Assembly: GCF_020510705.1 (NCBI RefSeq) | Contig: NZ_CP075184.1 | Coordinates: forward strand, 2,604,001 to 2,668,000 | Length of the DNA: 64,000 nt | Reading direction: 5' to 3' | Source: Acidovorax radicis | GTDB taxonomy: Bacteria; Pseudomonadota; Gammaproteobacteria; Burkholderiales; Burkholderiaceae_C | Part shown: piece after piece, positions 1-64,000 of the stretch | How positions within the stretch are numbered: position 1 is the first letter of the stretch | How the letters are laid out: each line of letters begins with the position of its first letter | Translations under genes and position numbers: made by a program | The notes under the pieces: model-generated | Database searches by the model: none | What the model was told of the DNA's origin: nothing | The model's input: only the letters and a program-made list of their open reading frames with translations

Positions 1-1115
1 AGCCGCGAAGGCTCTGCGTCGGCGAAACGCTGGGCAATGCGCCGAAACTCTTCGGACAGCGCAAGAAAGGCGTCCACCATGTCGGGGTCGAAATGGCTGC
101 CACGGCCGTCGCGGATGATCTCCACGGCATGTTCGTGCGAGTAAGCGGGTTTGTAGACGCGTTCTGAGATCAATGCGTCATACACATCCGCCACAGCCAT
201 CAGCCGCGCGGACAGGGGGATGTTGTTGCCCATCAGGCCTTCGGGGTAGCCGGAGCCATCCCATTTCTCCTGGTGGCTGTAGGTGATTTCCTTGGCGTAG
301 CGAAAGAACGGGTTGTCCAGCATCGCATCTGTTTCAGCGGCCACGATGGCGTCACGCCCCAGCGTGGTGTGCGTCTTCATGATCTCGAACTCTTCGGGCG
401 TGAGCTTGCCGGGCTTGAGCAGGATGCGGTCAGGAATGCCCACCTTGCCAATATCGTGCAGGGGCGCCGATTTGAAGATCGTCTCGATGGCGGTGTCTGT
501 GAGATCGTCTTTGAAGCGCGGGTGGTCTTGCAGGTGGCGAGCCAGCGCCTCAACATAGTGCTGCGTGCGCCGGATGTGGTTGCCGGTCTCGTTGTCACGC
601 GTTTCGGCCAAAGACGCCATGGCGCGTATGGTGGCGTCCTGCAGCTCGGCCAATGCGCGTGTGCGGTTGGTGATCTCCTGCTCCAGCAACAGGTTGTGCC
701 GCGCCAGGTAGTCCCGTGCACGCTTGAGCTGCAGGTGGTTGCGCACACGGGCCATCACGATGGCGGGGTTGATGGGCTTGGTGATGTAGTCCACCGCACC
801 CAGCTCCAGGCCAATGCTTTCGTCTTCCGACGCGCTCATGGCAGTGAGAAAAATAACCGGAATGTCTTCGGTGTCGGGGTTGAATTGCAGGCGGCGCAGC
901 ACCTCGTAGCCGTCCATGTCCGGCATCATGATGTCCAGCAGGATCAGGTCGGGCTTGCTCTCTGCGGCCACGATCTGCAGCGCTCGCTCGCCACTGGGTG
1001 CCAGTTTGACCTTGTAGTCCGTGCGCAGAAGATCGCTCATCAGTGACAGGTTGTCGGGGGTGTCGTCGACAACCAGCACCGTGCACTTACCGCTTATCTC
1101 CAGTGGGCTGTTCAT
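1..1115 (-). CDS. HD-GYP response regulator, 3' end outside window
   Basis: Two-component output protein predicted to hydrolyse cyclic-di-GMP. The frame starts at the ATG at 1113-1115 and stays open to the window edge (371 residues visible), so the C-terminus is missing. Residues 10-130 are a receiver with phospho-acceptor Asp61 in [14 protein letters not shown] helical linker follows, then an HD-GYP domain with [11 protein letters not shown] and the signature [10 protein letters not shown]. The start codon lies 29 bases inside the end of the upstream hybrid kinase gene, so the two are translationally coupled and probably form a kinase-effector pair. The phosphodiesterase activity is inferred from the intact HD and GYP motifs. 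Confidence 0.93.
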
Positions 1116-4100
1116 GAACCGGGTCCTCTTTGTCATGTGGGTGGGAGATTCGGGCTTTGCGCAGGGTGGCCAGCGCATTCACAAAATCGTAGCTGTCCAG
1201 CGCGCGCTTCATGGGGGGCAACGCAGGTCCGAGCAGACTCCTCAAGGCAGAGGCCTCTGCGTTGAAGAGCTCGATGGCTTCCGAATCGTCGTCTGCCAGC
1301 AGGGCCTCCAGCCGATCCAGCAGCTGTTGTGCCGCAGCGGTATCGATGGGCGCGCTTGCCGCGCTGTCTGCGCCATAGGTGTCGGGTTCATTTTCCAGAG
1401 GCAGGGCGGTTTGCAGCGCCGCTATCAAGGCTTTGCACGCGGTGTCTACGGGTTGCAGCAGTGCTTCCAGGGTGGTCGCGGGTGCGTTCTGTCCGATGGC
1501 CTGTTCTGCCGCGTGGGCCAGTTCAGCCAGTGGCCCCGCGCCAATTGTGGCGGCTGTGCCTTTGAGCGTGTGCATGGCGCGCTGTGCATTGTCTGGTTGG
1601 TGTGCTGCCAAGGCGGCACGGGCGGTTTGCACTGCCACAGCCTGCCCGGCCACAAATTTGCGCAACAGGCTTTCGTAGGCCGGGCGCTTGTCGAGCACGC
1701 GCCGCAGGCCGGCCTTGACGTCCAGCCCGCCGATGCGCTGCAGCGCATCGGGGCATGGGGCGAGGTCAGGTGTGGGTTCGGAGGCAGCTATCGCCAGCGC
1801 GGTAGCGGGGTCTTCTTGCGCCACTGCGCGCGGTTTGACCCATCGCAGCAGGCTGGCAAACAATTCGTTCGGATCAATGGGTTTGGCAAGGTGGCCGTTC
1901 ATGCCAGCTTCCAGGCAACGATCTCGGTCACGGCTCATGGCGTTAGCGGTCATGGCCAGCACAGGCAGCTCGGCCCACTGGGGGTTGCCGCGCAACAAGC
2001 GAGTGGCGGTGAGGCCATCCATGACAGGCATCTGCATGTCCATGAGCACTACGTCGTAGGGCGCACGCGTGAGCATGTCGAGTGCGATCTGGCCGTTATC
2101 CGCGACCTCGACGACCATGCCTGCGCCCGTGAGCAGTTCACTGCCTACCTGCTGGTTGAGGTCGTTGTCGTCCACCAGCAGCACGCGGGCGCCACGGATC
2201 GTCGCCATGTTGGGGGCATGGCCCGGGGCATGGGTGCGCGGCTCATTGCTTGAAACAACGCGGCCACCGAGAGCCCGCATGGCCGTGTCAAACAGGTCGG
2301 AAGGACTGACGGGTTTGGTCAGCATGAGTGCAATGCCCGAGCGCTCAAGCTCCGGCAGGGCATCGTCGTGGCCCGCCGCCGTCACGATGACGGAGCGGGG
2401 AGGGTGGGGCAAAAGGGCGAGCTGGCGGTGCGTTTCGAAGCCGTCCATGCCGGGCATCTTCCAGTCCAGAAACGCAATCTGACAAGGGTGGCCCGCCAGG
2501 TCGGCGTTGCGTGCCTTGGTCAAGGCATCTTCACCAGAACTGGCGGTTGTCACCGCAAAGCTCATGCTGCTGAGCAGGCCGCTGAGGATCCGCCGCGCCT
2601 GTTCGCTGTCATCCACCACCAGCACATGGCGCCCGCGCAGGTCGGGCTTGGGCATCAGGGCGCTGTGTTGTGTGCTGCCCAGGCCCAGGCGGGCGGTAAA
2701 CCAGAAGGTGCTGCCCTGGTTGGGAATGCTATGCACTCCCACGTCGCCACCCATCAGGCTCGCGAGCTTCTTGGAGATGGCCAGGCCCAGGCCTGTGCCG
2801 CCGTATTTGCGCGTGGTGGAGCTGTCGGCCTGCTCGAAGGAGCGGAACAGCCGCGACTGCTGCTCTTCGGTAAGCCCAATGCCCGTGTCCTGCACTTCAA
2901 AGCGCATCAGGATGCCGTCCACATTGCGCGATATTTCCCTTACCCGCAAAATGATCTCGCCTTCGTCGGTGAATTTGACGGCGTTGTTGGCGTAGTTCAC
3001 CAGGATTTGCCCTAGGCGCAAGGGGTCGCCCCGCAGGTCATCGGGCAGGACAGGGTCCACATCAAACAGCAGTTCCAGCCCTTTGCTGCTCGATTTGCCG
3101 CTGATCAGGTTGGCCACATTGTCGAGCACGCTGCGCAGCTCGAAATCCACCACCTCCACTTCAAGCTTGCCTGCCTCGATCTTGCTGAAATCCAGAATGT
3201 CATTGATCAGCCCCAACAGGTGCTGGCCAGAGCGCTGGATTTTTTCGACATAGTCCCTTTGACGAGGTGAAAGATCGGTGCCTAGCGCCAGGTGGCTCAT
3301 GCCGATGACCGCATTCATGGGCGTACGGATCTCGTGGCTCATGTTGGCTAAAAAGTCCGACTTCATCTGGGAGGCGTCTTCGGCCTTGGCCCGGGCAATC
3401 TCCAGCTCCTCCTCATGCTCGCGCAGCGCTGCATTCACCCGTTGCAATTCGACGGTGCGCTGGGTTACGCGGGCCTCCAGTGCTTCTTCGTTGCGCTTGA
3501 GGGCCTCGACCAGATCGGCCTGGGCGGCCATGGCCAGAGATTTGGCTTTTTCGCGTTTGAGAAACTGCCGCGCCATAGCGAATGCCAGCAAAAACGTGAG
3601 GACGGCCTGGAATGCCGTGAGCCCGGTGGTAAGCAGGGTCTGGCGTTTGATCTCGGCATTGCGCGTATCGCCCAATAGCGCAGACACGCGCGAGGCGTTC
3701 AGGGCGAGTTCGCGCACAGGTTCGCGCAGGAGGTCGAGCTCGCCGCGCAAGAGCCGCATGTTTTTCTGCCAGGAGGCCGCATCCACGCTGGCCCCGAAAT
3801 AGGTGTCACCCGCCGCAACAAAGATCTGCAACGCAGCCAACGCCTGCGCGTAGATGGGCTCGTCCTGCATCAGCGTGCGCGCTGTGCCGCTTTCAAGCGT
3901 GCTGAACCGGCTTAAAAAGAGCTCGTAGCGCAGTTCAAGCTGCTCCATGGGAATGCTGGATGGGGCCAGCTCGAACTGGTGCAGCGCGTGATCTAGCTTT
4001 TCATATTCCACATTGAGCTGCAGAAATGACCAGAGCGCGTTGACATCGCCGCGGCGCATGACCGCCTCGACACTGCGGAATTGGAGGTACTGCACCGCCG

Positions 4101-4167
4101 CAATGGCCACATATGCCAGCACGAGGCCCGCAATGATCAGCCGCAGAATGTGTTTGCTGCGCAGCAT
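1087..4167 (-). CDS. hybrid sensor histidine kinase (HisKA-HATPase-REC-REC-HPt)
   Basis: Membrane hybrid histidine kinase of 1026 residues. TM1 spans about residues 8-28, a periplasmic helical sensor about 30-175 and TM2 about 178-200. A coiled coil (205-265) leads to HisKA with His278 in [12 protein letters not shown], then a HATPase domain ([12 protein letters not shown]). Two receivers follow ([11 protein letters not shown] and [12 protein letters not shown]) and a C-terminal HPt domain with MHTLKGTA. This is the full phosphorelay architecture, so phosphate can pass to a separate regulator. The overlapping HD-GYP gene is the obvious recipient. No known ligand motif is visible in the sensor. 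The periplasmic molybdopterin-domain gene just upstream could be functionally linked, which is inference. Confidence 0.95.
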
Positions 4168-4197
4168 GCGTGGGGTGCCTGGGGACGCTGTGCAGAA

Positions 4198-4728
4198 CTA
4201 CCGGATCCGCAAGGCATTGAGTTGCCAGGCCGCGCGGTTGTAGTACAGCTCGCTGCGCAGCTCAGCCTTGGTGTCAAAAGGGTAGATGATGAACAGCGGC
4301 CCCTTTTCTCGGACAGGCATGGGCCGGTTGTTCATGAGGTGCGCCACGATCACATCGTGGCGTGTGGCGTCCTCCACGGGGATCTCGGTTTTATAGTCAT
4401 TCAGCGCCACCGCCGTGATCTTGCTTCCCTTGGCGCCCACGGCGGCCAGTACATCGCGCAACAACGGGCCGGTGAATGTGACGGGGTCGGGGTACCAGGG
4501 TGTTTGCGTGGAAAAGCTGTGCTGGGGCAGTTTCTCCAGCATCTTCATGTCGAATTGCGCCAGCGGGCCGTTGTTGGTTTGGCTGATCGCTCCTTCAATG
4601 GTGAGAATCACCCGGCCGGTGGGTTTGTCCAGGGCATGCGCTCCTGCGGCTGACAGCGCGAAGGCTCCGATGGCGATGGCCCGGGCCCAACAAGCACCAA
4701 GGCGCACCGCACGAAAACTTGCAGACAT
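4198..4728 (-). CDS. periplasmic molybdopterin-dependent-oxidoreductase-like domain protein
   Basis: Protein of 176 residues with a Sec signal peptide (hydrophobic run about 15-32, probable cleavage after AHA). The mature part resembles the small sulfite-oxidase-like/YedY-type molybdopterin-binding fold: LTIEGAI near the start, TFTGPLLRDVLAAVG in the middle, and a C-terminal GPLFIIYPFD. It lacks the conserved cofactor-ligand cysteine that true sulfite oxidases have in this region, so catalysis is doubtful and a ligand-binding or partner role is possible. It ends 31 bases before the hybrid kinase start and probably shares its transcript. That arrangement suggests it could feed a signal to the kinase sensor, which is inference. 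Confidence 0.7.
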   Translation of the reverse strand: MSASFRAVRLGACWARAIAIGAFALSAAGAHALDKPTGRVILTIEGAISQTNNGPLAQFDMKMLEKLPQHSFSTQTPWYPDPVTFTGPLLRDVLAAVGAKGSKITAVALNDYKTEIPVEDATRHDVIVAHLMNNRPMPVREKGPLFIIYPFDTKAELRSELYYNRAAWQLNALRIR

Positions 4729-5103
4729 GGTCGCCCCCTTTTTTGCAACAATCGCGTGGACTGACGCTCAAAATGTAAACCGATTCACGACCTCGCGGTG
4801 GCGGTTTCAGCGGGAAGGTGGCGCAGATGTCACGCAGGGGCGGGGTGGCCTGCGGTTTTCAGAGGCGGTTTGGTAGGGTGTTCTGAGGGGCGGATGCCAG
4901 CTGCGGCCCGGTATCCCGGGCTTTCAGCGCTTCGGTTGTATGCAGCTGTATGCATGTGCACGGGGCCGCAGCCCTGGCAGTCACAAAGGGGCGCGTCTTT
5001 GATGACCGTGGTCAGACCTACTTACCCCTCAAAAAAACCCAGCCGATCCCTTGCGGGTCACGCCGTGGGCTCCGCGCTGACCAGTGCGCAGCTCAGCGTG
5101 TGT
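4729..5103. other. intergenic region, no gene seen
   Basis: About 375 bases between the molybdopterin-domain gene and the last gene of the sulfur operon. It must hold the promoter of the minus-strand kinase cluster. I see no convincing hairpin terminator or operator in it. Confidence 0.5.
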
Positions 5104-5295
5104 TCATTTCTTCATCGGGCAGGTGTTGATGCCCAGCAACGCGTAGGCCGGACAGAAACGAAACAGTCCAGTGGCCAGGGGCACTACGCCGAGCCAACCC
5201 CACCATCCCACCGTGCCGGTGGCAGCCAGAGCGATCAAGATCAGTCCAGCCACGATGCGCAGCACGCGATCCATAGTTCCTACATTGAGGTTCAT
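5104..5295 (-). CDS. DUF2892 (YgaP-type) small membrane protein, copy 1
   Basis: A 63-residue protein with two hydrophobic helices (about 10-30 and 33-52), TMDRVLRIVAG at the N-terminus and FCPAYALLGINTC near the end. This is the DUF2892 pattern that forms the C-terminal membrane part of E. coli YgaP, in which a rhodanese is fused to it. Here the rhodanese is the separate gene immediately upstream, so the pair looks like a split YgaP. The Cys residues near the C-terminus are typical. It is the last gene of the minus-strand sulfur operon, 106 bases after its neighbour. Function in sulfane-sulfur handling at the inner membrane is inferred from context. Confidence 0.8.
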   Translation of the reverse strand: MNLNVGTMDRVLRIVAGLILIALAATGTVGWWGWLGVVPLATGLFRFCPAYALLGINTCPMKK

Positions 5296-5401
5296 GATGA
5301 TTCCTTAGGTTGAGGTTTGGGTGTTGCTTAACGTTACGGCGCCCAGCGGCAGGGCCCTTCTTGCACCATCGCAATGGATTCGCAAGGCATGCACGGCCCG
5401 A

Positions 5402-5782
5402 TTATTCGAATGAAGGAGATGCAGGAGCTGCGACAGGCTTGCCCGCTGCCACCCACGCATCAAACCCACCCGCGATGGACTGCACCTGCAGGTAGCCCAT
5501 GTCATGCATGGCGCGCGCAGCCAAGGCGGCCCGACCGCTGGTCTTGCAATAAACCACTACCTTCAGGTCGCGCGAGGTGAGCTCGGGCGTGCTGCTGAGC
5601 TTGAACTCAAGCACCCCGCGGGAGGCGTGGATAGCCCCGGGGATGTGACCGGCCTGGTACTCATCGGCTTCGCGTACATCGATGAGCACATCGGCCGAGC
5701 GGATGGCTTCATCCGCTTGGGCGATGGGGACTTCCTGGACATGGGCCTTGGCTGCGGTCACGAGATCGTGGGCTGTTTTCAT
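5402..5782 (-). CDS. single-domain rhodanese (sulfurtransferase)
   Basis: A 126-residue single-domain rhodanese. Key elements are LIDVREADEYQAGHIPGAIH and the active-site loop YCKTSGRAA, whose Cys carries the persulfide; a closing GGFDAW is also present. The chosen ATG at 5780-5782 begins the protein directly at the domain, whereas the longer frame adds an unlikely 23-residue leader. Family members move sulfane sulfur between thiols, cyanide or glutathione. The gene sits between osmC and the DUF2892 gene in the sulfur operon and probably works with the SQR-like and persulfide-dioxygenase-like enzymes. Confidence 0.9.
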   Translation of the reverse strand: MKTAHDLVTAAKAHVQEVPIAQADEAIRSADVLIDVREADEYQAGHIPGAIHASRGVLEFKLSSTPELTSRDLKVVVYCKTSGRAALAARAMHDMGYLQVQSIAGGFDAWVAAGKPVAAPASPSFE

Positions 5783-5825
5783 GGGGTGCTTTCTTGACGG
5801 AGGAGAGGGAAGATTTGCTGCGATG

Positions 5826-6272
5826 TCATTGGAGGACGGTGTTGTTGGCATCCAGCACTTTCACTGCAATGGGAATGCCCTGGCCTACGCTCTGGGTCAC
5901 AGTGCAATAGCTCTCGAACTGAGTCAGCACCCGGTCCAGATGATCCAATTGGCTGGCAGGCACGCCCAGGCGCAAAGTGGCATCCATGCGCAGCACGCGC
6001 AGACGGCCTTCGGCGTTGCGACCCACGTGGGCCACCACGGTGGCATGCAATGGGTCCGGTGCCTGTTTGAACTTGCGCAGCGCGAACAGCAATGAGTCGC
6101 TCAGGCAACTGCCCACTGCGGCGCAAAGCAGTTGTACAGGTGAAGGACCCTTGCCAGAGCCCAGCGGAGCAGGTTCATCCGCGATCAGGTGAGGGACGGC
6201 ATCCCCGAACTGGATGTCAAAGCGGTAGTCCCGTTGCTGGACGAGCTCAACGGTGACCTGTTCGTTGCTCAT
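5826..6272 (-). CDS. OsmC-family protein
   Basis: A 148-residue OsmC/Ohr-superfamily protein. The redox Cys pair is visible as AAVGSCLS (about residue 57) and ESYCTVTQS (about residue 122). Members are thiol peroxidases acting on organic hydroperoxides, and some reduce persulfides or polysulfides. Length is normal. It lies 48 bases after the MBL gene and 43 bases before the rhodanese gene on the same strand. Within this operon a role in clearing reactive sulfur species is more likely than general osmotic stress, but that is inference from context. Confidence 0.9.
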   Translation of the reverse strand: MSNEQVTVELVQQRDYRFDIQFGDAVPHLIADEPAPLGSGKGPSPVQLLCAAVGSCLSDSLLFALRKFKQAPDPLHATVVAHVGRNAEGRLRVLRMDATLRLGVPASQLDHLDRVLTQFESYCTVTQSVGQGIPIAVKVLDANNTVLQ

Positions 6273-6320
6273 GAAAACCTCCGGGTTGGCAAAGAGGGGG
6301 CTGGTTCCTGGGATAGCGTG

Positions 6321-7181
6321 TCACAGCGCGTTGACTGGAATCTTGAGGTAGGTCACGCCGTTGTCTTCTGCGGGGGGCATCGCCCCCGCTCTGATGTTGA
6401 CCTGCACCGAAGGCAGAATCAGGACAGGCATGTCCAGCGTGGCGTCGCGCCGGGTGCGCAGTTCTACAAACGCCGCCTCGGTCACACCGTCGTGCACATG
6501 GATGTTGTGGGCACGCTGATCGGCCACCGTGGTCTGCCACGCGGGCGCCCGCCCTGCTGGTGGGTAGTCATGGCACATGAACAACCGGGTCTGCGGTGGA
6601 AGGCTGAGCAGTTTGCGCACCGACTGGTACAGCGCGTGCGCATTGCCCCCCGGGAAGTCGCAGCGCGCAGTGCCCACATCGGGCATGAACAGGGTGTCGC
6701 CGACAAACACGGCGTCTGCGACCTGGTAAGCCATGCATGCGGGAGTGTGGCCTGGCACGGCCAACGCTTTGGCTTCCAGTTGGCCGATGCGCAATACCTC
6801 TCCGTCGTGAAGCAGCCTGTCGAACTGGCGGCCATCGGGGTGGAACCCCGGCTCCAGATGGAAGATGGCCTTGAACACCTCCTGCACCTGGGTAATTGCG
6901 GCACCAATGGCGATCTTGCCCCCCAGCTTGTTGCGCAGGTAGTGCGCGGCAGACAAATGGTCGGCATGGGCATGGGTCTCCAGAATCCACTGCACTGCCA
7001 AGCCATGGCTTTGGACGAAATCCACCAAGCAATCGGCAGAGTGTGTGCGGGTACGGCCTGATTTGGGATCGTAGTCCAGCACGGAGTCCACCAGCGCGCA
7101 GTGGCCACCGGGTTCATCAAAAACCACGTAGCTCACGGTCCAGGTGGCGTCGTCAAAGAAGGCTTGTATCCGGGGTTTCAT
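6321..7181 (-). CDS. MBL-fold hydrolase, persulfide-dioxygenase-like (ETHE1/Blh type)
   Basis: A 286-residue metallo-beta-lactamase-fold protein. The metal-binding signature HAHADHLSAAHYL is intact. Further ligand segments GHTPACM, FVGDTLFMPDVGTARCDFPGG and FMCHDYPPAGR match the ETHE1/Blh group rather than glyoxalase II. That group uses one iron to oxidise glutathione persulfide to sulfite. It is flanked by two rhodaneses and an SQR-like gene, which fits the canonical sulfide oxidation route (SQR makes persulfide, PDO oxidises it, rhodanese makes thiosulfate). Family assignment is firm; the exact substrate is inferred. Confidence 0.88.
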   Translation of the reverse strand: MKPRIQAFFDDATWTVSYVVFDEPGGHCALVDSVLDYDPKSGRTRTHSADCLVDFVQSHGLAVQWILETHAHADHLSAAHYLRNKLGGKIAIGAAITQVQEVFKAIFHLEPGFHPDGRQFDRLLHDGEVLRIGQLEAKALAVPGHTPACMAYQVADAVFVGDTLFMPDVGTARCDFPGGNAHALYQSVRKLLSLPPQTRLFMCHDYPPAGRAPAWQTTVADQRAHNIHVHDGVTEAAFVELRTRRDATLDMPVLILPSVQVNIRAGAMPPAEDNGVTYLKIPVNAL

Positions 7182-7247
7182 GGGTTGTTTCCTGCTTCGT
7201 TCTCGGTGTACACCGCAAGCCGCTAAGGAGGGGGACGCCTGATCGCG

Positions 7248-7541
7248 TCAGTCGCGCACGATAGGGCGCCCCAGTTGCAAGGCGACGCTGCCCGCACCAC
7301 CCCCATTTGTCACTTGACTGTAGCCTTGCGCCTGCAGCCACTGGACTGCCATGCCAGAGCGTGCGCCCGAGAGGCAGCAAAGCACCATGGGCAGGTCGCG
7401 TTGTGGCAATACGGTAGCGGCCTGCTGCGCCAGGCTGTCTAGCGGCAGATTGATTGAACCGGCCACATGGCCGGAGGCGAACTCACCAGGCGATCGGACG
7501 TCGACGACCAGTTGATGCGGTGGTTGGGTGGCAGAGCGCAT
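7248..7541 (-). CDS. small rhodanese-like protein
   Basis: A 97-residue rhodanese starting at the ATG at 7539-7541. It has VVDVRSPGEFASGHVAGSIN and the active-site loop LCCLSGARSG, where the second Cys is the expected catalytic residue (CxxGxRS type). The open frame extends further upstream, but that part runs antisense-like through the tolC end and has no domain character, so the short start is preferred. It is 41 bases after the TolC-like gene and 66 bases before the MBL gene. It would transfer sulfane sulfur within the operon's pathway. Confidence 0.88.
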   Translation of the reverse strand: MRSATQPPHQLVVDVRSPGEFASGHVAGSINLPLDSLAQQAATVLPQRDLPMVLCCLSGARSGMAVQWLQAQGYSQVTNGGGAGSVALQLGRPIVRD

Positions 7542-7582
7542 GGTTGTGAAAGTGGCAGGGTGAACGCGGGAGTCAGAGCCAT

Positions 7583-8992
7583 TCAAGGATGGGGTGGCGC
7601 GAGTGTTTGCGTGGCATCGGTGGCCGATTGCAATGCGGCTTCGTCCAATTGGTCCGTCAGCGCCATCAACTGCAGGCGCTCTTGCGCCATGCGGGCCTGG
7701 TGCCCCAGCAGGTTGGATTGCGACTGCATGGCGTCGTTGTGTGCCTGCAGCAGATCCAGCGTGGTGCGATCTCCCACCTGGCGGCCAAGCTGGGTCGCCT
7801 CGAGCCGAACCTGGGCCGCCAAGCGCGCAGACTCCAGGGCTTGCGTTCGGGCTGCACCTGCTCGCAGCTGCAGCCACGTAGCGTGCACTTGCTGGGCCAC
7901 GGCAAGCCGAGCGCTGTCCAGCTCGGCCTGCGCCTTGTCCTGCAGACGCAGCAGTTCCTGCTGCCGCGCATCAACTTGGCCACCGGTGTAAAGCGGTACC
8001 TGGATTTGTACACCCACCATGTATTGGCGTGCGGAGTTGCTGGCAGAACCCCATCGGCCAGATCCTGAAAGATGGTCCGCGCCCGCCTGGGCCACTAGGT
8101 CCACCTTGGTGCTGGCTGCGCGCGTGGCCTTGGCGGCCTCTTGCTCTGCCAGTGCGAGGGCCTGGGCCTGCATACGCACCTGGAGGTTGGTGTGGGCGGC
8201 GAGATCGAGCCAGTAGGGTAGGGGTGCGAGCGTGTTGCCATCGCGCGCGGCCGTGGTTTCATTGCCAGACGGGGCGGGCAATTGCAAGGGCGGCAGCTGC
8301 GCGGGGTTCCAGCCTGTGGCCTGGGCCAGTGTCTGGCGCGCAATCTGCATCTCTACATCGGCCGTCTGTACCAGGGCCACATTGGCCAGAGCGCGTGCCT
8401 CGGCTTCGCGCACATCGGTTACTGGGGAGTCGCCCAGCGTGAAGCGGTCCTGCGCTTCTTTCAGGGCCCGGTCCGTGGCTTCCTGCTGGCGCAGTAGCAA
8501 GGCGTGCTGTTGTTGTGACAAGACCGCTGCGAAATACCGCTGGGCCGTTTGCAGCATCAACTGTTGCTGCACCGAGGCCGCCTCAAGTTCGGCCAGGCCG
8601 GCGGATAGCAGCAACTGTCGCCCTTGCGCACTGCGCTCTGGGCTGTACAGCGGCATACGTGCCTCCACACCCCAACGTGTACCTGGGCCGCTGTTCACCG
8701 AGGTGTCAAAACCCACCCCCGAGGTCTGTGGCACCCCTGGCATGGAAAAAGCAGCTCCTTGCGAAGAGGTGCGAGAGCCCATAGCGCCTGCAGCGCCCTG
8801 TGCTGTCACGGTAGGGCTCCACAATCGCTCGGCCTGCAGGCGACGCGCTTGCCCTGCGGCGCGTGTGGCTGCCGCAGCGGCCATGTCCGGGTGCTGCTGC
8901 GCTGCGGCCAGCCAGGCTTCGCGCAAATCTGCCGCCTGGGACGCGCTTATGCCGCTGGCCAGCAAGGCCACACTCAGAAGGAGCTTGCGCAT
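7583..8992 (-). CDS. TolC-family outer membrane efflux protein
   Basis: A 469-residue outer-membrane factor with a Sec signal peptide (cleavage after SQA, about residue 20). Two TolC repeats rich in long Ala/Gln/Leu helices follow, with typical segments such as EARALANVALVQ and QAHNDAMQSQSN. It would form the outer-membrane channel of a tripartite pump. The RND and membrane-fusion partners are upstream in the same operon, separated from it by the SQR-like and DUF2892 genes. This interleaving of pump and sulfur genes argues for one functional unit. Confidence 0.9.
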   Translation of the reverse strand: MRKLLLSVALLASGISASQAADLREAWLAAAQQHPDMAAAAATRAAGQARRLQAERLWSPTVTAQGAAGAMGSRTSSQGAAFSMPGVPQTSGVGFDTSVNSGPGTRWGVEARMPLYSPERSAQGRQLLLSAGLAELEAASVQQQLMLQTAQRYFAAVLSQQQHALLLRQQEATDRALKEAQDRFTLGDSPVTDVREAEARALANVALVQTADVEMQIARQTLAQATGWNPAQLPPLQLPAPSGNETTAARDGNTLAPLPYWLDLAAHTNLQVRMQAQALALAEQEAAKATRAASTKVDLVAQAGADHLSGSGRWGSASNSARQYMVGVQIQVPLYTGGQVDARQQELLRLQDKAQAELDSARLAVAQQVHATWLQLRAGAARTQALESARLAAQVRLEATQLGRQVGDRTTLDLLQAHNDAMQSQSNLLGHQARMAQERLQLMALTDQLDEAALQSATDATQTLAPPHP

Positions 8993-9005
8993 GGCTTTGT
9001 CCTTC

Positions 9006-9215
9006 TCAGCAGCCAGGGCGAACGCCCAGCTTGCGTAGCATGGTCTCCATGAAGCACCACTTGGTGACCCCGCTTTGCAACAGGTTCACGCCCACGAACG
9101 CCGTGAATGCAAGCCACCATTGGCTGACGAAAACAGGACTGCCAGGAATGCCCAGCGCCAGAGAAAGCAGGATGAAGGCGCCTGCGGCCACACGCACGAT
9201 TTGCCAGGTTGTCAT
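9006..9215 (-). CDS. DUF2892 (YgaP-type) small membrane protein, copy 2
   Basis: A 69-residue protein with two hydrophobic helices (about 8-26 and 31-48). The C-terminal TKWCFMETMLRKLGV is a common DUF2892 ending. It is the second such gene in the operon and lies 13 bases before the tolC-like start and 63 bases after the SQR-like gene. DUF2892 domains repeatedly accompany rhodaneses, persulfide dioxygenases and BigR-type regulators. A role in moving or sensing sulfur species at the inner membrane is inference. Confidence 0.8.
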   Translation of the reverse strand: MTTWQIVRVAAGAFILLSLALGIPGSPVFVSQWWLAFTAFVGVNLLQSGVTKWCFMETMLRKLGVRPGC

Positions 9216-9278
9216 GAGGAACTCCTTGTCGAAAAAACGTTGAAAACAGGGGGAGGGCGGCGCTGGGCCACCGTCTTG

Positions 9279-10619
<1,341 letters not shown>

Positions 10620-13600
10620 TCAGTCTGTTCCGTGGTGAACGGTCGCCTCTGATGGGCTGTCGTCAGGTGGGCTGGCAGGCACGGCGGCGCCCGCGCTGTT
10701 GTTCTCGCTGCCATTGCGGTATGCGGCGTAATACAGGGTCGGAATCACCACCAGTGTCAGCACGGTGGAAACAAAGATGCCGAAGATCAGCGAAATGGCC
10801 AGGCCATTGAAGATCGGGTCGTCGAGAATGAAAAATGCGCCGATCATGGCCGCCAGCCCCGTGAGCACAATGGGCTGTGCACGCGTGATGGCCGAGTGGA
10901 TGATGGCTGTCTTGAGGGGCATACCCTCCCGCACCTGCAGGTTGATGAAGTCCACCAGCAGGATGGAGTTGCGCACGATGATGCCTGCCAGGGCAATCAT
11001 TCCGATCATGCTGGTGGCCGTGTACTGCGCGCCCATCAGCGCATGGCCCGGCATCACACCGATGATGGTGAGCGGAATGGGCGCCATGATGATGAGTGGC
11101 GTGAGGTAGGAGCCGAACTGCGCCACCACCAGCAGGTAGATCAGAATCAGGCCCACTGCGTAGGCCGCACCCATGTCGCGGAAGGTCTCAAAGGTGATCT
11201 GCCATTCGCCATCCCACTTGATCGCATAGCCGCGCAGCGCATCTGCAGGCTGGCGCACGAAATACTCTTGCACCGATCCGCCGTCAGGCGCGACGATGCG
11301 GGCGATGGCGCTGCGGGCCTGGAACACGCCGTAGAGAGGACTGTCCACGCGGCCTGCCATGTCGGCCACGACATAGTTCACGGGCAACATGTCTTTGTGG
11401 TGCACCGGCTGTTCGCGCAAGGTGTTACTCACGGTGACCAGCTCGCGGATGGGAACCAGCTGGCCTTGAGAACCCCGTACCGTCAGCCGCAATAGCGCCT
11501 CCAGGTCGCCATGGCTTTCTGCCGGCAACTGCAGGAGCACAGGCGCGGGGTATTTGCTCGCATCGCGCAGCCAGGTGGCGGCTTCGCCACTGAGCCCCGC
11601 ATGCAGCGTGCTCACAATGGCCTGCTGGGGGATTCCCAGCAGCGCGGCCTTGCGCCGGTCCACGGTGAGCAGCTTGCGGGGGGCGTCGGCAATGCTGCTG
11701 TCATCCGCGTCCACAATGCCTTCGGTGGCGGCCAGTGCGGTGCGCACGGCGTGCGCCACTTCACGCCGACCTTCGGCATCGGGCCCATACACCTCGACAA
11801 CGATGGGCGACAGCACCGGCGGGCCGGGAGGCACCTCCACCACCTTGACGTTGGCACCATGGCGCTTGCCGATCTCTTGCAACGCAGGTCGCACCCGCAT
11901 GGCAATGGCGTGGCTTTGGTCCTTGCGGTGGTGTTTGTCGACCAGGTTGACCTGGATGTCACCCACTTCGCCACCTGCGCGCAGGTAGTACTGGCGCACC
12001 AGGCCGTTGAAGTTGATGGGCCCTGACAGGCCTGCATAGGCCTGGTAGTCGGTCACCTCCGGCACGGTGGCGAGGTAGGCACCCAGCTCGTGCAACACGG
12101 CGGCCGTGCGTTCCACGGGTGTGCCCGCAGGCATGTCCACCACCACCTGGAACTCGGACTTGTTGTCGAACGGAAGCATCTTGAGTTGCACCCAGCCCAG
12201 CACTGGCAGGGCTATCGACAAGGCGATGAGGGCGGCCACACCAAGGCCCAGCCAGCGCCTGTTTCGCGTGCCATGGCGCTCATCCAGCAAGGGGCTGAAC
12301 ACGCGCTCAAACACCGGTGCAATTCGTGCGCTGAGGCCGCTGTGTGCCGGGGTGGAATGCCCTTGAGGGTGGGCAGCGTGCTCCTTCATCCACAGGCGGG
12401 CCAGCCAGGGGGTGATGATGAACGCCACGGCCAGCGACAGCAGCATGCCCATGCTGGCGTTGATCGGGATGGGGCTCATGTAAGGGCCCATGAGGCCACT
12501 CACGAATGCCATGGGCAGCAGGGCTGCGATCACGGTGAATGTGGCCAGAATGGTCGGACCTCCCACCTCATCCACGGCGTGCGGGATGAGATCCTTGAGG
12601 CTGCGCCCTGGGTGCAACAACTGGTGTCGGTGGATGTTTTCCACCACCACAATGGCGTCGTCCACGAGGATGCCGATAGAGAAAATCAGGGCAAACAGCG
12701 ACACGCGGTTGAGCGTGAAGCCCCAGGCCCAAGACGCAAACAGCGTCACCGTGAGCGTCAGCACCACGGCCAGGCCTACGATGGCGGCCTCGCGGCGGCC
12801 CAGGGCCAGGAACACCAATGCAACGACCGACGCCGTGGCGAACAGCAGCTTCTGGATGAGCTTTTGCGCCTTGTCGTTGGCGGTGGCTCCGTAGTTGCGT
12901 GTTTCCGTCACTTCCACGCCTTCGGGAATCACGGTGTTGTGCAACTGTGCGACCCTTTGCATCACGGCATTGGCGACGTCGATGGCGTTCTCGCCCGCTT
13001 TCTTGGTCACCGTGAGGGTCACGGCGGGGTATTCGTCCACGGTGCTCTGCGAGGCTGCCGTACCGTTGTCGGCCGCTCGCCGTGGAACCCCGTGCCAGAC
13101 GTAGCGGCTTGCTGGCAAAGCGCCGTCCTGCACGTCCGCCACATCCTTGAGGAACACCGGCTTGCCCGATCGCACGCCCACCATGATGTCGGCCACCTCA
13201 TCGGCGCGGGTCAGGAACGGGCCGCTGTCGAGTTGGATGGACCGGTCGCCGCCCAGTAGTTCGCCCACGGGCAATCCCATGTTTGCCGACTGCAAGGCGC
13301 TGCGCAGGTCGTCTAACGTGGTGCCCGTGGCGGCCATGCCGTTTGTGTCGATGCGCACAAGCACAGCGCGGCCCGGGCCGCCGAGTGTTTGCACCTCGCG
13401 GGTGCCGGGCACGCGCTTGATCTCAGCCTCCAGGCTGTGGGCCACGCGCTCCAGCGCAAAGGCGCCCGAGGTGTTGTCGCGGCTGTGCAAGGTGAGTGTC
13501 ACCACGGGCACATCGTCGATGCCCTTGGGTTTGATGATCGGATCCATGGCCCCCAGGCCCTTGGGCAGCCAATCGGCATTGCTGCGCAAGGTGTCGTGCA

Positions 13601-13958
13601 GGCGCACCAGCGCTTCCGTGCGTGGCACACCGACCTTGAACTGCACCGTCATCACCGCCATGCCCGGCCGCGACACCGAGGTCACGTGCTCCGTGCCTTG
13701 CATCTGCGACAGCACCTGTTCGGCTGGTGTGGCAATCATCTGTTCGACATCTGCCACGGATGCACCCGGGAACGGCACGATGACATTGGCCATCGTGACG
13801 TCGATCTGCGGCTCTTCCTCGCGCGGCGTGACCAGTACGGCAAACACGCCGAGCAAAAACGCCACCACAGCCAGCAAAGGCGTGATTTGTGCGCCCTGGA
13901 ACAGGGCGGCGATGCGGCCGGAAATGCCAAGCGGAGAAGAAATTTGGGGGGTCTTCAT
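10620..13958 (-). CDS. RND efflux transporter permease
   Basis: A 1112-residue RND inner-membrane pump. TM1 is followed by the subclass signature PREEEPQIDVTMANVIVPFP and a first periplasmic loop. TM4 carries the proton-relay acids in GILVDDAIVVVENIHRH. A second large loop and a final TM block are present. The start is the ATG at 13956-13958, one base after the stop of the membrane-fusion gene; a longer upstream extension would overlap that gene. It belongs to a tripartite pump with the adjacent adaptor and the TolC-like gene. The substrate cannot be read from sequence. The sulfur context suggests a sulfur species, thiol conjugate or metal-thiolate, which is inference. Confidence 0.93.
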   Translation of the reverse strand: MKTPQISSPLGISGRIAALFQGAQITPLLAVVAFLLGVFAVLVTPREEEPQIDVTMANVIVPFPGASVADVEQMIATPAEQVLSQMQGTEHVTSVSRPGMAVMTVQFKVGVPRTEALVRLHDTLRSNADWLPKGLGAMDPIIKPKGIDDVPVVTLTLHSRDNTSGAFALERVAHSLEAEIKRVPGTREVQTLGGPGRAVLVRIDTNGMAATGTTLDDLRSALQSANMGLPVGELLGGDRSIQLDSGPFLTRADEVADIMVGVRSGKPVFLKDVADVQDGALPASRYVWHGVPRRAADNGTAASQSTVDEYPAVTLTVTKKAGENAIDVANAVMQRVAQLHNTVIPEGVEVTETRNYGATANDKAQKLIQKLLFATASVVALVFLALGRREAAIVGLAVVLTLTVTLFASWAWGFTLNRVSLFALIFSIGILVDDAIVVVENIHRHQLLHPGRSLKDLIPHAVDEVGGPTILATFTVIAALLPMAFVSGLMGPYMSPIPINASMGMLLSLAVAFIITPWLARLWMKEHAAHPQGHSTPAHSGLSARIAPVFERVFSPLLDERHGTRNRRWLGLGVAALIALSIALPVLGWVQLKMLPFDNKSEFQVVVDMPAGTPVERTAAVLHELGAYLATVPEVTDYQAYAGLSGPINFNGLVRQYYLRAGGEVGDIQVNLVDKHHRKDQSHAIAMRVRPALQEIGKRHGANVKVVEVPPGPPVLSPIVVEVYGPDAEGRREVAHAVRTALAATEGIVDADDSSIADAPRKLLTVDRRKAALLGIPQQAIVSTLHAGLSGEAATWLRDASKYPAPVLLQLPAESHGDLEALLRLTVRGSQGQLVPIRELVTVSNTLREQPVHHKDMLPVNYVVADMAGRVDSPLYGVFQARSAIARIVAPDGGSVQEYFVRQPADALRGYAIKWDGEWQITFETFRDMGAAYAVGLILIYLLVVAQFGSYLTPLIIMAPIPLTIIGVMPGHALMGAQYTATSMIGMIALAGIIVRNSILLVDFINLQVREGMPLKTAIIHSAITRAQPIVLTGLAAMIGAFFILDDPIFNGLAISLIFGIFVSTVLTLVVIPTLYYAAYRNGSENNSAGAAVPASPPDDSPSEATVHHGTD

Positions 13959-13959
13959 G

Positions 13960-15030
13960 TCAGCGCACCTTGGCGGCAGCTTGTGGCTGAAGTGCAATGC
14001 GGTCGCCAGCACGCACCCCGCTCAACACCTCCACCATGTCGCCTGCGGGCCGCCCCAGGCGCACCTGGCGCAGCAGCGGCCGGTTTTGGCCGTCCAATAC
14101 ATAGACGCCCGTCATTTCCGCACGCCGCACCACCACGCCAGCGGGCACCAGCAACGGGCCAAAGGCAGCGTCCGCGGAGGCCGCAGCGCCCTTGCCCGCG
14201 TTCAACCACAGACGGGCAAACATGCCGGGGGCGGCGCCCACCACGCTGGGCGGGAGCTCCACACGCACCTGCACGGTATGGCTTTGCGCATCGACAGTAG
14301 GCAGCACTTGCACCTTGGATGCTGGGACCGCGACGCGCGGTGCGGAGATGCCTGGAATGTCGACCTGCAGGTCACCACCGCCCGTATCGCGCAGCGCGGC
14401 GGCCTGCTGTTGTCCCACATAGGCGGTAACACGCATCAGCGACGGGTCGTACACGGTCAGCAAAGGTTTGCCGGGCATGGCCATGTCACCCAAGGTGGCA
14501 GGCACATGGCCCACCACGCCCGCAAACGGCGCCTTGATGACGTAGAAGCCGGACTGTGTGGCGGCAGCGCCAGCCTGGGCCTGCAGGGCCTGCGCCTGCG
14601 ACTGACTGGCGCGCCACTGTGCCTCGGCCCGGTCCAGCGCTGCCTGGCTGATGTATTGCTTTTGGAACAGCTGTTTTTGGCGCTCGTATTCCTTGGTGGC
14701 CACTTGCTGGGCGGCGCGTGCCGCGTCTACCTGGGCGGCGCTGGCGGCGGCGTTCTGTTGCGCCGCGCGCGCATCGATGCGTGCCAGCTCCTGACCCGCG
14801 ACCACGCGGTCGCCTGCCTTGGCAAGGAGGCTGATCACCGCGCCCTGCACCTGGGCAGAGAGGGTGGCATCCCGTACGGCCTCGACCTGAGCGTCCACAC
14901 TGCTGGCCAATTGGGTGGCCGCCGGCTTCACGGTAAAGCTGGCAATCTGCTGCACAGCGCCGTCGCTGGCAGCCCATGCGCCCGACACGGCCAGGGAAAG
15001 CGCAGCGGTCAACAGGGGCAGGGACTTCAT
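13960..15030 (-). CDS. RND periplasmic adaptor (membrane fusion protein)
   Basis: A 356-residue HlyD/AcrA-type adaptor with a signal peptide (cleavage after AWA, about residue 20) but no lipobox Cys. The biotinyl-lipoyl half motif (VEAVRDATLSAQVQG) is followed by a helical hairpin rich in Ala/Gln, the second lipoyl half (IKAPFAGVVG) and beta-barrel/membrane-proximal domains. It is the first gene of the ten-gene minus-strand operon. It faces the arsR-type gene across a 97-base AT-rich region that contains a dyad operator. Confidence 0.92.
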   Translation of the reverse strand: MKSLPLLTAALSLAVSGAWAASDGAVQQIASFTVKPAATQLASSVDAQVEAVRDATLSAQVQGAVISLLAKAGDRVVAGQELARIDARAAQQNAAASAAQVDAARAAQQVATKEYERQKQLFQKQYISQAALDRAEAQWRASQSQAQALQAQAGAAATQSGFYVIKAPFAGVVGHVPATLGDMAMPGKPLLTVYDPSLMRVTAYVGQQQAAALRDTGGGDLQVDIPGISAPRVAVPASKVQVLPTVDAQSHTVQVRVELPPSVVGAAPGMFARLWLNAGKGAAASADAAFGPLLVPAGVVVRRAEMTGVYVLDGQNRPLLRQVRLGRPAGDMVEVLSGVRAGDRIALQPQAAAKVR

Positions 15031-15127
15031 GGGAGGCTCCGTAGAATTTTTGTGCGATTGATTATTTAACTAATCAGCTAATTAGTCAATAATGTATCAT
15101 GTACTTCCGATGCACGGAGATCCCGCG
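15031..15127. promoter_or_regulatory. divergent promoter with AT-rich dyad operator
   Basis: The region between the efflux adaptor and the ArsR-type gene is strikingly AT-rich. It holds a dyad: ACTAAT at 15069-15074 and ATTAGT at 15081-15086. A looser outer symmetry extends from ATTATT (15061-15066) to AATAAT (15088-15093). ArsR/SmtB repressors commonly bind such AT-rich inverted repeats, so this is probably the autoregulatory operator for both transcripts. The dyad is seen directly; binding is inferred. Confidence 0.65.
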
Positions 15128-15466
15128 ATGAGAGAGATGCCCCCAGAAGCCCTTGAGCAAGTTGCTGCTTATTTTCAGGTTCTAGCCGAACCCACGCGGT
15201 TGCGTATCCTCAATCTGCTGCGTGGCGGAGAGAAAAATGTGGGAGACCTTGCTCAGCAATGTGGCTACACGGCGGCCAACATTTCCCGGCATCTGTCGTT
15301 GATGACCAAACATGGTCTCGTGGCACGGGAAGGGCGTGGGACCAGCGTGTTTTACCGGCTGACCGATGAGTCGGTGGATGCGTTGTGTGATCTGGTCTGC
15401 GGCAATATCGCCCGCCGACTGGAGCGGGATTCTGCGGCCAGTGCTGCGTTTCAGATAGCGCGCTAG
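15128..15466 (+). CDS. ArsR/SmtB-family transcriptional regulator
   Basis: A 112-residue winged-helix repressor (LAEPTRLRILNLL, recognition helix TAANISRHLSLM). The ATG at 15128 begins just before the domain. An ATG at 15092 would add 12 residues and overlap the operator. Three cysteines are present (about 45, 87 and 91): one in QQCGYTAAN beside the recognition helix and two in LCDLVC near the C-terminal helix. Redox-type ArsR sensors such as BigR/SqrR use two Cys, one per region, to sense persulfide. The Cys pattern and the divergent sulfur/efflux operon support persulfide sensing, but the spacing is not identical to BigR, so metal sensing remains possible. Confidence 0.88.
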   Translation: MREMPPEALEQVAAYFQVLAEPTRLRILNLLRGGEKNVGDLAQQCGYTAANISRHLSLMTKHGLVAREGRGTSVFYRLTDESVDALCDLVCGNIARRLERDSAASAAFQIAR

Positions 15467-15811
15467 TCTGTGTTGGTGTGGATTGCAGAGTCCACGCGCT
15501 GAGCGCAAGCGCGGCGCGCTGAATCTGAATGGATGGGGCCAGCAGAAGATAGTCGGATGCTCGCTGCACGACACACACACAGTTCGTCGGAAATGATGGC
15601 GCCCCGAATGGGCCAGGTGCTGTAGCTGGCGCAATCCGATCCATCACAACTGCACGGTGGAAATGGTGGTTTTCGTTTGCCGACATCAATTTATAATTTG
15701 ACATAATATACATCGTATCTAGTTGTATAGAAGCCAAAACGATCCGGCCTCCACACGCATCTCAGGCGCTGTCGACTCTGTCCACCACGCAAGCCGCTAC
15801 CATCCACGCCC
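15467..15811 (+). promoter_or_regulatory. intergenic region with possible promoter for SDR gene
   Basis: A 345-base region with no gene. It turns AT-rich around 15685-15730, where TTGACA (15698-15703) and the short dyad ATACATCGTAT (15708-15718) lie upstream of the SDR gene. A matching -10 at ideal spacing is not clear. The dyad followed by TTGTAT resembles GntR-type operators, which is a weak suggestion only. Confidence 0.35.
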
Positions 15812-16609
15812 ATGACCCTTCCCACCCAAGCACTCTCCACATCACCCATCCACTTCGGCCATCAGGGCCGTGTCTGCATCGTCACTGGCGGCGCACAAGG
15901 CATTGGCGAGGCCTGTGTCCGCCGTTTCGCGGCTGAAGGTGCCAAACTGGTGATCGTCGATGTGGACGATCTGCGCGGCCAGGCGCTGGCGCAGGAACTG
16001 GGCGCGCTGTATGTGCGCTGCGATGTGGGCGATAAATCGCAGGTGGATGCACTGGTGGCCCAGACCCTGGCGACCTACGGGCGCATCGACGTGCTGGTGA
16101 ACAACGCGGGCATCTTTCGCGCTGCAGACTTTCTGGATGTGACCGAGGCCGACTTTGACGCCGTGCTGCGGGTCAACCTCAAGGGCTCGTTCCTGGTGGG
16201 TCAGGCGGTGGCGCGGGCCATGGTAGCTTCGGGCGGCGGCTCCATCGTCAACATGAGCTCGGTCAACGGCGTGCTGACCATTCCCAATATCTCCAGCTAC
16301 AACGTGAGCAAAGGCGGCGTGAACCAGCTCACGCGCGTCATGGCCCTGGCGCTGGCCGACAAGAACATCCGTGTCAATGCTGTGGCCCCCGGCACCATCG
16401 CCACCGAGCTGGCCGCCAAGGCCGTGCTGACCAGCGACGAGGCCAAGAACAAGATCATGAGCCGCACGCCTATGAAGCGGCTGGGCGAGCCGTCGGAGAT
16501 TGCCGACGTGGTGGCCTGGCTGGCCAGCGACGCTGCCAGCTATGTGACCGGCGAGATCGTGACCGTGGATGGCGGGCGCATGACGTTGAACTACACGGTC
16601 CCCGTCTGA
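15812..16609 (+). CDS. SDR-family oxidoreductase
   Basis: A classical short-chain dehydrogenase/reductase of 265 residues. The NAD(P)-binding TGGAQGIG is at about 25-32, with an acidic residue after beta-2 (VDVDD) favouring NAD(H). The NNAG motif, the Ser of the active site (NMSSVNG) and the YNVSK catalytic Tyr-Lys are all present. The C-terminal GEIVTVDGG is typical. The substrate cannot be told. It stands alone, convergent with the MATE gene, and a dispersed palindromic repeat separates them. Confidence 0.9.
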   Translation: MTLPTQALSTSPIHFGHQGRVCIVTGGAQGIGEACVRRFAAEGAKLVIVDVDDLRGQALAQELGALYVRCDVGDKSQVDALVAQTLATYGRIDVLVNNAGIFRAADFLDVTEADFDAVLRVNLKGSFLVGQAVARAMVASGGGSIVNMSSVNGVLTIPNISSYNVSKGGVNQLTRVMALALADKNIRVNAVAPGTIATELAAKAVLTSDEAKNKIMSRTPMKRLGEPSEIADVVAWLASDAASYVTGEIVTVDGGRMTLNYTVPV

Positions 16610-16629
16610 TTCAGTCTGCCGAATACTAC

Positions 16630-16695
16630 TGAATTGATAGCTGCTAGCGCTTGCTGCATAAGCGCTAGCTGCCATTTCAGCCAAATTTTTATGCC
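16630..16695. repeat. dispersed palindromic repeat, copy 1
   Basis: The core is a perfect 10-base inverted repeat GCTAGCGCTT (16643-16652) and AAGCGCTAGC (16660-16669) with a 7-base loop, flanked by TTGATAGCT and GCCATTT. It lies between convergent genes and its right flank reaches the stop codon of the MATE gene. It could act as a bidirectional transcript end. Confidence 0.85.
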
Positions 16696-18095
16696 TGCGG
16701 CATGCGCCGCAGCAAGCCCGCCATGCTGCGCGGCCAGCCGACAGGGCCGAACCAGGCACCGCCTGCAATCGCCCAGGCGTTGACCGCGCCGTAGAGCACC
16801 AGGGCCACGCCCTGTGCGGCAAACACCGCTGCCAACCCACCGCTCCAGCGCAGCGCCAGCCAACCACCGGTCACCGCAATGGCAAGCCGCACGATGTTGC
16901 CGATCACCGGCCACAGCAGGCGCCCTGCCCCTTGCGAGGCAAAGTACAGCACCAGGCCCAGGCCGAAAAAGCCATACACCGGCCCGGCGGTGCGCAGATA
17001 CAGCGCACCCGCCTCCAGCATGGCGGGGTCGCTATTGAACAGCGACAGCCACGTGTTGGGATACGCCGCCGCCCACAGGCCAATGGCCTCCGCCATCACA
17101 AACGCCATGGCCGCACCGATCCACGTGGCGCGCAAGGCACGTTCATGCTGGCCCGCGCCCATGCAGGTGCCCACCATGGCCACCAGTGGCGCGCCCAGGC
17201 CAAACACCAGCGGCACCAGCAGATATTCCAGCCGCGACGCCGTGCCGTAGCCCGCAATGGCGGCCGTGCCAAAGCCGCCGACCAGCGCGGTGGTGACACC
17301 AATCGCCAAGTTGGTGGCCACGGTAGACACCGTACCCACCAGCCCCACCCGCAAAATGTCCTTGAACAACACCCAGCGAAACCGGATGTGCGCCAACGAT
17401 GGCCGCAGCAGGCTGCGTGGCGACCACAAATACGCCGCCAGCACCACGCTGCCGATCAGGTAGTACGCCATCAACGCAATGGCTCCCCCGGCAATGCCCA
17501 GGCCGGGCATGGGGCCCCAACCAAAGATGAACAACGGCGACAACGGCACCAGCACAAAAGCACCCAGCACTGTCACATAGGCTGGCACGGCCATGTTGCC
17601 CGTGCCCCGAATCACGGCCGATAGCGTGTTGAACAGCCACACCAGAAACGCGCCCGCAAACACCCAGTTGGAATAGACCAGTGCCGCCTCCAGCGCACAG
17701 CCCGTGCCGCCCATGCGGGTGTAAAGCCAGCGCCCTCCTCCCACCACGCCCACGGTGAAGACCAGCGAAAACACCGCGGCAATAGCGAGCGCATGCAGCA
17801 CCAGCGCATCGGCATCGTCCCGCCGCCGCGCGCCCAAGGCACGCGCAATGGCCGACGCAATGCCGCCGCCCATGGCCCCCGCAGAGGTCATCTGCATCAG
17901 CATGACCACCGGGAACACCAGCGCCATGCCCGCCAACGCATCGGTGCCCAGTTGGCCGACAAAGTAGGTCTCGATGAGCCCGACGCCCGCCTGCGCCAGC
18001 ATCACCAGCACATTGGGCGCGGCCAGCCGCAGCAAGGTGGGCGCAATCGGCGCCTCCAGCAGCATGCGGGTGCGCGGGTTCAGGGCCTCGGTCAC
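16689..18095 (-). CDS. MATE-family multidrug efflux transporter
   Basis: A 468-residue membrane protein with about twelve hydrophobic helices in two homologous halves (ETYFVGQLGTDALAGMALVFP in the first, AIAGYGTASRLEYLLVP in the second). This is the MATE pattern of Na+- or H+-coupled drug/metabolite export. The preferred start is the GTG at 18093-18095, one base after the stop of the maoC-like gene; an ATG at 18066-18068 is the alternative. It is the last gene of the marR-MFS-maoC-MATE operon. Its stop codon is reached by a dispersed repeat. Confidence 0.88.
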   Translation of the reverse strand: MTEALNPRTRMLLEAPIAPTLLRLAAPNVLVMLAQAGVGLIETYFVGQLGTDALAGMALVFPVVMLMQMTSAGAMGGGIASAIARALGARRRDDADALVLHALAIAAVFSLVFTVGVVGGGRWLYTRMGGTGCALEAALVYSNWVFAGAFLVWLFNTLSAVIRGTGNMAVPAYVTVLGAFVLVPLSPLFIFGWGPMPGLGIAGGAIALMAYYLIGSVVLAAYLWSPRSLLRPSLAHIRFRWVLFKDILRVGLVGTVSTVATNLAIGVTTALVGGFGTAAIAGYGTASRLEYLLVPLVFGLGAPLVAMVGTCMGAGQHERALRATWIGAAMAFVMAEAIGLWAAAYPNTWLSLFNSDPAMLEAGALYLRTAGPVYGFFGLGLVLYFASQGAGRLLWPVIGNIVRLAIAVTGGWLALRWSGGLAAVFAAQGVALVLYGAVNAWAIAGGAWFGPVGWPRSMAGLLRRMPQA

Positions 18096-18096
18096 A

Positions 18097-18615
18097 TCAG
18101 GCCCCTGCCCCACCGGCTGCCGGCCTGCGTGGCACAACGATGCGCACGGTAGATACCTGCAGCACATCGCCATGCTGGTTGCGCGTTTCGCTGCGCACGG
18201 TGACCATGCCACGGTCGGGCTTGGACTTGGAGGGCTGGATCTGCACCACCTCGCTCACCACATGCAGCACATCGGTGGCGCGCGTGGGCCGGGGCCAGCT
18301 CAGCTCGCCCCCTGCGCCGATGATGCCGCCCGCAATCGGCAGGCCGCTGGTCACTTGCAGGCGCATGGTCACGGCCGCCGTGTGCCAGCCGCTGGCGGCC
18401 AGGCCGCCAAACAGGGTGGCGCGGGCTGCGGTGTCGTCCAGGTGGAAGGGCTGTGGGTCGAACTGCGCGGCAAAGGTGGTGATCTGCGCTTCGTCCATGG
18501 CGTGTTCGCCACTGGTGAACTGGTCGCCCACAGACAGGTCATCCAGATAGATCGGTGATTTGCCTGCCATGGAGGCGCTGCTGGCGTGGGTGTCCGTCAT
18601 GTCATTCGCTTTCAT
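18097..18615 (-). CDS. MaoC-family dehydratase
   Basis: A 172-residue hot-dog protein. The R-specific hydratase signature is visible as AAQFDPQPFHLDDTAAR, with catalytic Asp and His, followed by FGGLAASGWHTAA. Such enzymes hydrate 2-enoyl-CoA or similar thioesters. Length is normal. It lies 26 bases after the MFS gene and one base before the MATE gene. Its substrate is unknown, and its coupling to two exporters is unusual but gives no clear pathway. Confidence 0.88.
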   Translation of the reverse strand: MKANDMTDTHASSASMAGKSPIYLDDLSVGDQFTSGEHAMDEAQITTFAAQFDPQPFHLDDTAARATLFGGLAASGWHTAAVTMRLQVTSGLPIAGGIIGAGGELSWPRPTRATDVLHVVSEVVQIQPSKSKPDRGMVTVRSETRNQHGDVLQVSTVRIVVPRRPAAGGAGA

Positions 18616-18641
18616 TCAAGGGGATGGATGGCGCTGCGGGC

Positions 18642-19901
18642 TCAGGCGGCGGAGGCTGCGGGTCGCACCAACCGCGCCTCGCGGATGGGCAGGTGGACCA
18701 GCGCTGCGCCAACGGCCAGCACGATGTCGATGTACCAGACCCAGTCATAGCTGCCCGTGGCCTGGAACACGCTGCCGCCCAGATACGCGCCGAAGAAGCC
18801 GCCGATCTGGTGCGCCAGCATCACGATGCCAAACAACATCGCCATGTTGGCCGTGCCGAACATCTTGGCCACCAGCCCCACCGTGGGCGGCACCGTGGAG
18901 AGAAAAGTCACCCCCATCACCGCCGCAAAAATCAGCACCACGGCAGGTGTCTTGGGCGCAAACAAAAAGATCAGCACCGCCAGGCCGCGTGTGGCGTACA
19001 GCAGCGACAGCAGCGACTTCATGCGCCAGCGGCCGACCGCCCAGCCCATGCCCAGGCTGCCGACGATGTTGAACAAACCGATCATGGCCAGTGACCAGCC
19101 CCCTACTTCGGGCGCCAACCCGCAGGCCGCGATCACGCCGGGCAGGTGCGTGGCCAAAAACGCGACGTGAAAGCCGCACACTAAAAAGCCCGCCGCCAGA
19201 TACCGGTAGCTGGGCGTGGCCAGCGCCTGTGCAATGGCCTCGCGCGCGGTCAGCGCCTTCTGGCCGGATGCGGCGGCGGCCTGCGCGGCCAATGCGTTCG
19301 AATTGCCCCGAAGCACCCACACCGCAGGCAGCGCCAGCAGCACCAGCACACCCAGCCACTGCATCGCGCTGGCCCAGCCCACGGCTGCTGTGAGGCTGAT
19401 GGCAATGGGTGCCATCACAAATTGGCCGAACGAGCCGCCCGCGTTCACGAGGCCACTGGCCAGGCCGCGCTTTTGCAGAGGCACCAGCCGCGCAGTGGCC
19501 GCCATCAGCACAGACGGCCCGGCCATGCCTGCGCCGCCTGCGGCCAACACGCCAATCGCAAAAATCAGCCCTGCCGTGGTCGTCATGTACGGCGTGATGA
19601 AGGTGCCCAGTGCCACCAGCGCCACACCCAGCAGGATCACACGCCCCGTGCCGATGCGGTCGGCCACCGCCCCGGCAAACGGCTGGGTCAGGCCCCACCA
19701 GAGCTGGCCAAACGCAAAGGCCAGACTGATGCTGCCAATGCCCAGACCGGTGGAGGTGTTGAGCGGCGACAAGAACAGGCCCATGGTCTGGCGCGTGCCC
19801 ATGGTCAGCGCAAAAGCGCCTGCGGCGGCCAGCAGTACGAGCCACAGCGCCAGCGGTGCCGTGGACGTGGTTTTGGCTTGAGGGGCGTTGTTATTCGTCA
19901 T
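18642..19901 (-). CDS. MFS transporter
   Basis: A 419-residue major facilitator with twelve predicted helices. The loop 2-3 signature is GAVADRIGTGRVILLG, and FAFGQLWWGLTQPFAG precedes it. The start is the ATG at 19899-19901, preceded by AGGAGGCTGGGC and overlapping the end of the marR gene by 11 bases; a longer frame is rejected because it runs into marR. It resembles the OxlT/MCT-like group of organic-anion carriers. The MarR regulator upstream probably controls it together with maoC and the MATE gene. Confidence 0.9.
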   Translation of the reverse strand: MTNNNAPQAKTTSTAPLALWLVLLAAAGAFALTMGTRQTMGLFLSPLNTSTGLGIGSISLAFAFGQLWWGLTQPFAGAVADRIGTGRVILLGVALVALGTFITPYMTTTAGLIFAIGVLAAGGAGMAGPSVLMAATARLVPLQKRGLASGLVNAGGSFGQFVMAPIAISLTAAVGWASAMQWLGVLVLLALPAVWVLRGNSNALAAQAAAASGQKALTAREAIAQALATPSYRYLAAGFLVCGFHVAFLATHLPGVIAACGLAPEVGGWSLAMIGLFNIVGSLGMGWAVGRWRMKSLLSLLYATRGLAVLIFLFAPKTPAVVLIFAAVMGVTFLSTVPPTVGLVAKMFGTANMAMLFGIVMLAHQIGGFFGAYLGGSVFQATGSYDWVWYIDIVLAVGAALVHLPIREARLVRPAASAA

Positions 19902-20370
19902 GCCCAGCCTCCTGCGCTGGCAGTGCCGCCAGCAAATCCATGGATTCATCCACCAGCGCATGCAGTGCCGCTACGCGCTGCACGCCCAATGTGTCGTTCA
20001 GCGCCAATTGCGCGGCCTTCCAGTGGCGCTGAGCCTCGGCGCGCTTGTCGCGGCCGGTGTCGGTGATGTGGGCCAGGCGGCTGCGTGCGTCGGCGCCAGC
20101 CTCCAGCGTCACCCAACCGGCATCCACCAGGGGGCGCAGGTTGCGCGTCAGCGTGGAGGCATCCATCTTCATCTCTGCAGCCAGATCGCCAGGGCGGATG
20201 GGGCCCAGCTTGAGCACATGCGACAGCAGCGAATACTGCGTGGTCTTGAGCCCGCACTTCGCCATTTCGGCGTCGTAGTGGCTGGCCACGCGGCGCATCA
20301 ACTGACGCAGTTTGAAGTTGGTGCAGCCCTGCGGCAGGACAGGGGCCAGTGTGGGTGATTCGGCTTGCAT
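19891..20370 (-). CDS. MarR-family transcriptional regulator
   Basis: A 159-residue winged-helix regulator. The DNA-binding part includes LAAEMKMDASTLTRNLRPL and a wing with GADARSRLAHITDTG. MarR proteins are usually repressors released by phenolic or lipophilic ligands. It is first in the operon marR-MFS-maoC-MATE and divergent from a thioesterase-gloA pair. The 73-base divergent spacer contains two overlapping perfect palindromes that look like its operator. Confidence 0.9.
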   Translation of the reverse strand: MQAESPTLAPVLPQGCTNFKLRQLMRRVASHYDAEMAKCGLKTTQYSLLSHVLKLGPIRPGDLAAEMKMDASTLTRNLRPLVDAGWVTLEAGADARSRLAHITDTGRDKRAEAQRHWKAAQLALNDTLGVQRVAALHALVDESMDLLAALPAQEAGHDE

Positions 20371-20385
20371 GGATTTGATTGTATC

Positions 20386-20405
20386 TGCAATAATTGCATA
20401 TGCAA
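20386..20405. promoter_or_regulatory. overlapping palindromes, probable MarR operator
   Basis: Two perfect palindromes overlap here: TGCAATAATTGCA (20386-20398) and TTGCATATGCAA (20394-20405). They lie between the divergent marR and thioesterase starts. MarR dimers bind sites of this size and symmetry, so control of both directions is likely; this is inferred. Confidence 0.6.
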
Positions 20406-20443
20406 CTCATGCGTTTCAAACCCACCACCAACCCCACCACCCC

Positions 20444-20995
20444 ATGACCCAACACAACCACCTTGAACACTGGCTCGCGCAGGAGCGCGACATCCTTGCA
20501 ACGCTGGATGCGGGCCCCGGCCCGGGTGTGGCTCGGCGTGAGCAGATCGCCCACCTGAACGGCCTGCAGCAAATGCAGGCCATGCTGCGCGGTGAGTTGC
20601 CCTACGCCGCTATTGCCAAGACGCTGGACTTCTTGATCGTGGAAGTGGGCGAAGGCACAGCGATCTTTCAGGGCACTCCCCGCGCCGAGCACCTGAACCC
20701 CATGGGCACCGTGCACGGCGGCTGGTTTGCCACTTTGCTCGACTCCGCCCTGGGTTGCGCCGTGCACACGCGCATGGAGCCCGGGCGCGGCTACACCACG
20801 GCCGAGCTGGGCATCAACCTGGTCAAGGCCATCACGCCCAAAGTACAGCGCGTGCGCGCCGAAGGCCGCGTGATCCACAGCGGGCGCCAGCTGGCTACGG
20901 CCGAGGCGCGCCTGGTGGGGCCGGACGGCACGCTGTATGCCCACGCCACCACCACCTGCCTGGTTTTTGACTTGCCTGCACAATCGAAGGGATGA
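20444..20995 (+). CDS. PaaI-family hot-dog thioesterase
   Basis: A 183-residue acyl-CoA thioesterase-like protein. The hot-dog signature [20 protein letters not shown] is present, and [13 protein letters not shown] follows. PaaI-type enzymes hydrolyse aryl- or acyl-CoA esters. The ATG at 20444 is chosen because the longer frame would run across the marR promoter. Its stop overlaps the gloA start as ATGA, so the two are translationally coupled. Confidence 0.88.
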
Positions 20996-21405
20996 AATTC
21001 CTCCACACGATGCTGCGCGTTGGCAACCTTCAACGCTCGATTGATTTCTATACCCAGGTGCTGGGCATGCAACTGCTGCGCCAGTCCGAGAACCCCGAGT
21101 ACAAATACTCGCTGGCCTTTTTGGGGTTTGAGGGCGGCAACCCCGGCCAGGCCGAGATCGAGCTGACCTACAACTGGGGCACCGAGAGCTACGACATGGG
21201 CACGGCGTACGGCCACATCGCCCTGGGCGTGCCCGACGCGTATGCCGCGTGCGAGAAGATCAAGGCCTCGGGCGGCAACGTGACGCGCGAAGCGGGCCCG
21301 GTCAAAGGCGGCACCACGGTGATCGCGTTTGTGACTGACCCGGATGGCTACAAGATTGAGCTGATCCAGCGCGCCGAAGGGACTGGCGGCGCAGGCCTGC
21401 GTTAA
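20992..21405 (+). CDS. gloA: lactoylglutathione lyase (glyoxalase I)
   Basis: A 137-residue glyoxalase I that isomerises the methylglyoxal-glutathione hemithioacetal to lactoylglutathione. Metal-ligand positions are visible: His5 in KFLHTMLRV, Glu in EIELTYNWG (about 56), His in YGHIALGV (about 74) and Glu in YKIELIQ (about 122). The short length suggests the Ni/Co-type bacterial enzyme. It is coupled to the thioesterase gene by a four-base overlap and followed by direct repeats, a dispersed palindrome and a terminator. Confidence 0.95.
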
Positions 21406-21410
21406 CCACC

Positions 21411-21443
21411 ACTATCAAATAACTATCAAATAACTATCAGATT
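21411..21443. repeat. three 11-base direct repeats
   Basis: ACTATCAAATA occurs at 21411-21421 and 21422-21432, and a variant ACTATCAGATT at 21433-21443. The unit resembles the outer flank of the dispersed palindrome that follows directly, so it may have arisen by local duplication of that flank. Confidence 0.85.
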
Positions 21444-21487
21444 TATAGCTGCTAGCGCATGCTGGATAAGCGCTAGAAGCCTATTTG
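21440..21487. repeat. dispersed palindromic repeat, copy 2
   Basis: Arms CTAGCGC (21452-21458) and GCGCTAG (21470-21476) pair around a GC(A)T...AAGC core with one mismatch to the consensus. The flanks TATAGCTG and AAGCCTATTTGAT match the family. It is intergenic, after gloA. Confidence 0.85.
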
Positions 21488-21495
21488 ATCAATAA

Positions 21496-21518
21496 AAAAC
21501 CCGGCAACGCCGGGTTTT
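21496..21518. terminator. bidirectional rho-independent terminator
   Basis: A 10-base stem AAAACCCGGC/GCCGGGTTTT with a three-base loop. It has A and T runs on both sides, so it can end both gloA (plus) and the OmpA-like gene (minus). Confidence 0.85.
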
Positions 21519-21555
21519 CTTGTTGGGTGACCTGCGGGAGGTCGCTGCGCAGGCG

Positions 21556-22089
21556 TTATGCGCCCAGGGCCACTTCCACGCGGCGTGCTTCGGCGTTGCT
21601 GCCGGTGGCCGTGGTTTCTTCAGGCTTCTTGAGTTCGATCTTGTCTTCCGCCACGCCCAGGGCCTTGAGCGCGTCGCGCACGGCGAAGGCGCGTTGCTTG
21701 GCCAGCTCGGCGTTCAGGGCGGCGTCGCCGGTGGCGTCGTGGAAGCCGGAGATCACCGCCGTCTTGCCTTCGGCCACGCCCTTGACCACATCGGCCAGGG
21801 CTTCGTTGGCACCGGCAGCCAGTTCGGCCTTGGCGGTGGCAAAGTAGAACTTCACGACGCCATTTTCGACACGCACGCTGGCCGCATCATCGACAGTCAC
21901 CGGCGCTGCGGTGTCCGCAGCCGTGGCGGCTGGCGCGTTGTTGGCAATGGCTGTGGTGGGCGCCTTCGATGGCCCCGAGCTTCCCAGGCGCTTGACCACA
22001 ACCCCACCCACGACCACGGAAATCACCAGCGCAATCAGCGCAAACAGGAAACCGAGTGCAAAACGTTCTTGGCTGTCGTCGTCAGACAT
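21556..22089 (-). CDS. OmpA-family domain protein with N-terminal membrane anchor
   Basis: A 177-residue protein. One membrane helix (about 11-33) is followed by an Ala/Thr-rich linker and an OmpA-like peptidoglycan-associated domain (VISGFHDATGDAALNAELAKQ, then EARRVEVAL). The ATG at 22087-22089 follows AGGATCTCTC; the longer frame upstream has no domain character. The topology suggests an inner-membrane anchor with the OmpA domain in the periplasm. It stands alone between gloA and chaC. Confidence 0.85.
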   Translation of the reverse strand: MSDDDSQERFALGFLFALIALVISVVVGGVVVKRLGSSGPSKAPTTAIANNAPAATAADTAAPVTVDDAASVRVENGVVKFYFATAKAELAAGANEALADVVKGVAEGKTAVISGFHDATGDAALNAELAKQRAFAVRDALKALGVAEDKIELKKPEETTATGSNAEARRVEVALGA

Positions 22090-22182
22090 GAGAGATCCTC
22101 GTAAAAATGGTGGCACCCGGGATAACACCGCAAGTTGCGGCCCGGCCTGTTGAAACAAAGCCTTGGATTGTAGAGTCAAGCC

Positions 22183-22776
22183 ATGATGAATCTGCCCGCC
22201 CCCCTTCGAGACCCAGCCACCATGCTGGAACGTGCCCTGGACGAATGGGGCGGCCACGACGACTTGTGGGTGTTTGGTTATGGGTCGCTCATTTGGCGGC
22301 CCGATTTTGACTTTGCCGAACGCCGCGCGGCCAGGGTCCACGGCTGGCACAGGGCGCTAAAGATGTGGAGCCGTGTGAACCGCGGCACCCCCGAATGCCC
22401 GGGGCTGGTGTTCGGCATGTTGTCGGGTGGCAGTTGCCGGGGCATGGTGTTTCGGGTAGGCAAGGCACACGCCCGTCAGGTCATGATCAACCTGTGGCAG
22501 CGCGAAATGGTCACTGGCGTTTACGACCCGCGCTGGCTTACCTGCCACACGCCTGACGGGCCCGTGCGTGCGCTGGCCTTTACGTTGTCACGCAAGAGCC
22601 CCAACCACACAGGGGAGCTGCCCGATCAGGAGGTTTGCCGCATTTTTGAGCAGGCCGCCGGGCGTTTTGGCACGACCAGAGACTATGCACAAGCCACCTA
22701 CGAAGAGCTGCAAAGGCACGGCATCAACGACCGGGCTTTGGGCCGTTTGATCGCATTGGCAAAAAAAGACGCGTAA
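22183..22776 (+). CDS. chaC: ChaC-type gamma-glutamylcyclotransferase
   Basis: A 197-residue protein of the ChaC family, which cleaves glutathione to 5-oxoproline and Cys-Gly. The substrate-binding signature FGYGSLIW is at about 30-37, RVNRGTPECPGLV follows, and the acid base Glu lies near QREMVTGVYDPRW. Length is normal. The nearby gloA and the persulfide genes also use glutathione, but there is no operon link. Confidence 0.9.
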   Translation: MMNLPAPLRDPATMLERALDEWGGHDDLWVFGYGSLIWRPDFDFAERRAARVHGWHRALKMWSRVNRGTPECPGLVFGMLSGGSCRGMVFRVGKAHARQVMINLWQREMVTGVYDPRWLTCHTPDGPVRALAFTLSRKSPNHTGELPDQEVCRIFEQAAGRFGTTRDYAQATYEELQRHGINDRALGRLIALAKKDA

Positions 22777-22880
22777 TTCGCGACCGCCCCCGATACGATG
22801 GCGGTCACCGCTGGCAGGCGTCGTCAACGATGCCCACGCCGCGCGGTGTTCTTCGGCATATGTTCAAAGGAGTGTGGGTC

Positions 22881-23414
22881 ATGAATCCTCGTTTCACCCT
22901 GTCGATTCTGTCGTCGCTGGTGGCTGCTGTCGCCCTGGCAGGCTGCGCGTCGCACCTCGCGGGCAACCGCGCCACAGCCAAACTGGAGCCCACCCGCGGC
23001 AGCACGACCACCGGTACCGTGACCTTTGTCCAGACCGGCGATGGCGTGCAAGTGTCCGGGGAAATCCGCGGCCTCAAGCCCGGTGCCGAGCATGGCTTTC
23101 ATATCCACGAAAAAGGCGATTGCTCCAGCGGCGACGGCATGAGCACGGGCGGCCACTACAACCCGGGCGGGCGGCCCCACGGCCACCATGGCATGGGCGA
23201 GCACCACACAGGCGATCTGCCCAGCCTCATGGCAGACAAGTACGGTGTGGCGGCCTTCAGCTTTGTGTCGCGCACCATCAGCGTGGCGGGCCCGACCACC
23301 GACATCGTCGGCAAAGGCCTGATCGTTCACCGCGACCCCGACGACTACCAGACCCAGCCGACCGGCAACGCCGGGCCGCGCCTGGCTTGTGCGGTGATCA
23401 CGGCGGTAAAGTAA
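22881..23414 (+). CDS. sodC: Cu/Zn superoxide dismutase-family lipoprotein
   Basis: A 177-residue periplasmic superoxide dismutase. The ATG at 22881 follows AAAGGAGTGTGGGTC. The signal peptide ends in ALAGC, a lipobox, so the protein is probably a lipoprotein. Metal ligands are seen in HGFHIHEKG, GGHYNPGG and EHHTGD, and the C-terminal Cys in LACAVI can pair with the Cys of KGDCSSGD. The usual GGGG-R loop is altered (GKGLIVHRDPDD), but the Cu and Zn ligands look complete. Confidence 0.9.
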   Translation: MNPRFTLSILSSLVAAVALAGCASHLAGNRATAKLEPTRGSTTTGTVTFVQTGDGVQVSGEIRGLKPGAEHGFHIHEKGDCSSGDGMSTGGHYNPGGRPHGHHGMGEHHTGDLPSLMADKYGVAAFSFVSRTISVAGPTTDIVGKGLIVHRDPDDYQTQPTGNAGPRLACAVITAVK

Positions 23415-23427
23415 GTTACCGGCCAAG

Positions 23428-23985
23428 TTACCGGCGCGCCGCCAGCCACTGCGCGGCGCGCTCCAGGTCCTGCACGGTGTCCACATCGGTCACCGCACCT
23501 ACGTCGTCCACCTCCACCCGCCGCACCCTGCCCTGCTGGGCTTGCTCGCGCACCACGCTGGCGGCGCCCTGCTCGCCTGTCAGGGCCAGCAAGCCCTGCA
23601 GGCATTGCGCAGCAAAGCCGACCGGGTGACCGCGCTCGCCGTGGTGCACCGGCACCGCCACGGCACAGTCCGCCAGGGCGGCGGCGATGGTGCGCAGGGT
23701 TGCGGGCGACACCAGCGGCAGATCCCCGGGCAGCACCAGCCAGCCGGGGGCATCCGCCGTGGCGCGCACCGCCGCCGCAATCGAATCGCCCATGCCCGGA
23801 TGGCCTGCGTCCTCCAGGTGCCAGGGCAAGCCGCTGGCACGCACGGCCGCCAGCGTGTGCTCCAGCACCGTCGTGTCGCCCAAGGGCGCGCGCAGCTTGT
23901 GCACAGCGCCGCCCGATGCTTTGAAACGCTCGCCACGGCCGGAGGCCAGGACCAAGACAACGGGGGATGAAGGCGAAGTGGGCAT
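23428..23985 (-). CDS. MobA/MocA-like nucleotidyltransferase
   Basis: A 185-residue NTP-transferase domain. The nucleotide-binding start VLVLASGRGERF and WLVLPGDLPLVSPATL, with the metal-binding Asp, are seen, followed by GHPVGFAAQ. This is the MocA group, which adds CMP (or GMP) to molybdopterin. The product cofactor is used by enzymes such as the two-subunit molybdenum hydroxylase at 28.4-31.2 kb, so a link is plausible. The gene stands alone, convergent with sodC. Confidence 0.82.
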   Translation of the reverse strand: MPTSPSSPVVLVLASGRGERFKASGGAVHKLRAPLGDTTVLEHTLAAVRASGLPWHLEDAGHPGMGDSIAAAVRATADAPGWLVLPGDLPLVSPATLRTIAAALADCAVAVPVHHGERGHPVGFAAQCLQGLLALTGEQGAASVVREQAQQGRVRRVEVDDVGAVTDVDTVQDLERAAQWLAARR

Positions 23986-24139
23986 GTGGGGGTGTCAAAA
24001 AGCGGGTGCGGGCCATCCATCGCAAGGCGCGGCCATGTACTGCGATGTCAGCGGTCCCGATTCTAGGCAGCTTGGCCCATTGGCCCCAGCAGCCAAGCGT
24101 AGCTAAGGCGTTCGGCCCGATGAAGCCGTTCCGAACGGC

Positions 24140-25039
24140 TCAGAATGCATTGCTCACCACCGTGAAGTCCGCCTGCTGCGCTGCCAGCGTGCGCGTTGCT
24201 GCCACCAGCGGCCGCAAGTCGTCGCGCCGGCTGTGCAGCGCATAGCCCAGCAGCCCCAGCGGCACCGGGCTGGCCAACTCCTGCAGCGTCCCGCGCGCGC
24301 ACAGCGCCTGCGCCCAACCTTGGGGCAACAGGCCAATGCCCACTCCTTGCGCCAGCAGGCCAACGATGGCGCCCCAGTGGTTGCACGCCAGATGGCGCGC
24401 GGGGCGTGCGCTGGCGTGCCGCAGCCAGTCGTCGATCAGGTGGGTGATGCCAGAGCTTTGGGGCAGCGTTACCAGCGGGTGCTGCTGCAGGGCGTCCGCA
24501 TCCATGCCGACCAGGCCACCTGCGATGAGCGGGCTGGCGCACCAGGTGAAGCGCGCGTGCGCCAGGGGCACGGACGTCAGCGCGCTGCGGCTGGCGGGGC
24601 CAGCGATGACGGCCACATCCAGCTCGCCCTTGTCCAGCCGCTCCGCCAGGGCTCCGCCCACATCCACATGCACCGACACGTCAAGCTGCGGGTGTGCGCT
24701 GGCAATGGCCGACACCCAGCGCGGCAGCCAGGTCAGTGCGGTGAGCTCGCCCACACCCAGGCGGCAGGGGCCGCGCAGCCCGGTGGTGTGGCCCATTTCC
24801 TGTTGCAGCAGGTCGGCCTGCTGCAGCAAGGCGCCAGCCAGGGGCAGCAGTCGCGTGCCCGCCTCGGTCAGCGCCGCGCGGTGCCCTGCCCTGTCGAACA
24901 ATGGCTGGCCCAGCGACGACTCCAGCTCTGCAATGCGCTTGGAGAGAGACGAGACCGACAGGTGCACCCGCTCGGCCGCCATGGCAAAGCTGCTGCAAGT
25001 GGCGGCCCAGTAGAAGGCTTCGAGTTGCTTGAGAGTCAT
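24140..25039 (-). CDS. LysR-family transcriptional regulator
   Basis: A 299-residue LysR regulator with the N-terminal helix-turn-helix (FAMAAERVHLSVSSLSKRIAEL) and a substrate-binding domain. It is divergent from the FMN-dependent hydroxy-acid oxidase gene 145 bases away, which is its likely target. An inverted repeat in the spacer may be its operator. Confidence 0.9.
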   Translation of the reverse strand: MTLKQLEAFYWAATCSSFAMAAERVHLSVSSLSKRIAELESSLGQPLFDRAGHRAALTEAGTRLLPLAGALLQQADLLQQEMGHTTGLRGPCRLGVGELTALTWLPRWVSAIASAHPQLDVSVHVDVGGALAERLDKGELDVAVIAGPASRSALTSVPLAHARFTWCASPLIAGGLVGMDADALQQHPLVTLPQSSGITHLIDDWLRHASARPARHLACNHWGAIVGLLAQGVGIGLLPQGWAQALCARGTLQELASPVPLGLLGYALHSRRDDLRPLVAATRTLAAQQADFTVVSNAF

Positions 25040-25062
25040 GTCCTCAATGTGCTTTCAATTTG

Positions 25063-25079
25063 GCGAACAAATAGTTCGC
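25063..25079. promoter_or_regulatory. inverted repeat, probable LysR operator
   Basis: Perfect 6-base arms GCGAAC and GTTCGC with a 5-base AT spacer lie 24 bases upstream of the lysR start, between the divergent genes. Size and symmetry suit a LysR-type regulator; binding is inferred. Confidence 0.55.
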
Positions 25080-25184
25080 AATAAATTCGCTTTCTTGATT
25101 ATTGCGATTTCAGGACACTGCCACTTAGCCCTCTTGGCAGCCTCCTCTTTGAAAGCCTTGCTCGCCCTTGCCTGGAACCGCGCC

Positions 25185-26429
25185 ATGTCCATTCCCTCCC
25201 CCACACTCCAACCGACTTCCCCCAACGCCTGGGGCGCTTTCAACGGCACGCGCCGCAGTGGCCGCACGGCCCATCTGCTGTCGCTGGACGACTTCGAAGC
25301 CGCCGCACGCCGCGTGCTGCCGCGCCCCATCTTTGGCTACGTGGCTGGGGCGGCGGAGGACAACCTGGCACTGGACGACAACCGCCAGGCGTTCCGTGAA
25401 CTGGCCCTCGTCCCCCGCGTGCTGCGCAACGTGGCCGAACGCGACCAGGGCGTGACCCTGTTTGGCACGCGCTATGCCAGCCCCTTCGGTGTTGCGCCCA
25501 TGGGCATTGCGGCCCTGTCGGCCTACCGGGGCGACATCGTGCTGGCCCGTGCGGCGGCAGCGGCAGGCATCCTGGCCGTGCAAAGCGGCAGTTCACTCGT
25601 CCGGCTGGAGGAAGTGGTGGCTGCCGCCCCAGGTACCTGGTTCCAGGCCTACCTGCCGGGCACGCCCGAGCGCATCGACGCCCTGCTGCAGCGTGCGGCG
25701 GCGGCGGGTGTGCAGACGCTGGTGGTGACGGTGGATATCCCGGTGGCGGGCAACCGCGAGAACAACATTCGCGCGGGATTCTCCACCCCGCTGCGCCCCA
25801 GCCTGCGCCTGGCGTGGGATGGCCTGGTGCGCCCCCGCTGGTTGGCCGGCACACTGCTGCGCACCCTGGCGCGCCACGGCATGCCGCACTTCGAGAATTC
25901 GTTTGCCGAGCGCGGTGCGCCCATCCTCTCGTCGCGCGTGCAGCGCGACTTTGCCGCCCGCGACCATTTCGACTGGAGCCACATCGCCCATATCCGCCGC
26001 CAGTGGCGCGGCCCGCTGGTGATCAAGGGCATCCTCAGCCCACAAGACGCTGCCCTGGCCCGCCAGCACGGGGTGGACGGCATCATCGTCAGCAACCACG
26101 GCGGTCGCCAGCTCGACGGCGCCGTGGCCCCCCTGCGCATGCTGCCCGCCATTGCCGAGCAGGCGGGCAGCGGCATGACCGTGATGCTGGACGGCGGCAT
26201 CCGCCGGGGCACCGATGTGATCAAGGCCCTGGCCCTGGGCGCACGGGCCGTCTGGGTGGGGCGCCCGTTCAACTACGCGGCGGCTGTGGATGGGGAGGCG
26301 GGAGTGGCCGCCGCTATCGGCCTGCTGCGTGCCGAGGTGGATCGGAACCTGGCGATGCTGGGGGTCACGTCATGTGCCGACTTGGGGGCGGAACACCTCA
26401 TGGACCGGCGAGCGCCTTGGTGCATTTAA
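25185..26429 (+). CDS. FMN-dependent alpha-hydroxy-acid oxidase/dehydrogenase
   Basis: A 414-residue TIM-barrel flavoenzyme of the lactate/glycolate/mandelate oxidase family. FMN and active-site segments include APMGIAALSAYRGD, TVDIPVAGNRENN, SNHGGRQLDGA (catalytic His and Arg) and DGGIRRGTDVIKALALGA. The ATG at 25185 (after CCGCGCC) starts close to the domain; upstream frame is promoter. The substrate among 2-hydroxy acids is unknown. The divergent LysR gene probably regulates it. Confidence 0.92.
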   Translation: MSIPSPTLQPTSPNAWGAFNGTRRSGRTAHLLSLDDFEAAARRVLPRPIFGYVAGAAEDNLALDDNRQAFRELALVPRVLRNVAERDQGVTLFGTRYASPFGVAPMGIAALSAYRGDIVLARAAAAAGILAVQSGSSLVRLEEVVAAAPGTWFQAYLPGTPERIDALLQRAAAAGVQTLVVTVDIPVAGNRENNIRAGFSTPLRPSLRLAWDGLVRPRWLAGTLLRTLARHGMPHFENSFAERGAPILSSRVQRDFAARDHFDWSHIAHIRRQWRGPLVIKGILSPQDAALARQHGVDGIIVSNHGGRQLDGAVAPLRMLPAIAEQAGSGMTVMLDGGIRRGTDVIKALALGARAVWVGRPFNYAAAVDGEAGVAAAIGLLRAEVDRNLAMLGVTSCADLGAEHLMDRRAPWCI

Positions 26430-26487
26430 ATCTTAGATCGTGAACACGTTCTTAGACCACCGGGTATCAGCCGACCAGTCTTTGTCC

Positions 26488-26721
26488 TCATGGGAGGCTC
26501 AAGTCCATACCCAGCATGCTGGCAATGCCGAAGGTGAAGAGCAAAACACCGACGAGCGCCAGTATGAAGACGGCGGCCACTTTGCCGCCCGTGCGTAGCA
26601 GCGCGCGCTTGTCCATCCCCTTCTTCCCCTGGTCGTAATGCCACTTGATGGCGAAGTACATGCAGGTACCGAAGATGAGGACCTTGAACGTAATGAAGAC
26701 TACAGGGACCCAATCGATCAT
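26488..26721 (-). CDS. small two-helix membrane protein, unrecognised
   Basis: A 77-residue protein with two hydrophobic helices (about 5-25 and 46-68) and a basic loop between them (HYDQGKKGMDKRALLRTGGK). I do not recognise the family. The ATG at 26719-26721 is preferred; a GTG 30 bases upstream also keeps the frame. It is divergent from a MocR regulator, and such regulators often control the gene facing them. Its start is close to the repeated CCATACA motif in the shared spacer. Confidence 0.65.
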   Translation of the reverse strand: MIDWVPVVFITFKVLIFGTCMYFAIKWHYDQGKKGMDKRALLRTGGKVAAVFILALVGVLLFTFGIASMLGMDLSLP

Positions 26722-26807
26722 TTTGAGAATTTCCAGCCTATGACTTGACACCGTCTATCGTGAGGAGCACTACCCCCCCGACAAGAGAGGCGAAACGTCA
26801 GCGATTG

Positions 26808-26903
26808 CCATACAAGGATGGCGTTGCTCCACGTGCTGATGCATATTACCTAGAAGCAATATCCATACATTGAGACAAAATGTCTGCGTATGAAAACCAT
26901 ACA
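26808..26903. promoter_or_regulatory. three CCATACA direct repeats, possible MocR operator
   Basis: CCATACA occurs at 26808-26814, 26863-26869 and 26897-26903 in the same orientation, the last just inside the start of the mocR-like gene. MocR/PdxR-type regulators usually bind direct repeats of this size. The repeats are seen directly; the function is inferred. Confidence 0.5.
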
Positions 26904-28290
26904 AGCTGACCATTTGCCCGTTTGGTTGCCGCGATTGGCCGTGCATGGGGGGCCACGTTTTTTGCAGATTGCGGATGCCTTGCAGGCGGCGATGGCAGAC
27001 GGATCGCTGGCACCGGGTGACCGTCTACCGCCGCAGCGCCAGTTGGCAGCCCATTTGGACGTTGACCTGACGACGGTCACGCGTGCATACGACGAAGCCA
27101 GACGCCGCCACTTGTTGGAGGGCCGCGGCGCGCGAGGTACTTATGTCGCGGCGCCGCAAGTTGAACTGACCTCGATCCTCGACCTGAGCATGAATACCCC
27201 ACCACCGCCGGATGGTGTGGACTTCAACGACCTGCTGAAACAAGGTTTGTCTCAGGTATTGATGAGGATAGATAGTGCATTGCTGATGACTTACCACTTG
27301 AGCGGGGGAAGCGAATCTGACCGTAAGGCTGGAGCCAAATGGCTCAAGCCGATGTTTGGAACGCTGGATTCGCGGCAGGTGCTTGTCTGTCCGGGCGCGC
27401 AAGCGGCGATCGCCGCATTGATCCTTGCGCTGACGGTGCCTGGCGACGTGATACTGACAGAGCCAACGAGTTATCCCGGCCTGCGTACCGCAGCGACCCA
27501 ATTCGGTCGGCACATCATTGCGGTGGAAGCGGACCAACACGGGATGGTGCCTGAGATGCTTGCGCAAGCCTGCCACCAGCACAAGCCGGGGCTGGTCTAC
27601 CTCAATCCGACATTGCAGAACCCGACCACCATCACCATTCCAGAACACCGGCGCAAAGAGCTTGCCAGCATTGCGAAGCGCTGCCATGTACGCATCGTCG
27701 AGGACGATCCCTACTGGCTGCTTGCCGATGCCCCGCCACCACCCATTGCCACATTTGCCCCGGAACAGGTGGTCTACATCTCAACCCTGTCGAAATGCCT
27801 GACGCCCGGCTTGCGTGTCGCCTTCGTGCTCATCCGTGACCCGCAGGAGCGCGAACGTTTCCTGGTCGCGCTCAGATCATTTGCGCTGATGGTCGCACCT
27901 CTGACGGCCGCACTGTCCACGCAGTGGATCCTCGACGGTTCGGCTGACGCATTGATGGAAGGCGTGCGCAAGGAGGCGCGTCTGCGCCACCGAATGGCCA
28001 GGGGTATTCTGGCGGGGCGGTACAGCGGCGCCGGGGACGGCCTGCATGTATGGATCGAGTTGCCGGGGTATTGGAGTTCCTCGCAGCTTGCGCGTGCCGC
28101 CGACAGCGAGGGCATAGCGGTCACGCCGGCAGAGGCATTCGCTACTGGCACAACGGGCAGAGGATCCGTGAATGCCATTCGCATCTCTTTGGGCAGCATC
28201 AAGGACCGAGGACGCTTACAGGCGGGTCTTCAACGGCTGTCTCACCTGCTTGCGCGGCGGCCCGAGTCGTTCAGCGCTGCTGTGGTTTAG
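26890..28290 (+). CDS. MocR-type regulator (GntR HTH fused to aminotransferase fold)
   Basis: A 466-residue fusion. An N-terminal GntR winged helix (about 20-88, with LPPQRQLAAHLDVDLTTVTR) is joined to a fold-type I aminotransferase domain. The PLP lysine is predicted at residue 302 in STLSKCLTPGLR; YLNPTLQNPTT and EDDPYWLL match the cofactor pocket. MocR proteins use PLP or an amino-acid/PLP adduct as effector. It is divergent from a tiny membrane protein. Its target and ligand are unknown; control of that membrane protein is the simplest idea. Confidence 0.9.
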   Translation: MKTIQADHLPVWLPRLAVHGGPRFLQIADALQAAMADGSLAPGDRLPPQRQLAAHLDVDLTTVTRAYDEARRRHLLEGRGARGTYVAAPQVELTSILDLSMNTPPPPDGVDFNDLLKQGLSQVLMRIDSALLMTYHLSGGSESDRKAGAKWLKPMFGTLDSRQVLVCPGAQAAIAALILALTVPGDVILTEPTSYPGLRTAATQFGRHIIAVEADQHGMVPEMLAQACHQHKPGLVYLNPTLQNPTTITIPEHRRKELASIAKRCHVRIVEDDPYWLLADAPPPPIATFAPEQVVYISTLSKCLTPGLRVAFVLIRDPQERERFLVALRSFALMVAPLTAALSTQWILDGSADALMEGVRKEARLRHRMARGILAGRYSGAGDGLHVWIELPGYWSSSQLARAADSEGIAVTPAEAFATGTTGRGSVNAIRISLGSIKDRGRLQAGLQRLSHLLARRPESFSAAVV

Positions 28291-28389
28291 CTGCCCAGGA
28301 AGACGTTTTGCATCAACATCGCAACGTAGTTGCAGAGCCCACCAGAGCGCTAACCGCCGGGCCACGCTAGGCCCGGCGATCTCACGGCT

Positions 28390-30696
28390 TCACGCCAGCT
28401 TGAACGGCAGCTCGCGTGGCGTTTTGCCCGTGAGTTGCGCAATGGCGTTGGCAAACGCCGGTGCCAGCGGTGGCAGGCCGGGTTCGCCCATGCCCTTCGG
28501 CGGATCGGCGCTAGGCACGATGTGCACTGTCACCTGCGGCATGTCGGTGATGCGGGGCACGGCGTAGTCGCCAAAGTTGCTCTGCTCCACCACGCCGTCC
28601 TTGAGCGTGATCGCGGCGCCCGGCAGGCATGTGCCCAGGCCCATCAGCGCGGCGCCTTGCACCTGGGCTTCCACGCTCTTGGGGTTGACCACCAGGTTGC
28701 AATGCACGCCGGCAGTGATGCTGTGCAGCTTGGGCGTGCCGTCTTTGACGGAGGCCTCGACCACATAGGCCACCACCGACTCGAACGACTCGTGCACCGC
28801 CACGCCCCAGGCACGGCCTGCGGCCAGCTTCTTCTTGCCGTAGCCCGACTGGGCAACGGCCAGCTGCAGCGCCGCCTTGTGGCGCGGGTGCTTGTCGCCC
28901 ATCAGGGCCAGGCGGTAGGCCACGGGGTCTTGCTTTGTCGTGCGGGCCACTTCGTCGATCAGGGTCTCCATGGCGTAGGCCGTGTGGGTGGAACCCACGC
29001 TGCGCCACCACAACACAGGCACGTTCACATCCGGGTGGTGCACCGACAGCTTCATGGGCACGTCGTACGGCTCCTTCATGCCCTCGATGGTCGTGGCGTC
29101 GATGCCGTTCTTGATCATGAAAGCCTCGAACGGCGAGCCCTTGGTGATGGACTGGCCGACGATGGTGTGGTCCCACGCCAGGATATTGCCCTTGGCGTCA
29201 AACCCGATCTCGGCGCGGTGCACGTGCATGGGGCGGTAGTAGCCGCCCTTGATGTCGTCCTCGCGGCTCCACAGGGTGCGCACGGGTGCGGTGATGCCTG
29301 CCGTGCGCGCGGCCTTGGCCACGCCGCAGGCTTCCACCACGTAGTCGCTGGTGGGAATGGCACGGCGGCCAAAGCCGCCACCGGCCATCTGCGTGTGCAC
29401 CTTCACGTTCTGCGGCTGCAGGCCCAGCGTCTTGGCGGCGGCCATGGCGTCCAGGCCAGGCATCTGGGTGCCCATCCACAGTTCGGCCCCTTCAATGCCA
29501 GCTTTGCCGTCCAGCTTCACGGTGCAGTTGAGCGGCTCCATGGGCGCATGCGCCAGGTACGGGAAGACGAACTCGGCACTGATCTTGTGGGGTGCACCTG
29601 CCAGCGGCGCCATGTCGGCCTGCATGGCCACGTTGCCCGGCTTGGCGGCCAGCTCGCGGTACTGCGCCAGCAGTGCCGTGGTGTCGGGCTTGCCCACCGC
29701 GCTGGTGTCCCATTCCACCTTCAGCGCATCGCGACCCTGCTTGGCGGGCCAGTAACCATCGGCCACGATGGCCACGCCCTCGCCGCCCCGGTCGGTGGGC
29801 ACGCGCAACACGGCCTTCACGCCCTTGATGGCTTTGGCGGCACTGTCGTCCAGCGACTTCAGCTTGGCGCCGAACACGGGTGGGCGCGCCACCACGGCCG
29901 TGAGCATGCCGGGCAGGCGCACGTCAATGCCGTAGTCCTGCTGGCCGCTCGACTTGGCCTTGGCGTCGAGCCGGCCCGTGGGCTTGCCGATGAGGCGGAA
30001 CTGCTTGGGGTCTTTCAAGGTGACCTTTTCGGGCACGGGCTGCTTCATGGCCGCTTCGGCCAGTGCGCCGTAGCCCAGCTTCTTGCCCCCGGGGCCGACG
30101 ACGAAGCCGTTGCTGGTGCGCAGTGCCGACGCATCCACGCCCCACTGCGCGGCAGCGGCCGAGACCAGCATGGCGCGGGTGCGTGCGCCCAGCTCGCGGT
30201 ACTGGGTGTAGGAGTTCTTGATGGAGTTGGAGCCACCCGTGAGGTGCATGCCAAACGCAGGGTCGGCATAGGCCGGGTTGGCGTCGCCGTGCACGCTGCG
30301 CACCTTGCTCCAGTCGGCATCCAGCTCTTCGGCCAGGATCATGGGCAGGCCGGTCTGCACGCCCTGGCCAAAGTCCAGGCGGTTGATGGTGACGGTGACG
30401 GTGCCGTCGGTGTCGATGCGGACAAACGCCGAGGGCTGTTCAAAGGGCTTGAGACCTGCAGGCGCGGCGGCTACCCCAGCGCCCTGTGCAGCAGCCCCCA
30501 GCGGAAACGCGCCGAGTGCAAAGCCAGAGGCCGCCGACACCTTGAGAAAGGTGCGCCGCGCCAGGCCTTGAACGCCTTCCAGGGCGTCGTTTACTCCTGA
30601 ATTAGTAGCTGCTTGCGCTTTATCCATAAGCGCTTGAAGGTGTTTTGGCATAAAAATAGATGCTTGGCCCTGCAGGGTATGAGCGTCAAAATGCAT
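28390..30696 (-). CDS. molybdenum hydroxylase large subunit (isoquinoline 1-oxidoreductase beta-like)
   Basis: A 768-residue xanthine-dehydrogenase-family molybdopterin subunit. It resembles IorB/aldehyde-oxidase types: RLDFGQGVQTGLPMILAEE, AGGGFGRRAIPTSD, WSREDDIKGGYYRP, and a final GMGEPGLPPLAPAFANA with the catalytic Glu. The ATG at 30694-30696 is chosen because AAGGAGATCACC precedes it; an in-frame TTG further upstream is unlikely. A twin-arginine motif (ARRTFLK, about 46-52) begins a Tat signal, but it is preceded by an unusual leader that includes a translated dispersed repeat (about residues 14-34). It pairs with the [2Fe-2S] subunit 11 bases upstream. The substrate (N-heterocycle or aldehyde) is unknown. 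Confidence 0.9.
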   Translation of the reverse strand: MHFDAHTLQGQASIFMPKHLQALMDKAQAATNSGVNDALEGVQGLARRTFLKVSAASGFALGAFPLGAAAQGAGVAAAPAGLKPFEQPSAFVRIDTDGTVTVTINRLDFGQGVQTGLPMILAEELDADWSKVRSVHGDANPAYADPAFGMHLTGGSNSIKNSYTQYRELGARTRAMLVSAAAAQWGVDASALRTSNGFVVGPGGKKLGYGALAEAAMKQPVPEKVTLKDPKQFRLIGKPTGRLDAKAKSSGQQDYGIDVRLPGMLTAVVARPPVFGAKLKSLDDSAAKAIKGVKAVLRVPTDRGGEGVAIVADGYWPAKQGRDALKVEWDTSAVGKPDTTALLAQYRELAAKPGNVAMQADMAPLAGAPHKISAEFVFPYLAHAPMEPLNCTVKLDGKAGIEGAELWMGTQMPGLDAMAAAKTLGLQPQNVKVHTQMAGGGFGRRAIPTSDYVVEACGVAKAARTAGITAPVRTLWSREDDIKGGYYRPMHVHRAEIGFDAKGNILAWDHTIVGQSITKGSPFEAFMIKNGIDATTIEGMKEPYDVPMKLSVHHPDVNVPVLWWRSVGSTHTAYAMETLIDEVARTTKQDPVAYRLALMGDKHPRHKAALQLAVAQSGYGKKKLAAGRAWGVAVHESFESVVAYVVEASVKDGTPKLHSITAGVHCNLVVNPKSVEAQVQGAALMGLGTCLPGAAITLKDGVVEQSNFGDYAVPRITDMPQVTVHIVPSADPPKGMGEPGLPPLAPAFANAIAQLTGKTPRELPFKLA
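30595..30655. repeat. dispersed palindromic repeat, copy 3 (translated)
   Basis: The core GCGCTT (30615-30620), 7-base loop and AAGCGC (30628-30633) with family flanks (TTAGTAGCTGC, TTTTGGCATAAAAAT) lies inside the molybdenum-hydroxylase large-subunit gene. It encodes part of the leader before the twin-arginine motif, in frame. Confidence 0.8.
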
Positions 30697-30707
30697 GGTG
30701 ATCTCCT

Positions 30708-31169
30708 TCAAGCCAGGGTTTTCGCAGCGTCATGGATGGCCGCGCGGATGCGCACGTAGGTGCCGCAGCGGCACACATTGCCCGCCATGGCGGCGTCGAT
30801 ATCGGCGTCGCTGGGTTTCTTCTTGCCTTGCAGCAGCGCCGTGGCGCTCATGATCTGGCCGCTCTGGCAGTAGCCGCACTGCGCCACGTCGTGCTTGACC
30901 CAGGCGGCATGCACGGCCTTGCCCACCTTGTCGTCGGCCGTGACGGCCTCGATGGTGGTGATCTTCTGGCCCGCCGCTGCCGAGATCGGCGTGATGCAGG
31001 ACCGCACCGGCGCGCCGTTCAGGTGCACGGTGCACGCACCGCACAGCGCCTGGCCGCAGCCAAACTTGGTGCCGGTCATGCCCAGCGTGTCGCGCAGGGC
31101 CCAGAGGATGGGGGTGGATTCATCGGCGTCCACTGCCGTGTCTTTGCCATTGATATTGAGGATGGGCAT
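30708..31169 (-). CDS. [2Fe-2S] small subunit of molybdenum hydroxylase (IorA-like)
   Basis: A 153-residue iron-sulfur subunit. A plant-ferredoxin-type cluster is bound by [16 protein letters not shown] and the following SCITP, and a second helical-domain cluster by [10 protein letters not shown] and CRCGTY. It passes electrons from the molybdenum centre. With the large subunit it forms a two-gene operon lacking an FAD subunit, so a cytochrome or other membrane acceptor is expected, as for isoquinoline 1-oxidoreductase types. GGAGAA precedes its start. Confidence 0.92.
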
Positions 31170-31311
31170 CGTGGGTTCTCCGGGGAAAGGTGTTGTTAGA
31201 TGTTGTTGTGAGGGTGGTTCGCGAACGGACAGGGGGTTGCTTCAGAGAGGTTGCTTCAGCAACGCCATCGGTCACGAAAGGGTTGGGGCACAGGGGTTGG
31301 CATCTTTAAGG

Positions 31312-31325
31312 GAATATTAATTCGA
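31312..31325. promoter_or_regulatory. operator-like motif upstream of molybdenum hydroxylase genes
   Basis: GAATATTAATTCGA here matches 12 of 14 bases with GAATATTCATTCGG at 31965-31978 in front of the tetR gene. The shared motif suggests one regulator binds both. It lies about 143 bases upstream of the iorA-like start. Confidence 0.5.
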
Positions 31326-31373
31326 TTAAGAGATCAATGAGGGGCGAATGAAGGCATCTCTCTGGCAAACCGC

Positions 31374-31946
31374 TCAGGCTTTCAGGGCGTCCCAGCACAG
31401 GCCAAACGCCATCTGGTGCACGGCCTCCTCATCGGGTAACACCTGGGTGCGGATCAGGTTGCCTGTCTCGCGCACCGAGCCCACCAGGCTGGCCGTGAGC
31501 AGCGGAATGGGCACGGCCTTGAGGATCTCCTGCTGCTGCCCCTCTTGCATCAGCGCAAAAAAACCGGCCATGAGGCGGGTCGAAAACTCACGATTGCCCT
31601 CGGTGAACCAGGGCGAGTTGTAGTACTGCTCCTGGAACACCACCTCGGCATATTGGTCCAGCCGGTGGCGCAGCAGGTTGCCCCAGGTGCGCCGCACCCG
31701 CGCCCGGTAAGGCGTGCCGGGCACCACGCCCTCCATGATGCGGGCGGCGGTGACCGTCTTGGCATCCTGGTAGAGCTGGCTGATGAGCTCATCCTTGGAC
31801 GGGTAATACACATACAGCGTGCTCGTGGCCATGCCGGCGGAGCGGGCAATTTCGGCCATGGTCAGGCCGCTCAGGCCTGTCTGGGCCACCAGCTCGAAGG
31901 TGGCCTGGGCAATGGCGCGCTGCTTTTCGTCGTCTTTGGGTTTCAT
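31374..31946 (-). CDS. TetR-family transcriptional regulator
   Basis: A 190-residue TetR repressor with the N-terminal helix-turn-helix [21 protein letters not shown] and a variable ligand domain. It is on the same strand and upstream of the molybdenum-hydroxylase operon, separated by 204 bases. A 14-base near-identical motif in both promoter regions suggests it represses itself and that operon; this is inferred. Confidence 0.9.
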
Positions 31947-31954
31947 CGGTGCGG

Positions 31955-31978
31955 GAATATAAGCGAATATTCATTCGG
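31955..31978. promoter_or_regulatory. probable TetR autoregulatory operator
   Basis: GAATAT (31955-31960) and ATATTC (31967-31972) form a 6-base dyad with a 6-base spacer, overlapping GAATATTCATTCGG (31965-31978), which recurs upstream of the molybdenum-hydroxylase genes. It lies within 10-35 bases of the tetR start. Confidence 0.6.
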
Positions 31979-32051
31979 CAACAACCGAGGCCCTGGAATG
32001 CCCCAAAACACTGCCGCCGCCACGCTAAGGTCGCCGTGCACAATCGTGTCC

Positions 32052-32690
32052 ATGACCACCTCCATCGCCGACCTTCGCAAGAGCTACGAGCGCGCCGAAC
32101 TCAACGAAGACGCCTCGCACGCCGCCCCCCTGCAGCAGTTTGACCAATGGCTCAAGGAAGCCATCAGCGCCCAAGTGCCCGAGCCCAACGCCATGACCCT
32201 GGCCACCGTGGGCAGCGATATGCGCCCCAGCACCCGCATCGTGCTCATCAAGGGCTATGACGAACGCGGCATCGTCTGGTTCACCAACTACGACAGCCGC
32301 AAGGGCCGCCAGATCGCCGGCAACCCTTACGTGGCCCTGCAGTTCCACTGGGTGGAGCTGGAGCGCGTGGTGCGCATCGAAGGCGTGGTGGAAAAGGTCA
32401 GCGATGCCGAGAGCGATGAGTACTTCAAAAGCCGCCCGCTCGACTCGCGCATCGGCGCATGGGCCAGCCCCCAGAGCCAGGTCATCACCGGCCGCGGCGT
32501 GTTGGTGGCCAATGCCGCCAAGTACGGCGCGCAGTTCTTGCTGAACCCGCCCCGCCCGCTCCACTGGGGCGGTTTCAGGCTCAAACCTGACCAATGGGAG
32601 TTTTGGCAGGGGCGCAAAAGCCGGTTGCATGACCGGCTGCGTTACCGCCTGGACGGCGGCGAATGGGTGCGCGAGCGTCTGGCGCCGTAA
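32052..32690 (+). CDS. pdxH: pyridoxamine 5'-phosphate oxidase
   Basis: A 212-residue FMN enzyme making pyridoxal 5'-phosphate from PNP or PMP. Recognisable segments are [52 protein letters not shown] and the C-terminal [10 protein letters not shown]. Length is typical. The ATG at 32052 is used; frame upstream crosses the tetR promoter. It is divergent from tetR. Confidence 0.96.
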
Positions 32691-32946
32691 AGATCGGCCT
32701 TCGGCGAGGCCCGCATGACGCCTGGCGGGTGGGGATTGATAGGTCGCACGACAGCCCCTGCTCTCGCTAACCCGGCGCCCTGCGCTGGGGGTTTCCAAAC
32801 CGTTTGTTAAATCGGCTGCCAGCCGTGCCTTGGGCGGTGGCATGGCCGTCGGTGCTTGCCTGCCCGGCTGCTTTGGGCACGCCATGCGGCACACGAATCA
32901 CCGTCGGATATAGCCCTCAAATTTTGCGGGGAATTTATGATTGCCA

Positions 32947-32961
32947 AGACAATGATTGTCT
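32947..32961. promoter_or_regulatory. perfect palindrome, probable MarR/EmrR operator
   Basis: AGACAATGATTGTCT is a perfect 15-base palindrome (7-base arms) 21 bases before the marR start, overlapped by a further AATT-rich stretch. It is probably the autoregulatory site for the marR-emrAB operon. Confidence 0.65.
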
Positions 32962-32981
32962 AGTCAATTAAATTCCACGCC

Positions 32982-33530
32982 ATGACTTCATCGGCCACAC
33001 CTTCTTGCGCACCAGGCGCCGACCCGCCGGGCTCGCTCTACAACGCCCAACGGCTTACACCCGAGGACAGCATCGGATACCTCATGCGCAAGGTGATGTC
33101 CTCCATCCGCACCCAAGCGGATGCCCAGCTGGCGTCGCACGACTTGACCTATGCGCAATGGCTGCCGCTGTTCAAGCTGTCGCTGTGCAACAGGGCCACC
33201 GTGGCCGGCCTGGCGCGGGATCTTGAAATGGACCCCCCATCCATGACCCGCGCACTGGATCGCATCGAGGCCAAAGGCCTGGTGGTGCGCGAGCGATCCA
33301 CCGTGGATCGCCGTGTGGTGCAGCTCGCGCTGACCCCCGAAGGCCAGCGGCTGGCTGCACTGGTGCCGCCCGTGCTGGCCGATGTGCTGAACGGGCATCT
33401 CAGCGATTTCAGCCGGGATGAGTGGCAACTGCTGCTGAGCATGCTGCGTCGCATGCTGGCCAATGGCGAAGCCCTGCGGCAGCAAACGCCTGCCGCCCCA
33501 TCAGACACCAACAACCCCTCGGCCAGCTGA
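32982..33530 (+). CDS. MarR-family regulator of the emrAB-type pump
   Basis: A 182-residue MarR regulator. DNA-binding segments include LARDLEMDPPSMTRALDRIEA and the wing RSTVDRRVVQLALTPEG. It is the first gene of a plus-strand cluster with an outer-membrane lipoprotein, EmrA- and EmrB-like proteins, an arrangement in which EmrR-type repressors sense uncouplers or drugs. A perfect palindrome precedes it. Confidence 0.9.
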   Translation: MTSSATPSCAPGADPPGSLYNAQRLTPEDSIGYLMRKVMSSIRTQADAQLASHDLTYAQWLPLFKLSLCNRATVAGLARDLEMDPPSMTRALDRIEAKGLVVRERSTVDRRVVQLALTPEGQRLAALVPPVLADVLNGHLSDFSRDEWQLLLSMLRRMLANGEALRQQTPAAPSDTNNPSAS

Positions 33531-33581
33531 AGAAGAAAACGCTGCCCGCACCCCCTTGAGTTGCCTCTCTGGAGAATCCCC

Positions 33582-35036
33582 GTGACCCCTAGCATCCCCG
33601 CTACTTCCACCCGCGTTGCCGTTGCAGCGCACCTCGCTGTATCGGCCGTTGCGCTGGCCGCCGCCCTCTTGCTGGTGGGCTGTGCCAGCCCAGGCCCCGC
33701 CCACACACCACTGGCCCAGACCACGCCCGCTGCCCTGGGGCTGAACGCCGCAAACAGCGAGACCGCAGCGCCCACCCAATGGTGGAAAACCCTGGGTGAT
33801 GAACAGCTCAACGCGTTGATCGACAAAGCCCTGCAAGGCAACCCCACCCTGGCTGTGAGCCGCGCGCGGCTGGAGCAGGCCGTGGCACTGAGCCAGGTGC
33901 GCGAGGCCGCGAACGGCCCGCAGGCCAGCCTGGGCGTGGACGTGACGCGGGAGCGGTATTCCGCCAACGGACTGGTGCCTGCGCCCATTGCTGGCAACGT
34001 CTACAACAGCGGCAACGTGCAGGCCACGCTGTCGTGGTCGCCCGACTTCTTCGGCCAACACGCGGCTGAATTGCAGGCGGCGCTGGGGCAGGCCCGTGCG
34101 GCCCAGGCCGATGCCGCCGCCGCCGCCAACACCCTGGCCGCCCAGGTGGGCCGCAGCTATGTGGCATTGGCCCGGCTCTTGGCACAGCGCGACGTGGCCA
34201 CACGTGCCTTGGAGCAGCGTGAAGAGCAACGCCGCCTGACACAGGAGCGCACGGCCGCCGGCCTGGACAGCCAGGTAGAACTGACACAGGCCCAGGCCGC
34301 CGTGCCCGACGCACGTACCCAGATTGAAGCCCTGGAGGAACAAATCACGCTGGCGCGCCGCCAACTGGCCGTGCTCAGCGGGCAGGCGCCGGACACATTG
34401 CCCACCCTGGCACCCCAGTTGACCCGGCTGCAGCCCACCGCCGTGCCCGACGTGCTCGGGGCCGACCTGCTGGGCCGCCGCCCCGATGTGGTGGCCGCAC
34501 GCTGGCGGGTCGAGGCTGCCACCCAGGGCGTGAACAGCGCGCGCAGCGAGTTCTATCCCAACATCAACATCGGTGCATTTATCGGCTTGAACTCGCTGGG
34601 GCTGGACAACCTGTTTACCGCAGGCTCGCGCCAGATGGGCGTGACGCCCGCATTGCGCCTGCCTATTTTTGACGGCGGCCGCCTGCGCGCCCAGCTCGGT
34701 GGCCGCCAGGCCGAGCTGGATGCCGCCATTGCCCAATACAACGGTGCGGTGCTGGATGCGGTGAAGGAAGCTGGTGACGCCATGGCGTCGGTGCAGTCGC
34801 TCACGCGCCAGCAGACCCTGCAGGACGATGCCGCCGCCAGCGCCGAAAAAGCCTACCGCTTCGCACAAGAGCGCTATCGCGCAGGCCTGGGCAACTACCT
34901 CGTGGTGCTCAGCACCGAAAGCCAGGTGCTGGCCCAGCGCCGCCTGGCCGTGGACTTGCGCGCCCGCCAGCTCGACACGCGCCTGGTGCTCATGAAGGCA
35001 CTGGGCGGCGGCTGGACAGATGACACGGCGCTATGA
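33582..35036 (+). CDS. NodT/TolC-family outer membrane efflux lipoprotein
   Basis: A 484-residue outer-membrane factor. It starts at the GTG at 33582, preceded by CTGGAGAAT. A signal peptide ends in the lipobox LLVGC. Typical RND/EMR outer-membrane motifs WWKTLGDEQLNALIDKAL, LGRRPDVVAARWRVEAA and LRLPIFDGGRLRAQLGGR are present. It provides the outer-membrane channel for the EmrA-EmrB pair encoded downstream. Confidence 0.92.
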   Translation: MTPSIPATSTRVAVAAHLAVSAVALAAALLLVGCASPGPAHTPLAQTTPAALGLNAANSETAAPTQWWKTLGDEQLNALIDKALQGNPTLAVSRARLEQAVALSQVREAANGPQASLGVDVTRERYSANGLVPAPIAGNVYNSGNVQATLSWSPDFFGQHAAELQAALGQARAAQADAAAAANTLAAQVGRSYVALARLLAQRDVATRALEQREEQRRLTQERTAAGLDSQVELTQAQAAVPDARTQIEALEEQITLARRQLAVLSGQAPDTLPTLAPQLTRLQPTAVPDVLGADLLGRRPDVVAARWRVEAATQGVNSARSEFYPNINIGAFIGLNSLGLDNLFTAGSRQMGVTPALRLPIFDGGRLRAQLGGRQAELDAAIAQYNGAVLDAVKEAGDAMASVQSLTRQQTLQDDAAASAEKAYRFAQERYRAGLGNYLVVLSTESQVLAQRRLAVDLRARQLDTRLVLMKALGGGWTDDTAL

Positions 35037-35169
35037 GACACCCTCTGAGCCAGTTCCACGAGTGCACTGGCCTCGGCCGCGCCAGTTTCGTACTGAGCAG
35101 GCAATGACCTGACCCAACCCGACCCGACCCAAAAACCACACAACAACCTATTTTCGAAAGACTGATGCC

Positions 35170-36492
35170 ATGAGTGAACCCCTCACACCCAGAGAATCCA
35201 GCACCGCCCGCCGCCGGGGCCTGACCATCATTGCCGTTGCCGTTGCCCTGGTGGCCGTGGGATGGGGTGGATGGCACTGGGCCAACGGTCGGCATGTTGA
35301 AAGCACGGACAACGCCTACGTGGCAGGCAACGTCGTGCAGATCACCCCGCAGGTGGGCGGCACCGTGGTGTCGATCGGTGCCGACGACACCGACTATGTG
35401 AAAGCGGGCCAGTTGCTCGTCAAGCTCGACCCCTCCGATGCACGTGTTGCGCTGGAGCAGGCCGAGGCCCAACTGGCACAAACCGTGCGCGAAGTGCGCA
35501 CGCTGTATGCCAACAACGCCACCCTGCAAGCCCAGGTGAGCCTGCGCAAGGCGGACCTGGCCCGCGCGCAGGCCGACGCCACCCGCATGCAGGACGATGT
35601 CAACCGCCGTGCGCCGCTGATGGCCAGTGGCGCCGTGGGCAAGGAAGAGTTCCAGCACGCCACAGCCCAGCTGGCCGCCGCCAAGAGCACCGTGGCCGCA
35701 TCCCAGTCGGCCGTGCTGGCCGCGCAAGAGCAGCTGGCCGCCAGCCAGACGCAGACCGAAGGCACCTCGATCGAGCAGCACCCCAATGTGCAGCGCGCGT
35801 CGGCCCGCGTGCGCGAGGCGTATCTCGCGGTGCAACGCGTTCAGCTGCTGGCGCCACTGGACGGCCATGTGGCCAAGCGCGGCGTGCAGGTGGGCCAGCG
35901 CGTGCAGGCCGGCGCCCCGCTGATGACGCTGGTGCCCCTCAACGACCTGTGGGTGGACGCCAATTTCAAGGAAAGCCAGCTCAAAACCCTGCGCATCGGC
36001 CAAGCCGCCGAGGTCGAAGCCGACGTGTATGGCACCAAGGTGGTCTACCACGGCACGGTGACAGGCCTGGGTGCCGGCACAGGCGCTGCGTTTGCCTTGT
36101 TGCCCGCACAAAACGCCACCGGCAACTGGATCAAGGTGGTGCAACGCGTGCCCGTGCGCATTGCCCTGGATGCCAAGGAAGTGGCAGAGCACCCGCTGCG
36201 CGTGGGCCTGTCGATGGAAGTGAAGGTGGACACGGCCGACCAAAGCGGCAAAGCCCTGGCCGACACGCAGCGCACCACACCGGTGGCTGCCACCACCGTG
36301 TTTGACGAGCAGTTCAAGGCCGCCGACACCGAAGTCGCGCAGATCATTGCCTCCAACCTCGGGCGGGGCAAACCGGGGGTAGCCGTGGCCGCGCGCAAGC
36401 TGGGCAGCAAGACCGCCGCATCGCCCCAAAAGCATGCATCGGCACCCCAGCCTGCTGCTGGCACCACCCTTGCAGCGCCCGTGGTGCAGTAA
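35170..36492 (+). CDS. emrA: EmrA-type HlyD-family adaptor
   Basis: A 440-residue adaptor. One N-terminal membrane helix (about 18-38) is followed by ESTDNAYVAGNVVQITPQV, the EmrA lipoyl start, a long Ala/Gln coiled-coil hairpin and LLAPLDGHVAKRGVQVGQ. A low-complexity Ala/Pro/Lys C-terminal tail is longer than usual. It bridges the EmrB-like transporter to the outer-membrane lipoprotein. It lies 133 bases after the lipoprotein gene. Confidence 0.93.
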   Translation: MSEPLTPRESSTARRRGLTIIAVAVALVAVGWGGWHWANGRHVESTDNAYVAGNVVQITPQVGGTVVSIGADDTDYVKAGQLLVKLDPSDARVALEQAEAQLAQTVREVRTLYANNATLQAQVSLRKADLARAQADATRMQDDVNRRAPLMASGAVGKEEFQHATAQLAAAKSTVAASQSAVLAAQEQLAASQTQTEGTSIEQHPNVQRASARVREAYLAVQRVQLLAPLDGHVAKRGVQVGQRVQAGAPLMTLVPLNDLWVDANFKESQLKTLRIGQAAEVEADVYGTKVVYHGTVTGLGAGTGAAFALLPAQNATGNWIKVVQRVPVRIALDAKEVAEHPLRVGLSMEVKVDTADQSGKALADTQRTTPVAATTVFDEQFKAADTEVAQIIASNLGRGKPGVAVAARKLGSKTAASPQKHASAPQPAAGTTLAAPVVQ

Positions 36493-36504
36493 ACCGGGCT
36501 TCGC

Positions 36505-38148
36505 ATGACTGCCGCCAACCCAACTGCAGACCAGGCCCCCGCCACGGCGGCGCCTGCTGCACCCCAACCCGCCCCTGCTCCCGCCCCTGCGCCGGCGGTG
36601 CCCCAGGCCTATGAGCCGCTGCATGGCACGGCCCTGTTGCTGGGCACGTTGTCGTTGTCGCTGGCCACGTTCATGAACGTGCTGGATTCGTCCATTGCCA
36701 ACGTCTCCATCCCCGCCATTGCCGGTGACCTGGGCGTGAGTCCCGGCCAGGGCACCTGGGTGATCACCAGCTTTGGCGTGGCCAATGCCATCTCTGTGCC
36801 GCTCACGGGCTGGCTCACGCAGCGCTTTGGCGCGGTGCGCCTTTTTACCGTGAGCGTGTTGCTGTTCGTGCTCACGTCGTGGCTGTGCGGTTTTGCCTCG
36901 TCGCTGGAGATGCTGATCTTTTTCCGCGTGCTGCAAGGCCTGGTGGCCGGGCCGATGATTCCGCTGAGCCAGACGCTGCTGCTGGCCAGTTACCCGCGTG
37001 CCCTGGCGGGCACGGCGCTGGCTTTATGGGGGGTGACCACGCTGGTTGCGCCCGTGGTGGGGCCGCTGCTCGGGGGGTGGATCACCGACAACATTTCATG
37101 GCCGTGGATTTTCTACATCAACGTGCCGGTGGGGTTGTTGGCGGCGGCGCTCACGTGGGGCATTTACCGCAAGCGTGAAACCCCCACCCGCAAGCTGCCC
37201 ATCGACACCGTCGGTCTTTCTCTGCTGGTGATGTGGGTCGGCGCACTGCAGCTCATGCTGGACAAGGGCAAAGAGCTGGACTGGTTCGCGTCGGGCGAAA
37301 TCATCACCTTGGGCATTGTTGCGGTGGTGGCGTTTGCCGTGTTCCTGGTGTGGGAGCTGACCGATAAACACCCCGTGGTGGACCTGAAGCTCTTCAAGGG
37401 CCGCAACTTCACTTTTGGCGTGCTCTCGCTGTCGGTGGCCTATGCCCTGTTCTTTGGCAATGTGGTCTTGCTGCCGCTGTGGTTGCAGCAGTGGATGGGC
37501 TACACCGCCACATCCGCTGGCATGGCGCTGGCGCCGGTCGGTGTGTTTGCCATCCTGCTCACGCCGCTGGTGGGCAAGAAGGTAGGCCAGTGGGACCCCC
37601 GGCGCATGGCCACGGGGGCGTTCATCGTGTTCAGCTCGGTGTTGTGGATGCGTTCGCAGTTCACGGTGGAAACCGACTTCGTGCACATCCTGATCCCCAC
37701 GTTGCTGCAGGGCGCAGCCATGGCGTTTTTCTTCATCCCGCTGACCACCATCACGCTGGCGGGCATCGCCCCAGAGCGCATTCCGGCCGCCGCCGGCTTG
37801 AGCAACTTTGTGCGGATCACCGCCGGGGCGATGGGCACCTCCATTGCCACCACGCTGTGGGAGAGCCGCGCTGCCATGCACCACGCCCACCTGACCGAGG
37901 GCCTGGTGCAAGGCCAGGGTGTGTTCGCGCAAACCTTGCAAGGGCTGCAGACTGCCGGTTTGACGCAAATGCAGGCGCTGGCGCAGGTCAACCGGTTGAT
38001 CGACCAGCAGGCGTTCACCCGTGCGGCAGACGACATCTTCATCGGGTCCGCAGGGCTGTTTTTGGTGTTGATTGCGCTGATCTGGCTGACCAAACGCCCA
38101 TCGCGCGGCGCAGGGGGCGCGGCCGCCGATGCCGGGGGAGCCCACTGA
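36505..38148 (+). CDS. emrB: EmrB-type DHA2 drug:H+ antiporter
   Basis: A 547-residue MFS transporter of the 14-helix DHA2 family. A Pro/Ala-rich cytoplasmic leader (about 1-38) precedes TM1. The family signatures NVLDSSIANVSIPAIAGDLG and GPLLGGWITDNISWPWIFYIN are seen. It exports hydrophobic drugs together with EmrA, whose gene ends 12 bases upstream. A strong terminator follows. Confidence 0.94.
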   Translation: MTAANPTADQAPATAAPAAPQPAPAPAPAPAVPQAYEPLHGTALLLGTLSLSLATFMNVLDSSIANVSIPAIAGDLGVSPGQGTWVITSFGVANAISVPLTGWLTQRFGAVRLFTVSVLLFVLTSWLCGFASSLEMLIFFRVLQGLVAGPMIPLSQTLLLASYPRALAGTALALWGVTTLVAPVVGPLLGGWITDNISWPWIFYINVPVGLLAAALTWGIYRKRETPTRKLPIDTVGLSLLVMWVGALQLMLDKGKELDWFASGEIITLGIVAVVAFAVFLVWELTDKHPVVDLKLFKGRNFTFGVLSLSVAYALFFGNVVLLPLWLQQWMGYTATSAGMALAPVGVFAILLTPLVGKKVGQWDPRRMATGAFIVFSSVLWMRSQFTVETDFVHILIPTLLQGAAMAFFFIPLTTITLAGIAPERIPAAAGLSNFVRITAGAMGTSIATTLWESRAAMHHAHLTEGLVQGQGVFAQTLQGLQTAGLTQMQALAQVNRLIDQQAFTRAADDIFIGSAGLFLVLIALIWLTKRPSRGAGGAAADAGGAH

Positions 38149-38194
38149 CGGGTATTGCGCAGGGCGACGCGGGGCATTGCGCCCTGCCCCACCC

Positions 38195-38234
38195 AAAAAA
38201 ACGCCGCCGCGCTTGATCGGGCGGCGTTTTTTTT
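38195..38234 (+). terminator. rho-independent terminator after emrB
   Basis: A 9-base stem AACGCCGCC/GGCGGCGTT is followed by a run of eight or more T. Confidence 0.88.
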
Positions 38235-38325
38235 GTGCAGCGTCGCGGTCGTTGTCGTTTTGCGCGTACAGGCGGGGTTGTAGTGCAAGGTTGCTATTTC
38301 ATTGCATTTCATTTATTTAATGAAA

Positions 38326-38378
38326 TTGGCCTGTAGCGCTTATGCAGTAAGCACAAGCAGCTATTAAAAATATAGTAA
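38326..38378. repeat. dispersed palindromic repeat, copy 4
   Basis: AGCGCTT (38335-38341), 7-base loop and AAGCAC (38349-38354, one mismatch) with flanks TTGGCCTGT and AGCAGCTATTAAAAATATAG, matching the family in the orientation opposite to copy 1. Confidence 0.8.
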
Positions 38379-38554
38379 CCAACAGCGATGGGCCCCTTGC
38401 AAGGCGCCTTGCCCCGAGTGCCCGCCCTCGGTGCAGCGCGGATATCCCACGCCGCGTGTCGGAAAAGCCTGACCCCTGCAAAGGCGCAGCACCTGCGGGC
38501 TTGGCCGTGGGCGCACCCAACAATGCATCCATCCCAACACAACAAGGAAACGCC

Positions 38555-38713
38555 ATGTCGCTTTCGCTGATTCTGCTGATCGTTCTGATCCTCATCCTGG
38601 TGGGCGCTCTGCCCACCTGGGGCCACAGCCGCTCGTGGGGGTATGGGCCCAGTGGAGGCATCGGGTTGGTGGTGCTGATCCTGGTGGTCTTGCTCCTCAT
38701 GGGGCGGATATAA
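38555..38713 (+). CDS. DUF3309-family small membrane protein
   Basis: A 52-residue protein with two hydrophobic segments flanking a conserved polar centre (GALPTWGHSRSWGYGPSGG). This is the DUF3309 pattern, of unknown function, common in proteobacteria. AAGGAAACGCC precedes the ATG at 38555. It is monocistronic and followed by a terminator. Confidence 0.88.
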   Translation: MSLSLILLIVLILILVGALPTWGHSRSWGYGPSGGIGLVVLILVVLLLMGRI

Positions 38714-38750
38714 CGGTCTGAGAAGACCGCACAGGGCGTGAAAGCCCACA

Positions 38751-38778
38751 AAAAAACGGCCCTGCGGCCGTTTTTTTT
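38751..38778. terminator. rho-independent terminator
   Basis: Stem AAAAAACGGCC/GGCCGTTTTTT with loop CTGC. It can work in both directions and follows the DUF3309 gene; the EF-hand gene ends about 100 bases away on the other strand. Confidence 0.85.
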
Positions 38779-38877
38779 GCCCCTCTTTGGGATGGGTTCC
38801 TCCGTCGAAGATTGACTGCGCACCCGCGTTCGCCTGCATTTCACGGCATGGCGAGATGGCGCCCTGCAGACAGGCCG

Positions 38878-39459
38878 CTATGCAGACCCCACGCGTTTTT
38901 CAACGTTCGCGAATGCGGTCGTGAACGCCGCAAACTCCTTGGCCGCCACCACACCATCGCCGTTCCCGCCCCGGTCCATGAGTTGCAGCACCGCTTGCGA
39001 AAAATCCGTGCCTGTTTTGGTTGCCGACGTGTTGGCCAGCCCTTTGAGGAACTCGTCGTGAGAAATCGCACCGTCTTGGTTAGTGTCGAAGCCTGCAGTC
39101 AGCGCCGCTTTTTCGGCATCGCTGGCGCCAAAACGGGTCAACAGGTCTTTGAAGTCCTGGGCAGACACCGACTGCCCTGAAAGCAGTGCAGCACCTCCCG
39201 AGCGGCCGCCGCCGCCGCTCGCCCCGCCCCGCGACACCGCGCCGATCGGTGCATCCAGCTGGCCCTGCGACACCAGAATGCCCTTGCCCGCAAACCCTGC
39301 CAGGGCCTCGGCCTGTGGGCTCAGCGTCACCACGGCAGATGCTTCGGGGGCCTCGGCGTCGGTGCTGCGCCGTGGCGCCGCTGCCTTTGCCGCACCACCC
39401 GAGGACGCGTTGAAGATCAAAGAGGCCACAGAGGCCAGGCCAGAAATGAGAGGGGTCAT
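38878..39459 (-). CDS. EF-hand calcium-binding-type protein
   Basis: A 193-residue protein starting at the ATG at 39457-39459 after AAGGAGTGCACGACG. After an Ala/Gly-rich N-terminal half there are two EF-hand regions. DTNQDGAISHDE is a canonical loop with Asp1, Asn3, Asp5 and Glu12. DRGGNGDGVVAAKE is atypical and appears to carry a two-residue insertion. The N-terminus (MTPLISGLASVASLIF) is weakly hydrophobic but not a clear signal. It resembles XopAW-like/EF-hand proteins of proteobacteria; a role is unknown. Confidence 0.82.
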   Translation of the reverse strand: MTPLISGLASVASLIFNASSGGAAKAAAPRRSTDAEAPEASAVVTLSPQAEALAGFAGKGILVSQGQLDAPIGAVSRGGASGGGGRSGGAALLSGQSVSAQDFKDLLTRFGASDAEKAALTAGFDTNQDGAISHDEFLKGLANTSATKTGTDFSQAVLQLMDRGGNGDGVVAAKEFAAFTTAFANVEKRVGSA

Positions 39460-39634
39460 CGTCGTGCACTCCTTATGGGCGGGCCGCCTGGTGTGCTGCT
39501 CCATCAGCAACCGCCGCCGCGCCCAGATTCCCGCCAGCTTATGCATCACGCTGCGGTATGGTGCCCCGATGAGCGCGTGTTTTGCCTGCCATCTCGGCAT
39601 GCCACGGCCCTCGCGCGCTGCTGCCGTCATCCCG

Positions 39635-40534
39635 TCATCGCCGGTCGGGCCGGAGCCGCAGGCCTTCCACCTGCCCTATCTCCTTGAGCAGGCTCCACAC
39701 CGCCTGCATGCGCGCCATGTGTTTGGCTTCCGCCGTCATGCTCATCCAGAAGGTGCGGGTGAAGCGCGCCTCTTGCGGCAGCACGCGTGCCAGCACCGGG
39801 TCGCTGTCGGCCAGAAAAGCGGGCAGCACCGCCAGCCCGGCACCTGCGCGCACGGCTTCGTATTGGGCGGTGATGCTGGTGCTGCGCAGGGCAAAACGTT
39901 CGGGGGGATACAACTGATCGAGAAACTGCAGCTCTTTGGTGAACAGCAGGTCGTCCACGTAGCTGACAAAGGCGTGGTGGCGCAAGTCTTCGCGGGTGGC
40001 CACCAGGGGGCGGCGGGCCAGGTATTCGCGCTGGCCGTACAGGTGCAGCGTGTAGTCGGCCAGCTTGGTGACGATGACCGAGCCGCGTGTGGGCCGCTCC
40101 AGCGATATCACGATATCTGCCTCGCGGCGCGACAGGTGCAGCATGCGTGGCAAGGCCAACAGGTCGATGGACAGGTGGGGATGCTTTTGCGTGAGCCGCG
40201 CCAGGTGCGGGGCCAGGATCACCGTGCCAAACCCCTCGGTGGCGCCCACCCGCACCAGGCCTGACGGGCCCGCGCCAGCGTGGACTGGCGCCGCCCGCTC
40301 GGCGCCCAGCACCGCGGTTTCCATGGCCTCGACGGCCGGTAGCAACTGGCGCCCGGCCTCGGTCAGACGGTGCCCACCGGCCTCGCGGGCAAACAGGGCC
40401 GCCCCCATCTGCTTTTCCAGGGCCTGAATGCGGCGGGCCACCGTGGTGTGTTCTACGCCGGCACGCCGCGCGGCGGCGGCCAGGGTGCCCGAGCGGGCCA
40501 GTTCGAGGAAGTAGCGCAGGTTGTCCCAGTCCAT
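39635..40534 (-). CDS. LysR-family transcriptional regulator
   Basis: A 299-residue LysR regulator beginning at the ATG at 40532-40534, preceded by AAGGAGACGCCCC. The helix-turn-helix ([22 protein letters not shown]) belongs to the sub-group with a short N-terminus. It is divergent from mmsA, 170 bases away, so it probably regulates the valine-catabolism genes. Two palindromes lie in the spacer. Confidence 0.92.
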
Positions 40535-40592
40535 GGGGCGTCTCCTTGGTGTGCGGCCGGGGTCCAGATGGTTTGGGCCGGCCGCATCGATA

Positions 40593-40640
40593 TGCAAATT
40601 TGCAAAGACAAAGTGCATTATTTTGTATTGCAATGGCAAT
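40593..40640. promoter_or_regulatory. two palindromes between lysR and mmsA
   Basis: TGCAAATTTGCA (40593-40604) is a perfect palindrome, and ATTGC/GCAAT (40627-40640) a second dyad. They share the TTGC/GCAA half-sequence, as expected for two LysR half-site regions controlling the divergent genes. Binding is inferred. Confidence 0.55.
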
Positions 40641-40704
40641 TTCGCACAGATACCATACATTCTTTGCAGGCAAACCGCCCCCGTTTTTTTCTGGAGACAA
40701 CCGC

Positions 40705-42228
40705 ATGAACGCACCCACCAACGTGGCCGCACTCGCCCCTACCGTCAAACTGCTGATCGGCGGCCAGTTCGTCGAATCCAAGACCACCCAATGGCGCGAT
40801 GTGGTGAACCCGGCCACGCAGGAGGTCCTGGCGCGCGTGCCGTTTGCCACACCGGAAGAAATCGACGCCGCCGTGGCGTCGGCCAAAGATGCTTTCAAGA
40901 CCTGGAAGAAAACGCCCATCGGCGCCCGGGCCCGCATTTTTCTGAAATACCAGCAGCTCATCCGTGAAAACATGGCCGAGTTGGCCGCCATCCTGACCGC
41001 TGAACAAGGCAAGACCCTGCCTGACGCCGAAGGCGACGTGTTCCGTGGCCTGGAGGTGGTCGAACACGCCGCCGGCATCGGCAACCTGCAGTTGGGCGAG
41101 CTGGCCAACAATGTGGCCAATGGGGTGGACACCTACACGCTGATGCAGCCGCTGGGCGTGTGCGCGGGCATCACCCCCTTCAACTTCCCCGCCATGATCC
41201 CGCTGTGGATGTTCCCCATGGCCATTGCCACCGGCAACACCTTCGTGCTCAAACCCTCAGAGCAAGACCCGATGGTGACCATGCGCCTGTGTGAACTGGC
41301 GCTGGAAGCCGGTATCCCCCCAGGCGTGCTCAACGTGGTGCATGGCGGCGAGATGGCCGTGAACGCGATCTGCGACCACAAGGACATTAAGGCGATCAGC
41401 TTCGTCGGCTCTACCAAGGTGGGCACCCATGTCTACAACCGTGCCAGCCTGAACGGCAAGCGCGTGCAATGCATGATGGGCGCCAAGAACCACGCCATCG
41501 TGATGCCCGACGCCAACAAGGAGCAAACGCTCAACGCCCTGGCCGGTGCGGCTTTTGGTGCCGCAGGCCAGCGCTGCATGGCACTGTCGGTGGTGGTGCT
41601 GGTGGGCGAGGCGCAAAAGTGGATCCCTGAGCTGGTGGCCAAGGCCAAGACGCTCAAGATCAGCGCCGGTGTGGAAAAAGGCACGGACGTGGGCCCGGTG
41701 GTGTCGTGCGCAGCCAAAGACCGTGTGCAGGGTCTGATCGAACGCGGTGTAGCCGACGGTGCCAAGCTGGAGCTGGACGGCCGCAACCCGCAAGTGCCCG
41801 GCTATGAAAAGGGCAACTTCGTGGGCCCTACGGTGTTCAGCGGCGTCAAGCCCGGCATGAGCATCTACGAGCAGGAAGTCTTTGGCCCCGTGTTGTGCCT
41901 GTCCTCCGCAGCAGACATCGATGAAGCCATCGCCTTCATCAACGACAACCCCAACGGCAACGGCACGGCGATCTTCACGCAGTCGGGCGCGGCCGCGCGC
42001 AAGTTCCAGGAAGAGATCGATGTGGGCCAGGTCGGCATCAACGTGCCAATTCCCGTGCCAGTGCCACTGTTCTCGTTCTCGGGCTCGCGTGCCTCCAAGC
42101 TGGGCGACCTGGGGCCCTACGGCAAGCAGGTCGTGCTGTTCTACACGCAGACCAAGACGGTGACGGCACGCTGGTTTGATGACAGCACCATCTCGCACGG
42201 TGTGAACACGACGATCAGTCTGAAGTGA
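40705..42228 (+). CDS. mmsA: CoA-acylating methylmalonate-semialdehyde dehydrogenase
   Basis: A 507-residue aldehyde dehydrogenase of the MmsA type, which converts (methyl)malonate semialdehyde to propionyl- or acetyl-CoA at the end of valine and isobutyrate degradation. Seen are [33 protein letters not shown] and the catalytic Cys in [10 protein letters not shown]. The typical GQRC motif and length support the assignment. The ATG at 40705 follows TCTGGAGACAACCGC. It lies upstream of an acyl-CoA dehydrogenase and mmsB, but a repeat-rich gap follows it, so these may be separate transcripts. Confidence 0.95.
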
Positions 42229-42230
42229 CA

Positions 42231-42294
42231 TCCCCCTGAGGCGCTTTGCGCCTTCCCCTTGCTCTCGAATCGCTATGCGATGCGGGAAGGGGGA
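42231..42294. repeat. three-way-junction inverted repeat after mmsA
   Basis: An outer stem TCCCCC (42231-42236)/GGGGGA (42289-42294) encloses two hairpins, AGGCGC-TTT-GCGCCT (42239-42253) and ATCGC-TAT-GCGAT (42269-42281). It starts two bases after the mmsA stop, so it probably ends or stabilises the transcript. Similar CCCCCTGAGGCGC elements are, from memory, common after genes in Comamonadaceae. Confidence 0.7.
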
Positions 42295-42395
42295 CGCGGC
42301 CAGCACCTGAACCGGGAATTGGCGACCCTTGCGCGGCTGCCGCTGGCCTGGGCCGCGCCGGTTTCGGCGGTAGCGGGCGGTGGTAAAAGCGGGTC

Positions 42396-42815
42396 ATGCA
42401 AATTTTCAAGATGAAGAAGCGGGAATTGGCCATGGTCTTCGGAGCGGCTTGCGTGATGCTGATGGGTGCCGATGCAGTGCATGCCCAAGCGGGCGCTGCC
42501 TGCAAGCCCGGCGGCAGTGTGGATGAAACCAACGCCTGTGCGGTGCAGGCCTTTCAGGCGGCCGACACGCAGATCGCCATCCTCTACGGCGATGTAATGC
42601 GCGCGCTGTCGGCCCACGAACGGCCCCAGCTGCGCCAGGAGCACACGGCCTGGCAACGCGAGCGAACCACGCGCTGCAAGCAGGCCATGCGAAGCAGCGA
42701 GTCGCAGCCGCAGTGGCCGCGCCTGTACCACGAGTGCCTGGCCATCGAGACCGAGGCGCGCCGCAAGGGCCTGATGCGCTGGCTGACGCTGGACCACCCG
42801 TCCGCCAAGCCATGA
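42396..42815 (+). CDS. LprI-like (DUF1311) secreted protein
   Basis: A 139-residue protein with a signal peptide (cleavage after VHAQA, about residue 31) and the DUF1311 pattern: Cys-bearing segments DETNACAVQAFQAADTQI and TRCKQAMRSS, then YHECLAIETEARRK. Some members inhibit lysozyme (LprI); others are unknown. The first ATG is used; an ATG five codons later is possible. It is not clearly linked to its catabolic neighbours. Confidence 0.75.
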   Translation: MQIFKMKKRELAMVFGAACVMLMGADAVHAQAGAACKPGGSVDETNACAVQAFQAADTQIAILYGDVMRALSAHERPQLRQEHTAWQRERTTRCKQAMRSSESQPQWPRLYHECLAIETEARRKGLMRWLTLDHPSAKP

Positions 42816-42850
42816 GCACTAGGGATTCGGCCTCTTTGAACGTGAAATAT

Positions 42851-42910
42851 CCGTTCGGGCTGGGCCTGTCGAACCCTCGCGCAGCGCTTCGACAGGCTCA
42901 GCGTGAGCGG
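42851..42910. repeat. TTCGACAGGCTCAG-type palindrome
   Basis: Arms GCTGGGCCTGTCGAA (42859-42873) and TTCGACAGGCTCAGC (42888-42902) differ at one base, with a 14-base loop and a weaker outer CCG/CGG pairing. The TTCGACAGGCTCAG sequence is a familiar dispersed palindrome of many beta- and gammaproteobacteria (from memory). It is unrelated to the GCGCTT family here. Confidence 0.85.
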
Positions 42911-42974
42911 TTGAAGTGGCTTCACGCCAGCCCCATACGCAAAGCACAACAACAAGCGACATCGAGACAACACC

Positions 42975-44141
42975 ATGGACTTTGAGCTCTCTGAAGAACA
43001 ACGCGCCTTTGCCCAGACGGCCCGCGACTTTGCGCAAGCCGAGTTCGCGCCCCACGCCGCGTTGTGGGACGCCGAGGGCATCTTCCCGCGCGAGGCGATT
43101 GCCAAAGCGGGCGAGCTGGGCTTTTGTGGCCTGTATGCGCCCGAGAACGCCGGAGGCCTGGCCCTGCCCCGCCTGGACGCCACGCTGGTGTTCGAGGAGA
43201 TGGCCGCCATCGACCCCAGCACCACCGCCTTCATCACCATCCACAACATGGCCACCTGGATGCTGGGCACCTGGGCCACACCCGCCGTGCGCGACCACTG
43301 GGGCCCGCTGCTCACCACCGGCGAAAAGCTCGCCAGCTACTGCCTGACCGAGCCCGGTGCAGGCTCCGACGCCGCATCGCTCAAGACACGCGCCGAGCTC
43401 GTGGGCCATGAATACGTCATCAACGGCAGCAAGGCCTTCATCAGCGGCGCAGGCGCCACCGATGTGCTGGTGCTGATGGCACGCACGGGTGACGCAGCAT
43501 CCGGCGCGGGCGGCATCAGCGCCTTTGTGGTGCCCGCCGATGCCGCAGGCATTACCTACGGCAAGAAGGAACACAAGATGGGCTGGAACAGCCAGCCCAC
43601 GCGCACCATCAGCTTTGACAACGTGCGCATCCCGGCCGACCACCTGTTGGGCCGCGAGGGCGAAGGCTTCAAGATCGCGATGAAGGGCCTGGACGGCGGC
43701 CGCATCAACATCGCCACTTGCTCGGTGGGCGCAGCGCAAGGCGCACTGAACGCCGCGCAGCAGTACATGCAAGACCGCAAACAGTTCGGCAAGCCCATCG
43801 CCAGCTTTCAGGCCCTGCAGTTCAAGCTGGCCGACATGGCGACCGAGCTGGTCGCCGCGCGCCAGATGGTGCGCCTGGCCGCCAGCAAGCTAGACGCCGG
43901 GGCGCGGGATGCATCGACCTACTGCGCCATGGCCAAGCGTTTTGCCACCGACGTGGGCTTTACCGTGTGCAACGAGGCGCTGCAACTTCACGGCGGCTAC
44001 GGCTACATCCGCGAATACCCGCTGGAGCGCCTGGTGCGCGACGCGCGTGTGCACCAGATCCTGGAAGGCACCAACGAAATCATGCGGGTCATCATTGCGC
44101 GGCGCATGCTCGACGGCGATGCGACGGAGGTGATTCGCTAG
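42975..44141 (+). CDS. acyl-CoA dehydrogenase (isobutyryl-CoA dehydrogenase-like)
   Basis: A 388-residue FAD acyl-CoA dehydrogenase. Signatures are YCLTEPGAGSDAAS, NGSKAFISGAGATDVL, GKPIASFQALQFKLADM and the C-terminal HGGYGYIREYPLERLVRDAR with QILEGTNEIMRVI. The catalytic Glu lies in the last motif region. With mmsA and mmsB around it, oxidation of isobutyryl-CoA to methacrylyl-CoA is the best guess. The enoyl-CoA hydratase and 3-hydroxyisobutyryl-CoA hydrolase of the pathway are not in this window. Confidence 0.93.
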   Translation: MDFELSEEQRAFAQTARDFAQAEFAPHAALWDAEGIFPREAIAKAGELGFCGLYAPENAGGLALPRLDATLVFEEMAAIDPSTTAFITIHNMATWMLGTWATPAVRDHWGPLLTTGEKLASYCLTEPGAGSDAASLKTRAELVGHEYVINGSKAFISGAGATDVLVLMARTGDAASGAGGISAFVVPADAAGITYGKKEHKMGWNSQPTRTISFDNVRIPADHLLGREGEGFKIAMKGLDGGRINIATCSVGAAQGALNAAQQYMQDRKQFGKPIASFQALQFKLADMATELVAARQMVRLAASKLDAGARDASTYCAMAKRFATDVGFTVCNEALQLHGGYGYIREYPLERLVRDARVHQILEGTNEIMRVIIARRMLDGDATEVIR

Positions 44142-44144
44142 CAT

Positions 44145-44193
44145 TTCAGGAGCTGCCAGCGCTTGACATTCAAGCGCTGGTGGCCAATTTAAC
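44145..44193. repeat. dispersed palindromic repeat, copy 5
   Basis: A perfect 11-base hairpin CCAGCGCTTGA (44156-44166)/TCAAGCGCTGG (44170-44180) with a three-base loop, flanks AGGAGCTG and TGGCCAATTTAA. It lies between the acyl-CoA dehydrogenase and the TfoX-like gene. Confidence 0.85.
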
Positions 44194-44201
44194 CCATCAC
44201 C

Positions 44202-44675
44202 ATGCCTGCCCGCCCACTCTCTGACGAAACGCTGCACCTGATGGACGCCGTGCGTTTGGCGCTGGCGCATCGCAACGATGTGGACGAGCGCACCATGTTC
44301 GGCTGCTACTGCTTCTTTGTGGACGGCAAACTGTGCATTGGCGTCAAGAACGATGAGCTGCTGGTGCGCCTGCCGCCCACCCGGCACGCCGAGTTTCAAG
44401 AGTTGGAAAACACCCGCGAGCTCTCACCCGGCGGTGGAATGCAAGGCTATTTTTGGGTGGAGCCCAACGGCTACGCCACGCGGGCGCAGTGGGATTTTTG
44501 GGTGCGTGAAGCCCTAGCGTACAACCCCGCGGCCAAAGCCAGCCCACCCCGCAAACGGAAAGCCTCAACGCCAGGGCCATCCGGCCAGCCTGCCGGTTCA
44601 TCTGGTTCGTCTGGTTCGTCCCGTCCTTCCAGCGCGCCCCGCAAACGCCACAGCATCTTTGACGACGATGTTTGA
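44202..44675 (+). CDS. TfoX/Sxy N-terminal-domain protein
   Basis: A 157-residue protein. The TfoX N-terminal domain is about residues 8-105 (ERTMFGCYCFFVDGKLCIGVKNDELLVRL, quoted in parts as ERTMFGCYCFF and GVKNDELLVRL). The C-terminal 45 residues are a Ser/Pro/Gly/Lys-rich tail (SSGSSGSSRP, then RKRHSIFDDD), which looks disordered. TfoX regulates competence in some gammaproteobacteria, but single-N-domain proteins like this have no known role. It sits in the valine-catabolism cluster between two repeat copies. Confidence 0.82.
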   Translation: MPARPLSDETLHLMDAVRLALAHRNDVDERTMFGCYCFFVDGKLCIGVKNDELLVRLPPTRHAEFQELENTRELSPGGGMQGYFWVEPNGYATRAQWDFWVREALAYNPAAKASPPRKRKASTPGPSGQPAGSSGSSGSSRPSSAPRKRHSIFDDDV

Positions 44676-44699
44676 TCGGGCATTAAAAATACAAGCGTT

Positions 44700-44752
44700 T
44701 TTCGCCTATAGCGCTTATGTATCAAGCGCTGATAGCTATCAAATTGATATTA
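44700..44752. repeat. dispersed palindromic repeat, copy 6
   Basis: GCGCTT (44711-44716), 7-base loop and AAGCGC (44724-44729) with flanks TTCGCCTATA and TGATAGCTATCAAATTGATA. It lies between the TfoX-like gene and mmsB, just upstream of the mmsB ribosome-binding region. Confidence 0.85.
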
Positions 44753-44789
44753 ACCACCTTCAACACACACCACCACAAGGAGACAGCAC

Positions 44790-45683
44790 ATGAAAATCGC
44801 ATTCATCGGCCTGGGCAATATGGGCGGCCCCATGGCCCACAACCTACACAAAGCGGGCCACGAGGTGCGCGCGTTTGACCTCTCGCAGCCCGCCCGCGAC
44901 AAACTGGCCGCAGACGGCGTGCCCATTGCCCCCGACGCCGTTACCGCCGTGCAAGGCGCCGAGGTGGTCGTCAGCATGCTGCCCGCCAGCCAGCATGTGG
45001 AAGCCTTGTTTCTGGGCCGCGACGGGCAACCCGGCCTGCTGCAAAGCATTGCCCAAGGCGCGCTCATCATCGACAGCTCGACCATCGCCGCCGCCACCAG
45101 CCAGAAGGTTGCCAAGACGGCCGAGGCTGCAGGCGTTGCCTTTATCGACGCCCCCGTCTCTGGCGGCACCGGTGGCGCCATCGCAGGCACCCTCACCTTC
45201 ATGGTCGGTGGCCCTGCCGCAGCCCTGGAACGCGCCCGCCCCCTGCTCGAAAAAATGGGTGCCAACATCTTCCACGCGGGCGCAGTGGGCGCGGGCCAGA
45301 CGGCCAAGATCTGCAACAACATGCTGCTGGGCATCCTGATGGCCGGCACCAGCGAAGCCATTGCCCTGGGCGTGGCCAACGGCCTGGACCCCAAGGTGCT
45401 GTCTGAGATCATGCGCCGCAGCTCGGGCGGCAACTGGGCGCTGGAGAAGTACAACCCCATGCCCGGCGTCATGGAGACCGCGCCCGCCTCCAAAGGCTAC
45501 GCCGGCGGCTTTGGCACCGACCTGATGCTCAAGGACCTGGGCCTGGCGCAAGAGAACGCCACTGCGGTCAAAGCCAGCACCCCGCTGGGCGGCCTGGCGC
45601 GCAACCTGTACGCAGCGCACAGTCTGGCGGGGCATGGTGCGCTGGACTTCTCCAGCATCATCAAGATGGTGCAAAAAGGTTAA
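44790..45683 (+). CDS. mmsB: 3-hydroxyisobutyrate dehydrogenase
   Basis: A 297-residue NAD-dependent beta-hydroxyacid dehydrogenase that oxidises 3-hydroxyisobutyrate to methylmalonate semialdehyde, the substrate of MmsA. The NAD fold FIGLGNMGGPMAHNL, the DAPVSGGTGGA substrate motif and the catalytic Lys in GQTAKICNNMLLG are present. The end motif FSSIIKMV is typical. AAGGAGACAGCAC precedes the ATG. Confidence 0.94.
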   Translation: MKIAFIGLGNMGGPMAHNLHKAGHEVRAFDLSQPARDKLAADGVPIAPDAVTAVQGAEVVVSMLPASQHVEALFLGRDGQPGLLQSIAQGALIIDSSTIAAATSQKVAKTAEAAGVAFIDAPVSGGTGGAIAGTLTFMVGGPAAALERARPLLEKMGANIFHAGAVGAGQTAKICNNMLLGILMAGTSEAIALGVANGLDPKVLSEIMRRSSGGNWALEKYNPMPGVMETAPASKGYAGGFGTDLMLKDLGLAQENATAVKASTPLGGLARNLYAAHSLAGHGALDFSSIIKMVQKG

Positions 45684-45737
45684 GAGGTTAAGAAGTCGAA
45701 CGCGGCGCAGATACGGAGGGTGCGCCGCTGATGCTGG

Positions 45738-45772
45738 CGCCGGCCCGCAGGCCGGTGTTGTTCTTAAAAAAA
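45738..45772 (+). terminator. weak terminator-like hairpin after mmsB
   Basis: CCGGCC (45740-45745)/GGCCGG (45750-45755) with loop CGCA is followed by TGTTGTTCTT, a poor U-tract. It lies between the convergent mmsB and EAL-protein genes. Confidence 0.45.
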
Positions 45773-45776
45773 GGAG

Positions 45777-48700
45777 CTACCCCGACAGGGCTCGCAGAAA
45801 CTGCGCCCCAAACACGTCGGCCGGCACAGGCCTGCTGAGCAGGTAACCCTGGATTTCATCGCAGCCCAGCAGCGCCAGTCGGCGCGATTGTTCTTCGGTC
45901 TCCACCCCCTCGGCCACCACTTTCAGGCGCAGCGAATGCCCCAGGTTGATGATGGTGGAGACCAGCGCCAGGCCCTGCGGCCCCGAGTCCATGTTCATGA
46001 TGAAGGAGCGGTCGATCTTGAGCGTGTCCACCGGCAGCGTGGCCAAGTAGCTCAGGGACGAGAACCCGGTGCCAAAGTCATCAATGGCAATGGTGATTCC
46101 CATCTGGCGCAGCGCATGCAGGCTTTGTGTGCTGTGGTCCACGTCGTCCATCACCATGCTCTCGGTGATCTCCAGCTCCAGCCCGCTGGCCGCCTGGGCA
46201 TCGTGGGCCACGGCGTCTCGCACCTCGGCAATGAAGTCCCGATGCCGCAGCTGCAAAAATGACACGTTGACGGCCACCCGCAGGGGCGCGAGACCCGCCT
46301 GGCGCCAGCGCAGGTTGTCGGCCAGCGCCTGCCGCAGCGCCCAGCGGCCCACGTCATAGATCAGGCCCGTCTCTTCCAGGATGGGGATGAACTGCACGGG
46401 CGGCACCAGGCCCCGGCGTGGGTCGTTCCAGCGGATCAGCGCCTCGGCACCCGCAATGCTGCCATTGGCCAAATTGAGCTTGGGCTGGTAGTGCAGCACG
46501 AACTGGCTCTGTGCAAGCGCCTCGCGCAGGCGCCCTTCCAAACTCAGCGCCTCTGCCACGCGGGTGTTCATCTCCGAGGTATAGAAAAGCAGGCTGTCTG
46601 CCGACGCCTTGGCCTTGTTGACGGCCGCTTCGGCATTGCGCAGCAGCGTTTCGGCATCAGCGCCATCCATGGGGTACAGGGCCACACCAGCCTTGGCCGT
46701 CATGCGCAGCTCGGTGCCACCCACAGCAAAGGGGGTATCAAAACAGGCACGCATGAGGAGATCGACCGCCAGGGCCATCGCACCGGCATCGCGTGCCTCG
46801 GTCACGGCAATGCCGAAGCTGTTGATGCCGATGCGTGCCACGTCGTACTGGTTACCCGCCGCATGCTGCAGCCTGAGCGCCACTTGCTTGAGCAGTTCGT
46901 CCCCCACCTGCCGCCCCAGGGTGTCGTTGACGATGCGAAACCGGCTGATGTCCATCAGCGCAATGCCCTGCAATGCCTTGCCGCCCTCGCGCAGCCGCAG
47001 GTGCTGCCCGCTGCGCTCCAAAAACAACGTGCGGTTGGGTAGCGCTGTAATCTCGTCGTAGTAAGCCAGGTAACTAAGCCGGTCCTCTTTGTCGAGGTGG
47101 TCCATGGCAAAACCGATGTCCCCGGCCAGCTCAGTCAGCAGGCGCATCTCGTCGTCATCAAACACCCCGATTTCATCGGCAAACAGGGCAATCACTCCCA
47201 CCACCTGGTGGGCCACCAGTAACGGCAAAACGGCCATCGAGGCCACGCCGCACTCAGCCAGCTGCTGGGGCACCAGGATGCGTGGGTCGTTCTGGATGTC
47301 CTCGCACACCACGGGCTGCTGGGTGCGCACCACACTCGCGCTCAGGCTCTCACCGACGGTGGGGGCCTCACGGAGCCAGAGCCGGCGCTGCACGTGCATG
47401 AGAAATTCCGCCCCCGCGCCAGCCAGGGCCACGGGCACCACCTCCTGCAGCTGGTGGTCCACCCGGCCGATCCAGGCGATCTTGAATTGGCCATGCTCCA
47501 CGGCAATACGGCATGCCTCGCGAAACAGCTCGTCGCGCTGGCGCACACGCACGATCAGCGTGTTGATGCCGCTGAGCATGGCGTACACGCGGTTGAGCCG
47601 CTTGATGCGGCGGTCGGCCTCCCGGCGCTCGGTGATGTCTTCCCCCAGCGCCGCCACGCCGGTGACCTGCCCGCCCACCGAGCGCAACACGGTGTTGTTC
47701 CAGTGCACCAGGCGCCGCCCGCCCGAGCGGGTGAGAATCTCGTTGTCGTAGTGCCAGGCCGATGGCCGGTCGGCCAGTACGTCGGCAAACACGCCACGCA
47801 CATGGGCCAACTCGGCCGGCACGAACAGATCGAACCAGTTGCGGCCGAACACCTCTTCGCGCTGCCAGCCCGTCAGCCGCAGCAGATAGTCGTTGCAGTA
47901 GGTGATGCGGCCTTCGCAGTCGAGCATCATCGAGATCATCTCGACCTTGTCGAGCATGTCATTGAAACGACGGTCGCTTTCGTGCAGTTCTTCCTCGGCG
48001 CGCTTTTCCTTGGTGACATCCTGGATGGTGTTGAACCAGCGGCCCTGCTCACCACGGCCCGCCTCGTCCTCCAGAGGCTCCATCACCTGCCGCAGGTGCA
48101 CCAGCTCGCCATCGCCCCGCAACAAGCGGTAGGTGAAGTCGAGCCGCGCCCCCTGGTGTGCAGCCTGCAGCGCGTGCTGGCGGAACATGTCGCGGTCATC
48201 CGGGTGTACCAGTGTCAGCCATTCGCGCGCGGATTGGGGCATGGCATCGGCTTGCAGCCCCAGCATGTCCGGCAGGGTGTCGAGCCAGCTTTCAAAGGTG
48301 CCGTCACGGCCGCTGATCACATGGGTGATCTTGGCCAGCACTTGCGCCCTGCGCAGGCTGGCCTTGCTGGCATGCAGCGCATCCATGGCCCGCTGGCGCT
48401 CCAAAACCTCTATCTGCAGTTGCTCGGCGTGTTTCTGGATTTCTAGATAGAGGCTGCCATTCTCATAGATGCGCCCGACCTGTGCGCCCAGGATGGCCAG
48501 GACTTTTTCATCATCGGCGCTGAACGCATCTGCGCCCTGCTTGTTGGCCAGGCAAATCCAGCCGTAGGAAAACGACAGCGAGGTAATGGGTGCAATCAAG
48601 GCTGTATGCAGCAAGGGATAGCCAGCAGGCAGGCCAATCTGGCGGGGGTCGCCGCGCTCATTGACCAGGCGCTGTGAGCGGCGATCGGCGCGCAACTGCC

Positions 48701-49403
48701 CCAAAAGACCGTGCGACACCACGGGCAGGTCCAGTGGGCCGGTGAGCGAAGGATCAATGCCGCTGGTGCAGGTGATGGCGTCGTCGGTGTGCTTGCTCAC
48801 CACACACAGCACCGCATATTGCGCACCCACCAGGTCGCGCGCACCGCGGCACACGTTGGCCAGCAGCACCTGCGGATCGCGCTCGGAGGCCAGTTGCAGG
48901 TTCAAATCGGTCAATGCCGCCAAGCGCCGGTTCATGGCTTCAAGCTCGGCCACGTTGCCGGTAAGCTTGTCCGTCATGAGCTGCAGGTGGCGGGTCTGAA
49001 AGCCGTGCTCCAGCGCCACCGAGGCCAGTGGCGGCACCTGCGTCAATGCCTGCTCGATGGCCGCCAGGATGTCCTGCGGCTCGCACGGCTTGACCAACAC
49101 TTGCGTGACACCACAGGCCAGCGCCAGGTTGCGTGCCTCCTGCTCGCGGTAATGCGCGCTGTAGAAGATCACCTGCGTGGCCGCCAGCCCATGGTCGGCC
49201 CGCAACTGGCGCACAAACTCGTAGCCGTCCATCGTCGGCATCAGGATGTCGGAGATCACCAGATCGGGCCGCTCAGCGCGCACCAGTGCCAGCGCCTCGG
49301 CGCCATCGGCTGCTTCCAGGGCCTGGTGGCCGCTGTGCCCAATGAGCGTGACCACCAGCGCCCGATTGGCGGGAAGGTCATCGACGACAAGGATCTTCGC
49401 CAT
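45777..49403 (-). CDS. REC-GAF-PAS-GAF-GGDEF-EAL cyclic-di-GMP signalling protein with degenerate GGDEF
   Basis: A 1208-residue multidomain protein. A receiver with Asp in LVISDILMPTMDG (about 53) is followed by GAF (about 165-330), two PAS-type regions (one with ITYCNDYLLRLTGWQREEVFG), a second GAF (about 640-800), a GGDEF region and a C-terminal EAL domain. The cyclase active-site motif reads GINSF (residues 859-863) instead of GGDEF, so cyclase activity is improbable. The EAL motifs are intact: AEALIRW, LEITESMVMDD, IDDFGTGFSSLSYL and LKIDRSF. A phosphodiesterase is predicted, with the GGDEF region perhaps sensing GTP. Its start overlaps the upstream receiver gene by 26 bases. Confidence 0.93.
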   Translation of the reverse strand: MAKILVVDDLPANRALVVTLIGHSGHQALEAADGAEALALVRAERPDLVISDILMPTMDGYEFVRQLRADHGLAATQVIFYSAHYREQEARNLALACGVTQVLVKPCEPQDILAAIEQALTQVPPLASVALEHGFQTRHLQLMTDKLTGNVAELEAMNRRLAALTDLNLQLASERDPQVLLANVCRGARDLVGAQYAVLCVVSKHTDDAITCTSGIDPSLTGPLDLPVVSHGLLGQLRADRRSQRLVNERGDPRQIGLPAGYPLLHTALIAPITSLSFSYGWICLANKQGADAFSADDEKVLAILGAQVGRIYENGSLYLEIQKHAEQLQIEVLERQRAMDALHASKASLRRAQVLAKITHVISGRDGTFESWLDTLPDMLGLQADAMPQSAREWLTLVHPDDRDMFRQHALQAAHQGARLDFTYRLLRGDGELVHLRQVMEPLEDEAGRGEQGRWFNTIQDVTKEKRAEEELHESDRRFNDMLDKVEMISMMLDCEGRITYCNDYLLRLTGWQREEVFGRNWFDLFVPAELAHVRGVFADVLADRPSAWHYDNEILTRSGGRRLVHWNNTVLRSVGGQVTGVAALGEDITERREADRRIKRLNRVYAMLSGINTLIVRVRQRDELFREACRIAVEHGQFKIAWIGRVDHQLQEVVPVALAGAGAEFLMHVQRRLWLREAPTVGESLSASVVRTQQPVVCEDIQNDPRILVPQQLAECGVASMAVLPLLVAHQVVGVIALFADEIGVFDDDEMRLLTELAGDIGFAMDHLDKEDRLSYLAYYDEITALPNRTLFLERSGQHLRLREGGKALQGIALMDISRFRIVNDTLGRQVGDELLKQVALRLQHAAGNQYDVARIGINSFGIAVTEARDAGAMALAVDLLMRACFDTPFAVGGTELRMTAKAGVALYPMDGADAETLLRNAEAAVNKAKASADSLLFYTSEMNTRVAEALSLEGRLREALAQSQFVLHYQPKLNLANGSIAGAEALIRWNDPRRGLVPPVQFIPILEETGLIYDVGRWALRQALADNLRWRQAGLAPLRVAVNVSFLQLRHRDFIAEVRDAVAHDAQAASGLELEITESMVMDDVDHSTQSLHALRQMGITIAIDDFGTGFSSLSYLATLPVDTLKIDRSFIMNMDSGPQGLALVSTIINLGHSLRLKVVAEGVETEEQSRRLALLGCDEIQGYLLSRPVPADVFGAQFLRALSG

Positions 49404-49821
49404 GCTGGGCCTGTAGTGGTGTCAGCCCTTGGGGGGGCGATTCTATGGCGGCGGAACCCAGAAACGCTTCGATCTGCTGGACAAACGTCTCTGGCGTGAT
49501 GGGCTTGGACAGGTGTTCATTAAAGCCGACTTCCAGTGCCTTCTCGCGGTCGCCGGGCATCGAAAAAGCCGTGATGGCGACCAATGGCACCACGCGCCAT
49601 TGGGGGGTGGTGCGCAGGTTGCGGGCCACCTCATAGCCATTCATCACCGGCATTTGCAAGTCGCACAGGATGATGTCCGGGCTTTCGTCCAGGGCCATGG
49701 CGAGCCCAATGGCGCCGTTCTCTGCCGCCAGCACGCCATGGCCTGCCGCTTCGAGCAGGTAGGTAACCAGTTGCCGGCTGGCATCGTCGTCCTCGATGAC
49801 CAGAATGCGGGCTTTTGTCAT
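49378..49821 (-). CDS. single-domain response regulator
   Basis: A 147-residue CheY-like receiver. The acidic pocket VIEDDDASR, phospho-acceptor Asp in IILCDLQMPVMNG (about 54) and the Lys in LSKPIT are seen. A short tail has no output domain. It overlaps the upstream PAS kinase by four bases and the downstream EAL protein by 26 bases, so the three form a phosphorelay unit. Confidence 0.93.
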   Translation of the reverse strand: MTKARILVIEDDDASRQLVTYLLEAAGHGVLAAENGAIGLAMALDESPDIILCDLQMPVMNGYEVARNLRTTPQWRVVPLVAITAFSMPGDREKALEVGFNEHLSKPITPETFVQQIEAFLGSAAIESPPQGLTPLQAQHGEDPCRR

Positions 49822-51671
49822 GTATTGGCCTCCGGGAGTTCAAGCGTGAAAGTGCTGCCCCGCCCTTCCTCGCTGTCAAAGCCCAGGGTTCCACCCAGGG
49901 CCTCTGCCAGCTTGCGGCTCAGGTGCAAACCCAGGCCCGTGCCTTCATGGTGGCGGCGGTCGGCGCTCTCTACGCGGGAAAACGCCTCAAACAAGCGGGG
50001 CTGCTCATGCTGCGGGATGCCCGGGCCCGTGTCCCGCACCTCCAATTGCACGGCTCGACCGCCACCGGGCAGCACGCGCTCCTGGAGCACCATGTCGATC
50101 TGGCCTTGCTGCGTGAACTTGATGGCATTTCCCAGCAGGTTGATGAGTATCTGGCTCAAAGCCCGCCGGTCGGTTTGCAGAGACACCGCCCCTGGTGGGG
50201 TCTGGATCACAAACGCCAGGCCCTTGCGCCTGGCCTCCAGCTCCAGGGTGGCAGACACCTCTTCGATGATGGCCTTGCAGTCCAACGTTTCCAGGTTCAG
50301 CGTGACCTTGTTGGCGCTGAGTTTGGCCACGTCCAGCAGGTCGTTGATGAGCGACAGCAGGTGCTTGGCACCCGTCTGCACGATGCGCAATTGCTTGTCC
50401 TGCTCGGTGTTGAGCGGGCCGGGCAGCTTCATGAGCAAGGTGCCCGTGAAACCAATGATGGCGTTCAGCGGCGTGCGCAGCTCGTGGGACATGCTGGCCA
50501 GAAAGCGGTCTTTGACCAGGGCCGCGTTCTCCAGCTCCAGGTTCTTGTCGCGCAGCACCTGCTCGATGCGCTTGCGCTCGGTCACGTCGCGGATGGCGCT
50601 GGAGACAAACAGGCCCTCCTCCGTCTCCAGCGGGCTCAGGCTGATCTCCACGGGGAACTCGCTGCCGTCCTTGCGCAGGCCATGCAGCTCCAGGCCCGCC
50701 CCCATGGAGCGGGTGCGCGGTTCGGCAAAAAAATTCCGCCGGTGGTCGGGGTGGCGGGCACTGAAACGCTGTGGCACCAGCAACTCAATCGGCTGACCCA
50801 GCAGTTCATCGCGGCTCCAGCCAAACAGCCTCACCGCCTGGGAATTGACCAGCACGATGTGCCCACCGCGGTCGACGATGACCATGGCGTCGGGCGCGGC
50901 TTCGAGCAAGTCCTTGAATTTCTGGTCCGCTTTTTTGCGGTCGGTGATGTCGCGGATGGCGCTCATCACCATAGTGCCCTCTTCGGTGTCGATCGGGCTC
51001 AGGCTGATCTCCACCGGAAACTCCGAGCCATCCTTGCGCAGACCATGCAGCTCCAGCCCTGCGCCCATGGTGCGGGTGCGCGGCTGGCCAAAAAAACCGC
51101 TGCGATGCCCCAGGTGGGCGCCTCGATAGCGGTGGGGCAGCAACACCTCCACCGCCTGGCCCAGCAGCTCGGCGCGGGGGTAGCCAAACACACGCTCCGC
51201 CTGCGAGTTGACCAGCACGATGCGCCCCGTCACGTTGACCATCACGATGGCGTCGGGGGTGGATTCGAGCAGGTCGCGAAACCGAGCCTCCAGCAGCTTG
51301 GCATCGCGCTGCACCTTGAGCTGGGTGACATCCTTGGTGCTGGAGAGGAAATGCAGCAACTGCCCAGTGCCGTCACACACTGCCTTGGTTGATACGTTAA
51401 CGTGCACCAGCGAGCCGTCTTTGCGGCGCCGCACCGACTCATGCACCACCGAGCTGCCCCGCAGGGCCTCGGCACGCATGCCGTCGTCTTCCTGCACTCT
51501 GTCGGGGGGAACGATCAGGTCCAGGACAGAGCGCCCCAGCGTCTCGGCTTGCGCATAGCCAAAGATCACCTCGGCAGCGGGGTTCCAGTTCAGCACCGTG
51601 CCCTGGGGTGACAGGACCAGCAATGCATCGGGGTTTTGATCCCAGTACGCGGCAGAAAGATCAGATGCCAT
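49818..51671 (-). CDS. cytoplasmic sensor histidine kinase with three PAS domains
   Basis: A 617-residue kinase starting at the ATG at 51669-51671 after GAGGGTTAC. Three PAS domains are followed by HisKA (MSHELRTPLNAIIGF) and HATPase (NLLGNAIKF, DTGPGIP, GTGLGLHLSRKL). No membrane helix is seen, so it is cytoplasmic. PAS2 and PAS3 are near-duplicates; both contain GAGLELHGLRKDGSEFPVEI. A further 134-residue upstream frame is rejected because it has no domain character. The phosphate probably passes to the overlapping single-domain receiver and on to the EAL protein's receiver. Confidence 0.92.
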   Translation of the reverse strand: MASDLSAAYWDQNPDALLVLSPQGTVLNWNPAAEVIFGYAQAETLGRSVLDLIVPPDRVQEDDGMRAEALRGSSVVHESVRRRKDGSLVHVNVSTKAVCDGTGQLLHFLSSTKDVTQLKVQRDAKLLEARFRDLLESTPDAIVMVNVTGRIVLVNSQAERVFGYPRAELLGQAVEVLLPHRYRGAHLGHRSGFFGQPRTRTMGAGLELHGLRKDGSEFPVEISLSPIDTEEGTMVMSAIRDITDRKKADQKFKDLLEAAPDAMVIVDRGGHIVLVNSQAVRLFGWSRDELLGQPIELLVPQRFSARHPDHRRNFFAEPRTRSMGAGLELHGLRKDGSEFPVEISLSPLETEEGLFVSSAIRDVTERKRIEQVLRDKNLELENAALVKDRFLASMSHELRTPLNAIIGFTGTLLMKLPGPLNTEQDKQLRIVQTGAKHLLSLINDLLDVAKLSANKVTLNLETLDCKAIIEEVSATLELEARRKGLAFVIQTPPGAVSLQTDRRALSQILINLLGNAIKFTQQGQIDMVLQERVLPGGGRAVQLEVRDTGPGIPQHEQPRLFEAFSRVESADRRHHEGTGLGLHLSRKLAEALGGTLGFDSEEGRGSTFTLELPEANT

Positions 51672-52069
51672 GTAACCCTCTTGCTCCGGGGCGGGCGTTC
51701 CCGCGCGTTGCACCTGCAGCGCACTAAAAACCACCCTCTCGCCGGTATCTATGTTGTTTGAGGGATGGTGTGGTGCCAGGCCCGGCATTCCCGCTCCATG
51801 CCTCGTCATTTCCGTCACCCCACAGAACCCTGCAGGCCGGGTTCTGCCCTCCTCCATTCGGTGTATTTGCAGCCAAGCACAGACGGATTTGGGCCATGGT
51901 AGGCGGGAAGCTTGAAAAATGCCAACACAGAATTGACGGTGTGGCGCCAGGGGGGGCACACAGCCGCAGTCGCCACGAAAAAGCCCCTGATCTCGGGACG
52001 GGATCAGGGGCCGCAAATCCATGTGGATCGATCCGGCAACGCAGAGGCTGAGTCGACCTCTGCCGCAGG
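51672..52069. other. intergenic region between kinase cluster and icd
   Basis: About 400 bases. The icd terminator lies at its right side, and the remainder must hold the promoter of the minus-strand kinase cluster. No gene or clear operator is seen. Confidence 0.55.
51978..52012 (-). terminator. rho-independent terminator of icd
   Basis: A 10-base stem GCCCCTGATC (51983-51992)/GATCAGGGGC (52002-52011), followed on the minus strand by a run of five or more U (51978-51982). It lies just past the icd stop. Confidence 0.88.
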
Positions 52070-53329
52070 TCACATGTGGTCGATCATGACCTGGCCGAAC
52101 CCCGAGCAGCTCACCTGCGTGGCGCCGTCCATCAAGCGGGCAAAGTCATAAGTGACCTTCTTCGACGCGATGGATTTTTCGAGCGAACGGATGATCAGGT
52201 CTGCCGCCGCTGTCCAGCCCATGTGGCGCAGCATCATCTCGGCCGACAGGATCTCGGAGCCGGGGTTCACGTAGTCCTTGCCGGCGTACTTGGGCGCCGT
52301 GCCGTGCGTGGCTTCAAAGCAGGCCACCGAGTCGGACATGTTGGCGCCGGGGGCAATGCCGATGCCACCCACCTGAGCGGCCAGCGCGTCCGAGATGTAG
52401 TCGCCGTTGAGGTTGAGCGTGGCCACGACCGAATACTCGGCGGGGCGCAGCAAAATCTGCTGCAGGAAGGCATCGGCGATGCTGTCCTTGATGGTGATGT
52501 CCTTGCCCGTCTTGGGACTCTTGAATTTGCACCAAGGGCCGCCGTCAATCAGTTGGGCGCCAAACTCCTTTTGTGCCAGTGCGTACGCCCAGTCGCGAAA
52601 GCCGCCTTCGGTGTACTTCATGATGTTGCCCTTGTGCACGATGGTCACGCTGGGCTTTTCATTATCGATGGCGTACTGGATGGCCTTGCGGACCAGGCGC
52701 TCCGTACCCTCACGCGATACGGGCTTGACACCGATGCCCGAGGTGTTGGGGAAGCGGATCTTCTTGACACCCATCTCGTCCTGCAAAAATTGGATGAGCT
52801 TCTTGGCCTTGTCGGATTCGGCTTCGAATTCGATGCCCGCATAGATGTCTTCCGAGTTCTCACGGAAGATCACCATGTTGGTTTTTTCAGGCTCTTTCAG
52901 CGGCGAGGGCACGCCCTTGAAGTACTGAACAGGGCGCAGGCACACATACAGGTCCAGCTCCTGGCGCAGCGCCACGTTCAGCGAGCGGATGCCGCCGCCC
53001 ACGGGCGTGGTCAGCGGGCCCTTGATCGACACGACATATTCGCGCAGCACCTGCAGGGTTTCCTCGGGCAGCCACACGTCGGGGCCATACACCTTGGTGG
53101 ATTTTTCGCCCGCATAGACCTCCATCCAGTGGATCTTTTTTTGGCCGCCATAGGCCTTGGCCACGGCGGCATCCACGACCTTGATCATCACCGGGGTGAT
53201 GTCCCGGCCCGTGCCATCACCCTCGATGAACGGAATGATGGGCTCATCCGGCACATTCAGGGACATGTCGGCATTGACGGTGATTTTCTGGCCTTCAGCC
53301 GGAACCTTGATGTGCGTGGAGGTGGTCAT
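52070..53329 (-). CDS. icd: NADP-dependent isocitrate dehydrogenase
   Basis: A 419-residue TCA-cycle enzyme, isocitrate to 2-oxoglutarate. Motifs are [15 protein letters not shown], the phosphorylatable-Ser loop [40 protein letters not shown] and [19 protein letters not shown]. The start is the ATG at 53327-53329. Upstream, the dyad ACAGTG/CACTGT (53382-53399) might be a regulatory site. Confidence 0.97.
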
Positions 53330-53381
53330 GGAAAGCGGGGGCTCCTGTGCGTGCCGAAATGGCTCCGGCGGATAGCGCGAA

Positions 53382-53399
53382 ACAGTGCGAAAACACTGT
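53382..53399. promoter_or_regulatory. dyad upstream of icd
   Basis: ACAGTG (53382-53387) and CACTGT (53394-53399) are perfect 6-base arms with a 6-base spacer, 53 bases upstream of icd. No regulator is assigned. Confidence 0.35.
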
Positions 53400-53535
53400 G
53401 GTTTCAAACCATTCTAATGACAAAAAATATTGCCCGGAACCCTGTCAACGCTGCTAGCGCTGCTATCGTTGTGGGTGGAGCCGTTCGAGTTACCGCACGG
53501 CCCTCAACCCCTCGCTCACACTGGAAACGGCATAT

Positions 53536-53769
53536 ATGAAAAAACTCCTCGCTGTCCTCGTGGCCGGTCTGTTCGCTGCTGGTGCTTTTGCACAGGCCCC
53601 TGCTGCAGCTCCTGCTCCTGCCCCCGCCGCTGCTCCTGCTGCCATGGCTGCTGACGCTCCCGCACCGGTAGCCAAGGCGCCCAAGGCTGCCAAGACCACC
53701 AAAGCAGCCCACAAGAAGGCCAAGCACAAGAAGGTCGCCAAGAAAAAGACCGCTCACAAAGCTGTCTGA
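53536..53769 (+). CDS. secreted Ala/Pro- and Lys-rich small protein
   Basis: A 77-residue protein. A signal peptide (cleavage after AFA, about residue 19) is followed by an Ala/Pro stretch and a Lys/Ala tail with AHKKAKHKKVAKKKTAHK, which is very basic and resembles acid-shock or histone-H1-like tails. I do not recognise a named family. It is monocistronic with its own terminator, so it may be highly expressed. Secretion is inferred from the leader. Confidence 0.75.
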   Translation: MKKLLAVLVAGLFAAGAFAQAPAAAPAPAPAAAPAAMAADAPAPVAKAPKAAKTTKAAHKKAKHKKVAKKKTAHKAV

Positions 53770-53806
53770 AGCTGAGCAACGGGGCTTTTTAGGTCTCGTC
53801 TGATTC

Positions 53807-53836
53807 AAAATCGCCCGCTTCTGCGGGCGTTTTTAT
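53807..53836 (+). terminator. rho-independent terminator
   Basis: CGCCCGC (53812-53818)/GCGGGCG (53823-53829) with loop TTCT, then TTTTT. It closes the small basic-protein gene. Confidence 0.85.
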
Positions 53837-53912
53837 TGGGCGTGCCCGAACTTTCCCGTAGCCCCGCAGTCACTCATCCACTTTGCCTGCCGTTGATCGA
53901 AAAGCCCCCTCC

Positions 53913-54428
53913 ATGAACGCCTCTCCCCTTGTCTTCTTGAGTCCAGCCCTCGCCCGGAAAAACCCATACCGGGGCCTGTTTGCAGCGGGAATGGCCTTGG
54001 TCGCCGCACTCGCACTGCCAGCCTCTGTGGCTGTGGCACAAGAAGGGCCACAGATGGGCCTGCAGCGGGTGGAGCTGTCGGCGGGCATGCATCGCATCGA
54101 CGCCCAGGTGGCCATGGCCCCCGAGGAACGCCAGATCGGCTTGATGTTTCGCAAAGACATGCCCCAGCACGAAGGCATGCTCTTTGTGTTTGAGCAGCCC
54201 GCACAGCAGTGTTTCTGGATGAAAAACACCTTGTTGCCGCTTACGGCGGCATTTGTGGCCGATGACGGCGCCATCGTCAATCTGGCGGACATGAAACCCC
54301 AGACGCTGGACTCGCACTGCTCCAGCAAGCCGGTGCGCTACGTGCTGGAGATGAACCAGGGCTGGTTTGCCAAAAAGGGCATCAAGGCAGGCACCAAGCT
54401 TGCGGGCACGCCCTTTAGCCACAAGTGA
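53913..54428 (+). CDS. DUF192-family exported protein
   Basis: A 171-residue protein from the ATG at 53913. A signal peptide with a long n-region (cleavage after VAVAQ, about residue 43) leads to a DUF192 domain: APEERQIGLMFRKDMP, MLFVFEQPAQQCFWMKNTLLPL, then YVLEMNQGWFAKKGI. The MKNT motif is the family hallmark. The function of DUF192 is not established. It stands alone. Confidence 0.88.
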   Translation: MNASPLVFLSPALARKNPYRGLFAAGMALVAALALPASVAVAQEGPQMGLQRVELSAGMHRIDAQVAMAPEERQIGLMFRKDMPQHEGMLFVFEQPAQQCFWMKNTLLPLTAAFVADDGAIVNLADMKPQTLDSHCSSKPVRYVLEMNQGWFAKKGIKAGTKLAGTPFSHK

Positions 54429-54467
54429 CTATCGACATGAAAGCCGCCCATAGTTTGGGTTTGAAGC

Positions 54468-54528
54468 ACTATATTTTTGGTAGCTTCTCGCGCTTACTGT
54501 GCTTGCGCTAGAGGCCTAAAAGGCTAGA
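54468..54528. repeat. dispersed palindromic repeat, copy 7
   Basis: TCGCGCTT (54488-54495), loop ACTGTGC and TTGCGC (one mismatch to AAGCGC) with flanks TTTTTGGTAGCTTC and TAGAGGCCTAAAAGG matching the family. Confidence 0.75.
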
Positions 54529-54587
54529 TATTTTTTGATGGATTCTAGCGACGCTGCGGCACGCTGATCGTGGGTTGAAATCACGCA

Positions 54588-54616
54588 TAAAAAAACGGCC
54601 CGAAGGCCGTTTTTTT
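54588..54616. terminator. bidirectional terminator near sodB
   Basis: AAAAAACGGCC/GGCCGTTTTTT with loop CGAA. It has long A and T runs and can end sodB (minus) or transcription from the DUF192 gene (plus). Confidence 0.85.
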
Positions 54617-54646
54617 ATGGGCTGGCGGCAGGGCACATTTACCCTG

Positions 54647-54702
54647 CTGCCGACTGCCGACTGCCGACTGCCGACTGCCGACTGCCGACTGCCGACTGCC
54701 GA
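54647..54702. repeat. heptamer tandem repeat, CTGCCGA x 8
   Basis: Eight perfect, uninterrupted copies of CTGCCGA (56 bases), followed by ACGGCAG, which is complementary to the unit. It lies 47 bases beyond the sodB stop and is an obvious candidate for slipped-strand length variation. Confidence 0.98.
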
Positions 54703-54749
54703 ACGGCAGAACCCACATGCATCCAGGTGGTCTGAATGCCTTTCGGGTC

Positions 54750-55331
54750 TCAGGCGAAGTTGGCTTCCGCAAACTTCCAGTTCACCAGCTTGTCGAGGAA
54801 GGTCTCGACAAACTTGGGGCGCATGTTGCGGTAGTCGATGTAATAAGCGTGTTCCCACACATCGACCGTCAGCAGCGCCTTGTCAGCGGTGGTCAGTGGC
54901 GTGCCAGCGGCGCCCGTGTTGACGATGTCCACGCTGCCGTCGGCCTTCTTCACCAGCCAGGTCCAGCCCGAGCCGAAGTTGCCCACGGCGGACTTCACAA
55001 AAGCTTCCTTGAAGGCTGCATAGCTGCCCCACTTGGCATTGATGGCAGCGGCCAACGCGCCCGAAGGTTCACCGCCGCCTTGGGGAGCCATGCAGCTCCA
55101 GAAGAACGTGTGGTTCCAGATCTGCGCGGCGTTGTTGTAGATGCCGCCGCTGCCCTTCTTGACGATCTCTTCGAGCGTCATGGCTTCGAATTCGGTGCCC
55201 TTTTGCAGGTTGTTCAGGTTCACCACATACGCGTTGTGGTGCTTGCCGTGGTGGTACTCCAGCGTTTCCTGGCTGTAATGGGGCGCCAGGGCGTCGATGG
55301 CATATGGCAGCGGGGGAAGGGTGTGTTCCAT
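54750..55331 (-). CDS. sodB: iron superoxide dismutase
   Basis: A 193-residue Fe/Mn superoxide dismutase. Metal ligands are His in [12 protein letters not shown] (about 27), His in NHTFFW (about 74), and Asp and His in [11 protein letters not shown] (about 157 and 161). The residues around [17 protein letters not shown] favour the Fe type. Length is normal. ATG at 55329-55331. Confidence 0.96.
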
Positions 55332-55471
55332 GGTGGTGTTTCCTTGTGGTTTGAAATTCTGGAATGACCGTCGGTCTCAGCGCGAAAAAGGCATTGTAGG
55401 AAGAACGGATGACCTGTGCAGCCTCTGCCATCCCGTGCGGATGGACAAAAGCCCACGAAACCGCTCCTGTC

Positions 55472-56797
55472 CTACAGGAGCCGGGGTTGTGACACGGTGA
55501 CATCGACGGCTCCGTCGGCCAGCGTGGCGCGCAGCGCCGTGCCGGGCGGCGCCTGCCGGACGCTGGTCACGGCGTGGCCGTCAGCGCCAGTCAACAAGGC
55601 ATAACCCCGCTGCAGCACCAGCCGTGGGTCCAGCAGTTCAAGGCGCATGGCGGCGCGTTCGATGCGGTCAGCCTGTTGGGTAAGGCTGCGCTGCATTTTT
55701 TCAGGCAATTGGGCTTGCAGCGCTTGCTGGCCCTGCGCAAGGCGCTGCAGTTTCAATAGCATCCCATGGCGCATGCGCTGCGCCAGGCGCGCCTGGCGCA
55801 GGTGTTGTCGCGCCACCAGGCCCGACGGGCGGCCCAGCCTGGCCGCAGCCTGGTCGAGCCGTTGGTAGCGTGTATCGAGCTGGCGCTGCACACCGTCGCT
55901 GATACGGTTCCCGAGCAGGCCCAGCGCCCCCAGCCAGACATCGCGCGGCTGCGCCACCAGCTCGGCCGCTGCCGTGGGTGTGGGTGCGCGCAGGTCTGCG
56001 CAGAAGTCGGCGATGGTGAAGTCGGTCTCGTGCCCTACCCCGCTGATCAGCGGCACCGGGCTTTGCACGATGGTGCGTGCCAGTTGTTCGTCGTTGAAGG
56101 CCCACAGGTCTTCCATGGAACCGCCGCCGCGCACCAGCAAAATCACATCGACGGCAGGGGTTAGAGTCAAATCAGCCCCTGGCGCTTGTTCTGCCTGCGC
56201 CAATAGATACAGTTTTGATAGCGCTGCGATGATGGATGTCGGGGCCGATACACCCTGCACCAGGGCCGGCACCAGCACCACGGGGATGTGGGGCACTCGG
56301 CGGCGCAGCGCCGTGATGACATCGTGCAGCGCCGCAGCGCCGAGCGAGGTAACCAGGCCGATACCGCGCGGCTGCAGGGGCAACGGGCGCTTGCGGGCGG
56401 GGTCAAAAAGGCCTTCGGCGTCCAGTTGCGCCTTCAGCCGCAGGAACTGCTCGAAAAGAGCGCCCTGCCCCGCGCGCTGCATGCTTTCGACAATGAACTG
56501 CAGATCGCCGCGCGCCTCATACACACCCAGGCGCCCCCGCACTTCCACCAATTCGCCATCGCGCGGCGAAAAGTCAAGCAGGGTGGCCGCGCGACGGAAC
56601 ATGGCGCAACGCAACTGGCCGTTGGCGTCCTTGATCGAAAAGTAGCAATGCCCACTGGATGCGCGCGAGAAGCCTGTGATCTCGCCGCGCACCGCCACAG
56701 GGTTGAACCGCGCCTCCAGCGCATCAGCAATGGCGCGGCATAGCGCGCCAACCTCCCATACACGCGGCGCCACGGCGAGGCCTGAGCGCTCAAACAT
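55472..56797 (-). CDS. xseA: exodeoxyribonuclease VII large subunit (carrying an in-frame repeat)
   Basis: A 441-residue XseA. The N-terminal OB-fold is VRGEITGFSRASSGHCYFSIKD, then FDPARKRPLP and the catalytic-region motifs GIGLVTSLGAAALHDV, LLVRGGGSMEDLWAFND and SGVGHETDFTIADF. The ATG at 56795-56797 is used; the frame two codons up starts with TTG. A dispersed repeat encodes an extra 15-20 residues (about 193-210, including LLAQAEQAPGAD) just before the VRGGGS motif. The frame is kept and the main motifs are intact, so it is probably active. Confidence 0.92.
   Translation of the reverse strand: MFERSGLAVAPRVWEVGALCRAIADALEARFNPVAVRGEITGFSRASSGHCYFSIKDANGQLRCAMFRRAATLLDFSPRDGELVEVRGRLGVYEARGDLQFIVESMQRAGQGALFEQFLRLKAQLDAEGLFDPARKRPLPLQPRGIGLVTSLGAAALHDVITALRRRVPHIPVVLVPALVQGVSAPTSIIAALSKLYLLAQAEQAPGADLTLTPAVDVILLVRGGGSMEDLWAFNDEQLARTIVQSPVPLISGVGHETDFTIADFCADLRAPTPTAAAELVAQPRDVWLGALGLLGNRISDGVQRQLDTRYQRLDQAAARLGRPSGLVARQHLRQARLAQRMRHGMLLKLQRLAQGQQALQAQLPEKMQRSLTQQADRIERAAMRLELLDPRLVLQRGYALLTGADGHAVTSVRQAPPGTALRATLADGAVDVTVSQPRLL
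56165..56225. repeat. dispersed palindromic repeat, copy 8 (translated in xseA)
   Basis: GGCGCTT (56181-56187), loop GTTCTGC and CTGCGCC (one to two mismatches) with flanks TCAAATCAGCCCC and ACAGTTTTGATAGC. It lies in frame inside xseA. Confidence 0.7.
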
Positions 56798-57148
56798 GAG
56801 CAACGGCGGGCGTTTGCGCCGCGTTCACCAGGCGAGTACTCCACAGAAGCCGAGCAGCCGTGGCAGAACGGAAGGCCCCAGCAGGAATCGCCCGCATAGC
56901 ACCAGTGCACGTGCAAGTGATTGATTTATAAGGATATTTCACTGTTCAAAAATTCATCAATCTGTTGTAAGCACGGCGTGGCGCCACTTTGCGAGACGCT
57001 GAGGCAGGGTTGCCCACAAAGTTATCCACAGTTTTTGTGGGTGACCGGGTGGGTTGATCCCCCGGTGGATTGTGTAATGGTTTGTGACGAAGAAGCCGTT
57101 CCAAGCTGGGCCATAATCGGCGGTTGCTTCATCTGCGCGGAGAGAGAT
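56798..57148. other. divergent spacer between xseA and exbB-like gene
   Basis: About 350 bases with no gene I can support. A hairpin CCCACAAA (57013-57020)/TTTGTGGG (57034-57041) has a perfect DnaA-box sequence TTATCCACA (57022-57030) in its loop. It also holds both promoters. Confidence 0.55.
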
Positions 57149-57796
57149 TTGCTGTCCATCATACAAGCCGCAGGCTGGCCCATCTGGCCCCTGGTTGCGT
57201 GTTCCATTCTGGGACTGGCACTCATTTTTGAGCGCTTTTTGGCCCTGAAAACGGCCCGCGTTGCCCCCCCAAAACTGCTCGATGAAGCCATCACGGTGTC
57301 ATCCAAGGCGTTGCCCACGCCCGACGTGGTGAACCAGCTTGCGCAAAGTTCAGCCCTGGGCGAGGTGTTGGCCAGTGGCCTGCGCACCTTGAACAGCAAC
57401 CCCCAATGCAGCGAAAGCGATTTGCGCGCTGCCATGGAGGGCTCGGGTCGCGCGGTGGCCCATCGGCTTGAGAAGTATTTGCCCGCGCTGGCAACCATTG
57501 CCTCTGCCGCGCCCCTGCTCGGGCTGCTGGGCACGGTGATCGGGATGATCGAGATCTTTGGCTCGCAGGCAGGCTCGGGTGGCGTGGGCCAAGGCCTAGG
57601 CGGCGGCAATCCGGCCCAGTTGGCCCACGGTATTTCTGTGGCCCTGTACAACACCGCGTTTGGCTTGATTGTGGCCATCCCGTCGTTGATCTTTTGGCGC
57701 TACTTTCGTGCCCGCGTGGACGCGTATCTGCTCACGCTGGAGCTTGCCTCCGAGCAGTTCGTGCGCCACATTCTTCGCCTGCGCAAAGCCAAATGA
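57149..57796 (+). CDS. ExbB/TolQ-family proton-channel protein
   Basis: A 215-residue MotA/TolQ/ExbB-type protein, three helices. Segments are WPIWPLVACSILGLALIFER (TM1 region), ATIASAAPLLGLLGTVIGMIEIF and GISVALYNTAFGLIVAIPS. The start is the TTG at 57149-57151, eight bases after GGAGAG; the frame open upstream to 56921 has no family similarity. The stop overlaps the exbD start by four bases (ATGA). The complex energises outer-membrane processes by proton flow. Confidence 0.92.
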   Translation: MLSIIQAAGWPIWPLVACSILGLALIFERFLALKTARVAPPKLLDEAITVSSKALPTPDVVNQLAQSSALGEVLASGLRTLNSNPQCSESDLRAAMEGSGRAVAHRLEKYLPALATIASAAPLLGLLGTVIGMIEIFGSQAGSGGVGQGLGGGNPAQLAHGISVALYNTAFGLIVAIPSLIFWRYFRARVDAYLLTLELASEQFVRHILRLRKAK

Positions 57797-58227
57797 ACTT
57801 CCGCCCCCGCGCCAAAGATGAGCCGGAGATCAACCTGATCCCCTTCATCGACGTGCTGCTGGTGATTCTCATCTTTCTGATGCTGACCACCACGTACAGC
57901 AAGTTCACCGAGTTGCAACTCACGCTGCCTGTGGCCGATGCCGAGCAGCAGCGCGACCACCCCAAAGAAGTGATCGTCTCCGTGGCGGCCGATGGCCGGT
58001 ATGCGGTCAATAAAACAGGGGTGGAAGGCAAAACCGTGGATGCGGTGGCGCAGGTGCTGCGGGCGCAAGCCACGGCTGGACGCGACAGTGTGGTCATCAT
58101 CAGTGCCGACGCCATGTCGCCACACCAATCGGTGGTCACGGTGATGGAGGCCGCGCGCCGCGTGGGCCTGACGCAGATCACGTTCGCCACGCAGTCGTCC
58201 GCCTCCGCGCGCGCAGGCAACCACTGA
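57793..58227 (+). CDS. ExbD/TolR-family protein
   Basis: A 144-residue single-helix protein. The N-terminus is [21 protein letters not shown] with the proton-conducting Asp in FIDVLL, followed by a periplasmic domain. It forms the channel with the ExbB-like protein, to which it is translationally coupled. It is followed five bases later by lpxK. Confidence 0.93.
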
Positions 58228-58232
58228 GGCAC

Positions 58233-59336
58233 ATGGCTGCCGCTGGGCCGCAGCCGCCCTCCTCGACGCCCCCCCGCACGTCACCCGTTCTGCACCACGG
58301 TGCGTCAGAAGAACGCGGACTGCAAAAAATCTGGCAGTCGCGCAGCGTGGCCGCATGGGGCTTGTGGCCCGTGTCGCAGCTGTATCGCGCGTTGATAGCC
58401 CTGCGCCGCCTGCTCTATCGCACCGGGGTTTTCACATCTGAGCACCCCGGCCGCCCCGTGGTGGTGGTGGGCAACGTCATCGCCGGTGGCGCCGGCAAAA
58501 CCCCCGTGGTCATCGCGCTGGTCAAGCACCTGCAGGCGCAGGGCCTGCATCCGGGCGTGATCTCGCGCGGATATGGCCGCCGCAGCCGCGATTGCCGGGC
58601 GGTGACGCCTGACAGCCTGCCCTCCGATGTGGGGGATGAGCCCGCGTTGATCGCACGCAGCCTGGCTGCCGGCCCTGCCGTACCCCTCTTCGTGGCGCCG
58701 CGCCGCATCACGGCCGCCCGTGCGCTGCTTGCGGCCCACCCCCACACCGACGTGATCGTGTGTGATGACGGCCTGCAGCATCTCGCGCTGCAGCGGGACA
58801 TCGAGGTCTGCGTCTTCAATGACCAGGGCGTAGGCAATGGCTTTTTGCTGCCTGCGGGCCCGCTGCGCGAGGCGTGGCCCCGCCCGATGGATTTACTGCT
58901 GTATGCGGGCAGCGTGCCGCCATTGGCGTCCCCACCGCCGCCGGCCTTTGCCCTGCGGCGCAACCTGGCCGCCTATGCACTCAGGTCCGACGGAACACAG
59001 GTCCCATTGGCCAGTTTGCAGGGTCAAGCCCTGCACGCCGTCGCAGCCGTCGCGCGGCCTGGCGATTTTTTTGCCATGCTGCGTGCCCGTGGGCTCACAC
59101 TGGCGCGCACCGATGCGTTGCCTGATCACTATGATTTTGATAGCTGGAAAGGTAATTCCAACAAGCGCAATCAGGTCATTTGCACCGAAAAAGATGCGGT
59201 CAAGCTGTGGACCGTATCACCGGATGCTTTGGCTGTTCCCCTGGTGCTGGACATCGATCCAGGCTTTTTTGAGGCGCTGGATGCGCGTTTGCGTGGGCAT
59301 GTTCCGCCGATGTCGCCGCTATCATCCCCAGCTTGA
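58233..59336 (+). CDS. lpxK: tetraacyldisaccharide 4'-kinase
   Basis: A 367-residue lipid A kinase, which phosphorylates the lipid A disaccharide. The Walker A is [16 protein letters not shown], with GVISRGYGR and the [12 protein letters not shown] motif. An N-terminal 30-residue Pro/Ser-rich leader precedes the usual start region ([13 protein letters not shown]); a later start cannot be excluded. It is the third gene of exbB-exbD-lpxK-trm112-kdsB, which combines envelope genes. Confidence 0.94.
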
Positions 59337-59364
59337 TTGATCCCCTGCGGAAAGCCACTGTCCC

Positions 59365-59547
59365 ATGGACCCCAAACTGCTTGAACTGCTGGTCTGCCCC
59401 GTGACCAAAGGCCCTTTGACCTACCACCGTGAAGCGCAAGAGCTTGTCTCGCGCAGTGCGCGGCTGGCCTATCCGGTGCGCGATGGCATTCCGGTGCTGC
59501 TTGAAACGGAAGCACGCGTGCTGACCGATGAGGAACTGGCGCAATGA
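59365..59547 (+). CDS. Trm112-family small protein (YcaR-like)
   Basis: A 60-residue protein ([16 protein letters not shown], then [21 protein letters not shown]). It matches the YcaR/Trm112 family found beside kdsB and lpxK in many bacteria. Only one Cys remains of the zinc-binding set seen in the E. coli homologue, so zinc binding is probably lost. It overlaps kdsB by four bases (ATGA). Confidence 0.92.
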
Positions 59548-60371
59548 GCGCCACGGGCGCCACGGCGGCTGCCAGCCCGTTCACGGTGCTGATTCCGGCG
59601 CGCATGGCGTCAAGCCGGTTGCCAGACAAACCTTTGGCCGACATCGCCGGCCGCCCCATGGTGGTGCGGGTGGCCCAGCGTGCCATGCAAAGCCATGCGA
59701 CGCGTGTGGTGGTCGCGGCTGACGATGCGCGCATCCTCAGGGCCTGCGAAGCCCACGGCGTGCAGGCCATTCTGACGCGCACCGACCATGCCAGCGGCAG
59801 CGATCGTTTGGCCGAAGCGTGTGTTGCGCTGGGGCTCGATGGCGACGACATTGTTGTCAATGTTCAGGGAGACGAACCCCTGATGGACCCGGTCCTCATC
59901 GACGCCGTGGCCGCCTTGCTGCCCGCCCGGCCTGACGCGAGCATGGGCACGGCGGCCCACGCGATTGATTCGCTGGCCGACTACACCAACCCCAACGTGG
60001 TGAAGGTGGTGCTGGACGCGCGCGGCCTGGCGCACTATTTCAGTCGGGCGCCGATTCCCTTCGCTCGCGACCATGCCGGCACCGCCTGGTGGCAAGGCGC
60101 CGCACAAGCGGCGTCGCCCCTGATGGGGGCGCTGGCCGGATTCGCGCCCCTTCGCCATGTGGGCATCTATAGCTACCGCGCCGGTTTTTTGCGCGCGTTC
60201 CCCGCCCTGGCGCCAGCGCCCACCGAAGCGGTCGAGGCGCTTGAACAACTGCGAGCCCTGTGGCACGGGCACCGCATTGCCGTGCACCTGGCAGCGGCTG
60301 CACCCGGCCCGGGCGTGGATACCCCGCAAGATCTGGAACGGGTGCGTGCGCTTTTTGGCGAATCAAGCTGA
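59544..60371 (+). CDS. kdsB: 3-deoxy-manno-octulosonate cytidylyltransferase
   Basis: A 275-residue CMP-KDO synthetase, which activates KDO for lipid A core assembly. The NTP motif is [21 protein letters not shown], with [27 protein letters not shown] and [15 protein letters not shown]. It is coupled to the Trm112-like gene by a four-base overlap. Confidence 0.96.
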
Positions 60372-61338
<967 letters not shown>

Positions 61339-61383
61339 TGCACTGACGGTCGGCCCTGGATCGGCACCATTACGCAAATACCA

Positions 61384-61418
61384 AAGCGACACCCCTATGG
61401 GGTGTCGCTTTTTTTTTG
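61384..61418 (+). terminator. rho-independent terminator of adk
   Basis: A 12-base stem AAGCGACACCCC (61384-61395)/GGGGTGTCGCTT (61399-61410) with a TAT loop, followed by a run of eight or more T. Confidence 0.93.
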
Positions 61419-61447
61419 GCTTGGTGGCACCTGTGGTGCTTTTTGCC

Positions 61448-62398
61448 TCAGAGCAGATCCAATACCAGGGAAATACGCGCCTTCACAGGCGATAAACCAC
61501 GGGCGTCCGGCAATTGATCGCCAGGCTTGGGAATCACCTGTCCTTCGGGGCAGCGTGTGGAGCGCACGACGCGCACCCCGGCAGCCTGTGCCCGCAGCAA
61601 TGCCGCTTCGAGCACCTGGTGAATGGTCCCATTGCCCGTGCAGGCCACCACAATGCCCCGGACCCCCTCGCGGACCAGCGCATCCACCAGCGTACCCGAG
61701 GCACCTGCGTGGCTCATGACGATTTCAACAAGAGGCCAATTGGGTGCCTTAGCTATATTTTCAATAGCATTTAGCGCTTTCTGTGCAAGCGCTGTAGGCC
61801 AGTTTTGTACTAATCGCACCTGGCCCTCCTCCACCCAGCCCACAGGGCCAGCATCGCCCGAACTGAACGCCTGCACGCGGTAGGGGTGCACTTTCTGAAC
61901 GTGCAGGGCGTCATGGATCTCACCCGCTGCAACCACAAGCACACCCGTGGCGCCAGGCATTTGAGCCACGGCCAGGGCATCCAGCAGATTTTGTGGGCCG
62001 TCGGGCGCCAATGCCGTTGCGGGGCGCATCGCACAGGTCAGCACCACCGGTTTGCAGGTGTCCACTACCTGTTGCAGAAACCATGCGGTTTCTTCCAAGG
62101 TATCGGTGCCATGGGTAATGACAAGGCCACGCACCTCAGGGTCTGCCAAATGGTGGATGCAACGCAGGGCAAGCGCCCTCCACACATCCACGTCCATGTC
62201 TTTGCTGTCGATTTGCGCCACTTGCTCGGTCACGAGCGTACCGTGGACAAACGCCTGAAAGCCGGGTACCGCGCCCAGTAGTTGCTCCACGCCTACCTGC
62301 GCAGCGATGTAGCCGATGTTGTCGCCAGCGGTTGCAGAGGTTCCTGCAATCGTGCCGCCTGTCCCCAAAACCACAATTTTTTGCCCGCTCACTTGCAC
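61448..62398 (-). CDS. asparaginase-family protein (carrying an in-frame repeat)
   Basis: A 316-residue type I/II asparaginase fold, which hydrolyses asparagine. Catalytic Thr motifs are [13 protein letters not shown] and [13 protein letters not shown], both intact; [12 protein letters not shown] and [11 protein letters not shown] complete the fold. A dispersed repeat supplies about 18 extra residues (about 199-217, [18 protein letters not shown]) between two NWP tripeptides. The start codon lies 12 bases from a LexA box, so SOS co-regulation with the divergent lexA is possible. Confidence 0.9.
61748..61802. repeat. dispersed palindromic repeat, copy 9 (translated in asparaginase)
   Basis: AGCGCTT (61773-61779), loop TCTGTGC and AAGCGCT (61787-61793), perfect arms, with flanks TTAGCTATATTTTCAATAGC and GTAGGCCAGTTT. 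It lies in frame inside the asparaginase gene and is flanked by near-direct AGGCCA(A/G)TT sequences (61733-61741, 61796-61804). Confidence 0.9.
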
Positions 62399-62409
62399 AC
62401 TCCGAAAAA

Positions 62410-62444
62410 CTGGTGAAAAATACAGCTACTGGATTAAAAAACAG
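62410..62444. promoter_or_regulatory. tandem LexA boxes between asparaginase and lexA
   Basis: Two CTG-N10-CAG sites: CTGGTGAAAAATACAG (62410-62425) and CTGGATTAAAAAACAG (62429-62444), three bases apart, both with AT-rich centres. They lie 38 bases upstream of lexA and 12 bases upstream of the divergent asparaginase start. Autorepression of lexA is standard; control of the asparaginase gene is inferred. Confidence 0.9.
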
Positions 62445-62481
62445 TTGTTCGTCACTGTACCCGCCTCCACCGGAAAGCACC

Positions 62482-63156
62482 ATGCTCGACAACCCCAAAC
62501 TCACCGCTCGCCAGCAGCAGATCCTGGACCTAATCCAGACCGCCATTGCACGCACCGGTGCTCCGCCCACCCGCGCAGAAATCGCGAACGAACTGGGCTT
62601 CAAGTCGGCCAATGCCGCAGAAGAGCATCTGCAAGCCCTGGCACGCAAGGGCGTGATTGAGCTGGTCAGCGGAACCTCCCGTGGGATTCGTCTGCGCAGT
62701 GACACTGTGCGCTCAATCAATGCCGCGCGTGGCAACCAGTTCAGTCTGCCGATTCCAGGCCTGTCGCAACTGGTGTTGCCCCTGATAGGCCGTGTGGCAG
62801 CGGGATCGCCCATTCTCGCGCAGGAACACGTGGACAAAACCTACAGCGTTGAGAACAGTCTCTTTCAGCACAAGCCCGATTACCTGCTCAAAGTGCGCGG
62901 CATGTCCATGCGCGACGTTGGCATCATGGACGGAGACCTGCTCGCCGTGCAATCCACGCGAGAAGCTCGCAATGGCCAGATCATCGTGGCCCGCCTCGGC
63001 GACGAGGTGACGGTAAAGCGCCTGCGCCGTACCGCCACCGCCATCGAGTTGCTGCCTGAAAACCCCGATTACCCAGTGATTGTGGTTGAACCGGGTGAGC
63101 CCTTTGAAATCGAAGGCCTCGCTGTGGGACTTATCCGCAACACCATGCTGATGTAA
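62482..63156 (+). CDS. lexA: LexA repressor
   Basis: A 224-residue SOS repressor. The DNA-binding helix-turn-helix is [22 protein letters not shown] (in parts, [12 protein letters not shown] and [12 protein letters not shown]), the cleavage site Ala-Gly is in GRVAAGSPI, Ser is in [10 protein letters not shown], and the catalytic Lys is in DEVTVKRL. The ATG at 62482 is the start; the frame upstream runs over the operators. Tandem LexA boxes precede it. Confidence 0.98.
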
Positions 63157-63402
63157 GCGCCTGGAGCCTTTTGGGCCACACCGCGGGTGGCGGGCGTTTG
63201 GTGTACCAGCCATGGTGCACCAGCCCTGCGGTGACGGCCTCTTTATCCGTCAATCTTGCCTCTCTGTGAAACAAAACAGCGCCACACAAGCTGTGTTGGC
63301 GTTGGGCTCGACCGTGTCGGCGCCTGCTTCACACGCGAGGCATCGACGGGGAATCACACGCAATCCTGCCTATGTTCGACCCCCGACCTTCGGAGTTTTC
63401 AC

Positions 63403-63933
63403 ATGGGATTTGCCTTGACCACTCTTTCTGCATTTTTTGCCCTTCGAGGCCCGTGGCGACGTATCAAGCGGCTGCTCGCGCATTTCCCACGAATACCAGT
63501 ATCTGAAGGCACACATTGCGGGCCTGATACAACCGATCAACACCACCGTGTGCACAGCAACTCAGCCACGGCAGATGGCAGCATCAGCGCAAGCGGCACC
63601 TTGTCTGCCAACCACAGCCCCGCCGAGCTGCCCGCCCCACGACCCTTGCGCGGCAACTGGCCGTTCACTGTCCGTCCCCCGTCCCGCCAGCCGGACCTGC
63701 CCACCCAACCCTCACCCATAGCGCGGCGGTCTTTTTTGCCAAAATTAGCTGCAAGCAGCCGTCGCAATACCTTTCTTGCATCGCTAGCCGCAGAGGCTTC
63801 CGCCAATGCGCCTGCAAGGGCTGTTAAACGCGTTTCGGATGTGCGCAGCGGGCGGTTGGTCATCGCGGGACGAATGGCCGATGTCTGTGCCGAACTGGAC
63901 CGCCTGGCAGCTTCGGAGGCGTTGCAGGCATGA
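63403..63933 (+). CDS. unrecognised small hypothetical protein
   Basis: A 176-residue protein from the ATG at 63403, preceded by CGGAGTTTTCAC. A basic N-terminus (GPWRRIKRLLAHFPRIP), a low-complexity Pro/Ser middle and a more ordered C-terminus (DVRSGRLVIAGRMADVCAELDRLAASE) are visible. The C-terminal block resembles short hypothetical proteins of Comamonadaceae as I recall them, so the gene is probably real. Nothing indicates a function. Confidence 0.55.
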   Translation: MGFALTTLSAFFALRGPWRRIKRLLAHFPRIPVSEGTHCGPDTTDQHHRVHSNSATADGSISASGTLSANHSPAELPAPRPLRGNWPFTVRPPSRQPDLPTQPSPIARRSFLPKLAASSRRNTFLASLAAEASANAPARAVKRVSDVRSGRLVIAGRMADVCAELDRLAASEALQA

Positions 63934-64000
63934 CCGTGCCCGATTGAAGTCTGGGCAATGGCGCCAAGCACTGTGAAAAACACACCAAGGAACGACCCAA

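Follow-up and report, generated by a model that had tools for sequence, protein, structure and literature searches.

Organisation of the locus

The window analysed here is a 64,000-nucleotide stretch of the Acidovorax radicis genome. Its sequence and coordinates place ten close-packed genes on the minus strand between positions 5104 and 15030, with an ArsR gene divergent from them (Table 1). From the adaptor gene to that of DUF2892b, the intergenic gaps are 1, 54, 63, 13, 41, 66, 48, 43, and 106 nt. This is the arrangement described in the earlier note, and profile matches bear out its identification of the adaptor, RND, TolC-like, MBL, and OsmC proteins, the two rhodaneses, and the two DUF2892 proteins. 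Its view that the region serves to detoxify sulfide and persulfide, and that a complete tripartite pump is encoded between the sulfur genes, also stands, and the link between RND and sulfide:quinone oxidoreductase (SQR) recurs across the order. We read the locus as a genuine operon for sulfide and persulfide that has recruited an RND pump. The complete gene set is rare, being found among the gene-mapped loci only in A. radicis, L017 (an Acidovorax benzenivorans strain), and L099; L018, from an Acidovorax soli strain, has SQR and the pump but no dioxygenase.

Between positions 4600 and 15900, the minus strand carries one promoter-like site, located in the gap between the ArsR and adaptor genes; on both strands together, three such sites were found, compared with 2.0 expected by shuffling. 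The single minus-strand site fits a single transcript, without showing one; the ten genes are probably transcribed together.

Table 1. Genes and candidate control elements of the A. radicis locus.
Feature	Position	Strand	Details
DUF2892b (YgaP-like_TM), 63 aa	5104..5295	-	FCPAYALLGINTC; PF11127 87 bits
Single-domain rhodanese B	5402..5782	-	active loop CKTSGR; PF00581 78.5 bits
OsmC-family protein	5826..6272	-	PF02566 48.1 bits
Predicted persulfide dioxygenase, MBL fold	6321..7181	-	THAHADH at residue 69; 4ysk E 1e-120
Single-domain rhodanese A	7248..7541	-	active loop CLSGARS; PF00581 46.7 bits
TolC-like outer membrane factor, 469 aa	7583..8992	-	OEP 155 bits; type_I_sec_TolC 157 bits, below cutoff 225
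DUF2892a (YgaP-like_TM), 69 aa	9006..9215	-	Cys54; PF11127
Predicted type I SQR, 428 aa	9279..10565	-	Cys128/160/354
RND permease, HAE-like, 1112 aa	10620..13958	-	ACR_tran 492 bits
RND periplasmic adaptor (MFP), 356 aa	13960..15030	-	RND_mfp 169 bits, cutoff 94.9; HlyD_D23
Promoter-like site	15061..15089	-	TTGACT-17-AATAAT
Candidate ArsR operator, 18-bp imperfect palindrome (16/18)	15069..15086	.	overlaps promoter-like site and a second 16/18 palindrome
ArsR-family regulator, 124 aa	15092..15466	+	Cys57/Cys99/Cys103; HTH_metalloreg 83.5 bits, cutoff 55

The sulfur enzymes and the pump

Two enzyme assignments of the earlier note could be sharpened. The flavoprotein, previously called SQR-like, is by sequence a predicted type I SQR, matching the solved SQR chains 3sz0 (E 5e-184, residues 2-425) and 3hyv (6e-112), which we take to be the type I enzymes of A. 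ferrooxidans and A. aeolicus. Its Cys128, Cys160, and Cys354 align with cysteines of 3sz0, presumably the redox/catalytic residues 128, 160, and 356 of the A. ferrooxidans enzyme, and all three catalytic cysteines are present. Similarly, the MBL-fold protein, earlier described as ETHE1/Blh-like, is a predicted persulfide dioxygenase, given its match to 4ysk/4ysl (E 1e-120, residues 5-286 on 4ysk) and its HxHxDH metal motif; 4ysk, whose record is titled 'Beta-lactamase domain protein', is presumably SdoA from P. putida. The bifunc_ST_SDO/Blh model scores 393 bits on this protein, in the dioxygenase part only, against a cutoff of 625. The cysteine of DUF2892a is invariant: all 116 aligned copies, among which are a few duplicate loci, have it.

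The pump has the components of an HAE-type tripartite RND system, namely an ACR_tran permease, an adaptor, an outer membrane factor, and the TM4 Asp-Asp motif (GILVDDAIVVVE), which is found by pattern in 112 of 121 RND proteins of the clade. The best PDB relatives of the permease are efflux pumps, at approximately 226 bits; the weaker ones include a heavy-metal pump, ZneA (4k0e), at 166 bits. The permease lies under every listed NCBIfam cutoff. It scores 433 bits with multidrug models versus 248 bits with the CusA/CzcA heavy-metal RND model (TIGR00914), failing the cutoff of 701 for the latter.

No cysteine is present in the A. radicis pump, adaptor, or channel. Cysteine is likewise missing from 95 of 103 RNDs of the clade, versus 4 of 18 other RNDs. 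The idea that a cysteine-free pump represents an adaptation to persulfides was rejected, since outside the order 18 of 20 clade RNDs without SQR are also cysteine-free; the absence of cysteine is therefore a trait of the clade.

The regulator and its candidate operator

The divergent regulator is of the ArsR type, as the earlier note proposed, but the analogy it drew with BigR fails. The BigR model scores 39.2 bits on this protein against a cutoff of 155, and in alignment with BigR-like proteins from neighbouring loci the two positions of the BigR cysteine pair are occupied by Asn and Ala; on the low score and the lack of both cysteines, its identification as BigR was rejected. A search of the same genome with the L099 protein as query, which is a weak test, returned no other BigR-like regulator at E ≤ 1e-8. 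Cys99 and Cys103 are found in nearly all ArsRs of the A. radicis type, and Cys57 in most. The conserved cysteines of sHdrR are given as Cys50 and Cys116 in a recent survey (PMC12423496). The unfamiliar cysteine layout of the A. radicis protein may represent a further type of sulfur sensor. The palindrome proposed as its operator has counterparts at other loci: palindromes of at least 16/18 occur in 18 of 48 ArsR-adaptor gaps, compared with a mean of 1.6 and a maximum of 5 in 20 rounds of shuffling.

The regulatory surroundings vary among the relatives. In Polaromonas (L051 and L057), a BigR-like ArsR adjoins the dioxygenase and the pump, and BigR is the best NCBIfam model for the L051 protein, at 102 bits, under the cutoff of 155. 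At L099, a BigR-like regulator sits between rhodanese A and the dioxygenase. In Undibacterium L066 and in genome G274 (L122), the dioxygenase, rhodanese B, and DUF2892b lie across the same ArsR, on its other side. CsoR-family proteins occur at ten relative loci and may be CstR; by eye, no CsoR histidine is present in them, and neither of the two scanned has a passing NCBIfam model.

Conservation of the pump and the sulfur genes

Within the genus, SQR is present in 9 of 36 genomes and the pump in exactly the same 9, both being absent from the remaining 27; SQR and RND are adjacent in all nine, separated by 41-73 bp. The RND was found in 10 of 47 genomes of the genus. Across the order, SQR lies no more than 6 kb from an RND of this clade at 25 of 107 places, the gene order differing among them; the other 82 have no SQR within that distance. 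The separation of pump and sulfur genes in most relatives, which the earlier note named as evidence against its reading, is thus not seen in the genus but is seen in the order as a whole. Its description of the pump as dedicated is supported neither there nor outside the order, where the same clade has SQR at none of 20 loci and DUF2892a at one; a diverged DUF2892 protein could have escaped this last count, since the HMMs were built from loci within the order. The near-absence of sulfur genes outside the order means that the older role of the clade need not involve sulfide; its neighbours there are LysR, an AI-2E-type transporter, and PhoH. When relatives down to approximately 40% identity are included (E ≤ 1e-210), the clade occurs in 121 of the 274 class genomes.

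For RNDs of the order with at least 70% identity, 12 of 23 places have SQR no more than 6 kb away; if only genomes encoding a type I SQR are counted, the figure is 12 of 13. In the 60-69% identity class, again for genomes that encode a type I SQR, 33 of 44 places are not near it. DUF2892a and the RND are no more than 6 kb apart at 57 of the 61 loci counted in the order and at 19 of 20 loci of family f21. The count of 61 leaves out L130 (from G254, where a full RND frame is missing) as well as L162 (the same place as L110, which would add one DUF2892a locus). The gene order MFP-SQR-RND-DUF2892a is found at ten mapped loci, as well as at L211, L223, and L230; L098 (the same place as L017) and L103 (the same place as L019) were dropped from the gene maps as duplicates. 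When loci were instead retrieved via SQR, as was every one in a sample of 80 named loci, 41 had flanks of sufficient length, with the pump present at 30 and missing at 11. All family counts were made with HMMs on stop-to-stop frames, because antisense ORFs in these GC-rich loci spoiled simple gene calls.

In a tree of the RND proteins, the starred branches require that the SQR label was gained or lost at least 15 times, losses being counted as changes. The label requires 22 changes in all, versus a shuffled mean of 25.9, and 36 of 500 shuffles are as low, so that it is only slightly clustered; L116 is mislabelled as SQR in this tree (a 70-bit match), and the length filter left only 6 of the 20 control loci.

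Two sets of control loci were compared. Twenty arbitrary loci, at positions picked by hand in 20 of the same genomes, contain neither DUF2892a nor SQR, the matches seen being one adaptor and one weak MBL. Twenty loci of other RNDs, at two of which (L201 and L210) no RND match reached the length required, also contain neither, with one weak rhodanese match and one MBL match seen. Since both sets lack SQR and DUF2892a, the pairing of pump and sulfur genes is more than chance.

The rhodanese adjacent to the pump in the 60-69% class was considered as evidence of a sulfur role and rejected. In representatives from L136, L137, L140, L151, L157, and L164, the pump lies between genes for iPGM and for M23 and S41 peptidases on one side and those for glutaredoxin, SecB, and Gly3P dehydrogenase on the other, a row that we take to be the yibN-grxC-secB-gpsA locus. 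The rhodaneses of L136-L140, L155-L157, L163, L164, and L166 were read as housekeeping yibN and therefore excluded.

Relation to known systems

In BigR/SqrR/YgaV operons, an ArsR-type persulfide sensor accompanies PDO/Blh, rhodanese, and DUF2892. Like them, the A. radicis locus combines an ArsR gene with genes for persulfide dioxygenase, rhodanese, and DUF2892, but its ArsR has no BigR cysteines, and it additionally encodes an RND pump as well as a type I SQR. The SQR-PDO-rhodanese pathway is likewise known in heterotrophic bacteria; the same three enzyme activities are predicted here, whereas in A. radicis the pump and DUF2892a lie among the enzyme genes.

A connection between RND pumps and sulfide is already partly in print, contrary to the earlier note, whose author knew of none. 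According to one study, Dsui_3440-3443 of Azospira suillum PS encode an unknown protein, an RND efflux pump, SQR, and an RND MFP subunit in one operon, which is highly expressed under H2S-oxidising conditions (RNA-seq) and which Bar-seq with H2S also flagged (PMC5358917). From this description of its gene content, the operon resembles the A. radicis locus in its adjacent MFP, RND, and SQR genes and small extra gene, and the gene numbers suggest the order MFP-SQR-RND-DUF2892a, as at L211. Unlike in A. radicis, a dioxygenase, rhodaneses, OsmC, and a TolC-like gene are not named in the Azospira operon. Deletion of the whole operon left the rate of H2S oxidation unchanged (0.49 vs 0.50 mM/h) (PMC5358917); this assay reports on removal of H2S, not on tolerance or export. 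In addition, a 2025 survey remarks that sulfane-sulfur ArsR regulators seem to target RND efflux pumps as well as sqr, pdo, and rhd (PMC12423496). The proteins it covers were required to have two BigR-type cysteines, which the A. radicis ArsR lacks.

Possible function of the pump

As an explanation of the whole locus, a sulfide-stress operon whose pump exports excess SQR product has, in our judgement, slightly less than an even chance of being correct. The divergent ArsR would repress the operon and sense the stress. SQR, by its predicted activity, would oxidise H2S to sulfane sulfur at the inner membrane, reducing quinone; the rhodaneses, OsmC, and the DUF2892 proteins would transfer this sulfur to and between thiols, and the dioxygenase would convert glutathione persulfide to sulfite. 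The co-regulated RND pump would most likely clear the excess SQR product (polysulfides, S8, or organic polysulfanes) from the membrane or periplasm to the outside, with DUF2892a as its putative small inner-membrane companion. The favoured substrate is zero-valent or poly-sulfur made by SQR. In favour of this reading are the SQR and dioxygenase matches, the co-occurrence of SQR and RND in the genus, the recurrence of SQR and DUF2892a near the RND in the order, the sulfur-type regulators of relatives (BigR-like ArsR and CsoR-family proteins), and the H2S results for the Azospira operon. Against it stand the loci outside the order, the RNDs of 60-69% identity away from SQR, the slight clustering on the tree, the SQR loci that lack the pump, and the unchanged H2S oxidation rate after the Azospira deletion.

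It is quite possible, though somewhat less probable, that the pump is instead a general envelope or multidrug RND that carries no sulfur species and is merely co-induced with sulfide detoxification as cross-protection, for example against lipophilic toxicants. The wide distribution of the clade and its relatives in the class, the lack of sulfur neighbours outside the order except for one DUF2892a, and the HAE-like character of the permease, with its TM4 Asp-Asp motif and PDB relatives named as efflux pumps, all point in this direction, and sulfane sulfur has been reported to act on MarR/MexR-type drug-resistance repressors. However, unless co-regulation alone is invoked, a general pump leaves unexplained both the regular presence of DUF2892a near the RND and the occurrence of SQR beside it in many gene orders.

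Export of metal-sulfide or metal-thiol complexes formed under sulfide stress would fit the three cysteines of the A. radicis ArsR, a number found in many metal sensors, and the presence of ZneA among the relatives of the permease. The Azospira authors proposed such export for H2S-induced RND pumps (PMC5358917). Yet multidrug models fit the permease better than CusA/CzcA does, and the lack of cysteine in pump, adaptor, and channel further argues that this role is improbable.

Accidental insertion, with pump and sulfur genes not working together, was already disfavoured and is very hard to credit: the rarity of the complete gene set and the L099 regulator, placed as if a distal module had been joined on, would suit it, but the shared presence and absence across the 36 genus genomes, the several SQR/RND gene orders, and the control loci devoid of SQR or DUF2892a speak against it.

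The export of SQR-derived sulfur also has a more far-reaching form, which we regard as unlikely. In a betaproteobacterial lineage, an RND pump of older origin may have been converted to the export of zero-valent or poly-sulfur made by SQR, with DUF2892a as a dedicated inner-membrane subunit or persulfide relay and control through Cys57/99/103 of ArsR; AcrZ, which sits on AcrB, provides a model for DUF2892a as an RND subunit. The wider question is how sulfide-oxidising heterotrophs dispose of sulfur that is insoluble and of reactive polysulfides; such an exporter would give them an active route for sulfur excretion. The recurrent tie of this pump clade to SQR and a cysteine-bearing DUF2892 provides a concrete, testable gene set.

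Layout and control region of the operon

In the host genome, a single contig of 4,995,154 bases, the ten genes follow one another leftwards from the divergent ArsR gene on the minus strand in the order adaptor, RND permease, SQR, DUF2892a, TolC-like channel, rhodanese A, dioxygenase, OsmC, rhodanese B and DUF2892b, with intergenic gaps of 1 to 106 nt. Terminator-like sites between 4600 and 15900 are not in excess (8, versus 7.7 in shuffled sequences). A palindrome scoring at least 16 of 18 is present in 18 of 48 ArsR/adaptor gaps, versus 1.6 in shuffles, and its letters vary from one locus group to another, as might be expected if an operator drifts together with its protein.

Features of the control region and of the sequence downstream of the operon
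Feature	Position	Strand	Remark
Promoter-like site	15089-15061	minus	ArsR/adaptor gap; sole minus-strand one within 4600-15900
18-bp palindrome, candidate operator	15069-15086		overlaps promoter-like site
Molybdopterin-binding oxidoreductase domain protein (PF00174)	4198-4728	minus	downstream of operon
Likely hybrid histidine kinase, judged by sequence	1087-4167	minus	downstream of operon

Enzymes and regulator of the window

The flavoprotein described in the earlier note as SQR-like is more than that: its residues 2-425 can be aligned to a solved SQR, and Cys128, Cys160 and Cys354 are retained; its best named matches are from Acidovorax. Residues 5-286 of the MBL protein match 4ysk, with the THAHADH motif present, and the active-loop cysteine is retained in both rhodanese A and rhodanese B.

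The cysteines of the window ArsR are Cys57, Cys99 and Cys103. When aligned to the BigR-like proteins of neighbouring loci, it carries Asn and Ala at the two BigR cysteine positions. In relatives, window-type ArsRs nearly always keep the Cys99/Cys103 pair and usually Cys57. Judged from its sequence, this putative sensor is not of the BigR type.

Distribution of the pump and its neighbours

Of 36 genomes of the genus, 9 carry SQR, the window's own among them, and RND is found in 10 of 47, some of these genomes being incomplete (the lowest at 72%); within the 36 screened for SQR, the RND carriers are exactly the nine SQR carriers, and the two genes lie 41-73 bp apart. All eleven genes occur together in the window, L017 and L099. 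Neither dioxygenase nor OsmC was seen at L018, L019, L101 and L102, nor OsmC at L100, and the L097 and L104 loci end at contig borders. A BigR-like gene separates rhodanese A from the dioxygenase in L099, suggesting that the distal half originated as a BigR-type module of its own.

Across the order, 250 genomes were sampled (RND at E <= 1e-200, with identity down to 39%; SQR at E <= 1e-100; dioxygenase at E <= 1e-70), giving 107 listed RND places in 104 genomes, type I SQR in 78 genomes and dioxygenase in 73. SQR lies within 6 kb of RND at 12 of 23 places with RND identity of at least 70%, at 11 of 64 with 60-69% (two of the 64 being fragments within one genome) and at 2 of 20 with about 40%; limited to SQR-carrying genomes, the counts become 12/13, 11/44 and 2/19. 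Of the 23 genomes with both RND and dioxygenase, a count by eye gives 4 (G000, G051, G147 and G274) in which the two lie no more than 6 kb apart.

Sixty of the 107 RND places were fetched by our own choice (20/23 of the closest, 36/64 at 60-69% and 4/20 at about 40%). After inclusion of the window, L106 and L107 and exclusion of L130 and L162, DUF2892a was within 6 kb of RND at 57 of 61 loci: 19/19, 34/38 and 3/3 in the respective identity classes, and 1/1 unclassed. It was found at none of 20 arbitrary control loci from 20 of the same genomes, and at none of 20 control loci picked among matches to another RND. In a further family, f21, a clade RND finds a match in 110 of 150 genomes, and at 20 chosen loci DUF2892a adjoins RND in 19 and SQR lies within 6 kb in 5. 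The clade RND is split or lacks a full frame in G253 and at L130 (G254). In many genomes (L136-L140, L155-L157, L163, L164 and L166), the adaptor-RND-DUF2892a unit is flanked by iPGM/M23/S41 peptidase genes on one side and by a row of rhodanese, glutaredoxin, SecB and Gly3P dehydrogenase genes on the other, a context checked for part of the genes.

In the class, an RND match at E <= 1e-210 occurs in 121 of 274 genomes, relatives of about 40% identity included. At 20 chosen loci outside the order (L231-L250), with RND 56-65% identical to the class-search query, DUF2892a was present at one and SQR at none. The genes that recur after the RND there encode LysR (11 of 20), an AI-2E-type transporter (10), PhoH (9) and an unknown protein of about 113 aa with no Pfam hit (9); an AhpC-type gene is a neighbour at 6. 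The likeliest reading is that sulfide is not what the pump evolved for and that it was recruited.

Gene orders and RND tree

The gene orders met most often among 78 loci with SQR and RND, mostly fetched via SQR, are MFP-RND-DUF-OEP-SQR (16), MFP-RND-SQR-DUF (15), MFP-RND-SQR-DUF-OEP (10), MFP-SQR-RND-DUF (10) and MFP-RND-DUF-Trx2-SQR (5). In Undibacterium L066 and G274 (L122), the dioxygenase, rhodanese B and DUF2892b run the opposite way from the same ArsR. One gene set in such varied arrangements points to a shared task. A methyltransferase matching thiopurine-S-methyltransferase lies near the SQR/RND cluster (L122:12401-13039), its sequence cluster being found in five loci.

In a tree of 81 RND proteins, made by a quick method and having long control branches and one wrong label, the clade is split from six control RNDs with support of 100, and the SQR label changes at least 15 times on starred branches and 22 times in total, versus 25.9 for shuffled labels. 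Since these changes include losses, it is the differing gene orders that argue for repeated joining.

Precedent and proposed role

The earlier note knew of no such operon with a dedicated RND pump inserted among the sulfur genes. The locus is real, recurrent and partly published, as the co-occurrence of SQR and RND is already known from Azospira suillum PS. According to PMC5358917, operon Dsui_3440-3443 encodes an unknown protein, an efflux pump, SQR and an RND MFP subunit; it was indicated by Bar-seq with H2S and is highly expressed in H2S-oxidising conditions, its deletion left the H2S oxidation rate the same, and metal-sulfide export was suggested by its authors. Sulfane-sulfur-responsive ArsR regulators have, according to PMC12423496, apparent targets that comprise sqr, pdo and rhd, plus RND efflux pumps. 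Passages looked up in PMC10128140 and PMC2864759 contained no mention of such an operon.

In the working held most likely, sulfur stress would release ArsR from the candidate operator and SQR would convert H2S to sulfane sulfur, which the rhodaneses, OsmC and the DUF2892 proteins would carry. The dioxygenase would oxidise a share of it, and the pump would expel what builds up in the membrane or periplasm. Ejection of sulfur by the pump is a guess from linkage alone, and it is nearly as likely that the RND is a general pump. The RND-DUF2892 pairing, broad in the order and near-absent at the loci read outside it, together with the putative sensor of non-BigR type, makes this a clear and testable question.

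Regulators at related loci

A CsoR-family regulator lies near the RND/DUF2892a cluster at ten loci (L022, L027, L040, L049, L050, L054, L062, L072, L091 and L142), at nine of which it comes after DUF2892a (ahead of OsmC at L022 and L054), whereas at L142 it is divergent. These proteins have two cysteines, and by eye lack the CsoR-type histidine; they are possibly CstR-like. The dioxygenase-adaptor-RND-SQR-DUF2892a-OsmC row of Polaromonas L051 and L057 (about 4075-11971) has a BigR-like ArsR as its divergent neighbour, and the pump there directly adjoins a persulfide-sensor-like regulator.
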